This document shows positions 1 through 64,000 of a DNA stretch of 64,000 nucleotides, in pieces. The translations under genes and the position numbers were made by a program. The stretch comes from a virus, in the IMG/VR virus record IMGVR_UViG_3300035145_002419, positions 1 through 64,000 of that record. One strand, 5' to 3'. Below the pieces are notes generated by a model, which ran no database searches, was not told the origin of the DNA, and saw only the letters and a program-made list of their open reading frames with translations. Positions within the stretch are counted from its first letter, which is position 1, and every line of letters starts with the position of its first letter.

Positions 1-252
1 TCTTGCTGGAGTGATGATGTCTGGGGCAAAAATCGCACCGATGGTAACAAGTATGGTCCCGAGTATTATTCTGCTCGCGGTGAAGATTGCCCCCCTCGTT
101 ATGATAACAATGTGAAAGAGTTTCTTTCTAATGGTGAAGAGTTCTCCTATATTTTCAGAAATGGTGAATGGGTAGCATATGATATGCACCAGTTTGAAGA
201 CAACAAACAACCTGAAATCGTCGAAATTCCTACTGGAGCACTTGCAGCATGA
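1..252 (+). CDS. C-terminal part of a small unrecognised protein (5' truncated by window edge)
   Basis: The frame is open from base 1 to a TGA at 250-252, giving 83 residues with no start in view. It is hydrophilic, rich in Asp, Asn, Tyr and Gly, with two Cys residues and no recognisable motif. The stop overlaps the ATG of the next gene (ATGA), the coupling used throughout this array, which supports it being a real gene. Function unknown. Confidence 0.6.
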   Translation, partial: SCWSDDVWGKNRTDGNKYGPEYYSARGEDCPPRYDNNVKEFLSNGEEFSYIFRNGEWVAYDMHQFEDNKQPEIVEIPTGALAA

Positions 253-530
253 TTATTGAACGTGAACAACTTACAGTCAGTCGTAAGGAATGGGAGTGTT
301 ACAGAAGCACTCCTGACTTTGTTATCGACGAGATCAATTCTACCTTTCTTGAGATCTTACAGACAACAACTAGCCCCCGTTATGCACAAAAACGTTTTTA
401 TGATTTTGCTTATGACAGTGGTTTTGATCTGTATGGACTTAGGGATACTGAGTGTTGTATAGTGGCAACAGATATTATCAATACATATTACAAATCCAAC
501 ATTGATCGTTGGGCATATATGGAGATCTAA
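249..530 (+). CDS. Small unrecognised phage protein, 93 aa
   Basis: The ATG overlaps the preceding stop as ATGA, implying translational coupling. The product is soluble and mildly acidic, rich in Tyr, Asp and Ile, and has no transmembrane segment or motif I recognise. It sits in a run of short co-directional genes typical of the early region of T4-like phages. No function can be assigned. Confidence 0.65.
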   Translation: MIIEREQLTVSRKEWECYRSTPDFVIDEINSTFLEILQTTTSPRYAQKRFYDFAYDSGFDLYGLRDTECCIVATDIINTYYKSNIDRWAYMEI

Positions 531-537
531 ACGAACT

Positions 538-720
538 ATGTTAGACTTGGACAAGATCACTCACGAACAAAAGGAGGCACTAGCAGAAGATTGTGAAGAC
601 TTTCTTCTGCATCGACATATACCACTCCATTCACATTCATACGATAACATCATCAACCAAGCGTTGCGTGAAGGTTATCAAATGTCCAGATTTGACCGTT
701 TCATCAACAAACCAAAATGA
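538..720 (+). CDS. Small unrecognised phage protein, 60 aa
   Basis: A start at 538 is chosen over an in-frame ATG at 502 because it avoids overlapping the upstream gene and begins 7 nt after its stop. The product is a short, probably helical hydrophilic protein with several His residues around positions 25-35. The stop overlaps the next ATG (ATGA). Unknown function. Confidence 0.55.
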   Translation: MLDLDKITHEQKEALAEDCEDFLLHRHIPLHSHSYDNIINQALREGYQMSRFDRFINKPK

Positions 721-833
721 CACAGAAAGAAATCGAAGAAACTGCGGATGAGTTCTGGAAAGAAGTTGAAAAGGAAGCAGCAAAACTTGAAGTTACTGTT
801 GATTACTACATGTTGGAATTTTTCTGTTCCTGA
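717..833 (+). CDS. Tiny acidic protein, 38 aa
   Basis: It starts with an ATGA overlap at 717-720 and ends at TGA 831-833. The first 26 residues are strongly charged (Glu/Lys) and probably form one helix; the tail is hydrophobic and ends in Cys-Ser. It is the last gene before a sigma70-type promoter. The coupling to its neighbour is the main support. Function unknown. Confidence 0.45.
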   Translation: MTQKEIEETADEFWKEVEKEAAKLEVTVDYYMLEFFCS

Positions 834-842
834 CATAACTGC

Positions 843-871
843 TTGACCAACAATAACATTTACACTAAAAT
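843..871 (+). promoter_or_regulatory. Host sigma70-type promoter
   Basis: TTGACC at 843-848, a 17-nt spacer and TAAAAT at 866-871. It precedes the run of overlapping genes that starts at 895. An AAGGAG at 873-878 lies at the expected transcription start and is too far (16 nt) from the ATG to be its ribosome site. Confidence 0.6.
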
Positions 872-894
872 TAAGGAGTAATTTACTGAAACCG

Positions 895-1134
895 ATGGCA
901 CCTAAGTTTTTCTACATTGTTGACCATTTTGTTCCATTTCCCACATCTGAGTATGGAGGAATTTGGAATGTTGTTGCAGAACATGATGATGAATGTTTTG
1001 ATCTAATTGTTGATGAAGATGATGGATTCAATGAAAAGTATTACAATCGCCTGCGTGAAAACATTATGAAAGCGCCAACATTTCAGTTAGCTAATGACCA
1101 TCAATCTGAGATTGTGGAGGAGTTTACTACATGA
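895..1134 (+). CDS. Small acidic unrecognised protein, 79 aa
   Basis: First gene behind the promoter at 843-871. The N-terminal half is aromatic-rich (FFYIVDHFVPF), followed by a very acidic stretch around residues 31-45. The stop overlaps the next ATG (ATGA), so this and the following three genes are probably one coupled translation unit. No domain recognised. Confidence 0.6.
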   Translation: MAPKFFYIVDHFVPFPTSEYGGIWNVVAEHDDECFDLIVDEDDGFNEKYYNRLRENIMKAPTFQLANDHQSEIVEEFTT

Positions 1135-1361
1135 AACCTGACATGATTGTTGGATGGAAAGAGCACATCAAAAAAGGTAATGTTTGGCGTGTTGAGTTAG
1201 AACTTTCCATGCAAGAAACGCCGGGTGAGTTTCACATATACAATGTGGAGGTTTATGTAACGGCACCTACATCAGCACTTGCAATGTATATTGTCACTAC
1301 AATGTATCCAGATTATGAATCCATTTCTGTTGATGATGAACCAGTTACAACTGCCCCCTGA
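1131..1361 (+). CDS. Small unrecognised protein, 76 aa
   Basis: The ATG overlaps the previous stop. It looks like a compact, probably beta-rich soluble protein (alternating VWRVELEL and YNVEVYVTAP segments). Its 3' end overlaps the start of the next gene in another frame. No function assigned. Confidence 0.6.
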   Translation: MKPDMIVGWKEHIKKGNVWRVELELSMQETPGEFHIYNVEVYVTAPTSALAMYIVTTMYPDYESISVDDEPVTTAP

Positions 1362-1647
1362 TTTTCCACACCAACCACCCGAAGGTTATCATTATGAAGT
1401 TGAATCGTTTCGACGTAATGTTTTACGCATTTGCATTGTCAATGATGGTTCTTTCTCCTATACTAATGTTGCACCTAAATGTGTATGGGGATTTGTTAAA
1501 ACGACAGGAAAGAATGGAAGCAGTAAGAAGACTTACCATGCCCCCATCAACTTCAATAAGGTAGGAAATGTGGTAGACATTAGTGATACTCGCCCCTATA
1601 CTGCAATGCAGTTAAATCTAAATCCATTAGAAGCGGCGTTTATATGA
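1336..1647 (+). CDS. Small unrecognised protein, 103 aa
   Basis: The open frame begins earlier, but the tandem ATGs at 1333 and 1336 give the least overlap with the upstream gene; 1336 is used. The product begins MNQLQLPPDFPHQPPEG, a Pro-rich head, followed by a beta-type body and a LNLNPLEAAF tail. The pattern reminds me of a conserved cyanophage hypothetical family, from memory only. The stop overlaps the next ATG. Confidence 0.6.
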   Translation: MNQLQLPPDFPHQPPEGYHYEVESFRRNVLRICIVNDGSFSYTNVAPKCVWGFVKTTGKNGSSKKTYHAPINFNKVGNVVDISDTRPYTAMQLNLNPLEAAFI

Positions 1648-1916
1648 CTCACTATATTCCACAGGTGAATGATTATGTTGCATGGAAAGAACATGAAGGT
1701 TGGGTATATTTTGCCTGTCCAGAATATATCAGTATTGAACTGAGTGTAAAGTGCAAGAATGATGAAAACATAAAACATTGTCCCCTCCATGAAAAAACAC
1801 ATTGTTTGCTTGTGTGTCAAAAGTGGTATTGGGATGAGTTAGAATACGTTAAAACTAGAAAGAATAAAAATGCGGGAAGTCTTGAAGATATGGAAGTATT
1901 CGTTAGGAAGTTTTAG
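1644..1916 (+). CDS. Small unrecognised protein, 90 aa
   Basis: ATGA overlap with the upstream gene. It opens with MTHYIPQVNDYVAWKEHEGWVYF, a Trp/Tyr-rich beta-type segment, and carries three Cys residues in the middle (including KHCPLHEKTHC) before a basic tail. The paired Cys/His spacing could bind a metal, but I see no known zinc-finger pattern. Unknown function. Confidence 0.6.
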   Translation: MTHYIPQVNDYVAWKEHEGWVYFACPEYISIELSVKCKNDENIKHCPLHEKTHCLLVCQKWYWDELEYVKTRKNKNAGSLEDMEVFVRKF

Positions 1917-1918
1917 CG

Positions 1919-2017
1919 ATGATAAAACAGAACCATATGACAACTATGTGGTTCTCATACGCAGCATTATATTTGTATCTTATCTTATTACTAATTGTTT
2001 TATTATTAGCGGAGTAA
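1919..2017 (+). CDS. Single-pass membrane peptide, 32 aa
   Basis: It starts 2 nt after the previous stop with a good ribosome site (AGGAAG at 1905-1910, 8 nt before ATG). Residues 13-31 are an almost unbroken hydrophobic helix (YAALYLYLILLLIVLLLA). A longer overlapping frame (1870-2106) exists but lacks a ribosome site and overlaps two genes. A small inner-membrane peptide of an early region; function unknown. Confidence 0.5.
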   Translation: MIKQNHMTTMWFSYAALYLYLILLLIVLLLAE

Positions 2018-2029
2018 TTCGTCACTGGA

Positions 2030-2176
2030 ATGAAGTACCAAGTTATCTACCAACAACCGAAAAAGAAAGGATTTGCAACACAGAAGGCAACATTCTTCAA
2101 GATTGAAGATGCAGTTTTTTGGGAAGAACTAATGAAGAAAAATGGTTGTAAAGACTTTGAAACTCATGTAAGTTAA
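2030..2176 (+). CDS. Small basic protein, 48 aa
   Basis: ATG at 2030, TAA at 2174-2176. The sequence begins MKYQVIYQQPKKKGFATQKATFF: a short strand, a Lys-rich patch, then a probable helix. It ends 3 nt before the first copy of the conserved TTACTCACC element, as most last genes in these blocks do. Function unknown. Confidence 0.5.
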   Translation: MKYQVIYQQPKKKGFATQKATFFKIEDAVFWEELMKKNGCKDFETHVS

Positions 2177-2179
2177 ATA

Positions 2180-2218
2180 TTACTCACCTCTAAAGTGTAT
2201 CAGTAACGTAAGCATCAC
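2180..2218 (+). promoter_or_regulatory. Conserved intergenic element, copy 1
   Basis: TTACTCACCTCTAAAGTGT core followed by CGTAAG and a terminal CAC. It lies directly after a stop codon and 4 nt before the next ATG. A member of the nine-copy family discussed in the findings; promoter or operator role is inferred, not shown. Confidence 0.6.
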
Positions 2219-2221
2219 ATT

Positions 2222-2359
2222 ATGGACAACTACCTGACAGAACAACAAGTCGAAGAACTTGTAAACTTTGACTACATGGAAGAAGATCTTGAAGATCTTA
2301 TCCAAGACCCAGAAAAACTTGACATCAACGATTATCTTAACTCCAACATCGACTACTGA
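2222..2359 (+). CDS. Very acidic small protein, 45 aa
   Basis: First gene behind element copy 1. It is rich in Asp and Glu with almost no basic residue (EEDLEDLIQDPEKLDINDYL), so it could mimic nucleic acid or bind a basic partner; that is speculation. It is separated by one base from the next gene. No homology recognised. Confidence 0.5.
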   Translation: MDNYLTEQQVEELVNFDYMEEDLEDLIQDPEKLDINDYLNSNIDY

Positions 2360-2360
2360 A

Positions 2361-2582
2361 ATGAATTTTCCTACCGAAACTGTCAACGTGCTTGCACACC
2401 TTCAAGAACTGCGTAAGACTTGGAAAGACCAAGATTTTCGCTTGACAAAGGATCAGCAGCAACAATATGATATGTTGATGCAAGCACGAAAGGAACGTGT
2501 TGCATGGTTCTATGAAACTGGACGTGTGCAAGTTGGACCTAAAGTGACTAAGGAAAAAGAAAAAGAACAAGAAGAAGAATGA
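2361..2582 (+). CDS. Small charged helical protein, 73 aa
   Basis: A start at 2361 is preferred to the in-frame ATG at 2268, which lies inside the preceding gene. It is a predicted long helix (residues 10-50, rich in Gln, Lys, Arg, Glu) ending in a Lys/Glu run (KVTKEKEKEQEEE). It is the last gene before a strong terminator. Function unknown. Confidence 0.55.
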   Translation: MNFPTETVNVLAHLQELRKTWKDQDFRLTKDQQQQYDMLMQARKERVAWFYETGRVQVGPKVTKEKEKEQEEE

Positions 2583-2676
2583 TACAAACACCGGGGTTTC
2601 CACTACTCTGACTTAGAAGCAGAGACCATGAAGTGGTGTAAAAGAATAATTTAAGTTGATGCAACACCCATTCCAA

Positions 2677-2710
2677 TCTCCTGCTATTCTAAATAGTAGG
2701 AGATTTTTTT
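2677..2710 (+). terminator. Rho-independent terminator
   Basis: A 12-bp stem (2677-2688 with 2692-2703, one G-T pair) with a 3-nt loop, followed by seven T residues. It closes the early block and insulates the basic internal-protein gene at 2720. Confidence 0.85.
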
Positions 2711-2719
2711 GTAGATAGA

Positions 2720-3382
2720 ATGAAGACGTACATTCAGTTTATTACTGAAGTCTATGACAAAGATGTCATGGATCGTTCACAGATCAGCAAGACTGGTGAA
2801 GGTGGACGTGTGGGTGCTGATAGAAGAAAAAGTGAACCCGAACGCCGTAGAATGAAAGCAGTTGGTGGTGGTAAAATGGTGCCAGCAGCACCATATAAGG
2901 ATCGCAAAGATATTGGAACACAAAGACAAAGAAGCACACGCGAACAACAACCCGAGCAGGAACGTGGTAGTGTTGAAGTTAAAAAGACATACGCTGATAA
3001 AGTTAAAGAACGCAGAGTTGCAGCAGCAAGAGCACGGGCAGCAGCAAAAGCATCTGGTGGTAGTGATAAAGTAGCAAAAAGTTCTGTAGCAAAAGCATCA
3101 CAAGATGTAGAAAAACAAGCAGACAAGTTGTTAGCAACCAAGAAGAAAGAAGAACCTAAAAAGTCATCAACACCACGTCGTAATTGGAAAACTGACAGTG
3201 GTGGTGGAATGACAAGAAAGGAACGTGATTCTGCTAGAAATAAAGAAAAAGGTGCAGCACTGAAGTTAAAGAAAGCAGAATTAGTTCGGGACTTCACTGA
3301 GAAGAATGGTCGCCCACCAAAGGGTGCAGAACGCACAAGACTTCTGGGACTTGCACACAAGGCAGTAAAAGCAGGCATTTAA
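2720..3382 (+). CDS. Putative internal head protein with T4-like capsid-targeting peptide, 220 aa
   Basis: The N-terminus MKTYIQFITE closely resembles the capsid-targeting peptide of T4 internal proteins (MKTYQEFIAE). Ile8-Thr9-Glu10 fits the I/L-x-E cleavage rule of the gp21 prohead protease, which is encoded at 54856. The remainder is extremely rich in Lys, Arg, Ala, Gln and Ser with no hydrophobic core: an alanine-rich helical stretch near residues 95-115 and a basic C-terminus. This fits a DNA-condensing protein packaged in the head and injected with DNA. It lies between a terminator and a conserved element, not in the virion cluster. The targeting role is inferred from the motif. Confidence 0.6.
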   Translation: MKTYIQFITEVYDKDVMDRSQISKTGEGGRVGADRRKSEPERRRMKAVGGGKMVPAAPYKDRKDIGTQRQRSTREQQPEQERGSVEVKKTYADKVKERRVAAARARAAAKASGGSDKVAKSSVAKASQDVEKQADKLLATKKKEEPKKSSTPRRNWKTDSGGGMTRKERDSARNKEKGAALKLKKAELVRDFTEKNGRPPKGAERTRLLGLAHKAVKAGI

Positions 3383-3385
3383 AAG

Positions 3386-3424
3386 TTACTCACCTTGAAA
3401 GTGTATCCATAGTGTAAGCATCGT
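3386..3424 (+). promoter_or_regulatory. Conserved intergenic element, copy 2 (divergent)
   Basis: TTACTCACCTTGAAAGTGT core with CATAGT and GTAAGC downstream. It starts 3 nt after the stop of the basic protein gene. Unlike other copies it is followed at once by a terminator-like hairpin rather than by a start codon. Confidence 0.5.
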
Positions 3425-3425
3425 C

Positions 3426-3468
3426 AGCACCCTTTACAAGCGTCTGTAAGGGTGCTATTATTATTTTT
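3426..3468 (+). terminator. Terminator or attenuator hairpin upstream of the helicase
   Basis: AGCACCCTTTACA (3426-3438) pairs with TGTAAGGGTGCT (3445-3456), 12 bp with one bulged T and a 6-nt loop, followed by a T-rich ATTATTATTTTT tract. It sits between element copy 2 and the GTG of the helicase gene, so it could end upstream transcripts or attenuate the helicase. Confidence 0.65.
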
Positions 3469-3483
3469 AGGTATCAACCCACT

Positions 3484-4680
3484 GTGACTTCATTGATTAC
3501 ACTTCGTCCGCATCAGATTCGCATCCTTGATCGTATGCGGAACTACAACAAAGGTCAGATCATTGTTCCCACTGGTGGTGGTAAAACAATGTGCATGATT
3601 CAAGATACTGCACATTCGCAACAATCTAAGTGTGGTCTTACCACTGTTGTTGTTGCTCCCCGCATACTTCTTGCTGAACAGTTGTGCAGTGAATTTCTGG
3701 AAGTAATTGATACTGCATATACGCATGTGATGCACGTTCACAGTGGTGAAACGTCACACTTCTCTACAACAAATGTAGAAAACATCAACCTGTTCGTAAA
3801 TACAGCAAGGACTGCTGGTGAGAATGTTATCATCTTCACTACATATCACTCCTTGCATCGTATTCAGGAGGCAGATGTTGAAGTCAATACGATTTACTTT
3901 GATGAAGCACATAACAGCGTGCAAAGAAACTTTTTCCCTGCTACAAAACACTTTGCTGCTGTTGCTGATCGTTGCTACTTCTTCACTGCTACTCCTAAGC
4001 ATTCTCTTACTGTTTCTAAACCTGGAATGAATGATGGATCTGTTTATGGTCAGGTCTTGGTCAATGTTCCTGCACCTGAGTTAGTTGAACAGGGTTACAT
4101 TCTCCCTCCCAAAGTTGTAGTCAAGCAACTGCCTTTGGTGAAAGGTCGTAAGGTCATGTATGCAGAGGATGCTGACAATCTGCTGGAAACTATCGATGAC
4201 AATAACATCGACAAGACTCTGATTTGTGCTCGTACCACAAAGCAGATTGTTGGTCTTATATCACAATCAGACTTCTGTGCTGAGTTGTATCAACGTGGTT
4301 ATTCTTGGATGACAATCACATCTAAGACTGGTGCAATTATTGATGGCAAGAAGGTTGACCGTGAAAAGTTCTTCGACACGTTGAACACTTGGGGTCGTGA
4401 TCCTGACAAGAAGTTTGTAGTTATTCACCACAGCATTTTGTCTGAAGGTATCAATGTGTCTGGTCTTGAGGCAGTCATTTTCATGCGTAATATGGACTAC
4501 ATTGGTATCAGTCAGTCTATCGGTCGTGTGATCCGTCTGGGTGGATCTGAGAAGACGTTTGGGTTAGTTTGTGTGCCAACATATGACTCGGTTGGTATCA
4601 GCACTGCCAAAAAAGTTCAGGCAGTTGTTGATGTCGTGTTCAATCAGGGACAACCTGCCATCAGTGAAATTCGTCGATGA
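3484..4680 (+). CDS. Superfamily 2 DNA/RNA helicase, 398 aa
   Basis: An ATP-dependent nucleic-acid helicase or translocase. Visible motifs: the Q-region LRPHQ near residue 8, Walker A PTGGGKT with Lys34, DEAH at 140-143, motif III FTATP at 167, and motifs V/VI in SEGINVSGLEAVIF and QSIGRVIRLG. The two-domain length fits a minimal SF2 enzyme related to UvsW-like helicases, but it lacks UvsW's extra N-terminal domain; the true UvsW is at 59532. It starts with GTG and has no strong ribosome site. Its role in early takeover or replication is inferred. Confidence 0.85.
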   Translation: MTSLITLRPHQIRILDRMRNYNKGQIIVPTGGGKTMCMIQDTAHSQQSKCGLTTVVVAPRILLAEQLCSEFLEVIDTAYTHVMHVHSGETSHFSTTNVENINLFVNTARTAGENVIIFTTYHSLHRIQEADVEVNTIYFDEAHNSVQRNFFPATKHFAAVADRCYFFTATPKHSLTVSKPGMNDGSVYGQVLVNVPAPELVEQGYILPPKVVVKQLPLVKGRKVMYAEDADNLLETIDDNNIDKTLICARTTKQIVGLISQSDFCAELYQRGYSWMTITSKTGAIIDGKKVDREKFFDTLNTWGRDPDKKFVVIHHSILSEGINVSGLEAVIFMRNMDYIGISQSIGRVIRLGGSEKTFGLVCVPTYDSVGISTAKKVQAVVDVVFNQGQPAISEIRR

Positions 4681-4685
4681 CAAAG

Positions 4686-4724
4686 TTACTCACCTCCAAA
4701 GTGTCCCAGTTGTATAAGCAACAC
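4686..4724 (+). promoter_or_regulatory. Conserved intergenic element, copy 3
   Basis: TTACTCACCTCCAAAGTGT core, then TATAAG and a terminal ACAC matching GTGT across 16 nt. It begins 5 nt after the helicase stop and ends 4 nt before the next ATG. Confidence 0.65.
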
Positions 4725-4728
4725 TAAA

Positions 4729-5067
4729 ATGTTCGTAACTCAAACCAAACCACAGTTCCTGACCGAAGCACTCATTGAAGTGCTGAACAATGAATGGAAA
4801 GTTCTTTCACTTGAAAATGGTCGTTCTGTTTATACTCAACTTGAGTATGAAGTGGGTCGCAAGTATATTAAAGTTTGGTCTTATCTTGTCGGTGATGAGG
4901 GTAGAATCAGGGGACGTTCTTGCTGGATGTTCGTTGATAAGAACTATGGTGAATGTTACAAACCAGCATCATACAAAGCACCTGCAAAAGGTGTCCGCTA
5001 TCTGATCACTCAACTGGCAGATAATCCCCATATTTGTGATCCTTACGGTTCGTTCCTGTATCTTTGA
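4729..5067 (+). CDS. Unrecognised protein, 112 aa
   Basis: The ATG lies 4 nt downstream of element copy 3. A soluble, mixed alpha/beta protein with a Tyr/Trp-rich core (KYIKVWSYLVG, SCWMFVDKNYGECYK). It overlaps the start region of the next gene. I do not recognise the family. Its position in the element-controlled array suggests early or middle expression. Confidence 0.6.
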   Translation: MFVTQTKPQFLTEALIEVLNNEWKVLSLENGRSVYTQLEYEVGRKYIKVWSYLVGDEGRIRGRSCWMFVDKNYGECYKPASYKAPAKGVRYLITQLADNPHICDPYGSFLYL

Positions 5068-5069
5068 TT

Positions 5070-5330
5070 ATGTTCGCTGACACCAATCGTCAACTTCGTA
5101 AACTTTCTATCTACAAACCAATGCAATTTCGTGTGACTGAGATTGACTTTGATTTTGATTCTGATTCCTTTGATGAAGAAGTAATGGACACCGAAGATCG
5201 TCAAGAAATTATTGATGAAGTTCTAGCAACAACTTGGCAAGCAAGTGATGCTGATGATCTTGTGGAGGAGATTACATCTGCCACAGGTTGGTGCGTTAAT
5301 TCTATCGATTACATTTACATTCTGAACTGA
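5070..5330 (+). CDS. Very acidic unrecognised protein, 86 aa
   Basis: ATG at 5070 is preferred to an upstream TTG at 5064 because it lies just after the previous stop. Residues 20-50 are an Asp/Glu run (DFDFDSDSFDEEVMDTEDRQE). The rest looks helical. No motif recognised; the acidic surface could mimic nucleic acid, which is speculation. Confidence 0.6.
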   Translation: MFADTNRQLRKLSIYKPMQFRVTEIDFDFDSDSFDEEVMDTEDRQEIIDEVLATTWQASDADDLVEEITSATGWCVNSIDYIYILN

Positions 5331-5334
5331 AACC

Positions 5335-5502
5335 ATGATTACTTCCAAAGCACAAATGATCCGCATCATGAAAAAATGTGATGGGGCAGATACATTAACC
5401 CGTGAACAAAAGTTTCAAGTCTTTGTCAACGTGTGCGATAACATGTTGAAGGAAGGTAGAATGACCAAAGCAACACATAAACGTTTCACGGAGATCTGGT
5501 GA
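5335..5502 (+). CDS. Small basic helical protein, 55 aa
   Basis: ATG at 5335 follows the previous stop by 4 nt; TGA at 5500-5502 overlaps the next ATG (TGATG). The protein is basic and predicted all-helical (MIRIMKKCDGADTLTREQKFQVF then a second helix). It could be a small helical-bundle regulator, but no DNA-binding motif is clear. Confidence 0.5.
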   Translation: MITSKAQMIRIMKKCDGADTLTREQKFQVFVNVCDNMLKEGRMTKATHKRFTEIW

Positions 5503-5711
5503 TGATTGAAGATGTCACAAATTCACCAAAAGATTGGGAAGATTTTTGGTACTCACCTGAAAAATATGGTTCTTGGGAGTATTACAATTCAGAAAGCGAA
5601 GGGCGTGACATTCGTAACATCGACCCCAATACATTACGCTACGTTGAGTATGTTATGGGTGATAGACCTTACCCACCTGCGTTCAAGCGTGGTTCAAGAT
5701 TAAGCGATTAA
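5502..5711 (+). CDS. Small unrecognised protein, 69 aa
   Basis: ATG at 5502 overlaps the preceding TGA; a GTG at 5499 is an alternative. It is rich in Trp, Tyr, Ser and Asp with a Pro-rich end (MGDRPYPPAFKRGSR). It ends 4 nt before element copy 4. Function unknown. Confidence 0.55.
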   Translation: MIEDVTNSPKDWEDFWYSPEKYGSWEYYNSESEGRDIRNIDPNTLRYVEYVMGDRPYPPAFKRGSRLSD

Positions 5712-5715
5712 AAAG

Positions 5716-5754
5716 TTACTCACCTCCAAAGTGTCCTAGTTGTATGAAAAACAC
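5716..5754 (+). promoter_or_regulatory. Conserved intergenic element, copy 4
   Basis: TTACTCACCTCCAAAGTGT core, then CCTAGTTGTATGAA and a terminal ACAC. The ATG of the next gene (5744) lies inside the element. Confidence 0.65.
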
Positions 5755-6643
5755 CCACCTCGAACACCCCGAAGACGCTATCCTAACAGGCGATCTGTCT
5801 GTTCTGGATTGGTTTTCTGAACCCGATAGTTTCATCAGCACCAAAATGGATGGTGCTCCTGCTATTGTTTGGGGCACTAATCCTGCAACTGGTAAATTCT
5901 TTGTTGGCACTAAAAGTGTCTTCAACAAAGTAAAGATCAAGATCAACGAATCACACGGTGATATTGATCGCAATCATTCTGGATCTGTTGCTGATATATT
6001 ACATCATTGTCTTGATTATCTTCCCGACTTTAAGGGAATTATTCAAGGTGATTTTATTGGTTTCGGTGGTAGTGACACTTACACGCCAAATACTATCACA
6101 TATAAGTTTCCGAATGTAGTCACTGAAGAGATCATTATTGCACCGCATACTTATTACACTGCGGACAATGATTTGCGTGATGCTGTTGCTCAACCGATGA
6201 AGTTTCGGATCACTGATACTTTCTATTGCAAGTTTGTGCAACCTAAAGTGTTGCTAACTGAAAATCGTGAAGATATTGCTGATGTCTGTGAATTTGCCCG
6301 CCAGATGTCTACATTGTGTGAATTTGTAGATGACAAGAAAGCAGCAAAGATCAAGAAGGCAATCAATACGATGATTCGCAATGGTGCTGAATTAGATGAT
6401 TTTGCAATTTCAGTTTTTGCTGACTGTGACATCAATCTAGTCAGATTGTGGAAGTTGGTTGCAACAATCAAAGCAGATTTGTTTTTGTTTATTCATTCAA
6501 CTGACGATATTGAATGTTCTATCTGTGGACATGAAACGTTTCATGAAGGTTATGTAATCACAAACAAGTATGGCATGTTCAAGGTAGTTGACCGCGAAGA
6601 ATTTTCATATGCTAACTTCAACGTTCAGAAAAGTTGGTCCTGA
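5744..6643 (+). CDS. Divergent ligase-fold nucleotidyltransferase-like protein, 299 aa
   Basis: The sequence shows an ordered set of motifs resembling ATP-dependent ligases and capping enzymes: KMDGAP with Lys34 (motif I, the candidate AMP-accepting lysine), GKFFVGTKS nearby, GIIQGDFIG (motif III-like, with Asp for the usual Glu), HEGYVIT at 267 (motif IV) and FKVVDR with Lys280 (motif V). A CSIC pair precedes motif IV. The Arg normally following KxDG is replaced by Ala-Pro. It may belong to a T4-like phage family of unknown function (DUF6267, from memory). Substrate unknown. The start is fixed upstream of the catalytic lysine by ATG 5744, which lies inside element copy 4. Confidence 0.55.
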   Translation: MKNTHLEHPEDAILTGDLSVLDWFSEPDSFISTKMDGAPAIVWGTNPATGKFFVGTKSVFNKVKIKINESHGDIDRNHSGSVADILHHCLDYLPDFKGIIQGDFIGFGGSDTYTPNTITYKFPNVVTEEIIIAPHTYYTADNDLRDAVAQPMKFRITDTFYCKFVQPKVLLTENREDIADVCEFARQMSTLCEFVDDKKAAKIKKAINTMIRNGAELDDFAISVFADCDINLVRLWKLVATIKADLFLFIHSTDDIECSICGHETFHEGYVITNKYGMFKVVDREEFSYANFNVQKSWS

Positions 6644-6649
6644 TAAAAG

Positions 6650-6688
6650 TTACTCACCTCCAAAGTGTCCTAGTTGTATGAATGACAC
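6650..6688 (+). promoter_or_regulatory. Conserved intergenic element, copy 5
   Basis: Same core as copy 4. GTGTC and GACAC form a 5-bp dyad around the TATGAA segment. The next ATG (6678) is inside the element. Confidence 0.65.
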
Positions 6689-6839
6689 TACCTACAACGA
6701 GATCTTAAAGGTCTGGAACTACGAAACACCTGACGATTTTGCAATCTTCAGTGAACTTTACTACCAGATGTTCGGTGAGGATTTTGACATTCCTTACACA
6801 ACAGAATCCACCACTTCTTCTTTCTTTCCCTACGATTGA
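6678..6839 (+). CDS. Small acidic protein, 53 aa
   Basis: The open frame extends upstream, but ATG 6678 lies in the element exactly where three other genes start, giving the N-terminus MNDTT. The product is acidic and aromatic (ELYYQMFGEDFDIPYTTE). Function unknown. Confidence 0.5.
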   Translation: MNDTTYNEILKVWNYETPDDFAIFSELYYQMFGEDFDIPYTTESTTSSFFPYD

Positions 6840-6841
6840 TC

Positions 6842-6973
6842 ATGCGAATCTTTTTTCTTGCCTTGTTTGTTATTCTTGGTGCTAATCTTGGCATTGAATT
6901 GTTAGATAGCAACATGACACAAATTATCAAAGATCGCAACCAAACTATTCAACGTTCTATCAACAACCTTTGA
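6842..6973 (+). CDS. Small membrane-anchored or secreted peptide, 43 aa
   Basis: Residues 3-20 (IFFLALFVILGANLGIEL) form a hydrophobic segment after Met-Arg, like a signal anchor. The C-terminal half is polar and ends in Asn-Leu. It begins 2 nt after the previous stop and ends 2 nt before the next ATG, consistent with a tightly packed operon. Possibly an inner-membrane host-interaction peptide; not recognised. Confidence 0.5.
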   Translation: MRIFFLALFVILGANLGIELLDSNMTQIIKDRNQTIQRSINNL

Positions 6974-6975
6974 TC

Positions 6976-7239
6976 ATGAAACTGTATCATCCCGAGCACA
7001 CTATTCAGGTTGATTTCTATCCTGTCAAGTATAGTGACGGAACGATTAGTGAAAGGTTAATCTACAAGACTGTAACTTTCGGTATCAATGGACCGAACCC
7101 AGTTGTCAGCAAGCGTTACATCAACCGCAAAGAAATGAATCGCGAGATTGATAGTCGCGTTCATGGATTTGGGTATGAAATAGTTGACTTTCACACTGAT
7201 CCACAACTATACAACAGCGCACTTACTTGTGCCTGCTAA
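6976..7239 (+). CDS. Small unrecognised protein, 87 aa
   Basis: ATG 6976 chosen over TTG 6970. A beta-rich soluble protein (YHPEHTIQVDFYPVKYSDGT, LIYKTVTFG) followed by a basic segment and a Cys-x-Cys end. It sits in the block behind element copy 5. No family recognised. Confidence 0.55.
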   Translation: MKLYHPEHTIQVDFYPVKYSDGTISERLIYKTVTFGINGPNPVVSKRYINRKEMNREIDSRVHGFGYEIVDFHTDPQLYNSALTCAC

Positions 7240-7266
7240 TTATTCTAATCTTATTTTCACACTAAA

Positions 7267-7431
7267 ATGACTGACAACCTTGAAATGTTGACCCAACGTG
7301 AACAACTAATGGAGGACATTGATTCTATTGTTGAATCATACTTATGTGGTAGCAATGTTAGATCTTTTGAGGTAGAAGAATTGGTCCGCATTTTATGTGA
7401 TTCTGTTTGCAAAAACTTTCCCATTAACTAA
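7267..7431 (+). CDS. Small acidic helical protein, 54 aa
   Basis: Starts at ATG 7267 after a 27-nt gap; its TAA overlaps the next ATG (TAATG at 7429-7433). It is rich in Glu, Leu, Val and Ser, with two Cys residues near the C-terminus. Probably helical. Function unknown. Confidence 0.5.
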   Translation: MTDNLEMLTQREQLMEDIDSIVESYLCGSNVRSFEVEELVRILCDSVCKNFPIN

Positions 7432-7637
7432 TGTCCTTTATTTCTTTTCCCACTGATCCTAACACCATGAATCGTTCCGAACTTCAACAAAACCTTGTCG
7501 ATTGCATTGTTGATGGTATGGATATGGAGATGCTATGTCAACTTGCATGTGATGCACTTTCCACAACTTATGATGGTTATTCTGATTCAGAATTGATGGA
7601 AGAAGTAAAAGAATACTACCCACATTTGTTGGATTAA
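7431..7637 (+). CDS. Small acidic helical protein, 68 aa
   Basis: TAATG overlap with the upstream gene. The sequence after residue 13 (MNRSELQQNLVDCIVDGMDMEMLCQLACDAL) is a predicted helical bundle similar in flavour to the preceding 54-aa protein. Many T4-like phages carry such small acidic proteins; I cannot assign a role. It ends 3 nt before element copy 6. Confidence 0.55.
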   Translation: MSFISFPTDPNTMNRSELQQNLVDCIVDGMDMEMLCQLACDALSTTYDGYSDSELMEEVKEYYPHLLD

Positions 7638-7640
7638 AAG

Positions 7641-7679
7641 TTACTCACCTCCAAAGTGTCCTAGTTGTATGAATAACAC
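7641..7679 (+). promoter_or_regulatory. Conserved intergenic element, copy 6
   Basis: Core identical to copies 4, 5 and 7. The ATG of the next gene (7669) lies inside it. Confidence 0.65.
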
Positions 7680-7845
7680 ACTTTTTTCCGAAACCAACCT
7701 GACTGAACTTCAGGATTTTATGTTCGACACTATGTTACCTGCTGGTGATTGTGTTGATTGGTTCTGCGATCGTCACGATGTTAGTGCAACTGACGACGTG
7801 ATTGATTTTGTTGTTGATGCACACTTTGCCTTCTTCGGAGAGTGA
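7669..7845 (+). CDS. Small acidic protein, 58 aa
   Basis: ATG 7669 lies in the element, giving the N-terminus MNNT shared with the gene at 8375. It is acidic and aromatic (DWFCDRHDVSATDDVIDFVVDAHFAFFGE). TGA at 7843-7845. Its GGAG near 7838 serves as ribosome site for the next gene. Function unknown. Confidence 0.5.
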   Translation: MNNTLFSETNLTELQDFMFDTMLPAGDCVDWFCDRHDVSATDDVIDFVVDAHFAFFGE

Positions 7846-7850
7846 TACCA

Positions 7851-8051
7851 ATGCAAGAAACTAAGTTCGATCTTTACGGCGAGTTTATTCGCCCCAATGG
7901 TCATCAACAGTATGACATTCTGAGTTACCTTGCCGAGACAAGAGAGGAGGCAATCGCTACATGTAAGCGCCTCAATCCTTACTTCCACATTATCACAATT
8001 CGGGTAGATAATACAAAACCTGAAGTTGTAAAACTCCAATCTTTAATCTGA
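7851..8051 (+). CDS. Small unrecognised protein, 66 aa
   Basis: ATG 7851 has a GGAG 9 nt upstream; a GTG at 7842 overlapping the previous stop is the alternative. The pattern beta-strand, turn, helix with many Ala/Arg/Glu, strand (YLAETREEAIATCKRLNPYFHIITIRV) resembles small ferredoxin-like folds seen in early phage proteins. No function assigned. Confidence 0.55.
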   Translation: MQETKFDLYGEFIRPNGHQQYDILSYLAETREEAIATCKRLNPYFHIITIRVDNTKPEVVKLQSLI

Positions 8052-8056
8052 AACTA

Positions 8057-8344
8057 ATGAATTACACACTCAAAGAACTTCGCGATCGTGTCAACAAAAT
8101 GATCGAACAACAAGGTGAAGATGCACACTGTGGTGCATGGATCTACACAAAAGAAGATTGTCACTTAAAGGATGAAGATGGCAACATTGATTGTGATAGC
8201 ACAGTAAAAGATCCTGATGTTATTGAGCGCATCTTCGATGATGTTGGCAACATTGATTACATCTACCAAGTCATTCAAGAATGTGTAGATGAAGTCACTG
8301 AAGAACAATGGATGCAGTATCAACAAGAATTGTATGGTTCTTAA
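8057..8344 (+). CDS. Acidic unrecognised protein, 95 aa
   Basis: Begins 5 nt after the previous stop. It has an N-terminal helix (LKELRDRVNKMIEQQGEDA) and then an acidic segment with repeated GNIDxDxx and GNIDYIY patterns. It ends 2 nt before element copy 7. No catalytic motif. Function unknown. Confidence 0.6.
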   Translation: MNYTLKELRDRVNKMIEQQGEDAHCGAWIYTKEDCHLKDEDGNIDCDSTVKDPDVIERIFDDVGNIDYIYQVIQECVDEVTEEQWMQYQQELYGS

Positions 8345-8346
8345 AG

Positions 8347-8385
8347 TTACTCACCTCCAAAGTGTCCTAGTTGTATGAATAACAC
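8347..8385 (+). promoter_or_regulatory. Conserved intergenic element, copy 7
   Basis: Core identical to copies 4-6, starting 2 nt after a stop codon. The ATG of the next gene (8375) lies inside it. Confidence 0.65.
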
Positions 8386-8599
8386 TTCCACGATGATCCA
8401 AGACGATACGATCAAAGCAAAGTCCATCCTGAAGCAGATTCAAGGATGCAAAGTTGAAGATGATAACAACAATCGATATGAGGTTGTTGATGTTAAATGC
8501 TTCAACGGTCAAGTTCGTTTCATTGGACTAAAAGATTCCGATGGCGTTATCAAGTATGCTAGCGAGAATTGCTACATGTCAATGGCAGATGTTGCCTGA
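8375..8599 (+). CDS. Small beta-rich protein, 74 aa
   Basis: Starts inside element copy 7 with MNNTST. After an N-terminal helix it shows CKVEDDNNNRYEVVDVKCFNGQVRFIGLKDSDG, alternating strands that look like a small SH3- or OB-like barrel. This is a fold guess only. Function unknown. Confidence 0.55.
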   Translation: MNNTSTMIQDDTIKAKSILKQIQGCKVEDDNNNRYEVVDVKCFNGQVRFIGLKDSDGVIKYASENCYMSMADVA

Positions 8600-8623
8600 T
8601 CCGTACACTTTTCTTTTTTAATC

Positions 8624-8875
8624 ATGCTTCGCAAAATCACAGTTCATTCTGAAAATTCCATTCGCTTCACACCTGAAGCAAAGGAAATCACCCAACAATT
8701 AAATGAATATCGCCGTGCAAATGGTGAGGTTTCGTTGAAAGAAATGGCAAAAATCTTTGGTCTGAGAGAGACAAATTGTGCCAACTATTACTATGGCAAG
8801 CATCACTATGTTGGTGGATATTATAATGGTGTCAATTACACACAAATGCGCAAGGGTGCATGTGTTGACCTTTGA
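8624..8875 (+). CDS. Small basic protein with possible helix-turn-helix, 83 aa
   Basis: Residues 30-55 (GEVSLKEMAKIFGLRETNCANYYYG) read like a helix-turn-helix: a helix, a Gly turn and a second helix. The following Tyr/Gly/His-rich tail is unusual. It could be an early DNA-binding regulator; this is inference from pattern only. It ends 19 nt before element copy 8. Confidence 0.55.
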   Translation: MLRKITVHSENSIRFTPEAKEITQQLNEYRRANGEVSLKEMAKIFGLRETNCANYYYGKHHYVGGYYNGVNYTQMRKGACVDL

Positions 8876-8894
8876 ATTTATCAACGCATTAAAG

Positions 8895-8932
8895 TTACTC
8901 ACCTCCAAAGTGTCCTTATAGCATAGGGACAC
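8895..8932 (+). promoter_or_regulatory. Conserved intergenic element, copy 8
   Basis: TTACTCACCTCCAAAGTGT core with TATAGC following and a perfect 6-bp dyad GTGTCC...GGACAC, the strongest dyad of the family. Confidence 0.65.
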
Positions 8933-8967
8933 CCACCGATCCCAATTCATTTCACAAACAAACAAAC

Positions 8968-9321
8968 ATGCGTAAGATTGAAGAACAGATGATTGCTGCC
9001 ATCAAGAACAGTCAAGACTGGCAATCTGCTAACACTTCTGTTCACTTTAATGAAGAAGAAAATGCTTCTATTGTTCGCCTTCATGGACACAAGATTGCTG
9101 AGGTTGGTGATGACTATCTGACACTGTTCGATGGCGATCATCAGACAAAAACTACAAAGTCACGATTGAACGCAATTCTTGGTGAGTTCGGTTATACTTG
9201 CGGAACCAAGCGCGAGTATATTTTCCAGAAGCAATATGAATGGTTCCTTAACTTCTTCAATCCACTGTCTGATCAGATTGAAGTCATTCCTTTTGTTGAT
9301 GGCATGATGCTTCCTGGTTGA
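8968..9321 (+). CDS. Unrecognised protein, 117 aa
   Basis: The sequence (MRKIEEQMIAAIKNSQDW, then NTSVHFNEEENASIVRLHGHKIAEV, FDGDHQTKTTKSRLNAIL) matches my memory of a family repeated in several cyanophage genomes, with a central beta-sheet and TTKSRLNA signature. No catalytic residues stand out. It lies 36 nt downstream of element copy 8. Biochemical role unknown. Confidence 0.65.
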   Translation: MRKIEEQMIAAIKNSQDWQSANTSVHFNEEENASIVRLHGHKIAEVGDDYLTLFDGDHQTKTTKSRLNAILGEFGYTCGTKREYIFQKQYEWFLNFFNPLSDQIEVIPFVDGMMLPG

Positions 9322-9384
9322 ATTTGTATAGTCCTGAGTATGACTTAAAACTACTCACATATCCTCACTGTTTAACATTTTTTC

Positions 9385-9519
9385 ATGTCTAGAGAGATTG
9401 CCTTTGGTCTGCTGAATCTTGCCGGTAATGGTAACGAGATTCTTTCCATTTTGGATGTTATCGAGTCGAGCGATTGCGCTGCTGATAATGACACTGAAGG
9501 AGGCGACATGATGGATTGA
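9385..9519 (+). CDS. Tiny acidic protein, 44 aa
   Basis: ATG 9385, TGA 9517-9519. The segment LAGNGNEILSILDVIESS resembles small cyanophage proteins with the NGNEILSILD signature (memory, unverified). It lies between a degenerate element-like CTACTCACA at 9351 and a terminator. Function unknown. Confidence 0.5.
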   Translation: MSREIAFGLLNLAGNGNEILSILDVIESSDCAADNDTEGGDMMD

Positions 9520-9530
9520 AGGTAACAACG

Positions 9531-9557
9531 AAAAGGGGTGATTTTTGCCCCTTTTTT
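9531..9557 (+). terminator. Rho-independent terminator
   Basis: AAAAGGGG (9531-9538) pairs with CCCCTTTT (9548-9555), with a 9-nt loop and further T residues. It closes the left-hand small-gene array. Confidence 0.85.
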
Positions 9558-9828
9558 GCACAAATATATAAAGATTATGCTTTTTTTATATTAAAAAAGG
9601 TTTTTTAAATGTATTTGTGTTGTTTGTATCGATCACTGAAAGTATCTACAAAGGTGCCCTGAATACGCTGCAAAGTATCTACAAAGGTGCTGCAAAGGTG
9701 TTCTGGGGTAGTGATCTTAGCGTGCAGTCTATCACATCCGCGCAGAAATGTCAACGACCCGCTGATAGCAAATCCTGACAGATCATCGCAAAATTGATAG
9801 GACTTTCTGATAAATACAACGACTGATA
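9558..9828 (+). other. Non-coding stretch: AT-rich tract plus repeats
   Basis: About 330 bases without a convincing gene extend to 9886. The first 55 bases are extremely AT-rich (poly-T and poly-A runs). They are followed by 19-nt direct repeats and then ordinary-composition sequence leading to a consensus promoter at 9829. Only short unsupported open frames occur. Confidence 0.6.
9639..9690 (+). repeat. Two 19-nt direct repeats, 33-nt period
   Basis: AAAGTATCTACAAAGGTGC occurs at 9639-9657 and 9672-9690, with a third partial copy (CAAAGGTG) at 9693-9700. The copies are perfect, lie outside genes and directly follow an AT-rich tract. Confidence 0.8.
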
Positions 9829-9857
9829 TTGACAGTCTAACAGTCTTATTCTATACT
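9829..9857 (+). promoter_or_regulatory. Consensus sigma70 promoter
   Basis: TTGACA at 9829-9834, 17-nt spacer, TATACT at 9852-9857. It is followed by a gene at 9887 with GGAG 9 nt before its ATG. Confidence 0.85.
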
Positions 9858-9886
9858 GTAAAAGTATCACCAGCGGAGCACCAATC

Positions 9887-10060
9887 ATGTCAGCAGTCTA
9901 CTCAGAAGCACGGAAGGCGCGGTATCGTATCACCCTGGATCTGGACGTTCTTGGTGATTTTGATCCGCACAATATCAGTTGGGACAAGTTGTTTCAGTTG
10001 GAAGGTTCGGAACACTGCGAAGCATATGTAGAGGATCTATCTACACCTGACCGCTGGTAA
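9887..10060 (+). CDS. Small unrecognised protein, 57 aa
   Basis: Start supported by GCGGAG upstream and by the promoter at 9829. The product is acidic after a basic N-terminus (SEARKARYRITLDLDVLGDFD). The codons are visibly more GC-rich (cgg, gcg, ctg) than in neighbouring blocks, suggesting a different origin or strong expression. It ends 15 nt before element copy 9. Function unknown. Confidence 0.6.
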   Translation: MSAVYSEARKARYRITLDLDVLGDFDPHNISWDKLFQLEGSEHCEAYVEDLSTPDRW

Positions 10061-10075
10061 TCCGTCGGGTGGTTA

Positions 10076-10113
10076 TTACTCACCTCTAAACTGTTCTTAT
10101 AGTGTAAGCACAC
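10076..10113 (+). promoter_or_regulatory. Conserved intergenic element, copy 9
   Basis: TTACTCACCTCTAAACTGT with TATAGT and GTAAGC downstream, ending in CAC. It is the most distant copy from the main cluster and precedes the gene at 10122. Confidence 0.55.
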
Positions 10114-10121
10114 GTTTCTGA

Positions 10122-10520
10122 ATGTCCTATCAAGTCACACAATCCTTCTACAAAGTTGACAAGCGCGGCAATCACAAACTTATCAGTGAAGGCACGGTAA
10201 TTACCAATGCTGAGTATCTGAAACTGAATGCCATTAAGCGTGCGAAATGTGAGTATGTAGAACCCACAAAACGTCAGGTCCCACTATCACAAGACGAGGC
10301 AGATGATCTGGTCTATCTGTATCTTAACGTTGCAGATCTAAATGAGATTCTGACCACGTTTCTGACAGAGTATCCAAAGCGCGTATCTGAGGGTATTGAA
10401 TGTCAGTTACGTATCATCGCTGGTTGTGATAATACGCGACCAAATGATGGTGGATTGCGTAACCCTGGCAAGGCATTATTGCGTGCTATGATCACACAAG
10501 ACCCTGCGCGGTTTGTGTGA
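10122..10520 (+). CDS. Unrecognised protein, 132 aa
   Basis: Follows element copy 9 by 8 nt. The N-terminal 40 residues look beta-rich (YQVTQSFYKVDKRGNHKLISEGTVI). The middle is a helical pair (LSQDEADDLVYLYLNVADLNEILTTFLTEYP) and the end is basic. Codon use is GC-richer than in the flanking genes. I recognise no domain. It may have been acquired together with the gene at 9887. Confidence 0.6.
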   Translation: MSYQVTQSFYKVDKRGNHKLISEGTVITNAEYLKLNAIKRAKCEYVEPTKRQVPLSQDEADDLVYLYLNVADLNEILTTFLTEYPKRVSEGIECQLRIIAGCDNTRPNDGGLRNPGKALLRAMITQDPARFV

Positions 10521-10547
10521 TTTAGCAGTCTATGTGTGCTTCGGTGG

Positions 10548-10576
10548 TTGACACTGGGGCACGCATATGTTATGAT
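10548..10576 (+). promoter_or_regulatory. Consensus sigma70 promoter
   Basis: TTGACA at 10548-10553, 17-nt spacer, TATGAT at 10571-10576. The nearest open frame behind it is the 33-aa one at 10583; the next clear gene is at 10727. Confidence 0.8.
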
Positions 10577-10582
10577 CAGTTT

Positions 10583-10684
10583 ATGCGTATTTGGCAGTAT
10601 TTGTGCGGTTCGTTGTTGATGCCCGGCGGGCGTAGCGGTGCCCCGTATATAAAAAAGGTTAACTACCCTAACCTACAGAGGTGA
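10583..10684 (+). CDS. Possible 33-aa peptide behind a strong promoter
   Basis: An ATG 6 nt after the -10 box opens a 33-codon frame rich in Gly, Pro, Arg and Leu. There is no ribosome site, and the mRNA would be nearly leaderless. The base composition is GC-rich compared with its surroundings. It may be an untranslated leader instead. Confidence 0.25.
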   Translation: MRIWQYLCGSLLMPGGRSGAPYIKKVNYPNLQR

Positions 10685-10726
10685 CAATTCGACCTTTCAA
10701 TATCATTCTAAAAAAAATTTTCCGCC

Positions 10727-10867
10727 ATGAAAAAATCACCTTATTGGTCTTTTTGGAAAGTAGTATTTGCTGGGTGGTTAATCAGATATCCAGGTAAATT
10801 TATTCGCCCCCTTGGAGTAGTGATTGGGTTTGCAATAGTGCTGATATATAATGCGTTATCAAATTAG
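10727..10867 (+). CDS. Small membrane protein, 46 aa
   Basis: Sequence: Lys-Lys start, aromatic amphipathic segment (YWSFWKVVFAGWLIRYPGKF), then a hydrophobic helix (LGVVIGFAIVLIYNAL). It is likely a single-pass inner-membrane peptide with a basic cytoplasmic face. It ends 5 nt before the next ATG, whose AGGAG site overlaps the stop. Transcribed from the promoter at 10548 by position. Confidence 0.5.
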   Translation: MKKSPYWSFWKVVFAGWLIRYPGKFIRPLGVVIGFAIVLIYNALSN

Positions 10868-10872
10868 GAGAT

Positions 10873-11094
10873 ATGACAAAAAATTCCGTAGAAAAAATTC
10901 AACCTACAAAGGTTTATCACATCTATGCAAAGGATGAATGTTTATATAATAATCTAAGTGAAAGTCAATTTAATAATAAATGGGAAACCCTCAAAGGAAT
11001 GGTTGGTTTAATGAAAACTGATTATGAAATTGAGGATTTGTCATATGAAGAGGTAGAGTTAATACGACATACCACAGATGAACATTCATATTGA
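10873..11094 (+). CDS. Small unrecognised protein, 73 aa
   Basis: A strong AGGAG lies 5 nt before the ATG. The segment NLSESQFNNKWETLKGMVGLMKTDYEIEDLSYEEVE is helical and acidic and is reminiscent of a recurrent cyanophage hypothetical (unverified). Its stop overlaps the -35 box of the next promoter. Function unknown. Confidence 0.6.
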   Translation: MTKNSVEKIQPTKVYHIYAKDECLYNNLSESQFNNKWETLKGMVGLMKTDYEIEDLSYEEVELIRHTTDEHSY

Positions 11095-11119
11095 CAAGGT
11101 ATAGATAGACTGTTAAAAT
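11091..11119 (+). promoter_or_regulatory. Consensus sigma70 promoter for the glycosyltransferase operon
   Basis: TTGACA at 11091-11096 (overlapping the TGA of the upstream gene), 17-nt spacer, TAAAAT at 11114-11119. The next ATG is at 11143. Confidence 0.8.
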
Positions 11120-11142
11120 TGAACTGAAAGTTATTTTCAACT

Positions 11143-11910
11143 ATGGCAAAAGGATTTACTGTTAAAGCTGCTGCACCTAAGAAGAAGGAAGCAGAGTATG
11201 ATATTGATGCAATCAAAGCACGAATGAAAGGAAAGACAATTGTATTTTGTCTTCCAGGTCGTGGATGTAGTTTTACATTTCTGAAGAACTTTGTACAACT
11301 GTGCTTTGATATGGTACAGAATGGAATGAGTATTCAGATCAGTCAAGATTATTCTTCTATGGTCAACTTTGCACGTTGTAAAGTATTGGGTGCAAATGTT
11401 CTTCGTGGACCTAAGCAAGTACCTTGGGATGGAAAACTTCCATATGATTATCAACTGTGGATTGATAGTGACATTGTGTTTAACACAGAAAAGTTCTGGC
11501 AACTGTGCGATCTAGCAGTTCCTGCAGAAGGTGAGGAACGTCCGATCAGTGCTGGATGGTATGCAACAGAAGATGGGCACACAACCTCAGTAGCACACTG
11601 GTTGGAAGAAGATGACTTCCGTCGTAATGGTGGTGTGATGAATCATGAGACTGTTGAATCCATCAGTAAGCGTAAGAAACCCTTTACAGTTGACTACACA
11701 GGATTTGGATGGGTATTGATTAAGAAGGGTGTATTTGAAGATCTTGAATACCCTTGGTTTGCACCGAAGATGCAAGTATTTGAATCTGGTGCTGTTCAGG
11801 ACATGTGTGGTGAAGATGTATCATTCTGTCTTGATGCAAAAGAAGAAGGCTTTGAAATCTGGTGTGACCCTAAGATTCGTGTGGGTCACGAAAAGACTCG
11901 GGTAATTTGA
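11143..11910 (+). CDS. GT-A type glycosyltransferase, 255 aa
   Basis: Predicted to transfer a sugar from a nucleotide donor. After a Lys/Ala-rich N-terminal extension, the fold starts at TIVFCLPGRGCSFTFLKNFVQLC. Asp108-Ser-Asp110 in LWIDSDIVF is the metal- and nucleotide-binding DxD motif. GFGWVLIKKGVFE and GEDVSFCLDAKEEGFEIWCDPKIRVGH are the acceptor side and C-terminal His seen in this class. T4-like marine phages often carry such enzymes; the target (DNA, virion or host surface) is unknown. It leads an operon with the short genes that follow. Confidence 0.75.
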   Translation: MAKGFTVKAAAPKKKEAEYDIDAIKARMKGKTIVFCLPGRGCSFTFLKNFVQLCFDMVQNGMSIQISQDYSSMVNFARCKVLGANVLRGPKQVPWDGKLPYDYQLWIDSDIVFNTEKFWQLCDLAVPAEGEERPISAGWYATEDGHTTSVAHWLEEDDFRRNGGVMNHETVESISKRKKPFTVDYTGFGWVLIKKGVFEDLEYPWFAPKMQVFESGAVQDMCGEDVSFCLDAKEEGFEIWCDPKIRVGHEKTRVI

Positions 11911-12050
11911 CAACACTACACATCATATGCACTAAGTGTGGTGGTAAATGTTGTAAGCACTGTCATAAAGGATGGCAGTGCATGGGACCAAATTGTAAAA
12001 AATGTAAAATCTTTGGAGAACTAAAACATGGCAATGATGAAAGGCGGTAG
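11907..12050 (+). CDS. Cys-rich zinc-ribbon-like peptide, 47 aa
   Basis: Begins with TTG overlapping the preceding TGA (TTGA) and ends at TAG 12048-12050. It has two CxxC-type clusters and further Cys/His (CTKCGGKCCKHCHKGWQC, then NCKKCKIF): nine Cys in 47 residues, so metal binding is likely. No ATG start is available at a useful place, so the call rests on composition and overlap. The end overlaps the next gene. Confidence 0.45.
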   Translation: MTTLHIICTKCGGKCCKHCHKGWQCMGPNCKKCKIFGELKHGNDERR

Positions 12051-12162
12051 TTACATTCCCGGAAAACCGAAGAAAACTCGACAGGGAAGTTCTCAACACA
12101 CGCTTCTCTCGGCAACCTCTCGTAATAAAAAGAAAAAGAAATATCGTGGTCAAGGTAGGTGA
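12028..12162 (+). CDS. Tiny basic protein, 44 aa
   Basis: MAMMKGGSYIPGKPKKTRQG followed by a Lys-rich end (KKKKKYRGQGR). I recall near-identical small basic proteins in many cyanophage genomes just ahead of the baseplate genes. It is strongly basic and probably binds nucleic acid or an acidic partner. The TGA at 12160-12162 overlaps the GTG of the oxygenase gene. Role unknown. Confidence 0.65.
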   Translation: MAMMKGGSYIPGKPKKTRQGSSQHTLLSATSRNKKKKKYRGQGR

Positions 12163-12764
12163 CTGAGTTTCATCCATTGTTTCCTTGCGTAGTATCAGAA
12201 CATAAACTTAATTTTGATACTGATATTATCAAGGAAGAATGTTATAAAAGAAAACAGTTAGAACTTACTGGTGTATCAAGTCAAGGTAAACATCCAACAT
12301 CTAATCGTGGTGGGTGGCAATCCAGTCCATTTTTTAAAGATACTGATTCATTCTTTGGCCCTTTATTACATGCTATTGAAGAACATTGTTTAGATTACAT
12401 TTATGAAATAGTATCAATACAAGATTGTTTTTTACATAATGCTTGGATTAATATTAATTCAAAAGGAAATTATAATTTTCCACATGATCATCCTGGATCT
12501 ATTGTATCAGGAGTTTATTATGTAAGACTACCTGAAAATAGTGGTAAATTAGTATTTGAAAATCCTTCAGGTAAATTACTTGCAAGTTATTGGAGTGTAA
12601 TGCGAAGTCCAAATGAATGGAATAGGGCAAATTCTGAAGTATGGTCATTAGACTCAAGTGAAGACACACTTTTAATTTTTCCATCATGGTTAGATCATTA
12701 TGTGGAAACAAATAAAAGTGATGAAGATCGAATATCTATTTCATTTAATGTTTGTGCTAGATAA
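12159..12764 (+). CDS. 2-oxoglutarate/Fe(II)-dependent oxygenase, 201 aa
   Basis: A jelly-roll dioxygenase that would hydroxylate an unknown substrate using 2-oxoglutarate and iron. Visible elements: PHDHPGSIVSGVYYVR with His109/His111 (first iron ligand region), then FPSWLDHYVETN with His180 and DRISISFNV with Arg191, the 2-oxoglutarate-binding pair spacing typical of this class. It starts with GTG in a GTGA overlap. A second member of the superfamily is at 62007. Such genes are common in marine T4-like phages; substrates are not established. Confidence 0.8.
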   Translation: MTEFHPLFPCVVSEHKLNFDTDIIKEECYKRKQLELTGVSSQGKHPTSNRGGWQSSPFFKDTDSFFGPLLHAIEEHCLDYIYEIVSIQDCFLHNAWININSKGNYNFPHDHPGSIVSGVYYVRLPENSGKLVFENPSGKLLASYWSVMRSPNEWNRANSEVWSLDSSEDTLLIFPSWLDHYVETNKSDEDRISISFNVCAR

Positions 12765-12780
12765 TAGTAACTGTTAAAAT
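12752..12780 (+). promoter_or_regulatory. Possible sigma70 promoter
   Basis: TTGTGC at 12752-12757, 17-nt spacer, TAAAAT at 12775-12780, inside the end of the oxygenase gene. The -10 context CTGTTAAAAT matches the promoter at 11091. The next ATG (12786) is only 5 nt beyond, so the transcript would be leaderless. Confidence 0.4.
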
Positions 12781-12785
12781 ATGTA

Positions 12786-13451
12786 ATGGCAGCACTTATT
12801 TGCAATCTTCCTTCAGTTGAAGTTTGGGTAAGAAAAGAATATCTTACTGATCATCAAAGTGGACATGGAGAATTTGTTAAAGGCGTTTGGGTTTCGGCAA
12901 AGTCGATACCTGGACGCGCTTTTTATTTTGAGACGTATTTACCAGAATATGCAGCAATGTATGATAAATTGCCCATCAGTGCCTTTGTATCTGCTCCAGA
13001 AACACCAGATCCTGACATGGACCTTCCCAATTTACAATTTTGGAATTGTATGGACTATGGTGTAGTATCGGTTCAGAAGCAATTTATTGGTTCAATGGAC
13101 TATGAACTGTATACAAGAGACTTTGGCATTCAAAAAGGCACGTATATTTGCACTTTAGACAATTATCATCAAGATCCAGATGTAGTTGACTATGCAACAA
13201 GCGAAAATCCTGCTGAACATAAGTCATCAAACCTAATTGAATTGGAAAATGGGCAATATGCACTGTATCCAAACAACAGAATTCGTATTTTTGACAATAG
13301 TTTGACTCCGGAAAATCCAAAAATGCCAGATTTTAAGGTTTCAACTCAATTTTATAGTGTTGAAAACGGTTTTGAACGACTTGGAATGGGTCGAGAGGAC
13401 GAATATTTCTGGAAAACAGCAAAAGAACGCAAAGAAGAAGAAAATAAATAG
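12786..13451 (+). CDS. Unrecognised protein, 221 aa
   Basis: A soluble, beta-rich protein with many Tyr/Trp/Asp residues (VWVRKEYLTDHQSGHGEFVKG) and a Lys/Glu-rich tail. Its place directly ahead of gp25 is where cyanophages carry a conserved gene of unknown role, so a link to virion assembly or early control is possible. No domain recognised. No ribosome site is visible before ATG 12786. Confidence 0.65.
   Translation: MAALICNLPSVEVWVRKEYLTDHQSGHGEFVKGVWVSAKSIPGRAFYFETYLPEYAAMYDKLPISAFVSAPETPDPDMDLPNLQFWNCMDYGVVSVQKQFIGSMDYELYTRDFGIQKGTYICTLDNYHQDPDVVDYATSENPAEHKSSNLIELENGQYALYPNNRIRIFDNSLTPENPKMPDFKVSTQFYSVENGFERLGMGREDEYFWKTAKERKEEENK
13443..13450 (+). promoter_or_regulatory. Possible late promoter octamer
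   Basis: AATAAATA inside the last codons of the upstream gene, on the sense strand. Weaker support than the intergenic copies. Confidence 0.35.
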
Positions 13452-13456
13452 AAATA

Positions 13457-13502
13457 AGGGATAGAAACCCCTCTAAAAGTTCTGATTTCACTGCAAATCA
13501 GA
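13457..13502 (+). other. Two tandem hairpins in a leader region
   Basis: A short stem AGGG/CCCT (13457-13460 with 13469-13472) is followed by a perfect 8-bp stem TCTGATTT/AAATCAGA (13481-13488 with 13495-13502), loop CACTGC. The second stem runs into AGAGG, a candidate ribosome site for ATG 13510. No T run follows, so it is not a classic terminator. Confidence 0.5.
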
Positions 13503-13602
13503 GGTTCAAATGGGAAATTCTCCAGTAGATCGGGATGCATCCTATATGAAAACAATGTGGGGCACTGTCAGGCTAGTAACAGACTATCATTGCGAGGATA
13601 AA

Positions 13603-13773
13603 ATGACAAATAATCATGATTTTTTAGACAATTTAGCAAATCATCAGCATCAAAGGATGCTTCGTGAGATTGCAAATGATGATAAGACACCAAAAAAACG
13701 TGATTATCTTGTCCAAACCGAGTTATATGAGGTTGATGGGGAAATTGATGATAATAATGTTCTCAAAGGGTAA
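13603..13773 (+). CDS. Small unrecognised protein, 56 aa (87 aa if started at 13510)
   Basis: ATG 13603 has a good GAGG 5 nt upstream and gives MTNNHDFLDNLANHQHQRMLREIANDD, a helical, charged protein. An in-frame ATG at 13510 with AGAGG would add 31 residues. I favour 13603 for the better ribosome site, but the longer form is possible. It is the last gene before gp25. Function unknown. Confidence 0.55.
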   Translation: MTNNHDFLDNLANHQHQRMLREIANDDKTPKKRDYLVQTELYEVDGEIDDNNVLKG

Positions 13774-13779
13774 TAAATA
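13772..13779 (+). promoter_or_regulatory. T4-type late promoter (AATAAATA) for gp25
   Basis: The octamer, after a stop codon and 20 nt before the gp25 ATG, matches the gp55-dependent -10 element of T4 (TATAAATA) at 7 of 8 bases. Confidence 0.6.
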
Positions 13780-13799
13780 AGATAGAATTGTAATTTTTT

Positions 13800-14201
13800 A
13801 TGCCTGTAGAACGGGTAAGCAAAGGGTTCAAAGATCTAAGTTCATCATTTCAGACTAATCCTCTGTCTAGTGATCTTCTTGGAATTAAGAATGAGACTGC
13901 TATTGCTCGTTCCATAAGAAATCTTGTATTAACACAACAAGGTGAAAGACCATTTAACTCTATTTTAGGATCAAAGGTCTCAGGATTGTTGTTTGAAAAC
14001 CTTGATGAGATAACAGGTTCTGCAATACGTGATGAAATCAGAACAACCATCAACAATTTTGAACCAAGAGTGAATTTGTTGGAAGTCAAGGTATTGCCAA
14101 ACTATGATAGTTATGAATATAACGTAACTATTCGCTATGAAATTGTTGGCATTGATGTATCAGCACAACAATTAGCATTTGCATTACAACCGACACGATA
14201 A
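13800..14201 (+). CDS. 25: Baseplate wedge protein gp25, 133 aa
   Basis: A core protein of the tail baseplate wedge and an evolutionary relative of T4 gp25 and type VI secretion TssE. Family signatures are visible: NETAIARSIRNLVLTQQGERPFNSILGSKVSGLLFEN, where LT-QGERPF is characteristic, and DEIRTTINNFEPRVNLLEVKV. The length equals that of T4 gp25 (about 132). The stop overlaps the gp6 ATG (TAATG), so both are translated as a unit. Expressed late from the octamer at 13772. Confidence 0.93.
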   Translation: MPVERVSKGFKDLSSSFQTNPLSSDLLGIKNETAIARSIRNLVLTQQGERPFNSILGSKVSGLLFENLDEITGSAIRDEIRTTINNFEPRVNLLEVKVLPNYDSYEYNVTIRYEIVGIDVSAQQLAFALQPTR

Positions 14202-16279
14202 TGGCATTAGTAAATTTCGCAAATTTAGATTTCGATCAAATTAAAACTTCGATTAAGGATTATCTTAGATCGAATTCAAATTTTACTGATTATGATTTTG
14301 AGGGATCTAATCTTTCATCAATAATTGATGTTCTTGCTTACAATACCTATATTACCTCATATAATGCCAACATGGTATCTAATGAGGTATTCATTGATTC
14401 CGCCACGCTCAGGGAGAATGTGGTGTCTCTGGCGCGGAATATAGGATATGTTCCAAGATCTAAAAAATCTTCAAGAGCAACTGTATCTTTCTTTGTAGAT
14501 ACATCAACTTTTGCAAATAAACCAACACAAATCACATTAAAGTCTGGTGTTGTATGCACATCGCGTAATTTTAATAATGAAAATTATTCATTTACGATTC
14601 CTGCAGATATTACAGTATCAGTTGCAAATGATATTGCAGAATTTAATAATATTTCAGTTTTTGAAGGAACAAGAGTTAGAGAAAATTTCACAGTAAGTTC
14701 TCTTAATAGTAATCAAAGATATATTTTAGGAAATACAGGTATTGATACCAGTACACTTTCAGTTGTAGTAAGACCAACACAAAATTCTTCAGTAATAAGA
14801 AATTATCAGTTAGCTGATAGTTTATTTGATGTAAAATCCGATTCTGCAGTGTTCTTTATTCAAGAAACTGCAGATGAGAAGTATGAATTAATATTTGGTG
14901 ATGGAATATTTGGAAATAAACTACAAGAACCAAATTTTATTGAAGTAAGTTATAATGTTACTAATGGATCCATGGCAAACGGGATCTCTTCTCTGGTTTT
15001 CAATGGAACTTTAATAGATCAATCAAATAGAATAGTTACTTCTGGAATATCTCTTCTTTCGACGACAGAACCATCCAGTTTGGGTAGTGATATTGAAAGT
15101 GTTGAATCAATTAAGAAATACTCAACACAAATTTTTGCATCAAGAAATAGAGCAGTTACATCTGCAGATTATGAGGCACTTTTGCCAATCGTTTATCCAG
15201 AAACAGAATCAGTTTCTGCCTATGGTGGGGAAGAATTAACACCACCACAATTTGGAAAAGTTTTTATAAGTGTTAAACCATACAATGATAGATATCTTTC
15301 AAACCTAACTAAAGATAATATAAAAAGAGAACTTAAAAAATATTCTGTATCTGGAATTAGTCCTGAAATTGTTGATTTAAAATATCTTTATGTCGAAATA
15401 GATTCAAAAGTTTACTATAATTCAAATTTAACATCTTCTTCAGATGAAGTAAAAACTATTCTTTCATCTAATATTAATGCATATGCAAATTCTACAGAAT
15501 TAAATAAATTTGGAGCAAGATTTAAATATAGTAAATTTTTAAATTTAATCGATAACAGTAACACTGCAATTACTTCAAATATTACAAATATTGTAATGAG
15601 AAGAGATATGAAAGCATCATTAAACGCTTTCGCTGAATATGAAATATGTTTCGGTAATCGTTTCCATGTAAAAAATCATGGGCATGGTACTCATGGCGGA
15701 AAAATAGGTTATAATATTAAATCTTCAGCATTCTCTGTAAATGGTATTGGTGGATCAGTATACTTACAAGATGTTCCAAATTCTGGATTGGAAACTGGAA
15801 TTGTGAATCTTATTAAACTTGTATCGCCAACAGAAGTGAAAATCGTAAAAAGAAACGTTGGTACTATTGATTACATAAAGGGAGAAATAAAGTTATATCC
15901 AATTAATATTGTTTCTACTGCCCTCAATAAAGGTGTTCCTATAATTGAAATTTCTGCTTATCCATATTCAAATGATGTCATTGGATTGCAGGATCTTTAT
16001 TTGCAACTAGATACTAGTAACATGCAGATTGATATGTTAATTGATGGTATATCTTCTGGATCTGATATTTCTGGAAGTGGTTATTCAGTTTCTTCTAGTT
16101 ATTCTAATGGGTCTCTTGTTCGTGGTCCAATTGTAGTATCCAACAATAACCAGATTATTACTAGTGCTGCTAGAACTAGTAATACAACTACTTCTACTCC
16201 AGCTACTACTACCACTACATCTAGCACATCATATACATCAAGTTCTACTACTTCCACTTCTGGTGGTTCTTCCTACTAA
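14201..16279 (+). CDS. 6: Baseplate wedge protein gp6, 692 aa
   Basis: gp6 forms the inner ring of the baseplate and belongs to the baseplate J family. It starts with FANLDFDQIKTSIKDYLRSN and DYDFEGSNLSSIIDVLAYNTYITSYNANMVSNEVFIDSATLRENVVSLARNIGYVPRS, the well-conserved gp6 N-terminal block. The size is close to T4 gp6 (660). Unusual: a His-rich loop around 15660-15700 (HVKNHGHGTHGG) and a C-terminal Ser/Thr-only tail of roughly 35 residues. It directly follows gp25 and precedes the gp7-like gene. Confidence 0.92.
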   Translation: MALVNFANLDFDQIKTSIKDYLRSNSNFTDYDFEGSNLSSIIDVLAYNTYITSYNANMVSNEVFIDSATLRENVVSLARNIGYVPRSKKSSRATVSFFVDTSTFANKPTQITLKSGVVCTSRNFNNENYSFTIPADITVSVANDIAEFNNISVFEGTRVRENFTVSSLNSNQRYILGNTGIDTSTLSVVVRPTQNSSVIRNYQLADSLFDVKSDSAVFFIQETADEKYELIFGDGIFGNKLQEPNFIEVSYNVTNGSMANGISSLVFNGTLIDQSNRIVTSGISLLSTTEPSSLGSDIESVESIKKYSTQIFASRNRAVTSADYEALLPIVYPETESVSAYGGEELTPPQFGKVFISVKPYNDRYLSNLTKDNIKRELKKYSVSGISPEIVDLKYLYVEIDSKVYYNSNLTSSSDEVKTILSSNINAYANSTELNKFGARFKYSKFLNLIDNSNTAITSNITNIVMRRDMKASLNAFAEYEICFGNRFHVKNHGHGTHGGKIGYNIKSSAFSVNGIGGSVYLQDVPNSGLETGIVNLIKLVSPTEVKIVKRNVGTIDYIKGEIKLYPINIVSTALNKGVPIIEISAYPYSNDVIGLQDLYLQLDTSNMQIDMLIDGISSGSDISGSGYSVSSSYSNGSLVRGPIVVSNNNQIITSAARTSNTTTSTPATTTTTSSTSYTSSSTTSTSGGSSY

Positions 16280-16297
16280 GACAAAGATATTAAGAAT

Positions 16298-19200
16298 ATG
16301 TCAGAAACTAGAGTTAAAATCCAATCAGTTGTTCAGAATCAATTACCTGATTTTGTAGCAGAAGAATCACCACTTCTGGTTGAATTTTTAAAGCAATATT
16401 ATATTTCTCAGGAATATACATCTGGAAGTTCTGATATCATTCAGAACATTGATGAATACATAAAACTCGATAATAATTATAATACTGCAGATAGTACCAC
16501 TCTTTTATTTGACATAACCAGTTTTGATGAGACGATTACTGTTGTTGGTGGTAGTTTTACTGATGGATTCCCCGATAGGTATGGTATCATAAAAATTGAT
16601 GATGAGATAATAACATACACAAGTAAAACAAATAGAACCTTTGAGGGGTGTGTAAGGGGTTTCAGTGGCGTTGAATCCTATCATAAGGATAATCACCCCG
16701 AAGAACTTGTATTCGCGTCTACAGACGCTTCTAGTCACAAAGCAAATGCTAAGATTACTAATCTAAGTTCTTTATTTCTAAAAGAATTTTTGACAAAAAT
16801 TAAAAGACAATTTTTACCTGGTTTTTCTGATCGCAAATTATCTTCTGGATTAAACCAAAATCTTTTTATTAAACAGTCTAAAGATTTTTATACATCTAAA
16901 GGAACAGATAGATCTTTTAAAATTCTTTTCAGAGCACTTTATGGTGAGAATGTTGATATAGTAAAACCAAAAGATTATCTATTCAGACCATCTGATGCTG
17001 GATATAGAAAAACTAGAGACATAGTTGTTGAAGCAATTTCCGGAGATCCGATTAGTCTCTTGAATAATACTCTTTATCAGGATGAATATGAGGAGTACGG
17101 TGTAAAAACTTCTTATGCTTCTATTACTGATGTAGAAAAATTACAAATTAGAGGAAAAATATTTTATCAATTAAGCTTTGATAGTGATTTCAATAAAGAT
17201 ATTACACTTGATGGATCCATTTATGGAGAATTTGTAACACATCCCAAAACTAAAATTATCAATGAAGTTATTCTGGGATCATCTGTGATTGATGTTGATT
17301 CTACTGTTGGATTTCCAGAATCTGGTACATTAGTATATTTGGACTCTTCAGGTGATGAGGTCATTCTAACTTATGATGGAAAATCAGTAACTCAATTTTA
17401 CAATGTAAGTGGACTACAATCCAATATTTCACCAAAGACAGATGTTAGGTTAAATATTTTTGCTTATGGATTTTCAGGAAATAATGGAGACAAAGTTACA
17501 GTAAGAATTGGAAATGTTCTTGATGAAATTAAGATATTAAATGATACTTACTATTTTTCTAAAGATGATACTGCAAAAATAAAAACTTTAGGAATTTCAA
17601 GAAGAACAGTAAGGAATAGCAATTGGATTGATAATATTGCAAATAATTACTTATCAAAAAGTATAGTTGAGGTAGATTCTGCCAGTTTCATTTATGATTT
17701 AGAGTTGCATGTTAGACATACCTTTAAAGCAGGAGACAAATTTTTAGCAACAGATGATTCTGGTGGATCAACTATTTGTGAAGTTTTAGATATTAAAGAT
17801 AGTAAAACAATTGTCATACAGTCTGTAAGTCCTCTTGATTTAGATTCAATCTTAGAGATATCCAGATTTATTCGTAAGGTAAATTCTTCAATATATCCCA
17901 CTCTAAATGAAAATACTGCAGATGTACAAAATACATATACAAATTATAATGATGATGTTTTAGTTGCATCAAATTCATTACCATTTTATAGAGATCAAGT
18001 TTTAGATCCTTATGATAAAAAAATTAATATCTCGGGAAATTTTAATGGTGAATTATTTACGGTAACATCAAATACTGATCATGGATTCTACACAGGCGAT
18101 AGAATTTACTATTCTCCATTTAGAGAATCAATTCTTGATATTAACACTGATGAAGAAAATGTTTTCACACAATCTGTAAGTAAATTTGATACTTTGGATG
18201 AAGGTCTTTATTATGTTTCTAGAGTTGATTCGACAAGTTTTAAATTAGCAAAAAGTCCATCTAATATTGTAAACAATAAATTTGCTTCTGTATCTGGAAT
18301 AGTAACTTCTAATACTTTTTCATATTATGATTTTCAAGGAAAAACTTTACAACCACAAAATATTTTTAGAGAAATAAAGAAACCCGTTGATAAAAGCGAA
18401 ACTTATGAAACAAATCCAGGAAAGGTTGGAATTCTTGTAAATGGTGTAGAAGTTTTAAACCATAAGTCATCTGAAAATATATTTTATGGACAAATTGATA
18501 ATATTGACGTAACAGCTTCTGGAACAGGATATGATGTAATTAATCCGCCAAGTCTTAGTATAGAAGATTCTTTGGGTATAGGAGCAACCGGCATTTGTGC
18601 TGTTACTGGTTCTTTAGAAAGAATAGAAATAATTGATCCGGGATTTGACTATGTAAATACCCCTATAATCAATATTACTGGCGGAAACGGCAACAATGCA
18701 GTAGCAGAAGTGAATATGATTGATGTTGATCATATTTCTCCTTTTGTAACCGATGATGCATCAAAATTAAATATTTTTACAAATACAATCGGATTTAGTA
18801 CTTTCCACAAGTTTAGAGATAATGAGCAAGTAATCTATTTGTCTGATGGTCAAACTGGTGTTGCTGGACTGACAACTGATGCAAAATATTATGTTTCTGT
18901 TATTGATGCTCTTAATATAAAACTTCACAAAACAGAAGGTGATTCTATTTCAGGAATTAATACAATTACTATAACAGATTATGGTGTAGGAATTCATAGA
19001 TTTAAATCTGTCGAAAAGAAGAGTATTATTTCCAATATTATTGTAAGTAATTCTGGCGAAGGATATACAAACAAACAAAGAACAACAACAGTATCTGGAA
19101 TCAATACTGCGGCAGATACTGTCAATATTAATTCACATGGTTATTCAACAGGTGATGAAGTTAAATATTCTTCTTCAGGATTGTCAGTTGATGGTCTTAC

Positions 19201-22200
19201 TTCTGACGAAAGTTATGTAATTAAAAAGATTGATAATGATTCTTTTAAGATTGCTCAAGTTGGTGTAGGAACCATTGGCAAATCCTTTTATCTAGATTCA
19301 GACCAATACATTAATTTAAAATCTGTCGGATCTGGTGTACATTCATTTAACTATCCCCCTATTGATGTTAAAGTTATTGGAAATATTGGTATTTCTACTT
19401 TATCAGGACAAGATTTTTCAGCAAAAATTCAACCAATTTTCAGAGGGTCTATTGATTCAGTCCACTTGACTGCAAATGGATCTGAGTATGGTTCAGAAGA
19501 AGTAATTAATTACAATAGACAACCTAATTTTGCCCTGAGAAGTGGAAAAAATGCTCAATTATTGGTCATTGTTAATACTCAGGGACAAATTCAGGAAGTT
19601 TTGATTGTAAGAGGTGGTTCTGGATATAATTCACCACCAAATCTTGTTATAAACGGTAAAGGAAAATACGCTCAATTAGTTCCTATAATTGAAAATGGGG
19701 AAATTGTTAAGGTCATAGTCAAAAATGGTGGAGTTGGATATACTTCTGGAACCACAGTAGATGTTATTGCATCTGGTCAAGGTGCTAGGATGTTTGCAGA
19801 CATTCAAAAGTGGACAGTTAATTTATTCCAAAAGTATTTCAATACTATTAAACCAGATGATGGTGTCATATCTTTATCTGATAGAAATGATGGTGGGTTA
19901 CAGTATTGTCATTTGTTTGCACCAAGAAAGTTAAGACAATCTTTAACAGCAAAATCTGCAGATAGCACTAATGATGTTCCTGATTTAGTTTTAAAATCTA
20001 TAGATGACTCAAATCTATTTGGAGTTGGGGATTTAAAACTTGCCAATAGTGAAGAAGTTCCTTCATCTGACCACTCTCCAATTATTGGATGGGCATATGA
20101 TGGCAATCCAATTTATGGTCCATATGGATACACTACACCGAAAGGTGGAACTGCTAGATCTATGCAATCTGGATATGAACCTGTTTCTAAACCAAATAGA
20201 CCCAATTTAACTAATTTTCCACAAGGATTTTTTATTGAAGATTATGAATTTAAAGGATCTGGAGATCTTGATAAGCATAATGGAAGGTTTTGTGTAACAC
20301 CAGACTATCCAAATGGGGTATATGCTTACTTTGCAACGATTAGTTCTGGATTAGTTGATACTGATGGTCCTTTCAGAGGATTTAAAAGACCTGTATTTCC
20401 ATATCTTATTGGAAATAGTTTTAAATCTGAACCAAATAGTTTTAACTTCAAGTCTAGTTCAAATCAGAAAGATTACAAGTTAGATAAATTTGAATGGCTT
20501 AGAAATACTTCAAATTATGAGTTAAAAGGTTCTAATAGTTCTTATGAATATGTTTATAACCCAACAGAATTTGAAGATCAAACAGTAAATATTGATAATA
20601 TTAGAACAGGTGGTGTTGACTCTATTGGAATACTTACTGGTGGTAATAATTATAGACCTTTGGATTCAATTATATTTGATAATGGTGGATCTGGTGGTGA
20701 AAATGCATTTGCAAGAGTATCAAGAGTATTTGGAAAATCAGTAAACACTATTAGTGTTGGAACAACTTCATTTGTAAATGTTGAGTTTGCAAACATTAAT
20801 AATTCAGGTAAAGTAATTGGATTTACAACACTTCCACATAAATTTAATAATTTTGATATTGCTAATATTTCAGGATTAAATACATCATTCTCCAAAATAG
20901 AAGGATCATATAACCTTGGAATACGAACTGATAATTTTATCACCACTTTAGGAATTAATTCAGTTTCTGTAACCGGTTTAACGACATATTTTTATATTTC
21001 CGGTTCATTAGAATTTCCAAATATCAAAGAAAATGATATTTTAGGAATCGGAACTCAGGAAAAAATTAAAGTATTGAATATTGATAAGAAATCTAAAAGA
21101 ATCCGTGTTTTAAGACAATATAATTCAACTGTTGGATTAGCATATTCGGCATCGACGGTTTTATATGAAGATCCAAGAAAATTTGTAGTAAATACTGGAT
21201 TTAAAACAGATTATTCTTTCCAGTTAAACAGAGAATTATATTTTGATCCAACAGAGGCGGTTGGTGTTGGAACTGGAACTGGAGTGGGTATTGGTACGAC
21301 AATTTCTTTCTCGTTACCAGGAATTGGAGCAACACAAGTATTTGTTCCCGCTCAATCGATCTATATCCCCGAGCACAATGTTAGAACTGGTGACAAAATT
21401 AAATATTCTACTCATGGTGGATCTGAAATAACAGTATCTAACGGAAATATAAATTTTGCTCTCCCACAGACACAAAATTTATATGCAACTGCATTGGACA
21501 ATAATCATATTGGAATCTCAACAGTCAAAGTTGGTCTAGGAACTAATGGAGAATATGTTGGTATTGGAACTGGAAATGCTGCAGGACTTCTTTTCTTTAG
21601 AGATTTTGGATCTGGAAATAATCATAGTTTTACAACCTTAAATTCTTCTATTGTCGGAGAACTTTCTAAAAATGTTGTAACTGTATCAACATCTTCTACA
21701 CATGGACTAAGAAGTGGCAATAATATTAGATTGACAAATATTCCAACAGATGAGCAAGAAGTTATTGTAAAATATAATGATTCAAATAGAAGATGCACTT
21801 TTGGTGAGATAACTTTCACTGCTTCCGATGTAAATCTTTTTGAAGACTCTATTTTCATAGAAAATCATGGTTTAGTTAAGGGTGAAAAAGTCATTTATGC
21901 ATCTGCCACTCCAGTTGGTGGTTTAATCAGTGATGAAATGTACTATGTTGATGTATATACAAAAGATAAAATTAAACTTTGTGCAACAAAAATTGATTTA
22001 TATTTAAGTATTCCAAATCATGTGAATATGACTTCTGCTTCTGGTGGAACTTTATCATTAGTTAATCCACATTTAAAAGTTTACAAAAATAAAACAATTA
22101 AGTTTAATTTATCAGATTCTTCATTATCTTCATCTAGTGGAAATACTAATTATCCCGCATTTGAACTTAATTTTTATAGAGATATTAATTATCTACACAA

Positions 22201-25200
22201 GTTTGATGGAACTGGGAAAACAAGATTTTTTGAAGTTATAAAATCTGATGGAAAAGTTGGTGTAGATACATCTGCAAGTACAACTTTACAGATTAATAAT
22301 GATTTTGATAACACTTTGTTCTATAAATTGGATAATATTAATGAAGATCTTATTTCTTCAGTGAAGAAGGAAATACTAATTGATACTGATGTTCATTCTG
22401 CAAATAAAATAACATTAATCGATAGTCGGTATAGTGGAAATCATAGAATAACTGGAATTGGTTCAACCACATTTACTTTTGATCTTTCCGATTATCCGGA
22501 AAAAGATTCCTACAATAAATTAAATTCAAATATCTTTTATGATACTAAATCTTTATCATCTTTTGGTTCAATATCTTCTGTTGAAATTGTAAGCAAAGGA
22601 AGTAAGTATGAAGTCATACCTGGTATTTCAACAATTAAATCTGATTACGGATCAGGTGCAATATTACAAGCTGAAAGTAAATCAATCGGTAGAATTGCTA
22701 AGAAAACTCTTAGTAATATTGGATTTGATTATCCATCAGATCCAACAATGTCACCGACACTTAATTTGCCTGAAATAATTAAGGTTGAGTCATTAACTTC
22801 TTTTAATTCTATTGGAATTACTTCTTCTGGAAAGAATTACTTAGTTGCACCAGATCTTATTGTGATCGATGGATTTACTGGAAAAGTTATTACTGATCTT
22901 GATCTTAAGTATGAACTTGGAAGCACTGAAGTTGATATTAGGAAGAATACTTTTGGAATGTATAATGTAGAACCAGCAATATATCCTATTAATAATACTA
23001 ATGGTGTTGGTATAAGTTCAATAACCACAGATTATACAACTAAGGATGTAGTCATAGGAATAGCTACGGTATTCAGTGACAATTTCCCCTTTAGAGTTGG
23101 AGATGATATTTTAATCGAAAATACTAGTGTAGGTCCAAACAGCACTGGTAGGGGTTACAATTCCTCTGATTATGATTATAATTTATTCAAAGTAACGGCG
23201 ATTAATCCTGCTTTTGGTAGTAATGTTGCTACTATAACTTTTAATTTGAAAGAATACTTCGGTGCAACTGAGATGCCTGGAGTTTTTGATGCAGCAGCTT
23301 CTTCTGGAAGAGTTATCAGAAAAGGCGATTTTCCACTGTTTACATCAAAACTTAAAAAGAATAATTTTATTGAAGGAGAAAACGTATTTACTGAATCTGG
23401 CTCAGGTAAAGTTGAGAAATGGAATAGTAAAACAGAATACATTAAAATTTCTACTGACAAAGACCTAGCAGTAGGTGAAACTATAATAGGACAAACTTCA
23501 GGCACAAGAGCTGTAGTATCTAAAAAAATTGATTTTGATTCTTACATCAAAGTAAGTCCTAGTACGAAAGTCAATAAAGGTTGGATCTATGACGCTGGAA
23601 TGTTAAATGATAGTGTGCAGAGAATATCTGATAATGATTATTATCAACAGTTCTCATATGCACTAAAATCAAGAGTTCCTATTCAAACATGGGATGATCC
23701 AGTACAATCACTTAATCATACAACAGGTTTCTTAAAATTCTCAGATCTATTAATAGAATCAAAAGAAGATGGGCAAGGAACTGCAATAATCAATCCAAAT
23801 GATGCATCAATTGATGTAACTGTAGATCTTGTTGGAACTGGCAATTTAAATTGTGTACATACTTTTGATTTAGCATCGGAAAATTCTGTACAAATCGCAA
23901 ATGGTACATTTTCCAATGAAATCAAGTTTGACAATAGAGTTCTTACTGATTATTTTGAGTCTGTAGGAAATAGAGTTCTTACTATTGACGATTTTAGTGA
24001 TTTATTCAGTCATGTACCAAGAGCGACCAAATACAGTATTGTAGAAGAGTTTTTGTTATCTACTGCAAGAGTTAAAAAATATTTCACCTTTATACGGGAT
24101 AAGAGATTTACTGGTGAAAGACAGATGATGGCAGTATCACTTCTTCATGATAATGATTATGGTTTTTTAAATCAATATGGAAGAGTAGAATCTGCTATTG
24201 ATCTTGGTTCTTTTGATTTCTCTATTTTTGAATCTCTGGGTCAGTTAAGATTCTATCCAAATAAGTTTACTGTTAATGATTATGATATTTCTACAGTATC
24301 TTTTAATATTGCAGATAATATTGGTATCACTACGAATGTTTCTTTGGGTGACATTGTAAAAATTGAGTCTGATCGAGGAATAATACCTCAAGGAGGAACA
24401 GGACCAACAAATGTTGTCAGTATTGCATCTACTTATCGTGCATCTAAGGTTCTTGTTCAAATAGGCGGAACAGATGGTTCATATTATGAGTTTGATGAAA
24501 TTAATTTGCTTCATGACGGAACAAATGTTGATATTATTGAATATGGTCAATTAACGGATAACTCAATTTTTAGTGCATTTGGTATAGCTGGTCTCGGTAC
24601 ATACATTCCACGTATCGTTGGAAATAATGTGATGATTGATTATCAACTTAATTCGCCAATAAATGCAGATTTAGAGATTAATGCTATAGCAGTCTCTATT
24701 GCAAGCACTCAATCTGTTGGTGTTGGAACTGATGTATTAACAACTGCAGAAGTGAAATCTGGATATGTTTCTATCGCATCTTCATCTTCTCCAGTCGAAA
24801 CAGTTGTATCAGAATATCTAAGCAATCACTCTTCAGCATATTATGTTGTTAGCGTTGAAGATACTACTAATAATGATTATGAAATGTTTGAGGTAGTAGT
24901 TGTAGATGATGGATCAACAGCATATTTTACTGAATTTGCAAATATAAGCACTAATGGTACTTTGGGTCAAATTGGTGCAAAAGTAACCGGAAATGCTACA
25001 CAGTTAACTTATACTGCAAATCCAAATATTGATGTTGAAGTAAGAGTTTTCCAAAATGCATTAGGTCTTGTCAAAACTGGTGTTACTAAGGAAACAATTG
25101 ATGTTTCAAACGCAACTATAACAACACCCGGTGAGAATGGTTTATATGAAGGAACTTCTAAGTCAGTTAGAAAACAATTTGATCTCACCCACAATCAAGA

Positions 25201-28200
25201 TCCTATTTTCTTAAGATATTTTGCAGGAGATTCTACCAGTACAATTAATATTGATGACAATAGTATTTTCCTTCCAAATCATTTCTTCACAAGTGGCGAA
25301 GAGTTAGTTTATACTCATGCTGGTGCTGGGACAACAATGGCGATTGGAATTGGTTCAACATCAATTCCTGGCATTGGAAATACTGATAAACTCCCAACAA
25401 CAGTTTTTGTTCACAAAGTAAATGAGAGTAAAATTAAACTGTCACCAACTGCAGAAGATGCTTTAAAACGAAGACCAAATACATTAGAATTTACTTCTGT
25501 TGGTATTGGAACTTCCCATAGATTCCTTGCTAGAAATCAAAATTCTAAAGTATTATTAGCAATTGACAATTACATTCAATCGCCAATTGTTGCAACTTCC
25601 GTAACTACTTCACTATCTAAAAATATTTCAAGTGGAGACACTAGAATTGAATTTACTGGGATTACCTCTTTCTTTGGGGGTGATTTAATTCAAGTTAATA
25701 ATGAAATAATGAAGATCAGTGTTGTTGGTTTTGGCAGCACTAATTCTATTCTTGTTCAAAGACCTTGGATGGGAACTGGATTGACAACTCATTCCTCAGG
25801 AGACGTTGTTACTCGTATCGAAGGTAATTATAACATTGTAGATAGTACAGTACACTTTGTTGATGCACCTTATGGAAAGGATCCTGTCAGTTCTGATTCT
25901 AACCCACCATTAGAAAGAGATTGGGTTGGAATTACTACAAATTCTAAATTCCAAGGAAGAACTTTCTTAAGAAGTGGTGTTCAAGGGTCCAGTAATGAAA
26001 CTTATGAAGACAATTATATCTTTGATGATATTTCTGGTGAATTTGATGGTGTCCAAAAGAATTTTAGAATCACTGCAGAAAAACAAGATGTAGCAGGATT
26101 TTCTACAGACTTTGGTATTGTTCTTATAAATGGAATTTTCCAAGGTCCACCATCACAAGATGAAAAAGAACAAGATTATACTTTTATTGATAATGCAGGA
26201 ATATCTAGCATATCATTTACAGGAACTGCTACATCAGTAACATATGATGTTAACAATGCAAATATTCCTGTAGGTGGTGTAATTGTTTCTGTTGCATCAA
26301 CTCAAGGATTTGGTTTCCAACCGTTAGTTTCTGCTGGCGGAACAGCGGTAGTTTCTGCTGCTGGTACAATTAGTGCAATAGGTATTGGTAATAGTGGTTC
26401 TGGGTATAGAGCAGGAATTCAAACAGTTTCTGTTGGTATACAAATACCAGATCCTATTGGCACAACTATTATTCCAGTTGGTATAGCTTCAATAGTGGAT
26501 GGTAATGTAAATTCTGTTGCGATTACCACAGATAGAGTTTTCTATGCACCAAAAGACGTATCAAATGTAACTTATAACAATACAACTGGTGTTACTACTA
26601 TTACAACTTCTTCTAATCATGATTTACTTGCTGGAGATGAAGTTATTGTATCGGGAATTGCATTCACTTGTAATTATAGTGGAACTGAAGCAGTAAATGT
26701 TTCTAATGCAATTTATGACAATGTGTCTGGGATAATGACAGTTACCACTGCATCCGCACATAATCTTTCAACTACAGGAAAAAATAGTGATGTTATTTTG
26801 ACTGGTCTAGGATTTACTTGCAATTTAGATAGCGGTGGATCTACTCATGTATACCCAAGAGTTACAGATCCTGCTTACTGTGGTTCCGAAGTTCTTAATG
26901 TTATTAGTTCTACAAAATTTGTAATCAATGCTGGTGTTTCAACTGTTCCAACTTTCTATCAATCGGGAGGAACAGCACAACCTGCTATTCTTGCACCAAG
27001 ATCAAAAAATAATTCTGCAAGTGGAAATGATCCAGCAGTAGATGGTACTGTAGTCATAAGAGTTATCGATGATACTTCATTTGAAATTAATAGCGGAATA
27101 TCTACAAGAGAGCATTTCTATGCAAGATGTGGTAAGATTAACAAACCACTGGATGTTGTGTTTGATGATCCTATTTCTTATACTAATATTCCACTAGTAT
27201 ACAGTTCTTCTTCCGTTCAAGGTGTAGGAAGAAATTCAACTGTGGATATTGTTGTTGGTCAAGGATCTAGTGTAGTAGATTTCAGTATTAAAAATACTGG
27301 GTATGCTTATGGTGTCGGTGAGATACTAACTGTTGATATTGGTGGTGCAACAGGAATACCTACTGATACAACAAAGTCATATTCAGAATTCCAATTAACA
27401 GTAGATAAAGTTTATAAAGACAATTTCTCTGGTTGGGTCATTGGAAAATTAGATCATCTGGATGATTTTAGTGAACAATTTGATGGTGTAACCAGGTCTT
27501 TCCCACTTAAATTAAATGATCAATTTGTAAGTATTAGGGCAGCAAAAGGTTCTCTTATTGATGTTCAGGCAACTTTGATTGTATTCATTAATGATATTTT
27601 ACAAGTTCCTGGAGAATCTTATACCTTTGAAGGCGGCAGTATTTTAACATTCTCAGAAGCACCTGATGCTGGTGATAGTGTTAAAGTATTGTTCTATAAA
27701 GGAACTGGTGATGTTGATGTTGCTTTCAGAGATATTTTAGAAACTGTTAAGGTCGGTGATACATTACAACTTAAAAATGAACCCAAACTGGGACAAAATA
27801 TTGGATTGAGAGAAGATGCTAGAGTTGTAACTGGAATTAATACAACAGATTCGGTCAATACTAATTTGTATAATGGACCAGGTATTACTAACAATGATAT
27901 TTTATTAAGACCTGTTGAATGGTGTAGGCAGACATCTGATAGAATTATTGATGGTGAAGTTGTAGGTAAGTCTAGAATTAAATATGAACCACTTATCAAT
28001 CCATCCGCATATGCAATTAGTTCCGTTGGAATTGGTTCAACTACTGTTTATCTTGACAATGTAAAACCATTCTTTAATCCACAAAATGAAAGTGATTTAA
28101 GATCTTTCCAAAATAAAGTTACATTTACTTCTCATGATAAAGTTAAAATAGCCGTTGTAGACGCTACAGTTTCCGCAGCAGGAACGATAACTGCGATTAC

Positions 28201-29053
28201 AATAGATGATGGTGGATTTGGATATGTTACTGCCCCCGAGGTAAGTATTTCAAATCCTGTAGGACTTGGCACTACCCACAGAGCATATGCAACTGCGACA
28301 ATTTCACCAGAAGGTGTTGTTGATTCTATTATTATTACTGATGGAGGATCTGGATATGATCCAGATGCTGTCGCAGGTTCAGCTACTGCTCCAATAGTTT
28401 TAATTGAACCACCACCATTAAAAACTGAAGATGTAAATGTTGGAACTTTTAGTGGAGATTCTGGTGTAATAGTTGGATATGGTATTACTGGTGAAGATCT
28501 GACACTTGATTTACATATACCAACAACTTCATATTTACGGGATGCTTCTATTTCAGGTCTCGCAAAAACAGTTAGTACTCTTGATGTAAACGATTACTTC
28601 ATTGTCTATAATTCAAATGTTGGATCTGCAAGCACTAGTTTTGAGTCTTTAAATAATGCTAATGGTATTATCGGTGTTTCTACACAGTTTATTGATAGTG
28701 TCTACTTTGTTTCAAATGCTCAGGATGTTGCAGTTAATGTTCCTGGAATTGGAGCAACTACTGTTAGAAGAGTAACTATGAAAGTGGGTGTTGGTGCGTT
28801 TGGTGTTGATTTCAGTATTGATAGCGAATCATTTGATTCCAGTGTACTTGAATTTAGTTCTGCGACAACCAATCTTAATAGTGTTGGATTTACATCTTCA
28901 TCCTTCTTCGGAAACTATAGTTGGGGTAAGATAGAGACTGCAGGTACTTTAAATTCTTACAATATTTACAATAACTCTGGTATTGGTGGAATAACAACTT
29001 CAGTCAATGTAAACCGCACAAGTCCACTTAAATATATTAACTACACAAGTTAA
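16298..29053 (+). CDS. 7: Giant gp7-like baseplate wedge / virion structural protein with YHYH domain, 4251 aa
   Basis: Its place after gp6 and the N-terminus (QNQLPDFVAEESPLLVEFLKQYY, then LSSLFLKEFLTKIKRQFLPGF and KDFYTSKGTDRSFKILFRALYGE) fit the gp7-like wedge initiator of marine T4-like phages, but it is about four times the size of T4 gp7 (1032). Beyond residue 250 it is a chain of beta modules. Residues 97-140 and about 3134-3171 hold an RG/RP-W-GT-H type motif. Around 1106-1150 are GxGYxxPP repeats. About 1258-1370 is a YHYH-like domain (GWAYDGNPIYGPYGY ... HNGRFCVTPDYPNGVYAYFATI). It probably forms the peripheral baseplate and fibre-docking structure. The gp7 equivalence covers only the N-terminal part. 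Confidence 0.7.
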   Translation: MSETRVKIQSVVQNQLPDFVAEESPLLVEFLKQYYISQEYTSGSSDIIQNIDEYIKLDNNYNTADSTTLLFDITSFDETITVVGGSFTDGFPDRYGIIKIDDEIITYTSKTNRTFEGCVRGFSGVESYHKDNHPEELVFASTDASSHKANAKITNLSSLFLKEFLTKIKRQFLPGFSDRKLSSGLNQNLFIKQSKDFYTSKGTDRSFKILFRALYGENVDIVKPKDYLFRPSDAGYRKTRDIVVEAISGDPISLLNNTLYQDEYEEYGVKTSYASITDVEKLQIRGKIFYQLSFDSDFNKDITLDGSIYGEFVTHPKTKIINEVILGSSVIDVDSTVGFPESGTLVYLDSSGDEVILTYDGKSVTQFYNVSGLQSNISPKTDVRLNIFAYGFSGNNGDKVTVRIGNVLDEIKILNDTYYFSKDDTAKIKTLGISRRTVRNSNWIDNIANNYLSKSIVEVDSASFIYDLELHVRHTFKAGDKFLATDDSGGSTICEVLDIKDSKTIVIQSVSPLDLDSILEISRFIRKVNSSIYPTLNENTADVQNTYTNYNDDVLVASNSLPFYRDQVLDPYDKKINISGNFNGELFTVTSNTDHGFYTGDRIYYSPFRESILDINTDEENVFTQSVSKFDTLDEGLYYVSRVDSTSFKLAKSPSNIVNNKFASVSGIVTSNTFSYYDFQGKTLQPQNIFREIKKPVDKSETYETNPGKVGILVNGVEVLNHKSSENIFYGQIDNIDVTASGTGYDVINPPSLSIEDSLGIGATGICAVTGSLERIEIIDPGFDYVNTPIINITGGNGNNAVAEVNMIDVDHISPFVTDDASKLNIFTNTIGFSTFHKFRDNEQVIYLSDGQTGVAGLTTDAKYYVSVIDALNIKLHKTEGDSISGINTITITDYGVGIHRFKSVEKKSIISNIIVSNSGEGYTNKQRTTTVSGINTAADTVNINSHGYSTGDEVKYSSSGLSVDGLTSDESYVIKKIDNDSFKIAQVGVGTIGKSFYLDSDQYINLKSVGSGVHSFNYPPIDVKVIGNIGISTLSGQDFSAKIQPIFRGSIDSVHLTANGSEYGSEEVINYNRQPNFALRSGKNAQLLVIVNTQGQIQEVLIVRGGSGYNSPPNLVINGKGKYAQLVPIIENGEIVKVIVKNGGVGYTSGTTVDVIASGQGARMFADIQKWTVNLFQKYFNTIKPDDGVISLSDRNDGGLQYCHLFAPRKLRQSLTAKSADSTNDVPDLVLKSIDDSNLFGVGDLKLANSEEVPSSDHSPIIGWAYDGNPIYGPYGYTTPKGGTARSMQSGYEPVSKPNRPNLTNFPQGFFIEDYEFKGSGDLDKHNGRFCVTPDYPNGVYAYFATISSGLVDTDGPFRGFKRPVFPYLIGNSFKSEPNSFNFKSSSNQKDYKLDKFEWLRNTSNYELKGSNSSYEYVYNPTEFEDQTVNIDNIRTGGVDSIGILTGGNNYRPLDSIIFDNGGSGGENAFARVSRVFGKSVNTISVGTTSFVNVEFANINNSGKVIGFTTLPHKFNNFDIANISGLNTSFSKIEGSYNLGIRTDNFITTLGINSVSVTGLTTYFYISGSLEFPNIKENDILGIGTQEKIKVLNIDKKSKRIRVLRQYNSTVGLAYSASTVLYEDPRKFVVNTGFKTDYSFQLNRELYFDPTEAVGVGTGTGVGIGTTISFSLPGIGATQVFVPAQSIYIPEHNVRTGDKIKYSTHGGSEITVSNGNINFALPQTQNLYATALDNNHIGISTVKVGLGTNGEYVGIGTGNAAGLLFFRDFGSGNNHSFTTLNSSIVGELSKNVVTVSTSSTHGLRSGNNIRLTNIPTDEQEVIVKYNDSNRRCTFGEITFTASDVNLFEDSIFIENHGLVKGEKVIYASATPVGGLISDEMYYVDVYTKDKIKLCATKIDLYLSIPNHVNMTSASGGTLSLVNPHLKVYKNKTIKFNLSDSSLSSSSGNTNYPAFELNFYRDINYLHKFDGTGKTRFFEVIKSDGKVGVDTSASTTLQINNDFDNTLFYKLDNINEDLISSVKKEILIDTDVHSANKITLIDSRYSGNHRITGIGSTTFTFDLSDYPEKDSYNKLNSNIFYDTKSLSSFGSISSVEIVSKGSKYEVIPGISTIKSDYGSGAILQAESKSIGRIAKKTLSNIGFDYPSDPTMSPTLNLPEIIKVESLTSFNSIGITSSGKNYLVAPDLIVIDGFTGKVITDLDLKYELGSTEVDIRKNTFGMYNVEPAIYPINNTNGVGISSITTDYTTKDVVIGIATVFSDNFPFRVGDDILIENTSVGPNSTGRGYNSSDYDYNLFKVTAINPAFGSNVATITFNLKEYFGATEMPGVFDAAASSGRVIRKGDFPLFTSKLKKNNFIEGENVFTESGSGKVEKWNSKTEYIKISTDKDLAVGETIIGQTSGTRAVVSKKIDFDSYIKVSPSTKVNKGWIYDAGMLNDSVQRISDNDYYQQFSYALKSRVPIQTWDDPVQSLNHTTGFLKFSDLLIESKEDGQGTAIINPNDASIDVTVDLVGTGNLNCVHTFDLASENSVQIANGTFSNEIKFDNRVLTDYFESVGNRVLTIDDFSDLFSHVPRATKYSIVEEFLLSTARVKKYFTFIRDKRFTGERQMMAVSLLHDNDYGFLNQYGRVESAIDLGSFDFSIFESLGQLRFYPNKFTVNDYDISTVSFNIADNIGITTNVSLGDIVKIESDRGIIPQGGTGPTNVVSIASTYRASKVLVQIGGTDGSYYEFDEINLLHDGTNVDIIEYGQLTDNSIFSAFGIAGLGTYIPRIVGNNVMIDYQLNSPINADLEINAIAVSIASTQSVGVGTDVLTTAEVKSGYVSIASSSSPVETVVSEYLSNHSSAYYVVSVEDTTNNDYEMFEVVVVDDGSTAYFTEFANISTNGTLGQIGAKVTGNATQLTYTANPNIDVEVRVFQNALGLVKTGVTKETIDVSNATITTPGENGLYEGTSKSVRKQFDLTHNQDPIFLRYFAGDSTSTINIDDNSIFLPNHFFTSGEELVYTHAGAGTTMAIGIGSTSIPGIGNTDKLPTTVFVHKVNESKIKLSPTAEDALKRRPNTLEFTSVGIGTSHRFLARNQNSKVLLAIDNYIQSPIVATSVTTSLSKNISSGDTRIEFTGITSFFGGDLIQVNNEIMKISVVGFGSTNSILVQRPWMGTGLTTHSSGDVVTRIEGNYNIVDSTVHFVDAPYGKDPVSSDSNPPLERDWVGITTNSKFQGRTFLRSGVQGSSNETYEDNYIFDDISGEFDGVQKNFRITAEKQDVAGFSTDFGIVLINGIFQGPPSQDEKEQDYTFIDNAGISSISFTGTATSVTYDVNNANIPVGGVIVSVASTQGFGFQPLVSAGGTAVVSAAGTISAIGIGNSGSGYRAGIQTVSVGIQIPDPIGTTIIPVGIASIVDGNVNSVAITTDRVFYAPKDVSNVTYNNTTGVTTITTSSNHDLLAGDEVIVSGIAFTCNYSGTEAVNVSNAIYDNVSGIMTVTTASAHNLSTTGKNSDVILTGLGFTCNLDSGGSTHVYPRVTDPAYCGSEVLNVISSTKFVINAGVSTVPTFYQSGGTAQPAILAPRSKNNSASGNDPAVDGTVVIRVIDDTSFEINSGISTREHFYARCGKINKPLDVVFDDPISYTNIPLVYSSSSVQGVGRNSTVDIVVGQGSSVVDFSIKNTGYAYGVGEILTVDIGGATGIPTDTTKSYSEFQLTVDKVYKDNFSGWVIGKLDHLDDFSEQFDGVTRSFPLKLNDQFVSIRAAKGSLIDVQATLIVFINDILQVPGESYTFEGGSILTFSEAPDAGDSVKVLFYKGTGDVDVAFRDILETVKVGDTLQLKNEPKLGQNIGLREDARVVTGINTTDSVNTNLYNGPGITNNDILLRPVEWCRQTSDRIIDGEVVGKSRIKYEPLINPSAYAISSVGIGSTTVYLDNVKPFFNPQNESDLRSFQNKVTFTSHDKVKIAVVDATVSAAGTITAITIDDGGFGYVTAPEVSISNPVGLGTTHRAYATATISPEGVVDSIIITDGGSGYDPDAVAGSATAPIVLIEPPPLKTEDVNVGTFSGDSGVIVGYGITGEDLTLDLHIPTTSYLRDASISGLAKTVSTLDVNDYFIVYNSNVGSASTSFESLNNANGIIGVSTQFIDSVYFVSNAQDVAVNVPGIGATTVRRVTMKVGVGAFGVDFSIDSESFDSSVLEFSSATTNLNSVGFTSSSFFGNYSWGKIETAGTLNSYNIYNNSGIGGITTSVNVNRTSPLKYINYTS

Positions 29054-29054
29054 T

Positions 29055-29062
29055 AATAAATA
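29055..29062 (+). promoter_or_regulatory. T4-type late promoter (AATAAATA)
   Basis: Intergenic octamer immediately after the giant gene, 19 nt before the ATG of the 773-aa fibre-like protein. Confidence 0.6.
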
Positions 29063-29081
29063 AAAGAAAACTCGATCTACA

Positions 29082-31403
29082 ATGGCAAGAGTAGCGATAA
29101 GCACTGGTACAATCCCTAATGATGGAACAGGTGATAATTTACGCGCTGCCGGTGGTAAAATTAATTCAAACTTTGATGACCTATACAGTTTTCTGGGAGA
29201 TGGAACTAATCTAACTCCCAGTTGGACTGTGAATTCTGTTGGTATCGTTACTACTGCTCATGTAGGTATCGGAACTACCAATCCAAGATTTCAACTAGAA
29301 ATTGGTAAAGTTGGTTCAGCGACAACAACATTACATGTTGATGGTGATGTTAGAGTTACTGGAAACGTAGTTTCTGTTGATGGTCAACTAACCAGTGCAG
29401 TTGCAGGTCTTAGTACCACGGGGCACACAATTCTCAACACTGTCAATGCATCAGGTATTGTAACTGCAGCAAATGTATCTACTGGTGGTTCTGTAACTGC
29501 TGGATCATTTTATGGTGATGGGCAAAATTTAACTGGGGTATTAAAACAAGAATCTGATACTCTTTCTAGTGTAGTTGCTAGAGGTGCTTCTGCCGGGGCT
29601 GGTATTAATTTCGCTGCAAACCAACCGATTACTTTTGCTACAGCATCTAATAATAACTTCCAAATTTATGGAGCACCAGATCAAAAAGCATATATTACTC
29701 ATGCCCAAAATGGTGGTGGAGGAGGTGCTGGAGATTTAGCTATTATTGCTAGAAGTGGACTCCACGTATACGGTGGAACTAACGACACAGCAGCAAACTT
29801 AGGTCTTGAAGTTGTATCTGGATATACTAAACTTTATCATACAGGAGATTTAAAACTTCAAACCACTGATCCTGGTGTAAGCATTTTTGGAACTACAGAA
29901 ACACAACAATTAAGTGTCACTGGTGTTTCTACATTTACTGATGATGTATCATTTGATTCTACTGTATCGTTTGGTTCTAGCACATCCGTATCATTTACTA
30001 ATGGTATTAATGTAACGGGTGTTTCTACTTTCCAAAGTCATGTCAATCTTAGTGATAATGACCGATTAAGATTTGGTGATAGTAATGATCTTGAGATTTA
30101 TCACAGTGGATCTCAAAATGTAATTGCAACTGCAGATTCGTTAGTTGTTGATACTGGCAATTTACTTTTGTTAGATAGTAATAGCGGCGTAAACATTAGA
30201 AGTGGTACTGGAAATGAATCTGTAGCAACTTTTACTCCAGGTGGTTCCGTAGATCTTTTCTACAACAACTCCAAGAAATTTGAAACCACTGGTGCTGGTG
30301 TAACTATTACTGGTGTATGTACAGCAACATCATTCTCAGGTGATGGTTCAGGATTGACGGGAATTACCGCATCTGGTTCTGGTGTTGTTGTACAGCATGA
30401 TGGTTCAGTTGTAGGAACGGCTGGAACTATTAATTTTGGAACAAACTTAGATGTAACAGCGATTTCTGCTGGTATTGTAACTGTTACTGCATCTGGTGGT
30501 GGTGGAGGAGGAATTAATAATCTTGATGAAGACACCACACCACAACTTGGTGGAAACTTAGATCTTAATGGGTTTAATATAACTGGTTCTGGTACTATAC
30601 CAGCACCAAATCTGACTGGTGCTCTGCCTGCCATTGATGGTTCTGCTCTGACAGGAATTGGAACAGCAAGCAGCACCGTCACTTGGACTTTAGGTGCAAA
30701 TGGTTCAAGTCATTATACCTTTGCTGGAATTGGCATAACTGCTGATACAACTAATGATCCAACAATATTCCTCCAAAGAGGGGCAACATATGCATTTGTA
30801 AATAATTCTGGAGGATCACATCCATTTAGAATTCAGCACGAATATCAAAATACTGGTGGGCAAGCATATAATGTAGGAGTTACTAATAACGGAGCAAGTA
30901 ATGGAACCATAACGTTCCAAGTTCCAATGAATGCCCCTAATAAACTTCATTATCAATGTACTTCCCATGTTGGGATGTCTGGAACTATCTTTATATCACC
31001 AGAAAATAACATTCCTGTTGGGCAAAGAACAGTTATTTCCAAATCAACTGGTAGTGTTGGTGCAGGATCTTCTACGATTATGTTCTTTGATGGATTTAAG
31101 TCATATGGTCTTCTAAAAGTTGCAATTAATCACCCCGCCTGGATCACTTTATATGTTGATAGTGCTTCAAGAACATCTGATAATGGAAGATCATATTTAA
31201 CAGACCCAGATCCAGGTTCAGGTGTTATAGCAGAAGTTAGATCGACCACTTCAGGATCTAGCACTTTCTTAATGTCTCCTGGCGTTATTGGTTGGAATAA
31301 TGATAGCACTCCAAGTGAAAAGATCTATGCAAGAGTTACAAATAATGATAACACAACAAGAGATATTACAGTTGATTTGACTGTAATCAAAATGGAGGGT
31401 TGA
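29082..31403 (+). CDS. Tail-fibre-like virion protein with cupredoxin signature, 773 aa
   Basis: The N-terminal 450 residues carry fibre-type repeats: VGIGTTNPRFQLEIG, DGDVRVTGNV, GVSTFQSHVNLSDNDRLRFGDSNDLEIYHSG, YGDGQNLTGV. Residues about 560-640 look like a type-1 copper protein fold: His580 in SGGSHPFRIQ, then CTSHVGM with Cys626, His629, Met632, spaced as in plastocyanin-like ligand sets (His to Cys 46 residues). It ends in a beta-rich head. Probably a baseplate-attached fibre or whisker protein. Whether copper is bound is unknown. Expressed late. Confidence 0.65.
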   Translation: MARVAISTGTIPNDGTGDNLRAAGGKINSNFDDLYSFLGDGTNLTPSWTVNSVGIVTTAHVGIGTTNPRFQLEIGKVGSATTTLHVDGDVRVTGNVVSVDGQLTSAVAGLSTTGHTILNTVNASGIVTAANVSTGGSVTAGSFYGDGQNLTGVLKQESDTLSSVVARGASAGAGINFAANQPITFATASNNNFQIYGAPDQKAYITHAQNGGGGGAGDLAIIARSGLHVYGGTNDTAANLGLEVVSGYTKLYHTGDLKLQTTDPGVSIFGTTETQQLSVTGVSTFTDDVSFDSTVSFGSSTSVSFTNGINVTGVSTFQSHVNLSDNDRLRFGDSNDLEIYHSGSQNVIATADSLVVDTGNLLLLDSNSGVNIRSGTGNESVATFTPGGSVDLFYNNSKKFETTGAGVTITGVCTATSFSGDGSGLTGITASGSGVVVQHDGSVVGTAGTINFGTNLDVTAISAGIVTVTASGGGGGGINNLDEDTTPQLGGNLDLNGFNITGSGTIPAPNLTGALPAIDGSALTGIGTASSTVTWTLGANGSSHYTFAGIGITADTTNDPTIFLQRGATYAFVNNSGGSHPFRIQHEYQNTGGQAYNVGVTNNGASNGTITFQVPMNAPNKLHYQCTSHVGMSGTIFISPENNIPVGQRTVISKSTGSVGAGSSTIMFFDGFKSYGLLKVAINHPAWITLYVDSASRTSDNGRSYLTDPDPGSGVIAEVRSTTSGSSTFLMSPGVIGWNNDSTPSEKIYARVTNNDNTTRDITVDLTVIKMEG

Positions 31404-31406
31404 TAG

Positions 31407-33095
31407 ATGTCCGACTTAAAAGAGTACGTCGTAACTTGTAGAAGTCGTGATGATTTAGACCAATTATATGATGATATGGAAACACCTGGAGGAAACCTAT
31501 ATATTCCTGACAGGGCGGTTGATTTAGTTCATAGGAGAGCAATCAGTCGTAATACTCATTATATGCTAACTGATGCTGAAGCAGTTGATGTTGGGAATGA
31601 TCCTAGAGTGCTTGCTTGTGAATTGACTGCAGAAGAACAAGGGTTTGTTCCTGATTATCTTTGGGAACAAACTGGTGATTTTGAAAAAACAACAGGTTCT
31701 TTAAATAGTGATGATAAGAACTGGGGACTTTATAGAGTTGTTGAAGGTGATACTGTAAGTAATTGGGGAAGTAACGGAACTACAGAAATATCAAACAGAA
31801 CTATTAGAACAACATTGTCTGGAAAAAATGTTGACGTTGTTATTGTTGATGGACATGTAAATCCAGATCACCCTGAGTTTGCAGTCAATGTTGATGGAAG
31901 TGGTGGAAGTAGAGTTAATCAATTTAATTGGTTTCAGTATAGTTCTGCATTAGGATATTCAACTAATGCAACATATACTTACAGTACTTCCGGCGCATCT
32001 CCAAATACAAATCATGGGACACACGTTGCTGGAACTGCTTGTGGAAATACTCAAGGATGGGCAAGAGATGCCAATATTTACAATATGGCATTTAGCAGTT
32101 CATTATCAGGTGTGTCTACTTGGGATTATAAGTTGTGGGATTACTTAAGATATTTTCATTTGAATAAAGCAATTAATCCTAATACTGGAAGAAGAAATCC
32201 AACTATAACTAATCATAGTTGGGGGTATAGTGGAACAAGATATTATTCCAATATAACTTCTGTAACCTATCAGGGAACAACTACAGATTTAAGTTCCATG
32301 ACATCTGCAGAAAGAAGAACTGCTTTGAATGATAGAGGATGTCCAACTAACGTATCATCTTCATATCTTTACAGAATGCCAGTGAGGGTAGCAGCTGCTG
32401 AAGCAGATATTCAAGATGCTTTAGACGAAGGAGTTATTATAATTTCTTCAGCAGGAAATAGTTATTTGAATTGTGCAATATCTACAGATAATGATTATAA
32501 TAATTCTATTGTTAACAGTGGATCGACAAATTATCATACTAGAGGATCTACTCCAGGTTCTGCGGATAATGTTATTTGTGTAGGATCCATTGGATCAAAA
32601 ACTGCAGAGTATAAATCAGGATTTAGTAACTGGGGATCTAGAGTAGATATCTGGGCACCTGGTAGTGATATCATTTCTGCCGTCTATGATCAGTCATCTG
32701 CAATTAATGAGGGATATGGTAGTGGATCAACTTTACCAGCAGACCCCAGAAACTCCAGTTATTACTTAGCATCTATCAGTGGGACTAGTATGGCATCACC
32801 ACAAGTATGTGGTGTAATAGCATGTCTTGCAGAATCAGAACAAAATATTAATCAAACGGATGCATTGAACTATTTGCAAGAAAATTCTTTACCTGAAGTT
32901 GGTGATTATGGTAATGATCCAATAAAATCTCCATACGAAGGTCTTGGTAGTGATACTGTCAATAGATATCTTTTCTTAAAGAAAAAGAGAGATGTGACAG
33001 GATCTTTTCAAAATAACACTTACAGAAATAGGAAACCTAGTGTGTCTGGTGTTAAATACCCTAGAAGGAACACTATGGTTACAAAAACCGTTTAA
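31407..33095 (+). CDS. Subtilisin-like serine protease (S8 family), 562 aa
   Basis: A complete subtilase catalytic set is visible: Asp148 in VVIVDGHVNPDHPEF, His206 in NHGTHVAGTA, oxyanion Asn351 in ISSAGN, and Ser461 in SISGTSMASPQV. A roughly 130-residue N-terminal region may act as a propeptide or virion anchor. There is no signal peptide. It lies 3 nt after the fibre-like gene and before gp8, so it is probably a late virion-associated or fibre-processing protease. Cleavage of fibre proteins, of host surface material, or self-maturation are all possible. Confidence 0.85.
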   Translation: MSDLKEYVVTCRSRDDLDQLYDDMETPGGNLYIPDRAVDLVHRRAISRNTHYMLTDAEAVDVGNDPRVLACELTAEEQGFVPDYLWEQTGDFEKTTGSLNSDDKNWGLYRVVEGDTVSNWGSNGTTEISNRTIRTTLSGKNVDVVIVDGHVNPDHPEFAVNVDGSGGSRVNQFNWFQYSSALGYSTNATYTYSTSGASPNTNHGTHVAGTACGNTQGWARDANIYNMAFSSSLSGVSTWDYKLWDYLRYFHLNKAINPNTGRRNPTITNHSWGYSGTRYYSNITSVTYQGTTTDLSSMTSAERRTALNDRGCPTNVSSSYLYRMPVRVAAAEADIQDALDEGVIIISSAGNSYLNCAISTDNDYNNSIVNSGSTNYHTRGSTPGSADNVICVGSIGSKTAEYKSGFSNWGSRVDIWAPGSDIISAVYDQSSAINEGYGSGSTLPADPRNSSYYLASISGTSMASPQVCGVIACLAESEQNINQTDALNYLQENSLPEVGDYGNDPIKSPYEGLGSDTVNRYLFLKKKRDVTGSFQNNTYRNRKPSVSGVKYPRRNTMVTKTV

Positions 33096-33102
33096 AACTT
33101 CT

Positions 33103-33110
33103 AATAAATA
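33103..33110 (+). promoter_or_regulatory. T4-type late promoter (AATAAATA) for gp8
   Basis: TAATAAATAAATAAA stretch beginning 8 nt after the protease stop, 18 nt before the gp8 ATG. Confidence 0.6.
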
Positions 33111-33128
33111 AATAAAAACTCCCGCAAA

Positions 33129-34697
33129 ATGGCTGCAATTATAACTGATCAACTTCGTATATTGAATGCAAATAATTTTGTAGTAGGTGTTGCTTCTACA
33201 AGTAATTCATATTATTCGTTTGTTGGTCTGCCAAACCCGAAAGATTATAATACAGGTTGGAATGTAGATCCACCATCTCCTACTGATAATTTCAGTGAAG
33301 AGAACGATTATTGGGATACAATGATCGCTTTGAAAAAAATAACAAAAAATGATGTAAGGCAAGTTGTTAGAAAATCAACTTGGACTTCAGGTATTACTTA
33401 CGACATGTATCGTGACAATATTAGCGTAAATGATCCAGCATTACCATCTAATTCTGTTGATCTATATTCTGCTAATTACTATGTTTTGAATAGTGATTTC
33501 AGAGTTTACATTTGTTTGAATAATGGAACCACTCCAGAAAATCCCTCTGGAAGACCTTCTTTGGACGAACCAACCTTTACTGATCTAGAACCAAGGGAAG
33601 CGGGAACCAGTGGTGATGGTTATATTTGGAAATATCTGTATACTATTAAACCAAGTGAACTTGTTAAATTTGATACTACTAATTATATCCCTGTCCCCCA
33701 AAAATGGGAAACAAATAGTGAAGATGCACCAGTAAGAAATAATGCAGCAACTAGTGGTCAAATTAAAGTTGTAACAATTAAAAATAGGGGAGTTGGTTTA
33801 GGAACTGCTAATAGAACTTATACGAGAGTTCCTATTAAAGGCGATGGATCAGGTGCTGAAGCAACAGTCATTATTAATAATGATTCAAAAGTTGATAGTG
33901 TAACAATTTCTAGAGGTGGTTCTGGTTATACTTTTGGAACTCTTGACTTACAATCTGGAGGTGTTCCAACTGGAACCACTCCTCCAACTTTTGATATTAT
34001 CATTCCACCTCAGGGTGGGCATGGTGCAGATATCTATAGGGAATTAGGTGCATATAATGTTTTATTATATTCCAGAATAGAAAATGATTCCCAAAATCCA
34101 GATTTTATAACTGGAAATGAAATAGCAAGAGTCGGTATTGTTCAGAGTCCTGTTAATTATGATGCAAGTGGAATTTTAGAACTTGACAAAGCAAGTGCTG
34201 TTTATGCACTCAAACTTGTGGGAACTGGATACAGTTCGGTTGTGTTTAATCCAGATGGACAGATCACACAAACGATTGGTGTTGGATCAACTGCTTTTGG
34301 TAGGGTCGTTTCTTATGATCAAAATACAGGAGTATTGAAGTATTGGCAAGATAAATTCCACGTTGGATTTAATACTGATGGGTCAAGAAATGCATCTCCA
34401 GAGTATGGATTTGAAATGCATAGATTCACTTCAGACATTGGTAGTGGTGGTTCATTAACAATTGTTGGTGGATCAAGTAACTTAGGTATTCAAAGCACTT
34501 TTGGTAGTGTTAGTAACCCAGGTATAAGTACAGTAATAAATAGTAGGACATACTATTTGGGTCAACAGTTTATTAAAGGTGTGTCCCAACCAGAAGTCAA
34601 AAAGTATTCTGGAAATATAGTTTACGTTGATAATAGACCATCGATTACACGGTCATCTAATCAAAAAGAAGATATCAAAGTTATTTTGCAATTCTAA
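33129..34697 (+). CDS. 8: Baseplate wedge protein gp8, 522 aa
   Basis: gp8 forms a dimer bridging baseplate wedge arms. T4 gp8 features are recognisable: DNFSEENDYWDTMIALKKITKNDVRQVVRK early on, GDGYIWKYLYTIKP (T4 GDGYVWEYLFEIPP), and the end YVDNRPSITRSSNQKEDIKVILQF (T4 YMENRPPIIMAMDQTEEINILFTF). It is nearly 190 residues longer than T4 gp8 (334). The extra part around residues 215-300 carries a GGSGY repeat like those in the giant gp7-like protein and gp14. Confidence 0.85.
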   Translation: MAAIITDQLRILNANNFVVGVASTSNSYYSFVGLPNPKDYNTGWNVDPPSPTDNFSEENDYWDTMIALKKITKNDVRQVVRKSTWTSGITYDMYRDNISVNDPALPSNSVDLYSANYYVLNSDFRVYICLNNGTTPENPSGRPSLDEPTFTDLEPREAGTSGDGYIWKYLYTIKPSELVKFDTTNYIPVPQKWETNSEDAPVRNNAATSGQIKVVTIKNRGVGLGTANRTYTRVPIKGDGSGAEATVIINNDSKVDSVTISRGGSGYTFGTLDLQSGGVPTGTTPPTFDIIIPPQGGHGADIYRELGAYNVLLYSRIENDSQNPDFITGNEIARVGIVQSPVNYDASGILELDKASAVYALKLVGTGYSSVVFNPDGQITQTIGVGSTAFGRVVSYDQNTGVLKYWQDKFHVGFNTDGSRNASPEYGFEMHRFTSDIGSGGSLTIVGGSSNLGIQSTFGSVSNPGISTVINSRTYYLGQQFIKGVSQPEVKKYSGNIVYVDNRPSITRSSNQKEDIKVILQF

Positions 34698-34703
34698 AGA
34701 ATT

Positions 34704-37700
34704 ATGTCCCAAGAAACAAATCTCAACGTATCTCCATACTTTGATGACTATCATGAGCCTACAATTGGTGGTAAAGATAATGAATATTATAAAGTTCTTT
34801 TCAAGCCAGGATATCCTGTTCAAGCTAGAGAATTAACTACCTTACAGTCAATTCTTCAAAATCAAGTTGAACAGGTTGGAAATCACTTCTTCAAAGAAGG
34901 TGCGAAAGTAATTCCAGGATCACTGTCATATATTAATCCGTTTTATTATGTTCAAGTAGAAGAAAACTTTTTAGGGATACCCGTATCTCTTTATATCAAT
35001 GAATTGATCGGTAAAAAAGTTCGTGGAGAAAATTCTGGAGTAGTAGGTGTTGTTAAAAAAATATTATTAGAAACAGAATCTGACAATGGAAATCACACAA
35101 TTTATATTGATTTAATAGATTCAAATGTCAATTTAGCGAATTCATTATTTGATGATGGTGAAAATTTAGTATGTGAAGAAGCAATTCCTTTTGGTTCAAC
35201 TTTTATAGCAGCAAATGAAGGATTTGCAAGATGTATTGAAAGTGGTGCGTCTGGAGAAGGAAGTGCTTTTGGATTGGGAGAAGGTGTATATTTTCTTAGG
35301 GGATATTTTGTAGACGTAAATGAAGAAACTTTAATTTTAGATCAATATTCAAATAAACCAAGTTACAGAGTTGGTCTTGATGTAATTGAAGAAATCATAA
35401 CATCCGACATTGATCCAAATTTAAATGACAATGCAAACGGATTTAATAATTATGCTGCACCTGGGGCAGATAGATTAAAAATTACTGCTAGGTTAGCAAA
35501 AAAAGATTTAAATTCTTTTGATACATCGGGTTTTGTTGAATTAGCAAGAGTTGAAAACGGCGTATTAGTAAAAATAAATGAATCTACGGATTATAACATT
35601 CTTTCAGATGAACTTGCCAGGAGAACTTTTGATGAGTCCGGTAATTATTATGTTAAGGCATTTGATGTATATGCAAGAGAAAGTTTAGATAATGGTGAAG
35701 GTAATGATGGAATTTACTCAGAAAATCAATTAACTTCAAGTGGAAATACACCATCAGATGATTTGATGGTATACAAAGTTTCTCCAGGAAAAGCATATGT
35801 AAGAGGATATGAGATTGAAACCATCGCACCGTCCTTTATAGATGCACCAAAATCAAGAAGCACCAAAACGTTAAAAAATCAATCTATTGGATTTAATTTT
35901 GGATCAACATTAAATCTTAATAATGTTAGTGGTTCTCCTTCAATAGGAATCAATACTTCATCTGTAATCAGTCTTAGAAATGATAGGATTGGTATTGTTT
36001 CTACTTCACCACCAGGAAAAGAGATTGGAGTTGCTAGAGTATATGATTTCGCATTAGAAGCGGGTTCATATGAACTTGAGAATCAAGCATTAAATCGTTG
36101 GGATATTTCTTTATTTGATTTACAAACATATGCTGATCTAACAATCAACGAACCAATTACTCTTTCAGTACCTTCCAGGGTAAAGGGAAGTTCTAGTGGT
36201 GCTGTTGCTTTTGTTAAACATCCAGTATCTGCTGGTCTTGGTATAACTGTATATCAAATTAGTGGAACTTTTATCAATGGTGAAAGATTAATTTTTGATG
36301 GAACAAACGAAACAAGAATTGGAACCGCATATACCGCACATAGTCTATCTGATGTAAAATCTTTATTCAGTGTAGTTGGAACAGCAAATACATTTGCTGG
36401 AGATATTATTCAAAAAGAAGTTGCAGAACTTGGTGCAGTATCTATAACCGGTTCTTCTGCAGGAGTTTCTACTATCACTAGTGCCACACTTTCTTTCCCC
36501 GGAATTGTTACCACAGGAAATCTTTTACAATATAGTAGACCAAACTTTACTTCAAAATCTTTTGCTAAGGTTAATGAAGTATTTACTAATTCTGTTGTAA
36601 TATCCCCAGTAACTACTGTCACTGGAATATGTGATGGAACTCTTCCTGGTTCGGATATAGATGTAAGCGATTTAAAAATAGTATCGTCGAGATTTCAAAG
36701 TAATTCTAAAACTATTTTAGATTCTGCACTTTTCCAACCATTACCAAAGAGAAATGTAGAATCTGTAGATTTAACTGGAGCAAGTTTAATTATTAGAAAG
36801 CAATATGATGTAACCATTACTGATAACTCTACAAATACAATTTCATCTGGTAAAGATGAAGTTTTCCTTGAGTTTGATGAGGAAAGATATATCCTTACAA
36901 GATCTGATGGTAGTACTGAAGAACTTTCTCAAGATAAATTTTCATTAAATTCTGGCGGCAATGAACTTACAATCAATGGTTTGGGTTCAAATACAACTGG
37001 ACGTTTGATTGCAACTTTAAGGAAATCAAATGTAACTGAGAAAGTAAAAAGAAAAGAAAGAATTAATTCTTTAATTGTCAATAAATCTAAGTATGATTAT
37101 TCTGGAACAGGAACAACTACTATTAATGATGGACTAGAATATGGAAATTATCCTTTTGGAACTAGAGTTCAAGATGAAAGAATTTGTTTAAATGTTCCTG
37201 ATGTTCAAACAGTTTATGGTATTTTTGAGTCTGAGGATACTTCTGATCCATCTTTAACTTCATTGACCTTAGCGTCAATGGATGGTCCCACTGCAAAAAC
37301 AGATGATTTAGTTATTGGTGAAGTTTTTGTTGGTAAAAATTCTGGCGCAAAGTGCATATATGCAGAAAATATTGATAGTGCAAATATTACACTAATAAAA
37401 TTAAACTCTTTTGAATTAGAAAGAGGAGAACTTGTATCTTTTAAGGAATCTGGTGTAAATGCAATTGTATCAGCAATAACTGCTGGAAGCAAAGATATAT
37501 CAAAAGATTTTGTTCTGAACAGTGGTTCTAATCTCTCATACTATGATTATGGTAGTATTAGAAGATTGGAAGATAGAAAAGAACCTAAGGGTAAAATTAA
37601 AATTATTTACTCAAATGGGTACTACGATTCTTCGGATACTGGAGATTTTACTACTGCCAATTCATATGATGCCTTTGATTACACTAGAGAAATAATCACA

Positions 37701-40700
37701 ACACAGGGTCATAGAGCAACAGATATTATTGATGTTAGACCTAGAGTATCTGATTATGTGGTAGCAGAAGGATCAAGATCACCATTTGAATTTGATGGAA
37801 GATCCTTCATGGGCGGAAGACATAGTTCTCCCTTCGTTTTGGCATCAGATGAATCTGAAACTGTATCTTTTAGTTACTATCTTCCTAGAATTGATAGAGT
37901 TTATCTTACGAAGGATGGCGTTCTTCAAGTAAAATATGGTGCTCCTTCTGAGACTCCACGAATGCCCGAAGAAGTGGCTGGTGCTTTAAATATTGCAAAT
38001 ATTTCAGTTCCTGCATATGTTTACAATACTTCTCAAGTAAAAATTAGTTTTGTTGAGCATAGAAGATATCAAATGCTTGATATTTCTAAACTTGAAAGAA
38101 GGATCAAAAATCTTGAATATTACACTTCACTTTCTGCCATTGAAAACAGCACGTCTTCAATGACAATTTTAGATAGTGTTGGACAAAATAGATTTAAATC
38201 TGGATTCTTTATTGACAATTTTACTTCCGTAGGGTTACAAGATAACACTATAGGTATTAAAAATAGTTTTGATTTAAAGGCAGGTCAATTGAGACCATCT
38301 CATTATACTACTCCAATTTCTCTTGAATTGGGTTCATCTTCTATGTTAGGATTGACAGGAAGTTCTAATCAAACTCAGGATAAGAAATTCCTAGAAGATA
38401 TAGTTGGAACTGGTGTTAAGAAGACTGGCGATGTTGTTACTCTTGATTATGAAGATGTATCTTTCCTAGAACAACCATATGCGACCAGAGTAGAAAATGT
38501 TACTCCATTCTTAGTTCAGAATTGGAATGGAAAAATTAAGCTTCAACCAGATGTTGATGTATGGATTCAGGTCAATAAAATGGCCATTAAAGATTATCAA
38601 ATGGAGGGATCTTTCCGTGGTGTTGCAGAAGCAATGCGTGCAAACATAACAGAAAGTGCAGATGGTAGTAGATCAGGTGTAAGTCCAACTATCTGGCAAT
38701 CATGGGAAACTACTAATATTACCCAAGACCTTAGTATGGAACTTGGTGTTGCATTGGATAGTAGTTCTGAATCATCCGACCCAACTGTAGTTGAAGGAAC
38801 ACCTGAAAGGGTATTGGGTGAATTTGTATCAGGACGAGGGATTCCATTCCAAGATTTCGCGGTTCAGGAATCATCATCAACAATAACTACTAAAAATGAA
38901 GTTACAGTTGACGGTAGTGTAACTTTAAATACTACCTTAGAACAACGAAGAAGAGGTGAGATAAGACACATAACAGAGAATATTGACACACAAACTCTGG
39001 GTGATCGGATCATAAGTAGAGATTTGATTCACTTCATGCGTCCTAGAAACATTGAGTTTTCTTCATCTAAGATGAAACCAAATACCCAAGTTTATGCTTT
39101 CTTTGATGATATTGATGTCAATAAATATTGTACTCCGAAGTTAATTGAAATTAGCATGACTTCTGGAACATTCCAAGTTGGTGAAACTGTTGAAGCGGAA
39201 GATGATACTTTTGCTGCTAGAGTTGCTAATTCAAATCACAAATATGGACCATATAACAATCCTGATGTAGTATATGTAAATAGTCCTTATGATAGAATTA
39301 GTGTAATTCCAGCTACATATTCTTCTACAAGTACAATTTTAAATATTGATACTTTTAGTCTTCAAGATGAAAACACGCCTAATTTTGAAGGTCACGTAAA
39401 AGTTGGTATGAAAATTCGTGGATCAAGTAGTGGTGCCCAAGCTACTGTAACAAATGTAAGACTTGTAACTGATTATCAAGGTGTTCTTATCGGATGTTTT
39501 GAAGTTCCTGATAGTAGTATATCAGGAAATCCCTCATGGGAAACTGGTAAATCTATATTCAGACTTACTAATAGTTCTATTAATTCTAAGCTTTCTGGAG
39601 TCATCACTACTTCGGCAGAACAAATTTTCTATTCTCAAGGTGATATTGATAATACACAAGAGGCAACTCTTTCTTTAAGAAATGCAAGTGTAAGGTTTGA
39701 AGAAAGAAAGGACGAGGTTAGAAGCTTTAATTTGAGCGATACTGCTACTGCTACTGCTACTGATACTAGCACAACTGAAACAACGGTAGTAAGTAGAATT
39801 AGGGACAACAATAGAATTCTTGATGAGGGTTTTGTTGATCCACTTGCACAATCATTTATAGTGCGAGCTGTTGATTCTAGTATATTTGCAACTAAAGTTG
39901 ATTTATTCTTTAGAACTAAAGATTCAACACTTCCAGTTCAATTTTATATCTCAGAAGTGAATTTTGGAACACCGACTACAACAATAGTTCCATTTTCAAA
40001 TATCTTCGTTTATCCTGATGATGTAAATATTTCTGAAGATGCTTCAGTCGCAACAACTATTACATTTGAATCACCTGTATATCTTGAGTCTGGTAAACAA
40101 TACGCATTAGTCTTACTTTCTGATTCTACAGAATATACAGTATGGATTTCAAGACTTGGAGAATTTGATGTTAAAACCGTTACCAATGAAAGCACTCAAG
40201 TTTTAGTATCACAACAACCAACACTCGGATCACTATTTAAATCACAAAACGCTTCTACTTGGACTCCAAGTCAATATGAAGATCTTAAGTTCAATCTTTA
40301 TAGAGCAAAATTTGTTTCTTCAGGATCTGCAAGTTTCTTTAATGCACCTCTTCCAGAAAAACTAAAACTTCTTAAGAGTGATCCACTTGATATTAATTCA
40401 AGAACTGTTAAAATCGGTATTGGAACCATACTTCAAGACCCAGATCTAACAAATGGTAATGTAATTACTCAGCTTAGTTCCGGCGCTACTGGAAATTTAG
40501 TTGGGAGTGCGGGAACTTGTACCGGTGACTTAAAAATTATCAATGCTGGAATAGGATATACCCCATCTTTAGGCAATTTTACATTTAATAATGTAAATCT
40601 GAGTAATATAGAGGGAGAGGGTAGAAACGCTACTGCAAACATTACTGTAAGCAATGGTGTTGCTATTGCTGCTACAGTTTCAAATGGTGGAACTGGATAT

Positions 40701-42296
40701 TCTGTGGGTGACTTATTAACATCTTCATCTGTAGGAATTGCATCACTTGGAAGAAATTTACGGTTGAGTGTATCACAACTTTCTGGTATAAATGAACTTA
40801 CACTTAATCAAGTTCAAGGTGACTTTGTTGTTGGTTCGGGAAATACACTTACTTATGTTAATGGTTCTGGAATTTCAACCACCATGAATAGTGCTTATTC
40901 TGGAAATGTAACAGTTACGCAACCAGTTCAAGTTGTAAATGATGGTTTACATATCAACGTATTCCAAAGAAATCATGGAATGCATTCGGATGTAAACAAA
41001 GTTATAATTTCTGGAGCAAAATCAAGCATAAAACCATCCTTGTTAACGGATGATTATGATTCATCTTCTACTTCAGATATCTTGATATCTAATGGAACTG
41101 AATTTGAAAATTTTGAAGGCGTAAGTGTTGGAAGCACTAATCCAGGTTATGCTATGATTTCTAATGAAATTATTAAGTATACGGGCGTTTCTGGAAATAC
41201 TCTTACAGGAATAACTAGAGAAATTTCCGGAACTAAGGCATTCTCGTATTCAGTTGATGATGAAATTTACAAATATGAACTTAATGGTGTTTCTTTGATT
41301 AGAATCAACAAGACACATTCTTTAAGCGATTCCGAAGTTTCTGATTCTATTGGATTGGATCATTACAATATAAAAATTGATACTTCTTCAACTACACCAA
41401 ATACTACCGACCGTTCAACAGGAACGGGTATGCCTAAATTATTCTTTGCTGCAGATAATAAATTTGGTGGAAATAAGGTTAAATCAACCTATAACGTTCC
41501 CTTTGATGCAGTTACACCAAATATAGGTGTAGTAACACCGAAATTGACTGGAATCAATGCATCACTTAGAACTGTAAGTGGTAGAAGTATAGATGGTAAT
41601 GAGACACCTTATGAAGATCAAGGATTTGAGCAAATATCTTTAGTTACTACAAACTACTTTGATTCATCAAGAGTGGTTGCTTCTGAAGTAAATGAAAATG
41701 AAAGACTTACTGCACTTCCTGCCAATAAGTCATTCAGTATGGATATCAACATGATATCAGAAAACGATAGATTATCACCTTGTATTGATCTTGCTAAGAC
41801 AAGTATGACTCTCACATCCAATAGAATAAATCAACCTGTAATTGACTATACTGCAGATGATAGAGTCAAATCTTATAAAAATGATCCAAATGCATTTATA
41901 TATGTTTCATCTCCGATTGTGATAGAAAATCCTGCCACTGCAATTAAGTTGTTGATTTCGGGTTCTTTACATAATTCTGCTGATATCAGAGCATTCTATT
42001 CGTTACAAAATAATGTTGAAGAAGATCCCATCTTTACACCGTTCCCTGGTTTTGCAAATTTAGATTCTTCAGGACAAAAAATTGATACATCTGCTAGCAC
42101 AGGATCACCTGATAACGTTCCAGTAAAAAATGATTCTTTCTCTATTAGGAAAAATTATAATAGCTTTAGAGATTATAGTTTTACCGATGATAACTTACCT
42201 GAATTTAAAATATTCCGAGTGAAACTTGTATTTACTTCAACTAATCAGGCATTCCCACCAATACTTAAAGATCTGAGAGCAATTGCTTTAGCATAA
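34704..42296 (+). CDS. Large virion structural protein (DUF4815-like N-terminus), 2530 aa
   Basis: The N-terminus (YFDDYHEPTIGGKDNEYYKVLFKPGYPVQARELTTLQSILQNQVEQVGNHFFKEGAKVIPGS) matches the DUF4815 pattern found in marine T4-like phage structural proteins. The rest is beta-rich with modules seen elsewhere in the cluster: GxGY repeats near residues 1945-2000 and an NEIIKYTG...REISGTKA element near 2148-2190. A TATATATDTSTTETT run lies near residue 1685. It takes the genomic place of T4 baseplate and short-fibre genes 9-12, so it is likely baseplate periphery or fibre network; the exact role is unproven. Confidence 0.65.
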   Translation: MSQETNLNVSPYFDDYHEPTIGGKDNEYYKVLFKPGYPVQARELTTLQSILQNQVEQVGNHFFKEGAKVIPGSLSYINPFYYVQVEENFLGIPVSLYINELIGKKVRGENSGVVGVVKKILLETESDNGNHTIYIDLIDSNVNLANSLFDDGENLVCEEAIPFGSTFIAANEGFARCIESGASGEGSAFGLGEGVYFLRGYFVDVNEETLILDQYSNKPSYRVGLDVIEEIITSDIDPNLNDNANGFNNYAAPGADRLKITARLAKKDLNSFDTSGFVELARVENGVLVKINESTDYNILSDELARRTFDESGNYYVKAFDVYARESLDNGEGNDGIYSENQLTSSGNTPSDDLMVYKVSPGKAYVRGYEIETIAPSFIDAPKSRSTKTLKNQSIGFNFGSTLNLNNVSGSPSIGINTSSVISLRNDRIGIVSTSPPGKEIGVARVYDFALEAGSYELENQALNRWDISLFDLQTYADLTINEPITLSVPSRVKGSSSGAVAFVKHPVSAGLGITVYQISGTFINGERLIFDGTNETRIGTAYTAHSLSDVKSLFSVVGTANTFAGDIIQKEVAELGAVSITGSSAGVSTITSATLSFPGIVTTGNLLQYSRPNFTSKSFAKVNEVFTNSVVISPVTTVTGICDGTLPGSDIDVSDLKIVSSRFQSNSKTILDSALFQPLPKRNVESVDLTGASLIIRKQYDVTITDNSTNTISSGKDEVFLEFDEERYILTRSDGSTEELSQDKFSLNSGGNELTINGLGSNTTGRLIATLRKSNVTEKVKRKERINSLIVNKSKYDYSGTGTTTINDGLEYGNYPFGTRVQDERICLNVPDVQTVYGIFESEDTSDPSLTSLTLASMDGPTAKTDDLVIGEVFVGKNSGAKCIYAENIDSANITLIKLNSFELERGELVSFKESGVNAIVSAITAGSKDISKDFVLNSGSNLSYYDYGSIRRLEDRKEPKGKIKIIYSNGYYDSSDTGDFTTANSYDAFDYTREIITTQGHRATDIIDVRPRVSDYVVAEGSRSPFEFDGRSFMGGRHSSPFVLASDESETVSFSYYLPRIDRVYLTKDGVLQVKYGAPSETPRMPEEVAGALNIANISVPAYVYNTSQVKISFVEHRRYQMLDISKLERRIKNLEYYTSLSAIENSTSSMTILDSVGQNRFKSGFFIDNFTSVGLQDNTIGIKNSFDLKAGQLRPSHYTTPISLELGSSSMLGLTGSSNQTQDKKFLEDIVGTGVKKTGDVVTLDYEDVSFLEQPYATRVENVTPFLVQNWNGKIKLQPDVDVWIQVNKMAIKDYQMEGSFRGVAEAMRANITESADGSRSGVSPTIWQSWETTNITQDLSMELGVALDSSSESSDPTVVEGTPERVLGEFVSGRGIPFQDFAVQESSSTITTKNEVTVDGSVTLNTTLEQRRRGEIRHITENIDTQTLGDRIISRDLIHFMRPRNIEFSSSKMKPNTQVYAFFDDIDVNKYCTPKLIEISMTSGTFQVGETVEAEDDTFAARVANSNHKYGPYNNPDVVYVNSPYDRISVIPATYSSTSTILNIDTFSLQDENTPNFEGHVKVGMKIRGSSSGAQATVTNVRLVTDYQGVLIGCFEVPDSSISGNPSWETGKSIFRLTNSSINSKLSGVITTSAEQIFYSQGDIDNTQEATLSLRNASVRFEERKDEVRSFNLSDTATATATDTSTTETTVVSRIRDNNRILDEGFVDPLAQSFIVRAVDSSIFATKVDLFFRTKDSTLPVQFYISEVNFGTPTTTIVPFSNIFVYPDDVNISEDASVATTITFESPVYLESGKQYALVLLSDSTEYTVWISRLGEFDVKTVTNESTQVLVSQQPTLGSLFKSQNASTWTPSQYEDLKFNLYRAKFVSSGSASFFNAPLPEKLKLLKSDPLDINSRTVKIGIGTILQDPDLTNGNVITQLSSGATGNLVGSAGTCTGDLKIINAGIGYTPSLGNFTFNNVNLSNIEGEGRNATANITVSNGVAIAATVSNGGTGYSVGDLLTSSSVGIASLGRNLRLSVSQLSGINELTLNQVQGDFVVGSGNTLTYVNGSGISTTMNSAYSGNVTVTQPVQVVNDGLHINVFQRNHGMHSDVNKVIISGAKSSIKPSLLTDDYDSSSTSDILISNGTEFENFEGVSVGSTNPGYAMISNEIIKYTGVSGNTLTGITREISGTKAFSYSVDDEIYKYELNGVSLIRINKTHSLSDSEVSDSIGLDHYNIKIDTSSTTPNTTDRSTGTGMPKLFFAADNKFGGNKVKSTYNVPFDAVTPNIGVVTPKLTGINASLRTVSGRSIDGNETPYEDQGFEQISLVTTNYFDSSRVVASEVNENERLTALPANKSFSMDINMISENDRLSPCIDLAKTSMTLTSNRINQPVIDYTADDRVKSYKNDPNAFIYVSSPIVIENPATAIKLLISGSLHNSADIRAFYSLQNNVEEDPIFTPFPGFANLDSSGQKIDTSASTGSPDNVPVKNDSFSIRKNYNSFRDYSFTDDNLPEFKIFRVKLVFTSTNQAFPPILKDLRAIALA

Positions 42297-42297
42297 T

Positions 42298-42522
42298 ATG
42301 AATTTAATTCCAGTAGAAGGCGAAAAGGATCTCTTTAGAGATCCTAGAACAAATGCTATTATTAATACAAATCAATCTGATTATTTGACTTATATTAATA
42401 GTAGAAAAATAAGACAAAATGAAAAAAATAAAATTGACATTTTAGAAAAAGATGTCAATTCTATCAAAAACGATTTGAACGAAATTAAATCACTTCTTAG
42501 GAGTATTGCAAATGAACCCTGA
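42298..42522 (+). CDS. Small coiled-coil protein, 74 aa
   Basis: Begins 1 nt after the 2530-aa gene ends. The N-terminus contains FRDPRTNAIINTN and the C-terminal half is a heptad-like helix (EKNKIDILEKDVNSIKNDLNEIKSLLRSI). The end overlaps the next small gene by 11 nt. Probably a late assembly helper in the neck/tail block; not recognised by name. Confidence 0.6.
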   Translation: MNLIPVEGEKDLFRDPRTNAIINTNQSDYLTYINSRKIRQNEKNKIDILEKDVNSIKNDLNEIKSLLRSIANEP

Positions 42523-42670
42523 TGACATCAAATTAGATAGTTTAACGAAAAATTTTGAATATACAAAACATTCAAGAGAACTTGATGCTCTTACTGACAT
42601 TGAACAAATAAGGCATGTTGCAAAATGTTATGCAAAACTTTATTTGAAGCAACAAGAAGTTTTATCTAAA
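42512..42670 (+). CDS. Small helical protein, 52 aa
   Basis: ATG 42512 overlaps the end of the preceding gene; TAA at 42668-42670. Its single long helix (LTDIEQIRHVAKCYAKLYLKQQEV) is charged. It lies directly before gp13. It resembles small conserved genes ahead of gp13 in cyanophages (memory). Function unknown. Confidence 0.5.
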
Positions 42671-42675
42671 ATAGC

Positions 42676-42683
42676 ATAAATAT
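42676..42683 (+). promoter_or_regulatory. T4-type late promoter (CATAAATA) for gp13
   Basis: Octamer 20 nt before the gp13 ATG, followed by AAGG as a likely ribosome site. Confidence 0.55.
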
Positions 42684-42703
42684 CTTTATAAGGTATAAGA
42701 TAA

Positions 42704-43552
42704 ATGGCGCAACCATCTTCTAGACAAGAATTAATTAACTACTGTAAAAGAAAACTGGGTGCGCCAGTTTTGGAAATCAATGTTGCCGATGAGCAAATTG
42801 ATGATCTTGTGGATGATGCACTTCAATTTTTTCAAGAAAGACACTTTGATGGTGTCTCACAAATGTTCTTAAAATATCAAGTTACACAAGAAGATATTGA
42901 TAGAGGTAGAGCAAAACCAGGAACTGATAATACCGCTGGAATAACAACTACAACTGCGACAACATCTATTAATGGTGCCTCCACAACATTTTCATATCTA
43001 GAGAATAGCAATTTTTTGCAGGTTCCGCCGTCTGTTATTGGTGTAACTAAGATATTTCATTTTGATGGTACTAACACAATCACAAACAACATGTTTAGTG
43101 TTAAGTATCAAATGTTTCTTAATGATGTTTATTATTGGGGATCTACAGAAATTCTTACCTATGCGATGGTGAAAACATATCTTGAAGATATGGATTTTCT
43201 TTTAACAACTCAAAAACAAATCAGGTTCAATCAAAGACAAGATAGATTGTATCTTGATATTGATTGGGGTTCTTTAAGTGTTGGAGATTTTATAATAATT
43301 GATTGCTTTAGAATCTTAGATCCTAATGATTATTCGCGTGTATGGAATGATTCATTCTTAAAAATATACTTAACATCTTTAATTAAAAGGCAGTGGGGAC
43401 AAAACTTAATCAAGTTCCAAGGTGTCAAACTTCCTGGAGGAGTGGAACTTAATGGTAGACAAATATATGATGATGCACAAAAAGAAATTGACGATCTAAT
43501 GGAAAAAATGTCAAATACATATGAACTTCCCCCATTAGATATGATAGGTTGA
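42704..43552 (+). CDS. 13: Head completion / neck protein gp13, 282 aa
   Basis: gp13 forms a ring on the portal that, with gp14, joins head to tail. The N-terminus SRQELINYCKRKLGAPVLEINVADEQIDDLVDDALQFFQERHFDGV is the typical gp13 block, and the C-terminal KIYLTSLIKRQWGQNLIKFQGVKLPGGVELNGRQIYDDAQKEID is also characteristic. Size is close to T4 gp13 (309). It is followed 4 nt later by gp14. Confidence 0.9.
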   Translation: MAQPSSRQELINYCKRKLGAPVLEINVADEQIDDLVDDALQFFQERHFDGVSQMFLKYQVTQEDIDRGRAKPGTDNTAGITTTTATTSINGASTTFSYLENSNFLQVPPSVIGVTKIFHFDGTNTITNNMFSVKYQMFLNDVYYWGSTEILTYAMVKTYLEDMDFLLTTQKQIRFNQRQDRLYLDIDWGSLSVGDFIIIDCFRILDPNDYSRVWNDSFLKIYLTSLIKRQWGQNLIKFQGVKLPGGVELNGRQIYDDAQKEIDDLMEKMSNTYELPPLDMIG

Positions 43553-43556
43553 TATC

Positions 43557-44945
43557 ATGCTTAATCCATTTTTTCAACAAGGTTCTCAAGGCGAACAAAA
43601 TCTTGTTCAGGATTTAATTAATGAACAACTAAAAATATATGGTGTAGAAGTATATTATTTGCCTCGTCAGTATGCTACTACAAATACAATTATAAGAGAA
43701 GTTGTTGAATCTAAATTTGAAAATGCATATCCCATAGAAGCGTATGTAGATACTTACGATGGATATAATGGTCTTGGCACCTTGATGTCAAAGTTTGGTA
43801 TTCAAGAGATGGATGACCTAACTTTAACCATATCTAAAGAAAGATTTGAAGAATATATTACACCATTATCTAAAGAAATTGATGATGTTAAATTAGCAAC
43901 TAGACCTAAGGAAGGTGATTTAATTTATTTTCCTTTAGGTGATAGATTATTTGAGATCAAATATGTTGAGCATGAAAAACCATTCTATCAACTACAAAAA
44001 AATTATGTTTATCAATTAACGTGTGAACTCTTCAGATATGAAGATGAAGTAATCACTACAGATATTGCAGAGATAGACGATAACATAGTTGATCAGGGAT
44101 ATAATATTACCCTTTCAATGGTTGGAACTGCAGCAACAGCAACTGCAATTACTGGAATTGTTAACGGTGGTATAAGATTTGTTCAACTAACCAATAGGGG
44201 AAATAATTTTACATCAATACCAACAGTTGCTTTCTCTGCAGCACCATCTGGAGGAACAACTGCAGTTGGTGTAGCAACAATGATTGATGGACTCATAGAT
44301 TGTAATGGTTTTGTTGATGGAACAAAGGTCCAGGGCGTTGAATTCCGCAATACTGGTATTGGATACACTGTTGCCCCAGGAATCGCCTTTGTAGGCGGCG
44401 GTGGCGCTGGTGTGGCAGCGACAACATCTATTGGTGATGGCGTTGTTGGCGTTGTTTCTGTAACATCTGGTGGTGGTGGATATGATGCAGATCCTCTTGT
44501 AACATTCAGTTCTCCAACAGGTTCAGGAACTACTGTTGTTGCAACTGGACGTGCAGTTATTAATTCTGTTGGTATTGTCACTGAAGTTAGGGTTACAAAT
44601 GCCGGATTAGGGTACACGTCTGCACCAACTATTACAATAGCAGATCCAGTATTTGGAAGCACAGGTTCATATCAATACAATGAAGTGGTGACTGGAGCAA
44701 GTAGTAGCACCACAGCGTATGTCAATTCTTGGGATGCTACAACTAATGTCTTAGAACTTAAGGTAGTATCTGGCACATTCTTGGCAGGAGAAATGTTACT
44801 TGGATCTACAAGTGGAGCAAATAGGGCAATAAGAACTGTAAATACAGATGATGTTATTGATCCATATGCGGACAATGATACCATAGAACTGGAAGCAGAT
44901 TCTATCTTAGACTTCAGTGAGTCCAATCCATTTGGCAATCCATAA
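43557..44945 (+). CDS. 14: Neck protein gp14 with inserted GxGY repeat domain, 462 aa
   Basis: The N-terminal 200 residues fit gp14 of the head-tail connector (DLINEQLKIYGVEVYYLPRQYATTNTIIREVVESKFENAYPIEAYVDTYDGYNGLG, then YQLTCELFRYEDEVI). T4 gp14 is 256 aa. Here residues about 200-361 add four consecutive GxGY/GxxF-xxxP repeats (RGNNFTSIP, TGIGYTVAP, GGGGYDADP, AGLGYTSAP) separated by Gly/Thr-rich linkers, before a C-terminal gp14-like end (DPYADNDTIELEADSILDFSESNPFG). The repeats probably decorate the neck. Confidence 0.87.
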   Translation: MLNPFFQQGSQGEQNLVQDLINEQLKIYGVEVYYLPRQYATTNTIIREVVESKFENAYPIEAYVDTYDGYNGLGTLMSKFGIQEMDDLTLTISKERFEEYITPLSKEIDDVKLATRPKEGDLIYFPLGDRLFEIKYVEHEKPFYQLQKNYVYQLTCELFRYEDEVITTDIAEIDDNIVDQGYNITLSMVGTAATATAITGIVNGGIRFVQLTNRGNNFTSIPTVAFSAAPSGGTTAVGVATMIDGLIDCNGFVDGTKVQGVEFRNTGIGYTVAPGIAFVGGGGAGVAATTSIGDGVVGVVSVTSGGGGYDADPLVTFSSPTGSGTTVVATGRAVINSVGIVTEVRVTNAGLGYTSAPTITIADPVFGSTGSYQYNEVVTGASSSTTAYVNSWDATTNVLELKVVSGTFLAGEMLLGSTSGANRAIRTVNTDDVIDPYADNDTIELEADSILDFSESNPFGNP

Positions 44946-44948
44946 ATA
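44941..44948 (+). promoter_or_regulatory. T4-type late promoter (CATAAATA) for gp15
   Basis: Overlaps the gp14 stop codon; the gp15 ATG follows 40 nt later. Confidence 0.5.
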
Positions 44949-44988
44949 ATAATACATTTTGTTAAATAGAGTACAATAAACTTTCACC

Positions 44989-45984
44989 ATGTTTGAATAC
45001 TTTTACCACGAAATATTAAGAAAGACTTTAATATCTTTCGGAACACTGTTCAACGGAATTGTTATAAAGCACTCTGATGACAATGATAGCACTGTCAGTG
45101 AGGTAAAAGTTCCATTGGCATATGGTCCAATGCAAAAGTTCTTGGCAAGACTTGAGCAATCTGCGGATCTCAATAAACCAACGCAGATGAGTCTTCCTAG
45201 AATGTCATTTGAGTTTACTGGATTAAATTATGACCCAACAAGAAAAGTCACAACCACACAATCTTTTCTTTTAGGAAGTGGTGGAGAAGAGAAGAAAGCA
45301 TACATGCCGGTTCCATATAACATGCAGTTTGAACTGAATGTTATGACCAAGTTGAATGATGACATGCTCCAAATTGTTGAGCAAATCTTACCATATTTTC
45401 AACCATCATATAATCTAACAGTAAATCTTTTATCAGAAATTTCTGAAAAGAAGGATATACCTGTGATCCTTGATAGCATCACGATGAATGATGATTATGA
45501 AGGAGATTTTACTACTAGAAGAGCATTAATCTATACACTTAGATTTACTGCAAAAACTTATCTTTATGGTCCAGTTGCTTCTGCTGGTACTGACATTATT
45601 AGAAAAGTTTCTGTTGGTTATGTTGCTGGAGCAAGAGATGGTAGAAATGTTGAAAGAGATGTTACTTATTCGGTTGAACCAAGAGCGATTAAAAATTATG
45701 ATGGTGTAGTTGTCACAACATTATCAGAAGACATTAGTGAGTCTGTAACATCAATAAATGTAGCAGAAGTTGCTTCTATCACTAAAGGTGGCAATATTAT
45801 TATAAATGGCGAATCACTATATGTTAGTAAGATAACTGGCAACAAACTAACAGTCAGGCGTGGTCAGGACGGAACAACACCGGTATCGCATGTTGCTGGT
45901 TCTGAGATTGGTACAATTACGGCGGCAGATAATATACTCATTCCAACTGGCGATGACTTTGGTTTTGATGGCGGATTCTCATGA
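44989..45984 (+). CDS. 15: Tail terminator / sheath stabiliser gp15 with extra C-terminal module, 331 aa
   Basis: gp15 caps the completed tail and attaches it to the neck. The start FEYFYHEILRKTLISFGTLFNGIVIKH and the core PLAYGPMQKFLARL ... TQMSLPRMSFEFTGLNYDPTRK are typical. T4 gp15 has 272 residues. The extra C-terminal segment (about 263-308) has a GxIxINxExxxxxxxxGNxLxVRRGxDGTxxxxH pattern also seen in the giant tail proteins. The stop overlaps the gp16 ATG. Confidence 0.9.
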   Translation: MFEYFYHEILRKTLISFGTLFNGIVIKHSDDNDSTVSEVKVPLAYGPMQKFLARLEQSADLNKPTQMSLPRMSFEFTGLNYDPTRKVTTTQSFLLGSGGEEKKAYMPVPYNMQFELNVMTKLNDDMLQIVEQILPYFQPSYNLTVNLLSEISEKKDIPVILDSITMNDDYEGDFTTRRALIYTLRFTAKTYLYGPVASAGTDIIRKVSVGYVAGARDGRNVERDVTYSVEPRAIKNYDGVVVTTLSEDISESVTSINVAEVASITKGGNIIINGESLYVSKITGNKLTVRRGQDGTTPVSHVAGSEIGTITAADNILIPTGDDFGFDGGFS

Positions 45985-46421
45985 AAATGACAAAGAAATT
46001 TGACGATCTAAATGAAACATTTAATGTATCTAACGATATAATTACTCCGGAAGTTGAACCGGCACCAGTCAAGAAGATTGAAGAAAAGAAATCTTCTACA
46101 GATATAACTAAAGATTATGAGTATACTAGAGGCAATCTATATTCACTTATAGAAAAAGGTCAAGAGGCAATTAATGGTATTCTTGAACTTGCACAAGAAA
46201 CAGAACAAGCAAGAGCATATGAAGTTGCTGGTCAGTTGATAAAAAGTGTTGCAGATGCAACTGACAAATTAATGGAACTTCAAAAGAGACTTAAAGAAGT
46301 GGAAGAAGAAAAACAAACAAAAGGTCCGTCTACAGTTAATAACGCTTTGTTTGTGGGATCTACTGCTGATTTGGCAAAACTACTGAAGAAAGGATTGCCA
46401 AATGAAGAGCAAAAAGGCTAA
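45981..46421 (+). CDS. 16: Terminase small subunit gp16, 146 aa
   Basis: The DNA-recognition subunit of the packaging motor. It is placed between gp15 and gp17, overlaps gp15 by ATGA, and has a central coiled coil (RGNLYSLIEKGQEAINGILELAQETEQARAYEVAGQLIKSVADATDKLMELQKRL) as in T4 gp16 (164 aa), with acidic and Lys-rich flanks. Sequence identity is modest in this family, so the call leans on coiled coil, size and context. Confidence 0.8.
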   Translation: MKMTKKFDDLNETFNVSNDIITPEVEPAPVKKIEEKKSSTDITKDYEYTRGNLYSLIEKGQEAINGILELAQETEQARAYEVAGQLIKSVADATDKLMELQKRLKEVEEEKQTKGPSTVNNALFVGSTADLAKLLKKGLPNEEQKG

Positions 46422-46423
46422 AT
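46416..46423 (+). promoter_or_regulatory. Weak late promoter-like octamer (GCTAAATA)
   Basis: A variant of the late octamer at the gp16 stop, 22 nt before the next ATG. Two mismatches to TATAAATA make it doubtful. Confidence 0.25.
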
Positions 46424-46445
46424 AATAAGAGAACTATCTCATTTA

Positions 46446-47813
46446 ATGACAAAGCATAAGTGCCCGTCAGGTGAATATTATTGCTACACTGATAAAAAGT
46501 GTAAACCAATCCCCAAGGGATTTAAGATGGTGGGCCCTGCTGGATACTTAAGAAAAGAAAATGGTCATTCTGTGGAAGATGAAGCAGAAACCAAAAAGAA
46601 TGGTAATGGTAGCAATGGAAATGGTAATGGCAATGGTGGAGGTTCTGTAAGTGAAGCTAACAAAAGTGGCGATAGTTCTTTGCGTGACTGGTTTGGTAAG
46701 AGTAAGTCTAGTGATGGCAAGCCTGGTTGGGTTCAACTGGGTGGCAAATATGCAGGAAAACCCTGCGCAAAACAACCAGGACAAACCACAAAACCCAAGT
46801 GTGGTTCTAGCAAAATGAAGCGTAACCTCTCCAAAGATGAGGAGGAAGCAGCATTTCGCCGCAAGAATCGTAAAGACCCAAATCCAGATAGAAAAGGGAA
46901 AGCAATTAACGTGAAGACTGAAGAAACCGTAATTGAAGCTAAAGGCGAAAAAGATGCCTGTTACCATAAGGTCAAGTCACGTTATTCAGTTTGGCCAAGT
47001 GCATATGCGTCAGGAGCACTGGTCAAATGCCGCAAAGTCGGTGCTAAGAATTGGGGAAATAAATCCAAGAAGAACGAAGAATTTACTCCAATCCAGATTG
47101 CAGCACTTGAGTCTATTGATGCCGTTGAGGTAAATGAGGCAGGACAAAAGTGTTGGAAAGGATATGAAAAGAAAGGAACCAAAAAGATGTTTGGTAAAAC
47201 GTATAATAACTGTGTCAAGAAGGAAGACATCGAACTCACAGATGTTTATGGAGATACCTTCGCAGTTATTAAAGACGTTATAAAACCAGAACCACTTCAA
47301 CCATCAACAAGTAATATAGATTATGAAACATATGATATTGAAGCAATGGTTGAGGCAACTCGCATTCCAGCAAAAACTGGAAATATTGTTAAGGTTTTTC
47401 TTTCTTGGAGAGGAAAGTTCTATTCTATTCAAATGTTCTTCCCTTCAGTAAAAGTACCTGGTAGATCTGAGATTCAAGATCAGATCAATAAGGTATATCC
47501 TGGCGCAAAAGTTCAAAATTACGCAGTAACGGACTATGAACCGGGAAACCCACTCCTCCAAACAGAAGGAGCAGCATGGACAAAAAAAGAAGGAAAGTCT
47601 AAATCAGGTGGACTCAATGAAAAAGGCAGAAAGTCTTACGAAAGAGAAAATCCAGGATCTGACCTCAAAGCACCTAGCAAGAAGGTTGGAAATCCCCGTA
47701 GGGCATCTTTCTGCGCTCGAATGAAAGGAATGAAGAAAAAATTGACTTCCAAAAAAACTGCTAATGATCCAGATAGCAGAATCAATAAGTCATTAAGAGC
47801 TTGGAATTGCTGA
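46446..47813 (+). CDS. Multi-domain basic Cys/Lys-rich protein between terminase genes, 455 aa
   Basis: A mosaic of short basic modules: an N-terminal KCPSGEYYCYTDKKCKPIPKG Cys unit, an Asn/Gly linker near residues 48-63, SLRDWFGKSKSSDGKPGWVQLGG..KPCAKQPGQ (resembling DUF5872-type repeats), a DACYHKVKSRYSVWPSAYASGALVKCRK unit, a second Cys unit (CWKGYEKKGTKKMFGKTYNNC), and a C-terminal GGLNEKGRKSYERENPGSDLK...RRASFCARMKGMKKK that looks like DUF6321. The domain names are from memory. It is strongly basic and probably binds DNA. A packaging or internal-head role is inferred from position between gp16 and gp17. Confidence 0.65.
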   Translation: MTKHKCPSGEYYCYTDKKCKPIPKGFKMVGPAGYLRKENGHSVEDEAETKKNGNGSNGNGNGNGGGSVSEANKSGDSSLRDWFGKSKSSDGKPGWVQLGGKYAGKPCAKQPGQTTKPKCGSSKMKRNLSKDEEEAAFRRKNRKDPNPDRKGKAINVKTEETVIEAKGEKDACYHKVKSRYSVWPSAYASGALVKCRKVGAKNWGNKSKKNEEFTPIQIAALESIDAVEVNEAGQKCWKGYEKKGTKKMFGKTYNNCVKKEDIELTDVYGDTFAVIKDVIKPEPLQPSTSNIDYETYDIEAMVEATRIPAKTGNIVKVFLSWRGKFYSIQMFFPSVKVPGRSEIQDQINKVYPGAKVQNYAVTDYEPGNPLLQTEGAAWTKKEGKSKSGGLNEKGRKSYERENPGSDLKAPSKKVGNPRRASFCARMKGMKKKLTSKKTANDPDSRINKSLRAWNC

Positions 47814-47819
47814 TAAAAT

Positions 47820-49475
47820 ATGTCTGATCATGGAATATATCTTGGTAATCCCAATTTAAAAAAGGCGAATACTGCGATTGAATTTACAGAAGAACAGGTT
47901 ATAGAATTCCTTAAATGTAAGGAAGATCCTGTTTACTTTGCAAATAATTATATTAAAATTGTTTCTCTGGATGAAGGTCTAACACAATTTCACCCATATC
48001 ATTTTCAGGAAAAGTTAATTAACAACTTCCATGAAAACAGATTCAATATTTGTAAGATGCCTCGTCAGACTGGTAAGTCTACGACTGTGGTATCTTATCT
48101 TCTTCACTACGCAGTCTTTAACGATAGTGTTAATATTGGTATCCTTGCTAACAAGGCAGCCACCGCAAGGGAACTGCTAGGAAGATTACAGACTGCATAC
48201 GAAAATTTGCCAAAATGGATGCAACAGGGTATTATATCCTGGAACAAAGGATCCCTGGAATTAGAAAATGGCAGTAAAATTTTGGCAGCGTCTACGTCTG
48301 CAAGTGCTGTCCGAGGTATGTCGTTCAACATCCTCTTTCTCGACGAGTTCGCGTTCGTCCCAAATCATGTTGCTGACTCGTTCTTTGCCTCTGTTTATCC
48401 TACTATTACTTCTGGTAAAAACACCAAAGTAATTATTGTATCTACCCCACATGGTATGAATCATTTCTACCGTATGTGGCATGATGCGGAAAGAAATAAA
48501 AATGAATATGTTCCTACAGATGTTCACTGGTCAGAAGTTCCTGGAAGAGACTCAAAGTGGAAAGAAACAACCATTGCAAATACATCGGAACAGCAGTTCA
48601 AGGTTGAGTTTGAATGTGAGTTCTTAGGATCTGTTGATACTTTAATAGCACCATCAAAATTAAAAACGATGGTATATGACAACCCAATGACAAGAAATGC
48701 TGGGTTGGACATGTATGAGGATGTCATCGATAAACATGACTATGTAATGACTGTTGATGTAGCAAGAGGAGTTGGGGAAGATTATTCTGCTTTTGTTGTT
48801 GTCGATATAACTACTTTTCCTCATAGAGTTGTTGCAAAATATAGGAATAATGATATCAAACCAATGTTGTTCCCAAATATCATATATGAAGTTGCAAAAA
48901 ATTATAATAGTGCCTTTATATTATGCGAAGTAAATGATATTGGCGATCAAGTAGCAAGTATATTGCAATATGATCTTGAATATCAGAATCTTTTAATGTG
49001 TTCTATGAGAGGTAGAGCAGGTCAAATTGTAGGTCAAGGATTTTCTGGTAAAAAGACGCAACTTGGGGTTAAGATGTCCAAGACTGTCAAGAAAGTTGGA
49101 TCTCTAAACCTCAAGACTTTAATTGAGGAAGACAAACTTATCTTCAATGACTATGAGATTATTTCAGAACTAACAACGTTTATTTCAAAGCATAACTCAT
49201 TTGAGGCAGAGGAAGGTTGTAATGATGACTTAGCAATGTGCCTTGTGATCTATGCTTGGTTAGTCCAGATGGACTATTTTAAAGAATTGACTGATCAGGA
49301 TGTTCGTAAAAGATTATATGAAGAACAAAAAAATCAAATAGAACAAGATATGGCACCATTCGGATTTATGGATGATGGATTAGGATCTGATAGTTTTGTG
49401 GATGGTGATGGTGATAGGTGGTTTAATGCAGATGAATATGGTGATAAGTCTTATATGTGGGAGTACCTATCTTAA
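47820..49475 (+). CDS. 17: Terminase large subunit gp17, 551 aa
   Basis: The ATPase and nuclease of the packaging motor. ATPase motifs: Walker A PRQTGKST with Lys86, Walker B ILFLDEFAF with Asp175-Glu176, and coupling motif STPHG near 209. The nuclease domain begins with MTVDVARGVGEDYSAFVVVD (Asp313), continues with ILCEVNDIGDQV and ends with HNSFEAEEGCNDDLAMCLVIYAWL. Length is near T4 gp17 (610). The stop overlaps the following small gene. Confidence 0.95.
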   Translation: MSDHGIYLGNPNLKKANTAIEFTEEQVIEFLKCKEDPVYFANNYIKIVSLDEGLTQFHPYHFQEKLINNFHENRFNICKMPRQTGKSTTVVSYLLHYAVFNDSVNIGILANKAATARELLGRLQTAYENLPKWMQQGIISWNKGSLELENGSKILAASTSASAVRGMSFNILFLDEFAFVPNHVADSFFASVYPTITSGKNTKVIIVSTPHGMNHFYRMWHDAERNKNEYVPTDVHWSEVPGRDSKWKETTIANTSEQQFKVEFECEFLGSVDTLIAPSKLKTMVYDNPMTRNAGLDMYEDVIDKHDYVMTVDVARGVGEDYSAFVVVDITTFPHRVVAKYRNNDIKPMLFPNIIYEVAKNYNSAFILCEVNDIGDQVASILQYDLEYQNLLMCSMRGRAGQIVGQGFSGKKTQLGVKMSKTVKKVGSLNLKTLIEEDKLIFNDYEIISELTTFISKHNSFEAEEGCNDDLAMCLVIYAWLVQMDYFKELTDQDVRKRLYEEQKNQIEQDMAPFGFMDDGLGSDSFVDGDGDRWFNADEYGDKSYMWEYLS

Positions 49476-49702
49476 TGGAATTAGATGGTCAGATAAAATT
49501 AGGTCATCTTTTACTTACTGACAGAAAGTGTCGTGCATGTGGAGAAACAAAAAATTTGATTGATGGTTTCTATAGAACTAGAAAAGATAGAGGACCTGTA
49601 GCATCTTCATATTCTTATGAGTGTAAGGATTGTACTGTAAAAAGAATTTTAGAATCTAGAAAAAAATCCGTGTCGGATAGGTGGGAATACCCTGATTGGT
49701 AA
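49475..49702 (+). CDS. Small zinc-ribbon protein, 75 aa
   Basis: Starts with a TAATG overlap on the gp17 stop. CRACGETKNLIDGFYRTRKDRG and the later YECKDCTVKR form a CxxC...CxxC zinc ribbon, like the zinc-binding head of HNH-associated proteins, with a basic tail and no nuclease motif. Its coupling to gp17 suggests a packaging-linked DNA-binding role. Alternative: a remnant of an HNH homing endonuclease. Confidence 0.65.
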   Translation: MELDGQIKLGHLLLTDRKCRACGETKNLIDGFYRTRKDRGPVASSYSYECKDCTVKRILESRKKSVSDRWEYPDW

Positions 49703-49739
49703 GTTCACGCTAATTTTCCCCTGTGAAAACATAGTTTTT

Positions 49740-49747
49740 AATAAATA
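49740..49747 (+). promoter_or_regulatory. T4-type late promoter (AATAAATA) for gp18
   Basis: TTAATAAATATT in the 82-nt gap after the zinc-ribbon gene, 37 nt before the gp18 ATG. Confidence 0.6.
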
Positions 49748-49784
49748 TTTTCAGATAAATTACGATTGACACGGAGAACAAAAC

Positions 49785-51965
49785 ATGGCGACTCCTCAAT
49801 TATCGCCTGGGGTATTAACCAGGGAAGTTGACCTTACAGTAGGAAGAGCTGATAATGTATTAGATAATATTGGTGCCATTGCTGGACCATTTGAACTTGG
49901 ACCTGTTGAAGAAGCAGTAGACATTCAGACTGAGCAACAACTTATCAATACATTTGGTAAACCAATTGGAACAGACGCTCAGTATGAATACTGGATGTCT
50001 GCATCTTCATTCCTTTCATATGGCGGTGTTCTGAAGGTTGCCAGAGTTGATGGAGCGACACTCAACAATGCAAACGCAGCACCTGGATATGCTTCCACGA
50101 CTGGACTAAAAATTAAAAACTACGATGATTATGGTACTAATCATTCTGGCGAAGCAGTAGAATATGTTTATGGCGCAAAGAATCCAGGATCCTGGGCAAA
50201 TGGATTAAAGATCTGCACAATTGATGACTTTGCAGACCAGACAATTGGCATTAATACTACAGACCTTGCAGCTGCTGGTGCTGTTGTTGGATATGGCGTT
50301 ACAACCACCATTAATGGAATTCTTCCTGGAGCAGGAACCACTGAGGTATTCAATGGGTATGTAAAAGGAATTATTACTGGTGTTACTACTTCTACAAGTG
50401 GAGCAAGCACAGTTGATGTTAAGGTTGTTTCAAGAGTTTCTGCAGCAGGAACTGAGACTAAGATTGCCTACGGTCAAGGTAACGCACTGAACTCATTTGA
50501 GACCGCAGATACTTTATTCTTTGTCAATAATTCTGGAACTAATGTTGGCGAGGAAACAGCAGGAAGTGCTGTTGACTGGTACGATCAACAAACTCTTGGA
50601 TTAACGAATTCCACAGTATATTGGAAAACTATTGCACCAAAACCAGTAACTAATCAGTATTCTGCCGTAAGAAACGGATATGGTGATGGTCTTCATGTTG
50701 CCGTTGTTGATGATACTGGAAGTGTAACGGGTATTCAAGGTAATATTCTTGAAAAGCATACTGGACTTTCCAAGGCTGTAGATTCTATTTCTTCTGTAAA
50801 TTCACCTCAGAAAATCTGGTATAAGAACTATCTGAGAGATTTCTCTGAAAATGTTTACGCTGGGTATAATCCATCGCAAGCGGTTGATGCATATCATGGA
50901 ACTGTGCCTGTAGCTACTGGATTCTCTTCAGGATATACACCATTCACGACTGGACAAGGTGTATGGGGGCAAGATGCACAAGGAGTAACCTTTAGTGCTA
51001 TTGGAAACAAAACTTATACACTTGCTGGTGGTGTTGATTATTCCGCTGCTGGTGGAATGAAAGCGGAGTTAGGTGACGTTGTAAATGGTTATGAGTTATT
51101 CTCAAATGAGGATGAAGTTGCAGTTGATTTCCTTATCAACGGTCCAAGTTGTCTGAATGAAGCAGATTCCCAAGCAAAAGCAAATAAATTGATTTCTATC
51201 GCTGCAGATAGAAAGGATTGCATGGCGGTCATTTCTCCACATAGAGGGGGAGTTGTAGATGTTCCAAATGCAGCAACACAAACCTCAAATATTATTAGAT
51301 TCTTCAGTGCTTTAACCTCTTCCTCATACGCTGTATTTGATAGTGGTTACAAGTATACTTATGACAGATTTAATAATACCTTTAGGTATGTTGCAACTAA
51401 TGCTGATGTTGCTGGATTAATGACTAGAACTGGTCTTAATGCCTTCCCTTGGTTCTCACCCGCAGGACAACAAAGAGGAACACTTAACAATGCTGTTAAG
51501 TTAGCATATAATCCAAATAAGACCCAAAGAGATCTTCTTTACACTGCAAGAATTAATCCTATTATTAATCAACCTGGTGGTGGTGTCATCTTATTTGGTG
51601 ATAAGACCGCACTTTCATATCAATCTGCATTTGATAGAATTAACGTTCGCCGTTTGTTCTTGACTGTTGAACAGTCACTTAAGAGTTCTGCTAATGCTCA
51701 ACTCTTTGAACTTAACGATCAAGCAACGAGATCAAACTTTAGAAATATTGTTGATCCATATTTACGTGATATTCGTGCAAAGAGAGGTATTGTTGACTTC
51801 TTAGTTATTTGTGATGAAACAAATAACACTCCTGACGTTGTTGATAATAATGAATTTAGAGCTGATATTTTCCTGAAACCAACCAAGTCAATTAATTATG
51901 TAACACTAACTTTCGTAGCTACGAGAACTGGTGTAAGTTTTGAAGAAGTGGCTGGTAGAGCTTGA
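49785..51965 (+). CDS. 18: Tail sheath protein gp18, 726 aa
   Basis: The contractile sheath subunit. The start PQLSPGVLTREVDLTVGRADNVLDNIGAIAGPFELGPVEEAVDIQTEQQLINTFGKP is typical of T4-like sheath proteins, as is the C-terminal YKYTYDRFNNTFRYVATNADVAGLMTRTGLNAFPWFSPAGQQRGTLNNAVKLAYNP and the handshake end (VTLTFVATRTGVSFEEVAG). The length is slightly above T4 gp18 (659). Expressed late together with gp19. Confidence 0.95.
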   Translation: MATPQLSPGVLTREVDLTVGRADNVLDNIGAIAGPFELGPVEEAVDIQTEQQLINTFGKPIGTDAQYEYWMSASSFLSYGGVLKVARVDGATLNNANAAPGYASTTGLKIKNYDDYGTNHSGEAVEYVYGAKNPGSWANGLKICTIDDFADQTIGINTTDLAAAGAVVGYGVTTTINGILPGAGTTEVFNGYVKGIITGVTTSTSGASTVDVKVVSRVSAAGTETKIAYGQGNALNSFETADTLFFVNNSGTNVGEETAGSAVDWYDQQTLGLTNSTVYWKTIAPKPVTNQYSAVRNGYGDGLHVAVVDDTGSVTGIQGNILEKHTGLSKAVDSISSVNSPQKIWYKNYLRDFSENVYAGYNPSQAVDAYHGTVPVATGFSSGYTPFTTGQGVWGQDAQGVTFSAIGNKTYTLAGGVDYSAAGGMKAELGDVVNGYELFSNEDEVAVDFLINGPSCLNEADSQAKANKLISIAADRKDCMAVISPHRGGVVDVPNAATQTSNIIRFFSALTSSSYAVFDSGYKYTYDRFNNTFRYVATNADVAGLMTRTGLNAFPWFSPAGQQRGTLNNAVKLAYNPNKTQRDLLYTARINPIINQPGGGVILFGDKTALSYQSAFDRINVRRLFLTVEQSLKSSANAQLFELNDQATRSNFRNIVDPYLRDIRAKRGIVDFLVICDETNNTPDVVDNNEFRADIFLKPTKSINYVTLTFVATRTGVSFEEVAGRA

Positions 51966-52003
51966 TTTTAAATCGTAAATTACTTACCTAGGAGAAAAAA
52001 ACA

Positions 52004-52642
52004 ATGTCAACACTCAGAACGATTACCGCATTTAAGTCAAAACTGGCAGGAGGGGGCGCACGCCCCAATCTGTTTGAAGTTGAAATTCCCGCATTTCCAG
52101 CTGCTGTCAAAGAAGGTACTTGGGATCCCACCACTGCTAATGGTCAGGGTGATATGTTCCGTTTCATGTGTAAAGGAGCACAACTTCCTGCCTCTAATAT
52201 TGCAGAAATTCCTGTTCCTTTTAGAGGACGTATTTTAAAGGTTGCTGGAGACAGAACCTTTGATACATGGACCGTTACTATCATCAATGATGAAAGTTTC
52301 ATACTGAGAAATGCATTTGAATCATGGATGAATGCAATTAGTAGAACCGATACTAATACTGGTGCTACTAACCCAAGTTCTTACATGACTAATGCCCTGG
52401 TTCATCAACTTGGAAGAGGTTACTCAAAAGGAGCATTTTCAATAGCTGCTTCTGATTCGGGAGATAATACTTCAGTAACTCCACTGAAATCTTACACATT
52501 CTTTGATATTTTCCCAACTGAAGTAAGTGCAATTGAACTTTCTTACGATAACAGTGATGTTATTGAAGAATTTACGGTTACTTTCCAAGTCCAATATTGG
52601 GCACCTGGAGTACTTACCGACGAAGGGGAAGATGACGATTAA
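52004..52642 (+). CDS. 19: Tail tube protein gp19, 212 aa
   Basis: Monomer of the inner tail tube. FKSKLAGGGARPNLFEVEIP, CKGAQLPASNIAEIPVPFRGRILKVAGDRTFDTWTVTIINDESFILRNAFESWMNAI and the beta end SAIELSYDNSDVIEEFTVTFQVQYW are the family blocks. It has a strong AGGAG before its ATG. An acidic tail (DEGEDDD) is present. Size fits (T4 gp19 163, cyanophage forms near 210). Confidence 0.93.
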   Translation: MSTLRTITAFKSKLAGGGARPNLFEVEIPAFPAAVKEGTWDPTTANGQGDMFRFMCKGAQLPASNIAEIPVPFRGRILKVAGDRTFDTWTVTIINDESFILRNAFESWMNAISRTDTNTGATNPSSYMTNALVHQLGRGYSKGAFSIAASDSGDNTSVTPLKSYTFFDIFPTEVSAIELSYDNSDVIEEFTVTFQVQYWAPGVLTDEGEDDD

Positions 52643-52649
52643 TATCTTT

Positions 52650-52657
52650 GATAAATA
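52650..52657 (+). promoter_or_regulatory. T4-type late promoter (GATAAATA) for gp20
   Basis: Intergenic octamer 30 nt before the gp20 ATG. Confidence 0.55.
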
Positions 52658-52687
52658 CTAGAAAGGAAATTTCTAGTAAAATAAATC

Positions 52688-54349
52688 ATGGCAAATTTGT
52701 TTGGGTTCTCTATAGAGGACAACGAACCAGTATCGCCCACTACAGTGTCCCCCGTTCCTCCTTCAAACGAGGACGGGGTTGACCATTATTTAAGTAGTGG
52801 GTTTTTTGGTTCTTATGTTGATATTGAAGGTGTATATCGTACAGAATTTGACCTTATTAAAAGATATCGTGAGATGGCACTTCATCCAGAGTGTGATAGT
52901 GCAATTGAAGATATTGTAAATGAAGCTATTGTTTCCGATACTAATGATAGTCCTGTAGAAATTGAACTATCAAACTTGAATGCCAGCGATGGCATTAAGA
53001 AAAAAATTAGAGATGAGTTTAAATATATTCTAGAACTTTTAGATTTTGATCGTAAATCACACGAAATTTATAGAAATTGGTATATTGATGGAAGACTTTA
53101 TTATCATAAAGTAATTGATATGAAGAACCCTACTGAGGGTATTCAAGAATTGCGTTATATTGATGCAATGAAAATGCGTTATGTTCGTAAGCAGAAGAAG
53201 AGTAAAGAAGACATCTACCGCTTAGGGAATGTAGCAAAAGATAATCCAATGGAATACGAGTTTCCACAACTCGAAGAGTATTTCATTTACAATCCAAAAA
53301 CTTCTTATCCAACAACAAACCCAGCGACAATGGGTGGTCATGGTGGAATTAAGATGACCAAAGATGCAATCACATATTGTACTTCTGGTCTTGTAGATAG
53401 AAATAAAGGATCAACTCTTTCATACCTTCATAAGGCAATTAAATCTCTCAATCAACTTAGAATGATTGAAGATTCTCTGGTAATTTATAGACTTTCAAGA
53501 GCACCAGAACGTCGTATTTTCTATATTGATGTTGGCAATCTTCCTAAAGTAAAAGCAGAGCAATATTTACGTGACGTAATGATGCGTTATAGAAATAAAC
53601 TTGTATATGATGCAAACACAGGAGAAATTCGTGATGACAAAAAGTATATGTCTATGCTTGAAGACTTCTGGTTGCCTAGAAGGGAAGGAGGTCGTGGAAC
53701 TGAAATTTCTACTCTTCCTGGAGGTCAAAACCTCGGAGAGATTACAGATATTGAATACTTTAAGAAAAAACTTTACCGGTCCCTTAATGTTCCGTCGAGT
53801 CGTATGGACGGGGAAGGAGGATTCAATCTGGGTAGATCCTCTGAGATTCTTAGAGATGAAGTAAAGTTCAGCAAATTTGTTGCACGTTTGAGAAAGCGTT
53901 TCTCATATATGTTTAATGATATGTTGAAAACGCAGTTAATTCTTAAAAATATTATTACTCCAGAAGACTGGAATAGTATGGAAGAGCATATTCAGTATGA
54001 CTTCCTTTATGATAATCACTTTGCAGAATTAAAAGATACTGAATTATTAACGGAAAGATTGACAATGGTTCAAACTGCAGAACCATATGTTGGAAAGTAT
54101 TTCTCACAAGATTACTTGAGAAGAAATATTCTACGTCAAACTGACCAAGAAATTATTGAACAAGATAAACTTATTAAGAAAGAAATTGATAGTGGAATCA
54201 TTCCAGATCCAGCAACTATTGATCCTGAAACTGGAATGCCTTTCCAAGATCCATCTATGGATTTAGGTAAACCAGTAATGGAACCTGAAGTAGATGGTTC
54301 TTCGACCGAAGCACCTGAGATAAAAATACCTAAGGGTGGAGAAATTTAA
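52688..54349 (+). CDS. 20: Portal protein gp20, 553 aa
   Basis: The dodecameric vertex through which DNA is packaged. Conserved gp20 blocks are visible: RYREMALHPECDSAIEDIVNEAIVSD, YRNWYIDGRLYYHKVIDMKNPTEGIQELRYIDAMKMRYVRK, SAL-type helix KAIKSLNQLRMIEDSLVIYRLSRAPERRIFYIDVGNLPKVKAEQYLRDVM and SLNVPSSRM near 364. Length matches T4 gp20 (524). It is followed by the prohead core and protease genes. Confidence 0.96.
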   Translation: MANLFGFSIEDNEPVSPTTVSPVPPSNEDGVDHYLSSGFFGSYVDIEGVYRTEFDLIKRYREMALHPECDSAIEDIVNEAIVSDTNDSPVEIELSNLNASDGIKKKIRDEFKYILELLDFDRKSHEIYRNWYIDGRLYYHKVIDMKNPTEGIQELRYIDAMKMRYVRKQKKSKEDIYRLGNVAKDNPMEYEFPQLEEYFIYNPKTSYPTTNPATMGGHGGIKMTKDAITYCTSGLVDRNKGSTLSYLHKAIKSLNQLRMIEDSLVIYRLSRAPERRIFYIDVGNLPKVKAEQYLRDVMMRYRNKLVYDANTGEIRDDKKYMSMLEDFWLPRREGGRGTEISTLPGGQNLGEITDIEYFKKKLYRSLNVPSSRMDGEGGFNLGRSSEILRDEVKFSKFVARLRKRFSYMFNDMLKTQLILKNIITPEDWNSMEEHIQYDFLYDNHFAELKDTELLTERLTMVQTAEPYVGKYFSQDYLRRNILRQTDQEIIEQDKLIKKEIDSGIIPDPATIDPETGMPFQDPSMDLGKPVMEPEVDGSSTEAPEIKIPKGGEI

Positions 54350-54355
54350 TAAATA
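54348..54355 (+). promoter_or_regulatory. T4-type late promoter (AATAAATA) at the gp20 stop
   Basis: Overlaps the TAA of gp20 and lies 27 nt before the ATG of the gp67-like gene. Confidence 0.55.
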
Positions 54356-54382
54356 GTATTACTGTTTACCTTTCAACATAAA

Positions 54383-54550
54383 ATGGATGAAGTTTTGGAT
54401 ATGATTATTGCTGATGAGTCTCCCTCACAGATTAGCGATAAAATTAAGGATATTCTTTATGCAAAATCTGCCGATAAGATTAATGATCACAAACCGGTAG
54501 TAGCAAATTCTATGTTTGATACCGCTGTAGGTACTGAAGAAGAAGGCTAA
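54383..54550 (+). CDS. 67: Prohead core protein gp67-like, 55 aa
   Basis: Too short for routine gene finders but clear: ATG 54383, TAA 54548. Sequence: helix DEVLDMIIADESPSQISDKIKDILYAKSADKI, then KPVVANSMFDTAV and an acidic end (GTEEEG). T4 gp67 (80 aa) has the same layout of short helix, kinase-like IDLIKEEK segment and acidic tail, and the same place between gp20 and gp21. The acidic tail is much shorter here. The name is given on pattern plus position. Confidence 0.6.
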   Translation: MDEVLDMIIADESPSQISDKIKDILYAKSADKINDHKPVVANSMFDTAVGTEEEG

Positions 54551-54551
54551 T

Positions 54552-54559
54552 TATAAATA
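54552..54559 (+). promoter_or_regulatory. Perfect T4 late promoter octamer (TATAAATA)
   Basis: Exact match to the T4 late -10 sequence, 22 nt before the ATG at 54582. Confidence 0.75.
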
Positions 54560-54581
54560 AAATATACTAACACGTAGAATA

Positions 54582-54851
54582 ATGGCAAGAACATTACTAG
54601 TCGGTGCAGAAATTGCTTGTCCTACTACAGCTGGTGCAGCTACTAGTTTTAGTGAGGCAACTGTGGTTCGTTTAGTGAACACTCATACAAGTGCTCACCT
54701 TGTAACTGTACTTGAAACACAAAGTGGCACTGGTGTAGGATCAATGACTATTCCACCAAATGGTGTTGAATATCTTGAGAAAAAACCATCTCATGTTGTA
54801 TTTGCTGCAAATGCAGGTGTGAAAGGAGCACAAGTAGGATTCACCGGGTAA
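54582..54851 (+). CDS. Small late protein of the head cluster, 89 aa
   Basis: A beta-rich protein (TVVRLVNTHTSAHLVTVLETQSGTG, then MTIPPNGVEYLEKKPSHVVFAANAGVKGAQVGFTG) behind a perfect late promoter, between the gp67-like and gp21 genes. It does not resemble T4 gp68. The Ig-like alternation would suit a capsid decoration or head accessory protein, but this is inference. Confidence 0.65.
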   Translation: MARTLLVGAEIACPTTAGAATSFSEATVVRLVNTHTSAHLVTVLETQSGTGVGSMTIPPNGVEYLEKKPSHVVFAANAGVKGAQVGFTG

Positions 54852-54855
54852 TCAA

Positions 54856-55512
54856 ATGAAACTAATCAGAGAAGAAATCGAATCAGTAAAAGTTATTACT
54901 GAAGCAACCAAATCTGGAGGCAAAAACCTCTTCATCGAAGGTGTTTTCTTGCAAGGAAATATCTGCAACAGAAATGGTCGTATGTATCCAATGGAAACGC
55001 TTCGTCGTGAAGTTGGAAGATATAACGAAAATCATGTTGCAACTGGAAGAGCACTTGGGGAACTGGGTCATCCTGATGGTCCTACTGTCAATCTTGACAG
55101 AGTTTCGCATAAGATTGTCTCTTTAAAAGAATCTGGTTCCAACTTTATTGGAAAAGCAAAGATTCTTGAATCTACCCCAATGGGTAAAATTGCATCATCT
55201 TTATTAAGTGAAGGTGTCAAACTTGGTGTTTCTTCTCGAGGTATTGGTTCATTGAAACCAACCAAAGAAGGTTTCAATGTTGTTGGTGAAGATTTTATGC
55301 TTGCTACAGCAGCAGATATTGTTGCTGATCCATCTGCTCCCGATGCTTTTGTTGAGGGAATCATGGAAGGAAAAGAATGGATCTGGGAAGGAAACATTCT
55401 TCGTGAAAAGAAAGCAGAGGAGATCAAGAATGCTATTGATGTTCTTGCTGGACGTAAAGAACTTGAGGAACATAAGTTAAACTTGTTTAACGACTTCCTT
55501 AATTCACTATAA
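54856..55512 (+). CDS. 21: Prohead protease gp21, 218 aa
   Basis: Serine protease of the herpesvirus assemblin-like fold that cleaves scaffold, capsid and internal proteins at I/L-x-E sites. Family blocks: LFIEGVFLQGNICNRNGRMYPMETLRREV, GELGHPDGPTVNLDRVSHKI (candidate catalytic His72 or His85) and GVKLGVSSRGIGSL (candidate Ser126 or Ser127), then DFMLATAADIVADPSAPDAFVEGIME. Size equals T4 gp21 (212). It starts 4 nt after the preceding gene. Confidence 0.94.
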   Translation: MKLIREEIESVKVITEATKSGGKNLFIEGVFLQGNICNRNGRMYPMETLRREVGRYNENHVATGRALGELGHPDGPTVNLDRVSHKIVSLKESGSNFIGKAKILESTPMGKIASSLLSEGVKLGVSSRGIGSLKPTKEGFNVVGEDFMLATAADIVADPSAPDAFVEGIMEGKEWIWEGNILREKKAEEIKNAIDVLAGRKELEEHKLNLFNDFLNSL

Positions 55513-55532
55513 ATTATTGTAATTTCTTAATT

Positions 55533-55540
55533 TATAAATA
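55533..55540 (+). promoter_or_regulatory. Perfect T4 late promoter octamer (TATAAATA) for gp22
   Basis: Exact match, 36 nt before the gp22 ATG, in the gap after gp21. Confidence 0.75.
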
Positions 55541-55576
55541 AATATAGTTTTAATAAACGGAAAACGGAGAGTTCAA

Positions 55577-56731
55577 ATGTCTCGTGGCAACGATTTACAA
55601 GAAATGGAAGTAGGCACTGCTCAATCCAAAACTGCAGTTAACTCTGGTGCGAAAGCAGCAGATCCTATGCCTAGCGGTCCTAACGGAGCATCTACACCTG
55701 GTCAAGGTTCTGTAGAAGACCTCGGTGGTCCTACCCCCGAAAACTACAAACCTGATGACGATTCTGCAAAACTTAAGACTGATGGTCTTAAGACTGTAAA
55801 AGATATCGTCAACAAGGGAGCGAAACCTGCAGATCCTATGCCTAAGATGGCAAAGGAAGAGGAAGAGTTAGATTCCGAAGAAGTAATTGCAGAGGACGAA
55901 ACTACTGAAGAGGAAGTAGTAGCAGAAGCAGAAACCACCGAAGAAGAAGTGGTTGCTGAAGAAGAAACTACCGAAGAAGAAGTAGTTGCAGAGGCACCCG
56001 AATTCACTGAGATTGATGTCGAAGAAGATGTCAAAGCACTCCTCGGTGAAGAAGAACTTTCCGAAGAGTTCAAAGAAAAGGCAAAGACCATCTTTGAAGC
56101 AGCACTTAAGTCTAAAGTTGCTGATCTCAAAGAAGCACTTGAAGCAAGATATGAATCTGCACTTGCAGAAGAAGTATCTACAATCAAGTCCGCTTTAACT
56201 GAGCGTGTTGATTCATACCTCGAATATGTTTCTGAGGAATGGATCAGCGAAAACAAACTCGCTGTTGAAGCGGGTCTTAAGACTGAAATGACCGAATCGT
56301 TCCTTTCTGGAATGAAGGGTCTTTTTGAAGAACATTATGTACAAATCCCTGAAGACAAATATGATGTGCTTGAGAGCATGGTAGAAAAACTTGATGATAT
56401 GGAGACTAAACTCAACGAGCAAATTGAGAAGAATGTTTCCCTTAACAAGCGTCTCTCTGAGTCGGTTGCTGATGGAATCCTTGATGAAGTTTCTGAAGGA
56501 CTTGCGTCCACCCAGAAAGATAAGCTCGCTTCACTTTCCGAAAGTGTAGAGTTTGAAAGCGAAGAACAATATCGTGAAAAGTTGGAGACTCTGAAGGAAG
56601 CATATTTCACTAAGAAAGCATCTTCAACTGCTAAGACTGAAACCCTTTCTGAGGGTGTAAGCAATGGTCATGAGTCTTACTCACCTTCCATGGCTGCATA
56701 CCTGAGAACCATGGGTTCAATTAGCAAATAA
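55577..56731 (+). CDS. 22: Prohead scaffold protein gp22, 384 aa
   Basis: The major scaffolding core around which gp23 assembles, later digested by gp21. It is long, acidic and nearly all helical, as expected for gp22, but larger than T4 gp22 (269). The N-terminal third is a disordered Pro/Glu/Thr region with two DPMP units (AADPMPSG, PADPMPKM) and three TTEEEVVAE repeats. The C-terminal SNGHESYSPSMAAYLRTMGSISK block (amphipathic, SYSPSMAAYLRTM) is the conserved gp22 end that contacts the capsid. Confidence 0.9.
   Translation: MSRGNDLQEMEVGTAQSKTAVNSGAKAADPMPSGPNGASTPGQGSVEDLGGPTPENYKPDDDSAKLKTDGLKTVKDIVNKGAKPADPMPKMAKEEEELDSEEVIAEDETTEEEVVAEAETTEEEVVAEEETTEEEVVAEAPEFTEIDVEEDVKALLGEEELSEEFKEKAKTIFEAALKSKVADLKEALEARYESALAEEVSTIKSALTERVDSYLEYVSEEWISENKLAVEAGLKTEMTESFLSGMKGLFEEHYVQIPEDKYDVLESMVEKLDDMETKLNEQIEKNVSLNKRLSESVADGILDEVSEGLASTQKDKLASLSESVEFESEEQYREKLETLKEAYFTKKASSTAKTETLSEGVSNGHESYSPSMAAYLRTMGSISK
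55901..55999 (+). repeat. Three tandem 33-nt repeats in gp22
   Basis: Three consecutive copies encode TTEEEVVAE plus two residues (residues 109-141). The codons differ between copies while the peptide is kept, so the repeats are not very recent and appear to be held by selection on the protein. Confidence 0.8.
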
Positions 56732-56786
56732 TTGAATTTAATATAATTCAAACCACAAACCGTACACTAAATTAGGTAAAAAGCAA

Positions 56787-58223
56787 ATGTTCCAATCCGA
56801 ACAGTTGCAGGAAAAGTGGGCACCTCTCCTCAATCATGAGGGTTGCGAGTCAATTAAAGATTCCCATCGTAGAGCTGTAACCGCTGTCCTGCTCGAAAAC
56901 CAAGAAAAATTCCTTCGTGAGCAAGCTGCATTTGAAGGCGGCAATGTTCAATCCCTGATGGAGGCACCAACCAACTCTGGTAACGCTGCTGGCGCACAAG
57001 GCGCTTTCGGTGGTGGTTCGCCTGAAGGTGGTCCTACCGCAGGTTTCGATCCAGTTCTGATCTCCTTGATCAGACGCTCCATGCCTAACCTGGTCGCTTA
57101 TGACCTCGCTGGCGTTCAGCCAATGTCTGGTCCTACCGGACTGATCTTCGCAATGCGCTCCCGCTACACCAATCAGAGCGGAACCGAGGCATTCTTCGAC
57201 GAAGCAGACACCGCATTCTCTGCACAGAACAAGGGAATGGGTGCAGGTATCGATCAAGACTTCGCTGATAACGTTGCTGGTATTGGTACTACTACTCAGG
57301 CAGGTTCTAACCCAGCACTCCTGAACCCTGTTGGTACTGCTACATCCACAGCATATAACGTTGCTGGTGGTATGCCTACTGGCGATGCTGAAGCACTTGA
57401 TGGAACCGGTGCAAGTGCATTCAACCAGATGGCATTCTCGATTGAGAAGGTCACTGTAACCGCTAAGTCCAGAGCACTGAAGGCAGAATACAGCCTTGAG
57501 CTTGCACAGGATCTGAAGGCGATTCATGGTCTGAATGCAGAAGCTGAGTTGGCAAACATTCTGTCAACTGAGATTCTTGCTGAAATCAACCGTGAAGTCA
57601 TCAGAACCATCTATAAGGTTGCTGAGCAAGGTGCTGTACAAAACACCGCTACCGCTGGTGTATTCGACCTCGACGTTGATTCCAACGGTCGCTGGTCTGT
57701 TGAGAAGTTCAAGGGTCTTCTGTTCCAAATCGAGCGCGATGCAAACGCAATCGCACAAAGAACTCGTCGCGGAAAGGGCAACATCATCCTCTGTTCTGCA
57801 GACGTTGCATCCGCCCTCACCATGGCAGGCGTTCTCGATTACACCCCTGCACTCAACGCCAACCTTAACGTTGATGACACTGGTAACACCTTCGCTGGTG
57901 TTCTGCAAGGTAAGTATCGTGTATACATCGATCCTTATTCTGCTAACCTCACTTCCGCAAACGGAACCCCAGGCAACCAGTACTATGTCGTCGGTTACAA
58001 GGGTACTTCCCCTTACGACGCTGGTCTGTTCTACTGCCCATATGTTCCCCTCCAGATGGTTCGTGCCGTTGGAGAGAACTCCTTCCAGCCCAAGATTGGC
58101 TTCAAGACCCGCTATGGTCTGGTTGCCAACCCATTCGCAGAAGGAACCGACGCAGGTCTGGGTCGTCTCAAGGTCAATGCAAACCGCTACTATCGTCGCG
58201 TTGCAGTCAAGAACCTCATGTGA
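56787..58223 (+). CDS. 23: Major capsid protein gp23, 478 aa
   Basis: HK97-fold capsid subunit. The N-terminal delta domain (FQSEQLQEKWAPLLNHEGCESIKDSHRRAVTAVLLENQEKFLRE) ends in a predicted gp21 cleavage site, Leu57-Met-Glu59 before Ala60, matching the T4 processing position. The core starts GFDPVLISLIRRSMPNLVAYDLAGVQPMSGPTGLIFAMRSRY; the C-terminal VGYKGTSPYDAGLFYCPYVPLQMVRAV and GLVANPF blocks are strongly conserved. The gene is noticeably GC-richer than its neighbours, as usual for highly expressed capsid genes. No clear late octamer lies just upstream. Confidence 0.97.
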   Translation: MFQSEQLQEKWAPLLNHEGCESIKDSHRRAVTAVLLENQEKFLREQAAFEGGNVQSLMEAPTNSGNAAGAQGAFGGGSPEGGPTAGFDPVLISLIRRSMPNLVAYDLAGVQPMSGPTGLIFAMRSRYTNQSGTEAFFDEADTAFSAQNKGMGAGIDQDFADNVAGIGTTTQAGSNPALLNPVGTATSTAYNVAGGMPTGDAEALDGTGASAFNQMAFSIEKVTVTAKSRALKAEYSLELAQDLKAIHGLNAEAELANILSTEILAEINREVIRTIYKVAEQGAVQNTATAGVFDLDVDSNGRWSVEKFKGLLFQIERDANAIAQRTRRGKGNIILCSADVASALTMAGVLDYTPALNANLNVDDTGNTFAGVLQGKYRVYIDPYSANLTSANGTPGNQYYVVGYKGTSPYDAGLFYCPYVPLQMVRAVGENSFQPKIGFKTRYGLVANPFAEGTDAGLGRLKVNANRYYRRVAVKNLM

Positions 58224-58243
58224 TCCAAGTTTCACATGTCATC

Positions 58244-58268
58244 AAGGACCCTTCGGGGTCCTTTTTTT
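58244..58268 (+). terminator. Strong TTCG-loop terminator after gp23
   Basis: AAGGACCC (58244-58251), TTCG tetraloop, GGGTCCTT (58256-58263) and a T run. An 8-bp stem with the stable UUCG loop typical of T4 terminators. It ends the head operon. Confidence 0.95.
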
Positions 58269-58277
58269 ATGCCTACA

Positions 58278-58285
58278 GATAAATA
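58278..58285 (+). promoter_or_regulatory. T4-type late promoter (GATAAATA)
   Basis: Octamer between the gp23 terminator and the gp3-like gene, 15 nt before its ATG. Confidence 0.6.
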
Positions 58286-58300
58286 GTCAAAAAGAATAAA

Positions 58301-58861
58301 ATGACATCATCTTATCTTTCAAGACAGATAGAGAATAGAAATTTTTTATCGCCAACTGGATTTAAATTTATTTTAAATCGAGCACCCAAAGTTGCATTCT
58401 TCAGTAATTCTGCTAATATTCCATCGTTGGAATTAGGTTCTGCAGTACAAACAACTTATTTGAAAGACCTTGATATTCCTGGTGACAAAATTGTCTTTGA
58501 GGATTTCAGTCTGAGATTCTTAGTTGATGAAGACTTGAAAAACTATATGGAGATTCAAAACTGGATACGTGGTCTTGGATTTCCTGAATCTTTAAATGAA
58601 ATAAGAGAACTTCAAAAAGGAACTCCAAACATTGAGACATCTTCTTCAGGTGGAATGGATATCTATTCAGATGGAACTTTGACAGTTCTTGGTAGTAGTA
58701 TGAGACCTAACTTCTTAGTTAAGTTTAGTGATCTTTATCCATATAGTCTGTCAACATTAAACTTTGATGCCACAGAAACTGATGTGGATTACTTTACAGC
58801 AGACGTTTCTTTCAAGTATACTGTCTATAATATAACTGATTTAAATGGCGATCCTTTATGA
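58301..58861 (+). CDS. 3: Tail completion protein gp3, 186 aa
   Basis: Caps the tail tube and fixes its length. The size equals T4 gp3 (176) and the place after gp23 and before uvsY is standard in marine T4-like phages. The sequence (LSPTGFKFILNRAPKVAFFSNSANIPSLELGSAVQTTYLKDLDIPGDKIVFEDFSLRFLVDEDLKNY) is tube-protein-like, related in style to gp19. The name depends partly on context. The TGA overlaps the uvsY ATG. Confidence 0.65.
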   Translation: MTSSYLSRQIENRNFLSPTGFKFILNRAPKVAFFSNSANIPSLELGSAVQTTYLKDLDIPGDKIVFEDFSLRFLVDEDLKNYMEIQNWIRGLGFPESLNEIRELQKGTPNIETSSSGGMDIYSDGTLTVLGSSMRPNFLVKFSDLYPYSLSTLNFDATETDVDYFTADVSFKYTVYNITDLNGDPL

Positions 58862-59292
58862 TTGATCTTGATAAACTTCAAGGAATGTGGGAAAAGGATT
58901 CTAAAATTGATATGGATAATCTTCATACAGAATCAACAAATATTCCCACACTTCATGCAAAGTATTTTGAACTATATAATACAGTGTTTCTTCTTAGAAA
59001 AAAAGCAGAACAACAAAGAAAAAACATTAGACATGAACGGTATGAATATTTCAGTGGAAAAGCAGATCCTGATGTATACATAGAAAATCCGTTTCCAAAA
59101 AAGATTAGAGATAAAGATACTATGCAGAAGTATCTTGACGCTGATGAAAAATTATCTTCAGTATGCTTGAAAATTGACTATTATGATACAATGCTAGTTT
59201 ATATTGAGAGTATACTTAAACAGATAACTAATAGAACTTATCAAATCAAAAACGCAATAGAATTCATGAGATTTAACGCGGGGTTAGGATGA
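58858..59292 (+). CDS. uvsY: Recombination mediator UvsY, 144 aa
   Basis: Loads the UvsX recombinase onto gp32-coated single-stranded DNA. LDKLQGMWEKDSKIDMDNLHTESTNIPTLHAKYFELYNTVFLLRKKAEQQRKNIRHERYEYFSGK is the typical UvsY start; length matches T4 UvsY (137). It begins with an ATGA overlap on gp3. Functions with UvsW (next) and gp46/47 in recombination-dependent replication. Confidence 0.92.
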   Translation: MIDLDKLQGMWEKDSKIDMDNLHTESTNIPTLHAKYFELYNTVFLLRKKAEQQRKNIRHERYEYFSGKADPDVYIENPFPKKIRDKDTMQKYLDADEKLSSVCLKIDYYDTMLVYIESILKQITNRTYQIKNAIEFMRFNAGLG

Positions 59293-59510
59293 TGTCGGAC
59301 GATTGGATTTATGAAAGTGAAGATTTTGATCCGGATGAAACTTACATAGAGTTGCAGTTTGGTTCTGAGGACTTACATCTTCTCTACAAATCCGTTTGCG
59401 TACACTTAGATAAATGGCCAGGTGGAGATCCTGATGAGCAAGAAAGACTTCAATACTTAAAGAATTTTTTATACAGAATAGTTCTTGAATATAAGTATAA
59501 TATGAAATAA
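59292..59510 (+). CDS. Small acidic protein between uvsY and uvsW, 72 aa
   Basis: Two adjacent ATGs (59289, 59292) are possible; 59292 is used because TAGGA lies just upstream. The product is acidic (DDWIYESEDFDPDETYIELQF) with a helical C-terminus (LQYLKNFLYRIVLEYKYN). Position suggests a recombination accessory; nothing recognised. Confidence 0.6.
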   Translation: MSDDWIYESEDFDPDETYIELQFGSEDLHLLYKSVCVHLDKWPGGDPDEQERLQYLKNFLYRIVLEYKYNMK

Positions 59511-59516
59511 TAAATA
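59509..59516 (+). promoter_or_regulatory. T4-type late promoter (AATAAATA) for uvsW
   Basis: Overlaps the upstream stop and lies 15 nt before the uvsW ATG. T4 uvsW is also a late gene, which fits. Confidence 0.6.
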
Positions 59517-59531
59517 TCTTCAGATGTATGG

Positions 59532-61016
59532 ATGCATGTGATTGATACAACAGCAAATCTTGTTATATCCAAATCAAACGAAGTATTTTTAAAAATTAAC
59601 ACAGAACCACATATTGAATACGAACTTAGAGACCATTTTAAGTTTGAAGTTCCTAATGCAAAGTTTATGCCACAATATCGTGGTAGAAATTGGAACGGAG
59701 AAATTCATCTATACGATATGCGTTCTAAGCAGATCTATGTTGGTTTATTAGATAAGATTGTGAATTTCTGTAAGCAGTATGGTTACACTTACAGATTTCA
59801 AGATAATAAATTTTATGGCACTCCATATGAAGAGAATGACAATATCTCAATGGAAGGTGTCAAAGATTATATGCATTCCATTTGTGCCCATACTCCCAGG
59901 AAATACCAGATTGAGGGAGTATATGGTGCCCTAAAGCATAATAGAAAGTTATTGATAAGCCCCACTGCATCTGGCAAATCACTGATGATTTATTCTCTAG
60001 TAAGATACTATGTTGATAAAGGTGAAAAAATTCTTCTAGTTGTTCCGACGACATCTCTTGTAGAACAGATGTATAAGGATTTTCTTGATTATGGTTGGAA
60101 TGCTGACTCATATTGCCATCGTATATATTCTGGTAAAGAAAAAAGTAATGATGCCCCTGTAACCATCACCACTTGGCAGTCTGTATATAAACTTGATCGT
60201 TCTTTCTTTGAAGACTATGGTGTAATTATAGGCGATGAAGCACATTTATTCAAGTCTAAGTCTTTGATTCAGATTATGACAAAGCTTCATCATGCAAAGT
60301 ATAGATTTGGTTTCACAGGAACTTTAGACGGCACACAGACGCATAAATGGGTCTTAGAAGGATTGTTTGGACCTTCATATAAAGTCACTAGAACTGAAGA
60401 ATTAATGAGGCAAGGACATCTATCACAGTTAGATATCCAGTGTCTTGTACTTAAACATCCGCCTCAGAAGTTTGAAGTGTATGAAGATGAAATTCAATAT
60501 CTAATTGGACATGAACAAAGAAATAAATTTATTACCAATCTAACTTTGGATCTGAAAGGAAATACTCTTGTGCTATTCAGTAGAGTAGAAGCACATGGTG
60601 CCATACTTTTCGATCAAATAAATACTAATAAGAGTGAAGGTAGAAAAGTATTTTTTGTTCACGGTGGTATTGACGCTGAAGAACGGGAATTGGTAAGGGA
60701 AATAACAGAAAGAGAAAACAACGCAATTATCGTTGCCTCTTATGGAACTTTTTCTACAGGCATTAATATTAAAAAACTCCATAATGTTATCTTTGCATCT
60801 CCAAGCAAATCAAGAATCAGAAATTTACAATCAATTGGTAGAGTACTTAGAAAAGGAAAAGATAAGACTAAAGCAGTCCTCTACGACATCTCTGATGATT
60901 GTTCTACTAAATCAAGACGAAACTATACTTTGAATCATTTTATAGAGCGTATTAAAATCTACAATGAAGAAAAGTTTAATTATGAAATAATCACCATACA
61001 ACTAAAGGAAAAATGA
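59532..61016 (+). CDS. uvsW: RNA-DNA and DNA-DNA helicase UvsW, 494 aa
   Basis: SF2 helicase that unwinds R-loops and branched DNA, switching replication from origin to recombination mode. The N-terminal domain (residues 1-110) ends in RGRNWNGEIHLYD style binding face; Walker A SPTASGKS with Lys149, DEAH at 235-238, FTGTLDGT motif III, and C-terminal FSTGINIKKLHNVIFASPSKSRIRNLQSIGRVLRKG motifs V and VI. The length equals T4 UvsW (503). Its stop overlaps the next ATG. Confidence 0.94.
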   Translation: MHVIDTTANLVISKSNEVFLKINTEPHIEYELRDHFKFEVPNAKFMPQYRGRNWNGEIHLYDMRSKQIYVGLLDKIVNFCKQYGYTYRFQDNKFYGTPYEENDNISMEGVKDYMHSICAHTPRKYQIEGVYGALKHNRKLLISPTASGKSLMIYSLVRYYVDKGEKILLVVPTTSLVEQMYKDFLDYGWNADSYCHRIYSGKEKSNDAPVTITTWQSVYKLDRSFFEDYGVIIGDEAHLFKSKSLIQIMTKLHHAKYRFGFTGTLDGTQTHKWVLEGLFGPSYKVTRTEELMRQGHLSQLDIQCLVLKHPPQKFEVYEDEIQYLIGHEQRNKFITNLTLDLKGNTLVLFSRVEAHGAILFDQINTNKSEGRKVFFVHGGIDAEERELVREITERENNAIIVASYGTFSTGINIKKLHNVIFASPSKSRIRNLQSIGRVLRKGKDKTKAVLYDISDDCSTKSRRNYTLNHFIERIKIYNEEKFNYEIITIQLKEK

Positions 61017-61411
61017 TAGAAGATGACTTTTACGCAACAATTAAGTTTAAATCGGGTGAAGAAATATTTTGTAAAGTAGCTGCTACGGAAGAAGAAGACA
61101 GAACACTTCTTTTAATATCACATCCAATTACAGTATGTGAGTTAAGGGGAAGAGGAGGTGTTGTAGGCTACAAGGTGGAACCTTGGTTAAAAACAAGTAC
61201 TGAGGATATGCTAATCGTAAATATGTGTGATGTTCTTACAATGTCTGAATCGAGTGATATAGAAATGATTATGGTATATCAAAATTTTGTAAGACAATCA
61301 GATAAGAAAGATTCTAATGATTATAAACTAGATCGTAAGATGGGATATCTTGGAAATGTAAACGATACTAAAGAGATATTAGAGAAGATATTTAAGAGTA
61401 GCCAAGACTAA
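61013..61411 (+). CDS. Sm-like (LSm/Hfq-fold) small protein, 132 aa
   Basis: Residues about 5-75 (FYATIKFKSGEEIFCKVAATEEEDRTLLLISHPITVCEL ... MLIVNMCDVLTMSE) show the Sm1 and Sm2 strand pattern of the LSm/Hfq fold, and an Sm-like protein of cyanophage origin has been described structurally. The C-terminal 60 residues are charged and include the YLGNVNDTKEILEKIF helix. It overlaps uvsW by ATGA. RNA binding is plausible but unproven. Confidence 0.65.
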   Translation: MIEDDFYATIKFKSGEEIFCKVAATEEEDRTLLLISHPITVCELRGRGGVVGYKVEPWLKTSTEDMLIVNMCDVLTMSESSDIEMIMVYQNFVRQSDKKDSNDYKLDRKMGYLGNVNDTKEILEKIFKSSQD

Positions 61412-61452
61412 CCTTCAAACCCAACAAAGTTATTCTACTTGGATTATAAAAC

Positions 61453-61481
61453 TTGTCAAGTCTGTAGTAAGGTGATATAAT
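61453..61481 (+). promoter_or_regulatory. Near-perfect sigma70 promoter for gp55
   Basis: TTGTCA at 61453-61458, 17-nt spacer, TATAAT at 61476-61481, 25 nt before the gp55 ATG. The -10 is a perfect consensus. Confidence 0.88.
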
Positions 61482-61505
61482 TCATACATATTATGAGATA
61501 AACTT

Positions 61506-62000
61506 ATGATAGGACCTATGGCAAAACGAAAGAGGTCAGAACATTATGTAAATAATAAAGAATTTCTGGCAGCACTTATCAAGTATCGCGAAGACAAAGA
61601 AATTGCAGAGATGAAAGGTCTTCCAAAACCTCCTATTCCACGCTACATTGGGGAGTGTTTTTTGAAGATCGCTAATCATCTTTCATTCAAACCAAACTTT
61701 GTCAACTACATGTTCAAGGAGGATATGATTTCAGATGGAATCGAAAATTGCGTTCAGTACATTCATAATTTTAATCCTGAGAAATCCCAAAATCCTTTTG
61801 CTTACTTTACGCAGATTATTCATTATGCGTTTCTCCGCAGAATCCAAAGGGAAAAGCGCCAATTAGAAATCAAGAATAAGATTATCGAACGATCTGGTTA
61901 TAGTGAAGTATTTGATGACAACAATACCCTTGACGGATCAAACTACAGTGACTACAATAGTATTAAAGACTCTGTTCATAGTAAACTTCGTTATAATTAA
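61506..62000 (+). CDS. 55: Late-transcription sigma factor gp55, 164 aa
   Basis: Replaces host sigma on RNA polymerase and recognises the late octamers found throughout this window. The region-2-like helix set EDMISDGIENCVQYIHNFNPEKSQNPFAYFTQIIHYAFLRRIQREKRQ is diagnostic. T4 gp55 has 185 residues. Start 61506 or the internal ATG at 61518 (MAKRKRSEHYV) are both possible; AGGA at 61511 lies between them. Expressed from the host-type promoter at 61453. Confidence 0.93.
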   Translation: MIGPMAKRKRSEHYVNNKEFLAALIKYREDKEIAEMKGLPKPPIPRYIGECFLKIANHLSFKPNFVNYMFKEDMISDGIENCVQYIHNFNPEKSQNPFAYFTQIIHYAFLRRIQREKRQLEIKNKIIERSGYSEVFDDNNTLDGSNYSDYNSIKDSVHSKLRYN

Positions 62001-62006
62001 TGTCTT

Positions 62007-62564
62007 GTGAATTTTGTTTCTATACTATCTAACCAAAAAGTATTTTATGATGATAATTATAATCGCCATAAACAACTTAAAGATGATTTGCTTGAATTTT
62101 TAGAAAATCATGAAGATGTCCAGCAAAGAAAAACAAATGTTAAGGCTACAGCAACAGACTGGAACATGAAGATTGAAAGTCGAGAACTAGATCTATTCAA
62201 GGATGGTGTTCTCGACTTTATGTTAAATATTCCTTTTGATACGGGTGGTTGCTTTCGTCATTTTCAGGACCGTCGAAATTTTCATATGATAGATTGTTGG
62301 GGTAATATTTACAGAAAAGGAGATTACACTGTAGATCATACTCACTTACCCTCTCAATATTCTTGGGTTTATTTTTTAAAATCAAAACCAAATTATTCTC
62401 CTTTGTTATTTGATTATTGGGATCAAAAGAAAAGAAAAATGAAATCGGTTAAAATATTGCCAATTGAGTCTAGAATAGTTGTATTTCCCAGTTGTTTGCA
62501 TCATAGGGTTCCTGTTCATATCCATGATGAAACTAGAATTACAATTTCCGGTAATATAGAATAA
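62007..62564 (+). CDS. Second 2-oxoglutarate/Fe(II) oxygenase, 185 aa
   Basis: Jelly-roll dioxygenase of a different branch from the one at 12159. VDHTHLPSQYSWVYFL contributes the first iron ligands (His111/His113), and FPSCLHHRVPVHIHDETRITISGN the distal His165/166 and Arg177. Starts with GTG; its stop overlaps the gp47 ATG (TAATG), so it is translated with the recombination genes. Substrate unknown. Confidence 0.78.
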   Translation: MNFVSILSNQKVFYDDNYNRHKQLKDDLLEFLENHEDVQQRKTNVKATATDWNMKIESRELDLFKDGVLDFMLNIPFDTGGCFRHFQDRRNFHMIDCWGNIYRKGDYTVDHTHLPSQYSWVYFLKSKPNYSPLLFDYWDQKKRKMKSVKILPIESRIVVFPSCLHHRVPVHIHDETRITISGNIE

Positions 62565-63604
62565 TGAAAGTTGCTATTATCACAGATCAGCATTTTGGTG
62601 CAAGAAAAAACTCTAAGTTATTTCATGATTATTTTTTAAAATTTTATAATGACATTTTCTTTCCTTACCTGGAGAAGGAAGGAATTACAACCATTGTAGA
62701 TATGGGAGATACCTTTGACAGTCGTAAGGGTATTGACTTTTCTGCACTATCATGGGCAAAAAATAATTACTATGATAGACTTCGTGATATGGGTGTTACT
62801 GTTCATACTATTGTAGGAAATCATACTGCATATTATAAAAATACCAATGATGTCAATGCAGTAGATCTTCTATTGCGCGAATATGATAATGTAATTGTTT
62901 ACCCAGAAGCAACAGAAGTCAAATTAGGTGACGCTGATGTATTGTTTATTCCTTGGATTAATTCTGAAAATGAAGAAAAAACTTATAAACTTGTTAAAAG
63001 TACAACTTGCAACTACGCGATGGGGCACCTTGAACTCATCGGATTTAGAGCTCATCGAGGGTGTATCATGGAGCATGGTCATGAAAGCAAGTTATTTGAG
63101 AAGTTCTCCCATGTCTTCAGCGGTCACTATCACACTCGATCGGATAATGGACGGATCTATTACTTGGGAAACCCCTACGAAATGTTCTGGAACGATGTCG
63201 GTGATCGGAGAGGATTCACCATCCTTGATACAGAAACTTTTGAACATTTTCACATAGACAATCCGTATCAACTTTTTAAAATTCTTTACTATGATGATGA
63301 TTCAGCATCACTTTTAGATACAAGACCTTATGAAAATAAGATTGTCAAAGTAATTGTAAGAAATAAACCGAGACAAAAAGAATTTGAAAAGGTAATTGAT
63401 AAACTTTATTCCTGTGGAGTTGCTGATCTTAAGGTCATAGAAAATTTTGATATTCAAGAACCGGAAGAATTTGATGTGCTAGAATCAGAAGATACCCTTT
63501 CAATCTTGAATAGATATATTCAGGAGGCAGAAATAAAACTTGATAAATCTAAAGTCCAAAATATAATGAGGGCAACATATCAAGAGGCATGTGAACTAAT
63601 CTAG
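62564..63604 (+). CDS. 47: Recombination nuclease subunit gp47, 346 aa
   Basis: Mre11-type phosphodiesterase that, with gp46, resects DNA ends. Metallophosphatase motifs: Asp8 and His10 in IITDQHFGA, Asp49 in DMGDTFDSR, Asn86-His87 in VGNHTAY, MGHLE near 155, and FSGHYHTRS. Length is equal to T4 gp47 (339). Followed at once by the DUF3110-like gene and gp46. Confidence 0.95.
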   Translation: MKVAIITDQHFGARKNSKLFHDYFLKFYNDIFFPYLEKEGITTIVDMGDTFDSRKGIDFSALSWAKNNYYDRLRDMGVTVHTIVGNHTAYYKNTNDVNAVDLLLREYDNVIVYPEATEVKLGDADVLFIPWINSENEEKTYKLVKSTTCNYAMGHLELIGFRAHRGCIMEHGHESKLFEKFSHVFSGHYHTRSDNGRIYYLGNPYEMFWNDVGDRRGFTILDTETFEHFHIDNPYQLFKILYYDDDSASLLDTRPYENKIVKVIVRNKPRQKEFEKVIDKLYSCGVADLKVIENFDIQEPEEFDVLESEDTLSILNRYIQEAEIKLDKSKVQNIMRATYQEACELI

Positions 63605-63605
63605 A

Positions 63606-63878
63606 ATGTTTATTTTAACAATCAATGGCAGAGAAACCGAAGGTGCATATTCTGTAAAGGACGAATTGGGAGAACAAATCCTGTATTTGTTTGCAGAGGA
63701 AGATGATGCCATTCGGTATGCTATGATGTTAGAAGAAGACGATTACCCGGAAATGCATGTAATAGAAATAGACGATGAAGTGATGTTGAAAACTTGTGAA
63801 ATGCATGGATATCAATATTCACTTATTACAAAAAATGATATCGTAATACCTCCAGACACTGAACATGATTTTATTTGA
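63606..63878 (+). CDS. DUF3110-like small protein, 90 aa
   Basis: Sequence blocks LGEQILYLFAEEDDAIRYAMMLEEDDYPEMHVIEIDDEVMLKTCEMHGYQYSLIT match the DUF3110 style of cyanobacterial proteins (E-DDA-R-A-LLE-DFP pattern). It is inserted between gp47 and gp46 and overlaps the gp46 start. This suggests a host-derived gene, consistent with a cyanobacterial host. Function unknown. Confidence 0.65.
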   Translation: MFILTINGRETEGAYSVKDELGEQILYLFAEEDDAIRYAMMLEEDDYPEMHVIEIDDEVMLKTCEMHGYQYSLITKNDIVIPPDTEHDFI

Positions 63879-64000
63879 AAAAGTCCGTTGGAAAAACTTT
63901 CTTTCTACTGGAAATCAATTTACTGAAATCCAATTAAACGACACTAACACTAATTTGATTGTTGGATCAAATGGTGCAGGTAAGAGCACAGTTTTGGATG
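63865..64000 (+). CDS. 46: 5' end of recombination ATPase subunit gp46 (truncated by window edge)
   Basis: ATG 63865 overlaps the preceding gene by 14 nt. The 45 visible residues read FEKVRWKNFLSTGNQFTEIQL, then LIVGSNGAGKSTVLD, the Rad50/SMC-type N-terminal fold with Walker A GSNGAGKST. gp46 partners gp47. The rest lies beyond the window. Confidence 0.93.
   Translation, partial: MILFEKVRWKNFLSTGNQFTEIQLNDTNTNLIVGSNGAGKSTVLD

Follow-up and report, generated by a model that had tools for sequence, protein, structure and literature searches.

The repeated element that lies before the genes of a small-gene array in this virus is, judged by its sequence, a member of a large promoter-like family in T4-like cyanophages. 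Each element joins a constant half to a 12-nt box that is nearly uniform inside one phage and different between phages, and the box changes in step with the C-terminal domain of a single phage protein, encoded at 2720-3382 in the window (the whole 64,000-nt stretch analysed, positions 1 to 64,000 of record IMGVR_UViG_3300035145_002419). On balance, the element is probably a promoter read by this protein, acting as a late-made, virion-packaged and injected DNA-binding activator.

Nine copies lie in the window, all on the + strand and with 0-2 mismatches to the 19-mer TTACTCACCTCCAAAGTGT, whose first T is taken as position 0 (Table 1). They are where the first-pass annotation had placed them; shuffles of the window give a mean of 0.04 matches to the 19-mer and never nine, and the whole 76-kb record holds no copies beyond these. 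A degenerate copy suggested at 9350 did not hold up, since the highest-scoring site near it reaches -63 against the profile, 270th on the + strand, whereas the nine copies score 38-59. The conserved stretch is real but had been drawn too short, conservation among 540 unique copies running from -8 to about +37 and amounting to about 60 bits. Its supposedly invariant 19 nt are so within the window's lineage only, as positions 0-11 are wholly swapped in related phages. The TAtRAR-like hexamer was rightly recognised, with T24-A-G-T-R-T29 as its best register, and so was the closeness of the copies to preceding stop codons, which peak at -9 and -5. Their distance from virion genes is borne out by the complete isolate genomes of SynMITS9220M01, S-SM2 and P-TIM68, where all 12 copies lie within the array and none elsewhere. 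The proposed GTGT-N16-ACAC dyad had to be given up: the two arms are about as complementary as when re-paired (101 against 94 +/- 3 for CTCACC-type copies, 77 against 81 +/- 3 for the others), and where the left arm reads GCGT or CTGT the right one is still ACAC, with no compensating ACGC or ACAG. In a set of bacterial genomes, the sole exact match to the 19-mer was in a Bacteroidia MAG, about the chance expectation for 257 billion bases.

Table 1. Element copies in the window and features of the candidate reader gene
Feature	Position	Strand	Details
Element copy 1	2172..2216	+	box TTACTCACCTCT 2180-2191; -10-like TAACGT 2204-2209; predicted start ~2214-2216
Element copy 2	3378..3422	+	box TTACTCACCTTG 3386-3397; -10-like TAGTGT 3410-3415; upstream of hairpin and uvsW-like helicase gene (3484-4680)
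Element copy 3	4678..4722	+	box 4686-4697; -10-like TTGTAT 4710-4715; followed by an ATG start at 4729
Element copy 4	5708..5752	+	box 5716-5727; ATG of DUF6267 gene (5744-6643) within -10-like sequence
Element copy 5	6642..6686	+	box 6650-6661; ATG 6678 within -10-like sequence
Element copy 6	7633..7677	+	box 7641-7652; ATG 7669 within -10-like sequence
Element copy 7	8339..8383	+	box 8347-8358; ATG 8375 within -10-like sequence; second in-frame ATG 8393
Element copy 8	8887..8931	+	box 8895-8906; -10-like TAGCAT; upstream of Kyano_Gp96 gene (8968-9321)
Element copy 9	10068..10112	+	box TTACTCACCTCT 10076-10087; -10-like TAGTGT; upstream of gene 10122-10520
Gene of proposed box-reading factor	2720..3382	+	220 aa; N-terminus MKTYIQFITE, capsid-targeting-like; middle part basic and of low confidence; C-terminal domain folded (aa ~151-220), with motif TRKERD
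Late-promoter-like CTAAATA	2689..2695	+	31 nt before factor gene
Intrinsic-terminator-like hairpin	2675..2705	+	stem of 14 pairs, the longest of the candidates in 1-14200; T tail

Across the family, the constant half reads AAAGYGTCC..TAGTRTRA, its end being -10-like, and the box (positions 0-11) occupies the place of a MotA box, ending 12 bp upstream of the -10-like TAGTRT (positions 24-29). This register is also fixed in S-B05, S-SM2 and P-TIM68. About ten box types exist; that of S-SM2 is GGGGGGTCG and that of SynMITS9220M01 is of the CTCACC type. In 127 loci with at least three copies each, the copies of a locus share one strand and one small-gene array, and their boxes differ by a mean Hamming distance of 1.31, compared with 6.03 +/- 0.07 after shuffling. 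A single cluster of DUF6267 orthologues carries 10 box types, so boxes have turned over upstream of orthologous genes. A sigma-70 -35 hexamer is missing from the elements. In five of the nine window copies the -10-like hexamer is TTGTAT, which lacks the key A and counts against a promoter reading.

The link between the box and the C-terminal domain encoded within 2720-3382 is strongly supported by the co-variation of their sequences. For loci that are partly non-independent, this domain tracks the box with rho of about 0.55 (0/1000 permutations), rising to 0.59 in the best C-terminal window, with other array proteins at 0.19 or below. The partial Mantel correlation is 0.52-0.61 with UvsW, DUF6267 or others controlled for (0/1000). 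Tested likewise, these neighbouring proteins are all but uncorrelated with the box; five of 11 other array families show a weak correlation (rho 0.10-0.18), and within the factor the N-terminus hardly tracks the box. The signal can be followed to one residue, that after TxxER, which is D in 38/38 loci with CTCACC boxes and in 1/32 with other boxes. The association carried over to 46 unseen loci, located through homology of the protein: D accompanied CTCACC in 19/19 and never another box, M went with GTWACC (10/10), R or Q with TGWRGC (8/8) and K with GGGWCG (2/2), and A was found where the box was CTTAGC or CTCAGC.

The factor is basic, unannotated and without a match in Pfam or PHROG, and a PDB profile search returned nothing; its C-terminal domain is the confidently folded part of the predicted structure (pLDDT 85-94). 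Its family is one of three that occur in four phages of the window's element family yet are missing from three phages with other elements. It occurs in six element-carrying isolate phages and two single-cell viruses, and was not found in the deposited record of S-B43, though that phage carries elements. The gene looks late. CTAAATA, a T4-like late promoter (PMC1524935), or its like lies upstream of 52/77 factor genes, mostly at 29-33 nt, compared with 5.6% of control ORFs, and out of sample it was present at 20/33 new loci and 6/1534 random positions. In SynMITS9220M01 and P-TIM68, the array is not clearly poorer in late-like motifs than other parts of the genome. In the window the motif sits in the loop region of a terminator-like hairpin that would stop early read-through into the factor gene. 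The N-terminus fits M[KR][TSQ][FYLI]xxF in 91/93 homologues, with E at position 10 or 12 in most. It thereby resembles, in sequence, the capsid-targeting sequence (CTS) of T4, whose key residues are 4 and 7, with processing residues 8 and 10, and in which residues 4 and 7 target IPIII to the capsid (PMC9026906). A further candidate, the 221-aa protein encoded before gp25 (12786-13451), is labelled PurM, ferredoxin or regulator depending on the record; it belongs to no DNA-binding family and was rejected.

These features suggest a scheme in which a 12-nt operator for a phage DNA-binding protein, the box at about -36 to -25, stands in for the -35 region. The factor would be expressed late, from a late promoter of its own; its N-terminal CTS would bring it into the head, and it would be injected together with the DNA. 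Its C-terminal two-helix domain would then bind the boxes directly and recruit host RNA polymerase to read the common -10-like TAGTRTRA, switching on about ten promoters of small genes as the next infection begins. Since a change of box from one lineage to another comes with a change of reading domain, each phage would have its own promoter specificity. The first-pass annotation had supposed a promoter class with a phage-encoded reader, not built on the MotA box, and this is well supported by the box at a MotA-like site, the fixed spacing to a -10-like hexamer and the co-variation with one phage domain. Its 'middle-type' timing finds no support, since a factor apparently made late and packaged could act as infection begins. 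The broader proposition, which we hold to be evenly poised between right and wrong, is that there is a family of virion-injected, sequence-specific activators with a fast-switching DNA-recognition code, each cyanophage packaging one of its own, which marks that phage's early promoters for host polymerase at injection.

The factor may be the reader and yet act differently, as a late-made repressor of the early promoters or as a head protein organising or protecting DNA at these sites. The late-looking gene and basic protein would suit either role, protein bound at -36 to -25 could stand in the way of polymerase, and mycobacteriophages have, in their stoperators, a repressor system whose repeated sites are specific to each cluster. 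However, without a sigma-70 -35 hexamer the elements would be weak unless activated, and an injected repressor would silence genes that are needed first. Pure packaging sites would need neither a -10-like hexamer at fixed spacing, nor a single orientation, nor a zone from which start codons are excluded. We infer activation rather than repression, and consider these other roles rather unlikely.

The positions of start codons bear on a less probable explanation still, that the element works in RNA, as a site for translation initiation, processing or antitermination that merely lies before start codons. About half of all copies, and four of the nine in the window, have an ATG within the -10-like sequence (ATG28). 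A transcript starting near +35 would then have no start codon unless read-through supplied one, and this ATG is the remaining anomaly for the promoter reading. In favour of an RNA element, 93.5% of the copies with an ATG28 have it in frame with the gene, and in 168 of 413 such copies codons 5-11 offer no second in-frame ATG. However, 57% of in-frame ATG28 copies do have a second in-frame ATG at 40-58, which fits a start codon of the promoter's own located there, and, ATG28 aside, positions 31-42 are shunned by start codons, which are most frequent at 43-49. TAGTRTRA is also kept where the gene starts 43-115 nt away, and a clear TATAAG is present in class C elements, which take the same place. 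No conserved pairing was seen in the element; Rfam and tRNA searches gave no match, and a conserved hairpin follows the copy at 3386 only. A leaderless or T7-like promoter with its start at ATG28, considered on account of the in-frame ATG, is a lesser possibility and was not adopted, as no -10 is located 6-7 nt upstream and class C elements retain sigma-70-like geometry.

Ordinary host sigma-70 early promoters, with an upstream box recognised by the RNA polymerase or a regulator of the host, are very improbable: the -10-like hexamer and the UP element-like A/T-rich tracts, 11 bp apart and 5' of CTCACC-type copies, would suit them, but the box is entirely different between phages and follows one phage protein domain, not its neighbours. 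Equally improbable are mobile cassettes of the PeSL kind, kept alike by gene conversion and with no cognate factor, the factor gene and boxes being exchanged jointly; PeSLs mediate shuffling in T4-like phages (work cited in PMC4503421) and four mixed loci have one foreign box (L080, L240, L147, L225), but the array neighbours and the factor N-terminus barely follow the box.

How T4-like cyanophages activate early and middle genes without MotA and AsiA, whose genes have no homologues in cyanomyoviruses, has been described as unclear (PMC2984593). These phages are abundant ocean viruses, and a candidate factor can now be named for them, together with its sites and a protein-DNA code open to testing, factor and sites both being encoded in the cultured isolates S-SM2, SynMITS9220M01, P-TIM68 and S-B05. 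The matched series of operators and readers would serve the study of how DNA-binding specificity evolves, and would also supply orthogonal promoter-activator pairs for cyanobacteria. If the proposed mechanism is true, promoter specificity may also keep co-infecting phages apart.

In sequence geometry, the elements resemble the MotA/AsiA middle promoters of T4, where the MotA box at -35 to -26 lies 13 bp upstream of the -10 (PMC2988021): an activator-type box replaces the -35, 12-13 bp before the -10. The boxes themselves are unlike the MotA box, (a/t)(a/t)TGCTT(t/c)a at about -30, the window box being TTACTCACCTCC and other lineages having unrelated ones. Unlike the MotA system, too, the box varies between lineages, and the factor is an unrelated protein that appears to be made late and packaged. 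In its CTS-like N-terminal motif the factor is like the T4 internal head proteins IPI, IPII, IPIII and Alt. T4 head proteins with a CTS are expressed late and cleaved by gp21. Such proteins are packaged, many are ejected into the host, and Alt acts at once on host RNA polymerase (PMC9026906, PMC2988021). The T4 proteins have restriction enzymes as their targets or alter polymerase chemically, unlike the factor as proposed, and these two sources describe none as a sequence-specific promoter activator. Virion delivery of a director of early transcription would be shared with N4, whose virion RNA polymerase has this role (PMC4496689). Unlike N4, which injects a polymerase, the phages considered here would use a small DNA-binding protein to redirect that of the host. 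As with PeSLs, repeated regulatory cassettes lie in plastic small-gene regions, but a PeSL has an early promoter and a stem-loop in each cassette, whereas the copies here have no general stem-loop and their specificity tracks a protein domain. Doron and colleagues reportedly described, in 2016, an early-gene regulatory element of Syn9 and P-TIM40. These are likewise repeats before small genes in T4-like cyanophages, and the Syn9 array is syntenic; the repeats that we found, TCGTGTATTCTATAAGAGTCAAAGG in Syn9 and GTGACAGTTGTATTAGTGTCAC in P-TIM40, differ in sequence from the window element, and the factor is absent from Syn9 and was not seen in the stretch of P-TIM40 examined. Finally, VP16 of HSV is a virion-delivered activator of the first genes of its virus. 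It is unrelated to the factor and the analogy is one of strategy only; in strategy, the factor would, if the proposal is true, be the phage counterpart of this herpesvirus activator.

All nine copies of the promoter-like element that the first-pass annotation placed in the window are present, with 0–2 mismatches (shuffled windows average 0.04 copies). Two further claims fell: the paired positions of the proposed GTGT/ACAC dyad do not co-vary across copies, and the supposed degenerate copy at 9350 is not an element copy. The virus record containing the window is 75,984 bases, and the best BLAST neighbours of the window are T4-like Synechococcus phages. At least 117 viral contig stretches contain the exact 19-mer, often several times in one contig, and bacterial genomes contain it once. 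Across 540 unique copies, conservation spans positions −8 to about +37 (the first T of the 19-mer being 0), with ~60 bits.

The element joins a variable box (12 nt, positions 0–11) to a constant half, AAAGYGTCC plus a −10-like TAGTRTRA. The isolates have the small-gene array in common, around a UvsW-like helicase and before gp25/gp6. The SynMITS9220M01 element is almost identical to that of the window; S-B05 and RB11-B have the window's box with GTCC shifted; S-SM2 has GGGGGGTCGCCT at positions 0–11 and retains AAAGYGTCC..TATAGTRTRA; the P-TIM68 box is GTTAGTTACCTCT; and Syn9, Sf-CH5, Bellamy and P-TIM40 have elements of other kinds. A scan for the constant half that disregarded the box recovered 173 unique copies, the majority carrying yet other boxes. 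Within a locus, boxes differ at 1.31 of 12 positions, against 6.03 when shuffled, and wherever a locus has three or more copies they share one strand. The box before an orthologous first gene is the one in use in that phage, whatever its type; the 81 copies at the DUF6267 gene show 10 types. In the complete genomes every copy is within the array except two in S-B05, at 156 kb, ~1 kb from its gene for the proposed box-reading factor (154,660), the main array being at 31–40 kb. Mixed or single foreign boxes in otherwise uniform arrays (viral loci, with coordinates within the locus: L080:7248, L240:1430, L147:8971, L225:6128, L181:3606, L169, L015) are possibly recent imports of promoter-gene cassettes.

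The array has other features (see table). The hairpin at 3426-3454 recurs in SynMITS9220M01, where the same GCACCCTTTA follows an element copy (L128:6428); a conserved 5' stem-loop on the uvsW transcript is therefore probable. The DUF6267 gene is among the most conserved in the array and almost always starts at ATG28 (an ATG at element position 28); to the eye, its STKMDG resembles the KxDG motif of nucleotidyltransferase ligases. The 221-aa protein is labelled PurM, ferredoxin or transcriptional regulator, depending on the source, and has no Pfam match. Another repeated promoter-like element (TGTATTCTATAAGAGTCAAAGG, with GTGTCCAC or GTGGCAC upstream) takes the same slot in Syn9 (L127/L129), Bellamy (L130), Sf-CH5 (L253), S-SCSM2R (L251) and Sf-FS3 (L252), which may use a different regulator. 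In P-TIM40 (L400:20303-23790) small genes are preceded by a third type, which consists of the strong inverted repeat GTGACAGTTGTATTAGTGTCAC and, after it, sequences like TTGAC..TATAAT. S-SKS1 has a run of ~12-nt repeats (TGTC.ATGGC..; L254:17080-17400) in or near the array.

Features of the array in the window
Feature	Position	Description
Factor gene	2720-3382	Basic protein, 220 aa, encoded within the array
Hairpin GCACCCTTTACAAGCGTCTGTAAGGGTGC	3426-3454	Follows element copy 3386 and precedes the uvsW-like gene
DUF6267 protein	5744-6643	Contains STKMDG
221-aa protein	12786-13451	Directly before gp25

The element is likely to be a promoter. TAGTRT at positions 24–29 fits a −10 sequence, which would put the box at roughly −36 to −25, where the MotA box lies (PMC2988021). 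Transcription starting near 34–36 would be expected to leave a start-codon gap at 31–42 and a peak at 43–49; start codons other than ATG28 are near-absent in the former interval and peak in the latter. In P-TIM68, a Shine-Dalgarno-like AAGGA directly follows the predicted transcription start. There are two weak points: the hexamer is TTGTAT in five window copies, and about half of all copies carry ATG28, within the hexamer and in frame with the gene in 377/403. A second in-frame ATG, strongly enriched, lies at 40–58 in 57% of in-frame ATG28 copies, and 168/413 copies have none at codons 5–11. ATG28 starts could be supplied by read-through from upstream copies.

Among complete genomes, only three families are present in all four of SynMITS9220M01, S-SM2, S-B05 and P-TIM68 and absent from Syn9, Sf-CH5 and Bellamy. 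One is the factor, which matches no Pfam or PHROGs family and whose homologs are found in loci with each of the main box types. Over 69 dereplicated loci, distances between its C-termini follow those between boxes, with a sliding-window rho as high as 0.59; the N-terminus shows hardly any such tracking, and in none of eleven other array families does rho exceed 0.19. Partial Mantel values are 0.52–0.61 controlling for UvsW, DUF6267, other neighbours or the factor's N-half, with 0/1000 permutations as high. AlphaFold2 is confident for residues 151–220 alone (pLDDT 85–94, two helices), the remainder being mostly of low confidence. By mutual information, residues 166–174 pair mainly with box positions 3–8 and residues 187–211 with −1 to 3, a roughly ordered map. 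The residue after TxxER, a motif of the C-terminal domain, is D in 38/38 factors of phages with CTCACC boxes and in 1/32 of the others. In 46 unseen C-termini, from new loci fetched via protein homology alone, D accompanied CTCACC (19/19), M GTWACC (10/10), R or Q TGWRGC (8/8), K GGGWCG (2/2) and L SGATCG (1/1); two loci with A have CTTAGC and CTCAGC. Two single-cell virus records also agree (ERK with GGGGGGTCGC; ERQ with ACTGAAGCGTCT). A match of the factor's C-terminus to the box is strongly supported.

CTAAATA serves as a late promoter in Aeh1, a T4-like phage (PMC1524935), and is close to the sequence NATAAATA of S-PM2 (PMC2984593). CTAAATA lies upstream of 52/77 factor genes, nearly always at 29–33 nt (control ORFs, 5.6%), and before 20/33 in the new loci (random positions, 6/1534), where most of the rest have NATAAATA near the same place. 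In the window a strong terminator-like hairpin stands directly before the factor gene, with CTAAATA in its loop region, so early read-through would stop there and late transcription of the gene begin. The N-terminus of 91/93 factor homologs resembles the T4 capsid targeting sequence (PMC9026906). T4 packages its internal proteins and ejects many of them, Alt acting on the polymerase at once (PMC9026906, PMC2988021). On anatomy and analogy we lean modestly towards packaging, injection and activation by the factor, taken together. Against this packaged, injected activator count the ATG28 copies and S-B43, which carries elements and in whose deposited record the factor was not found. The S-B43 array (L401) is broken by tail-fibre genes, and the deposited genomes of S-B43 and S-B05 (L133) look rearranged or incomplete. 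Proteins of ~400 aa starting MKSxFQFLxEA, like a capsid targeting sequence, in S-SM2 (130761), Bellamy (144781) and Sf-CH5 (110572) are candidate further internal head proteins.

The nearest known kinds are MotA-box promoters, for the site, and the injected T4 head proteins, for delivery. Leaving aside the main transcriptome study of cyanophages (Doron et al. 2016), a single sequence-specific, fast-switching factor that combines the two appears to be new.
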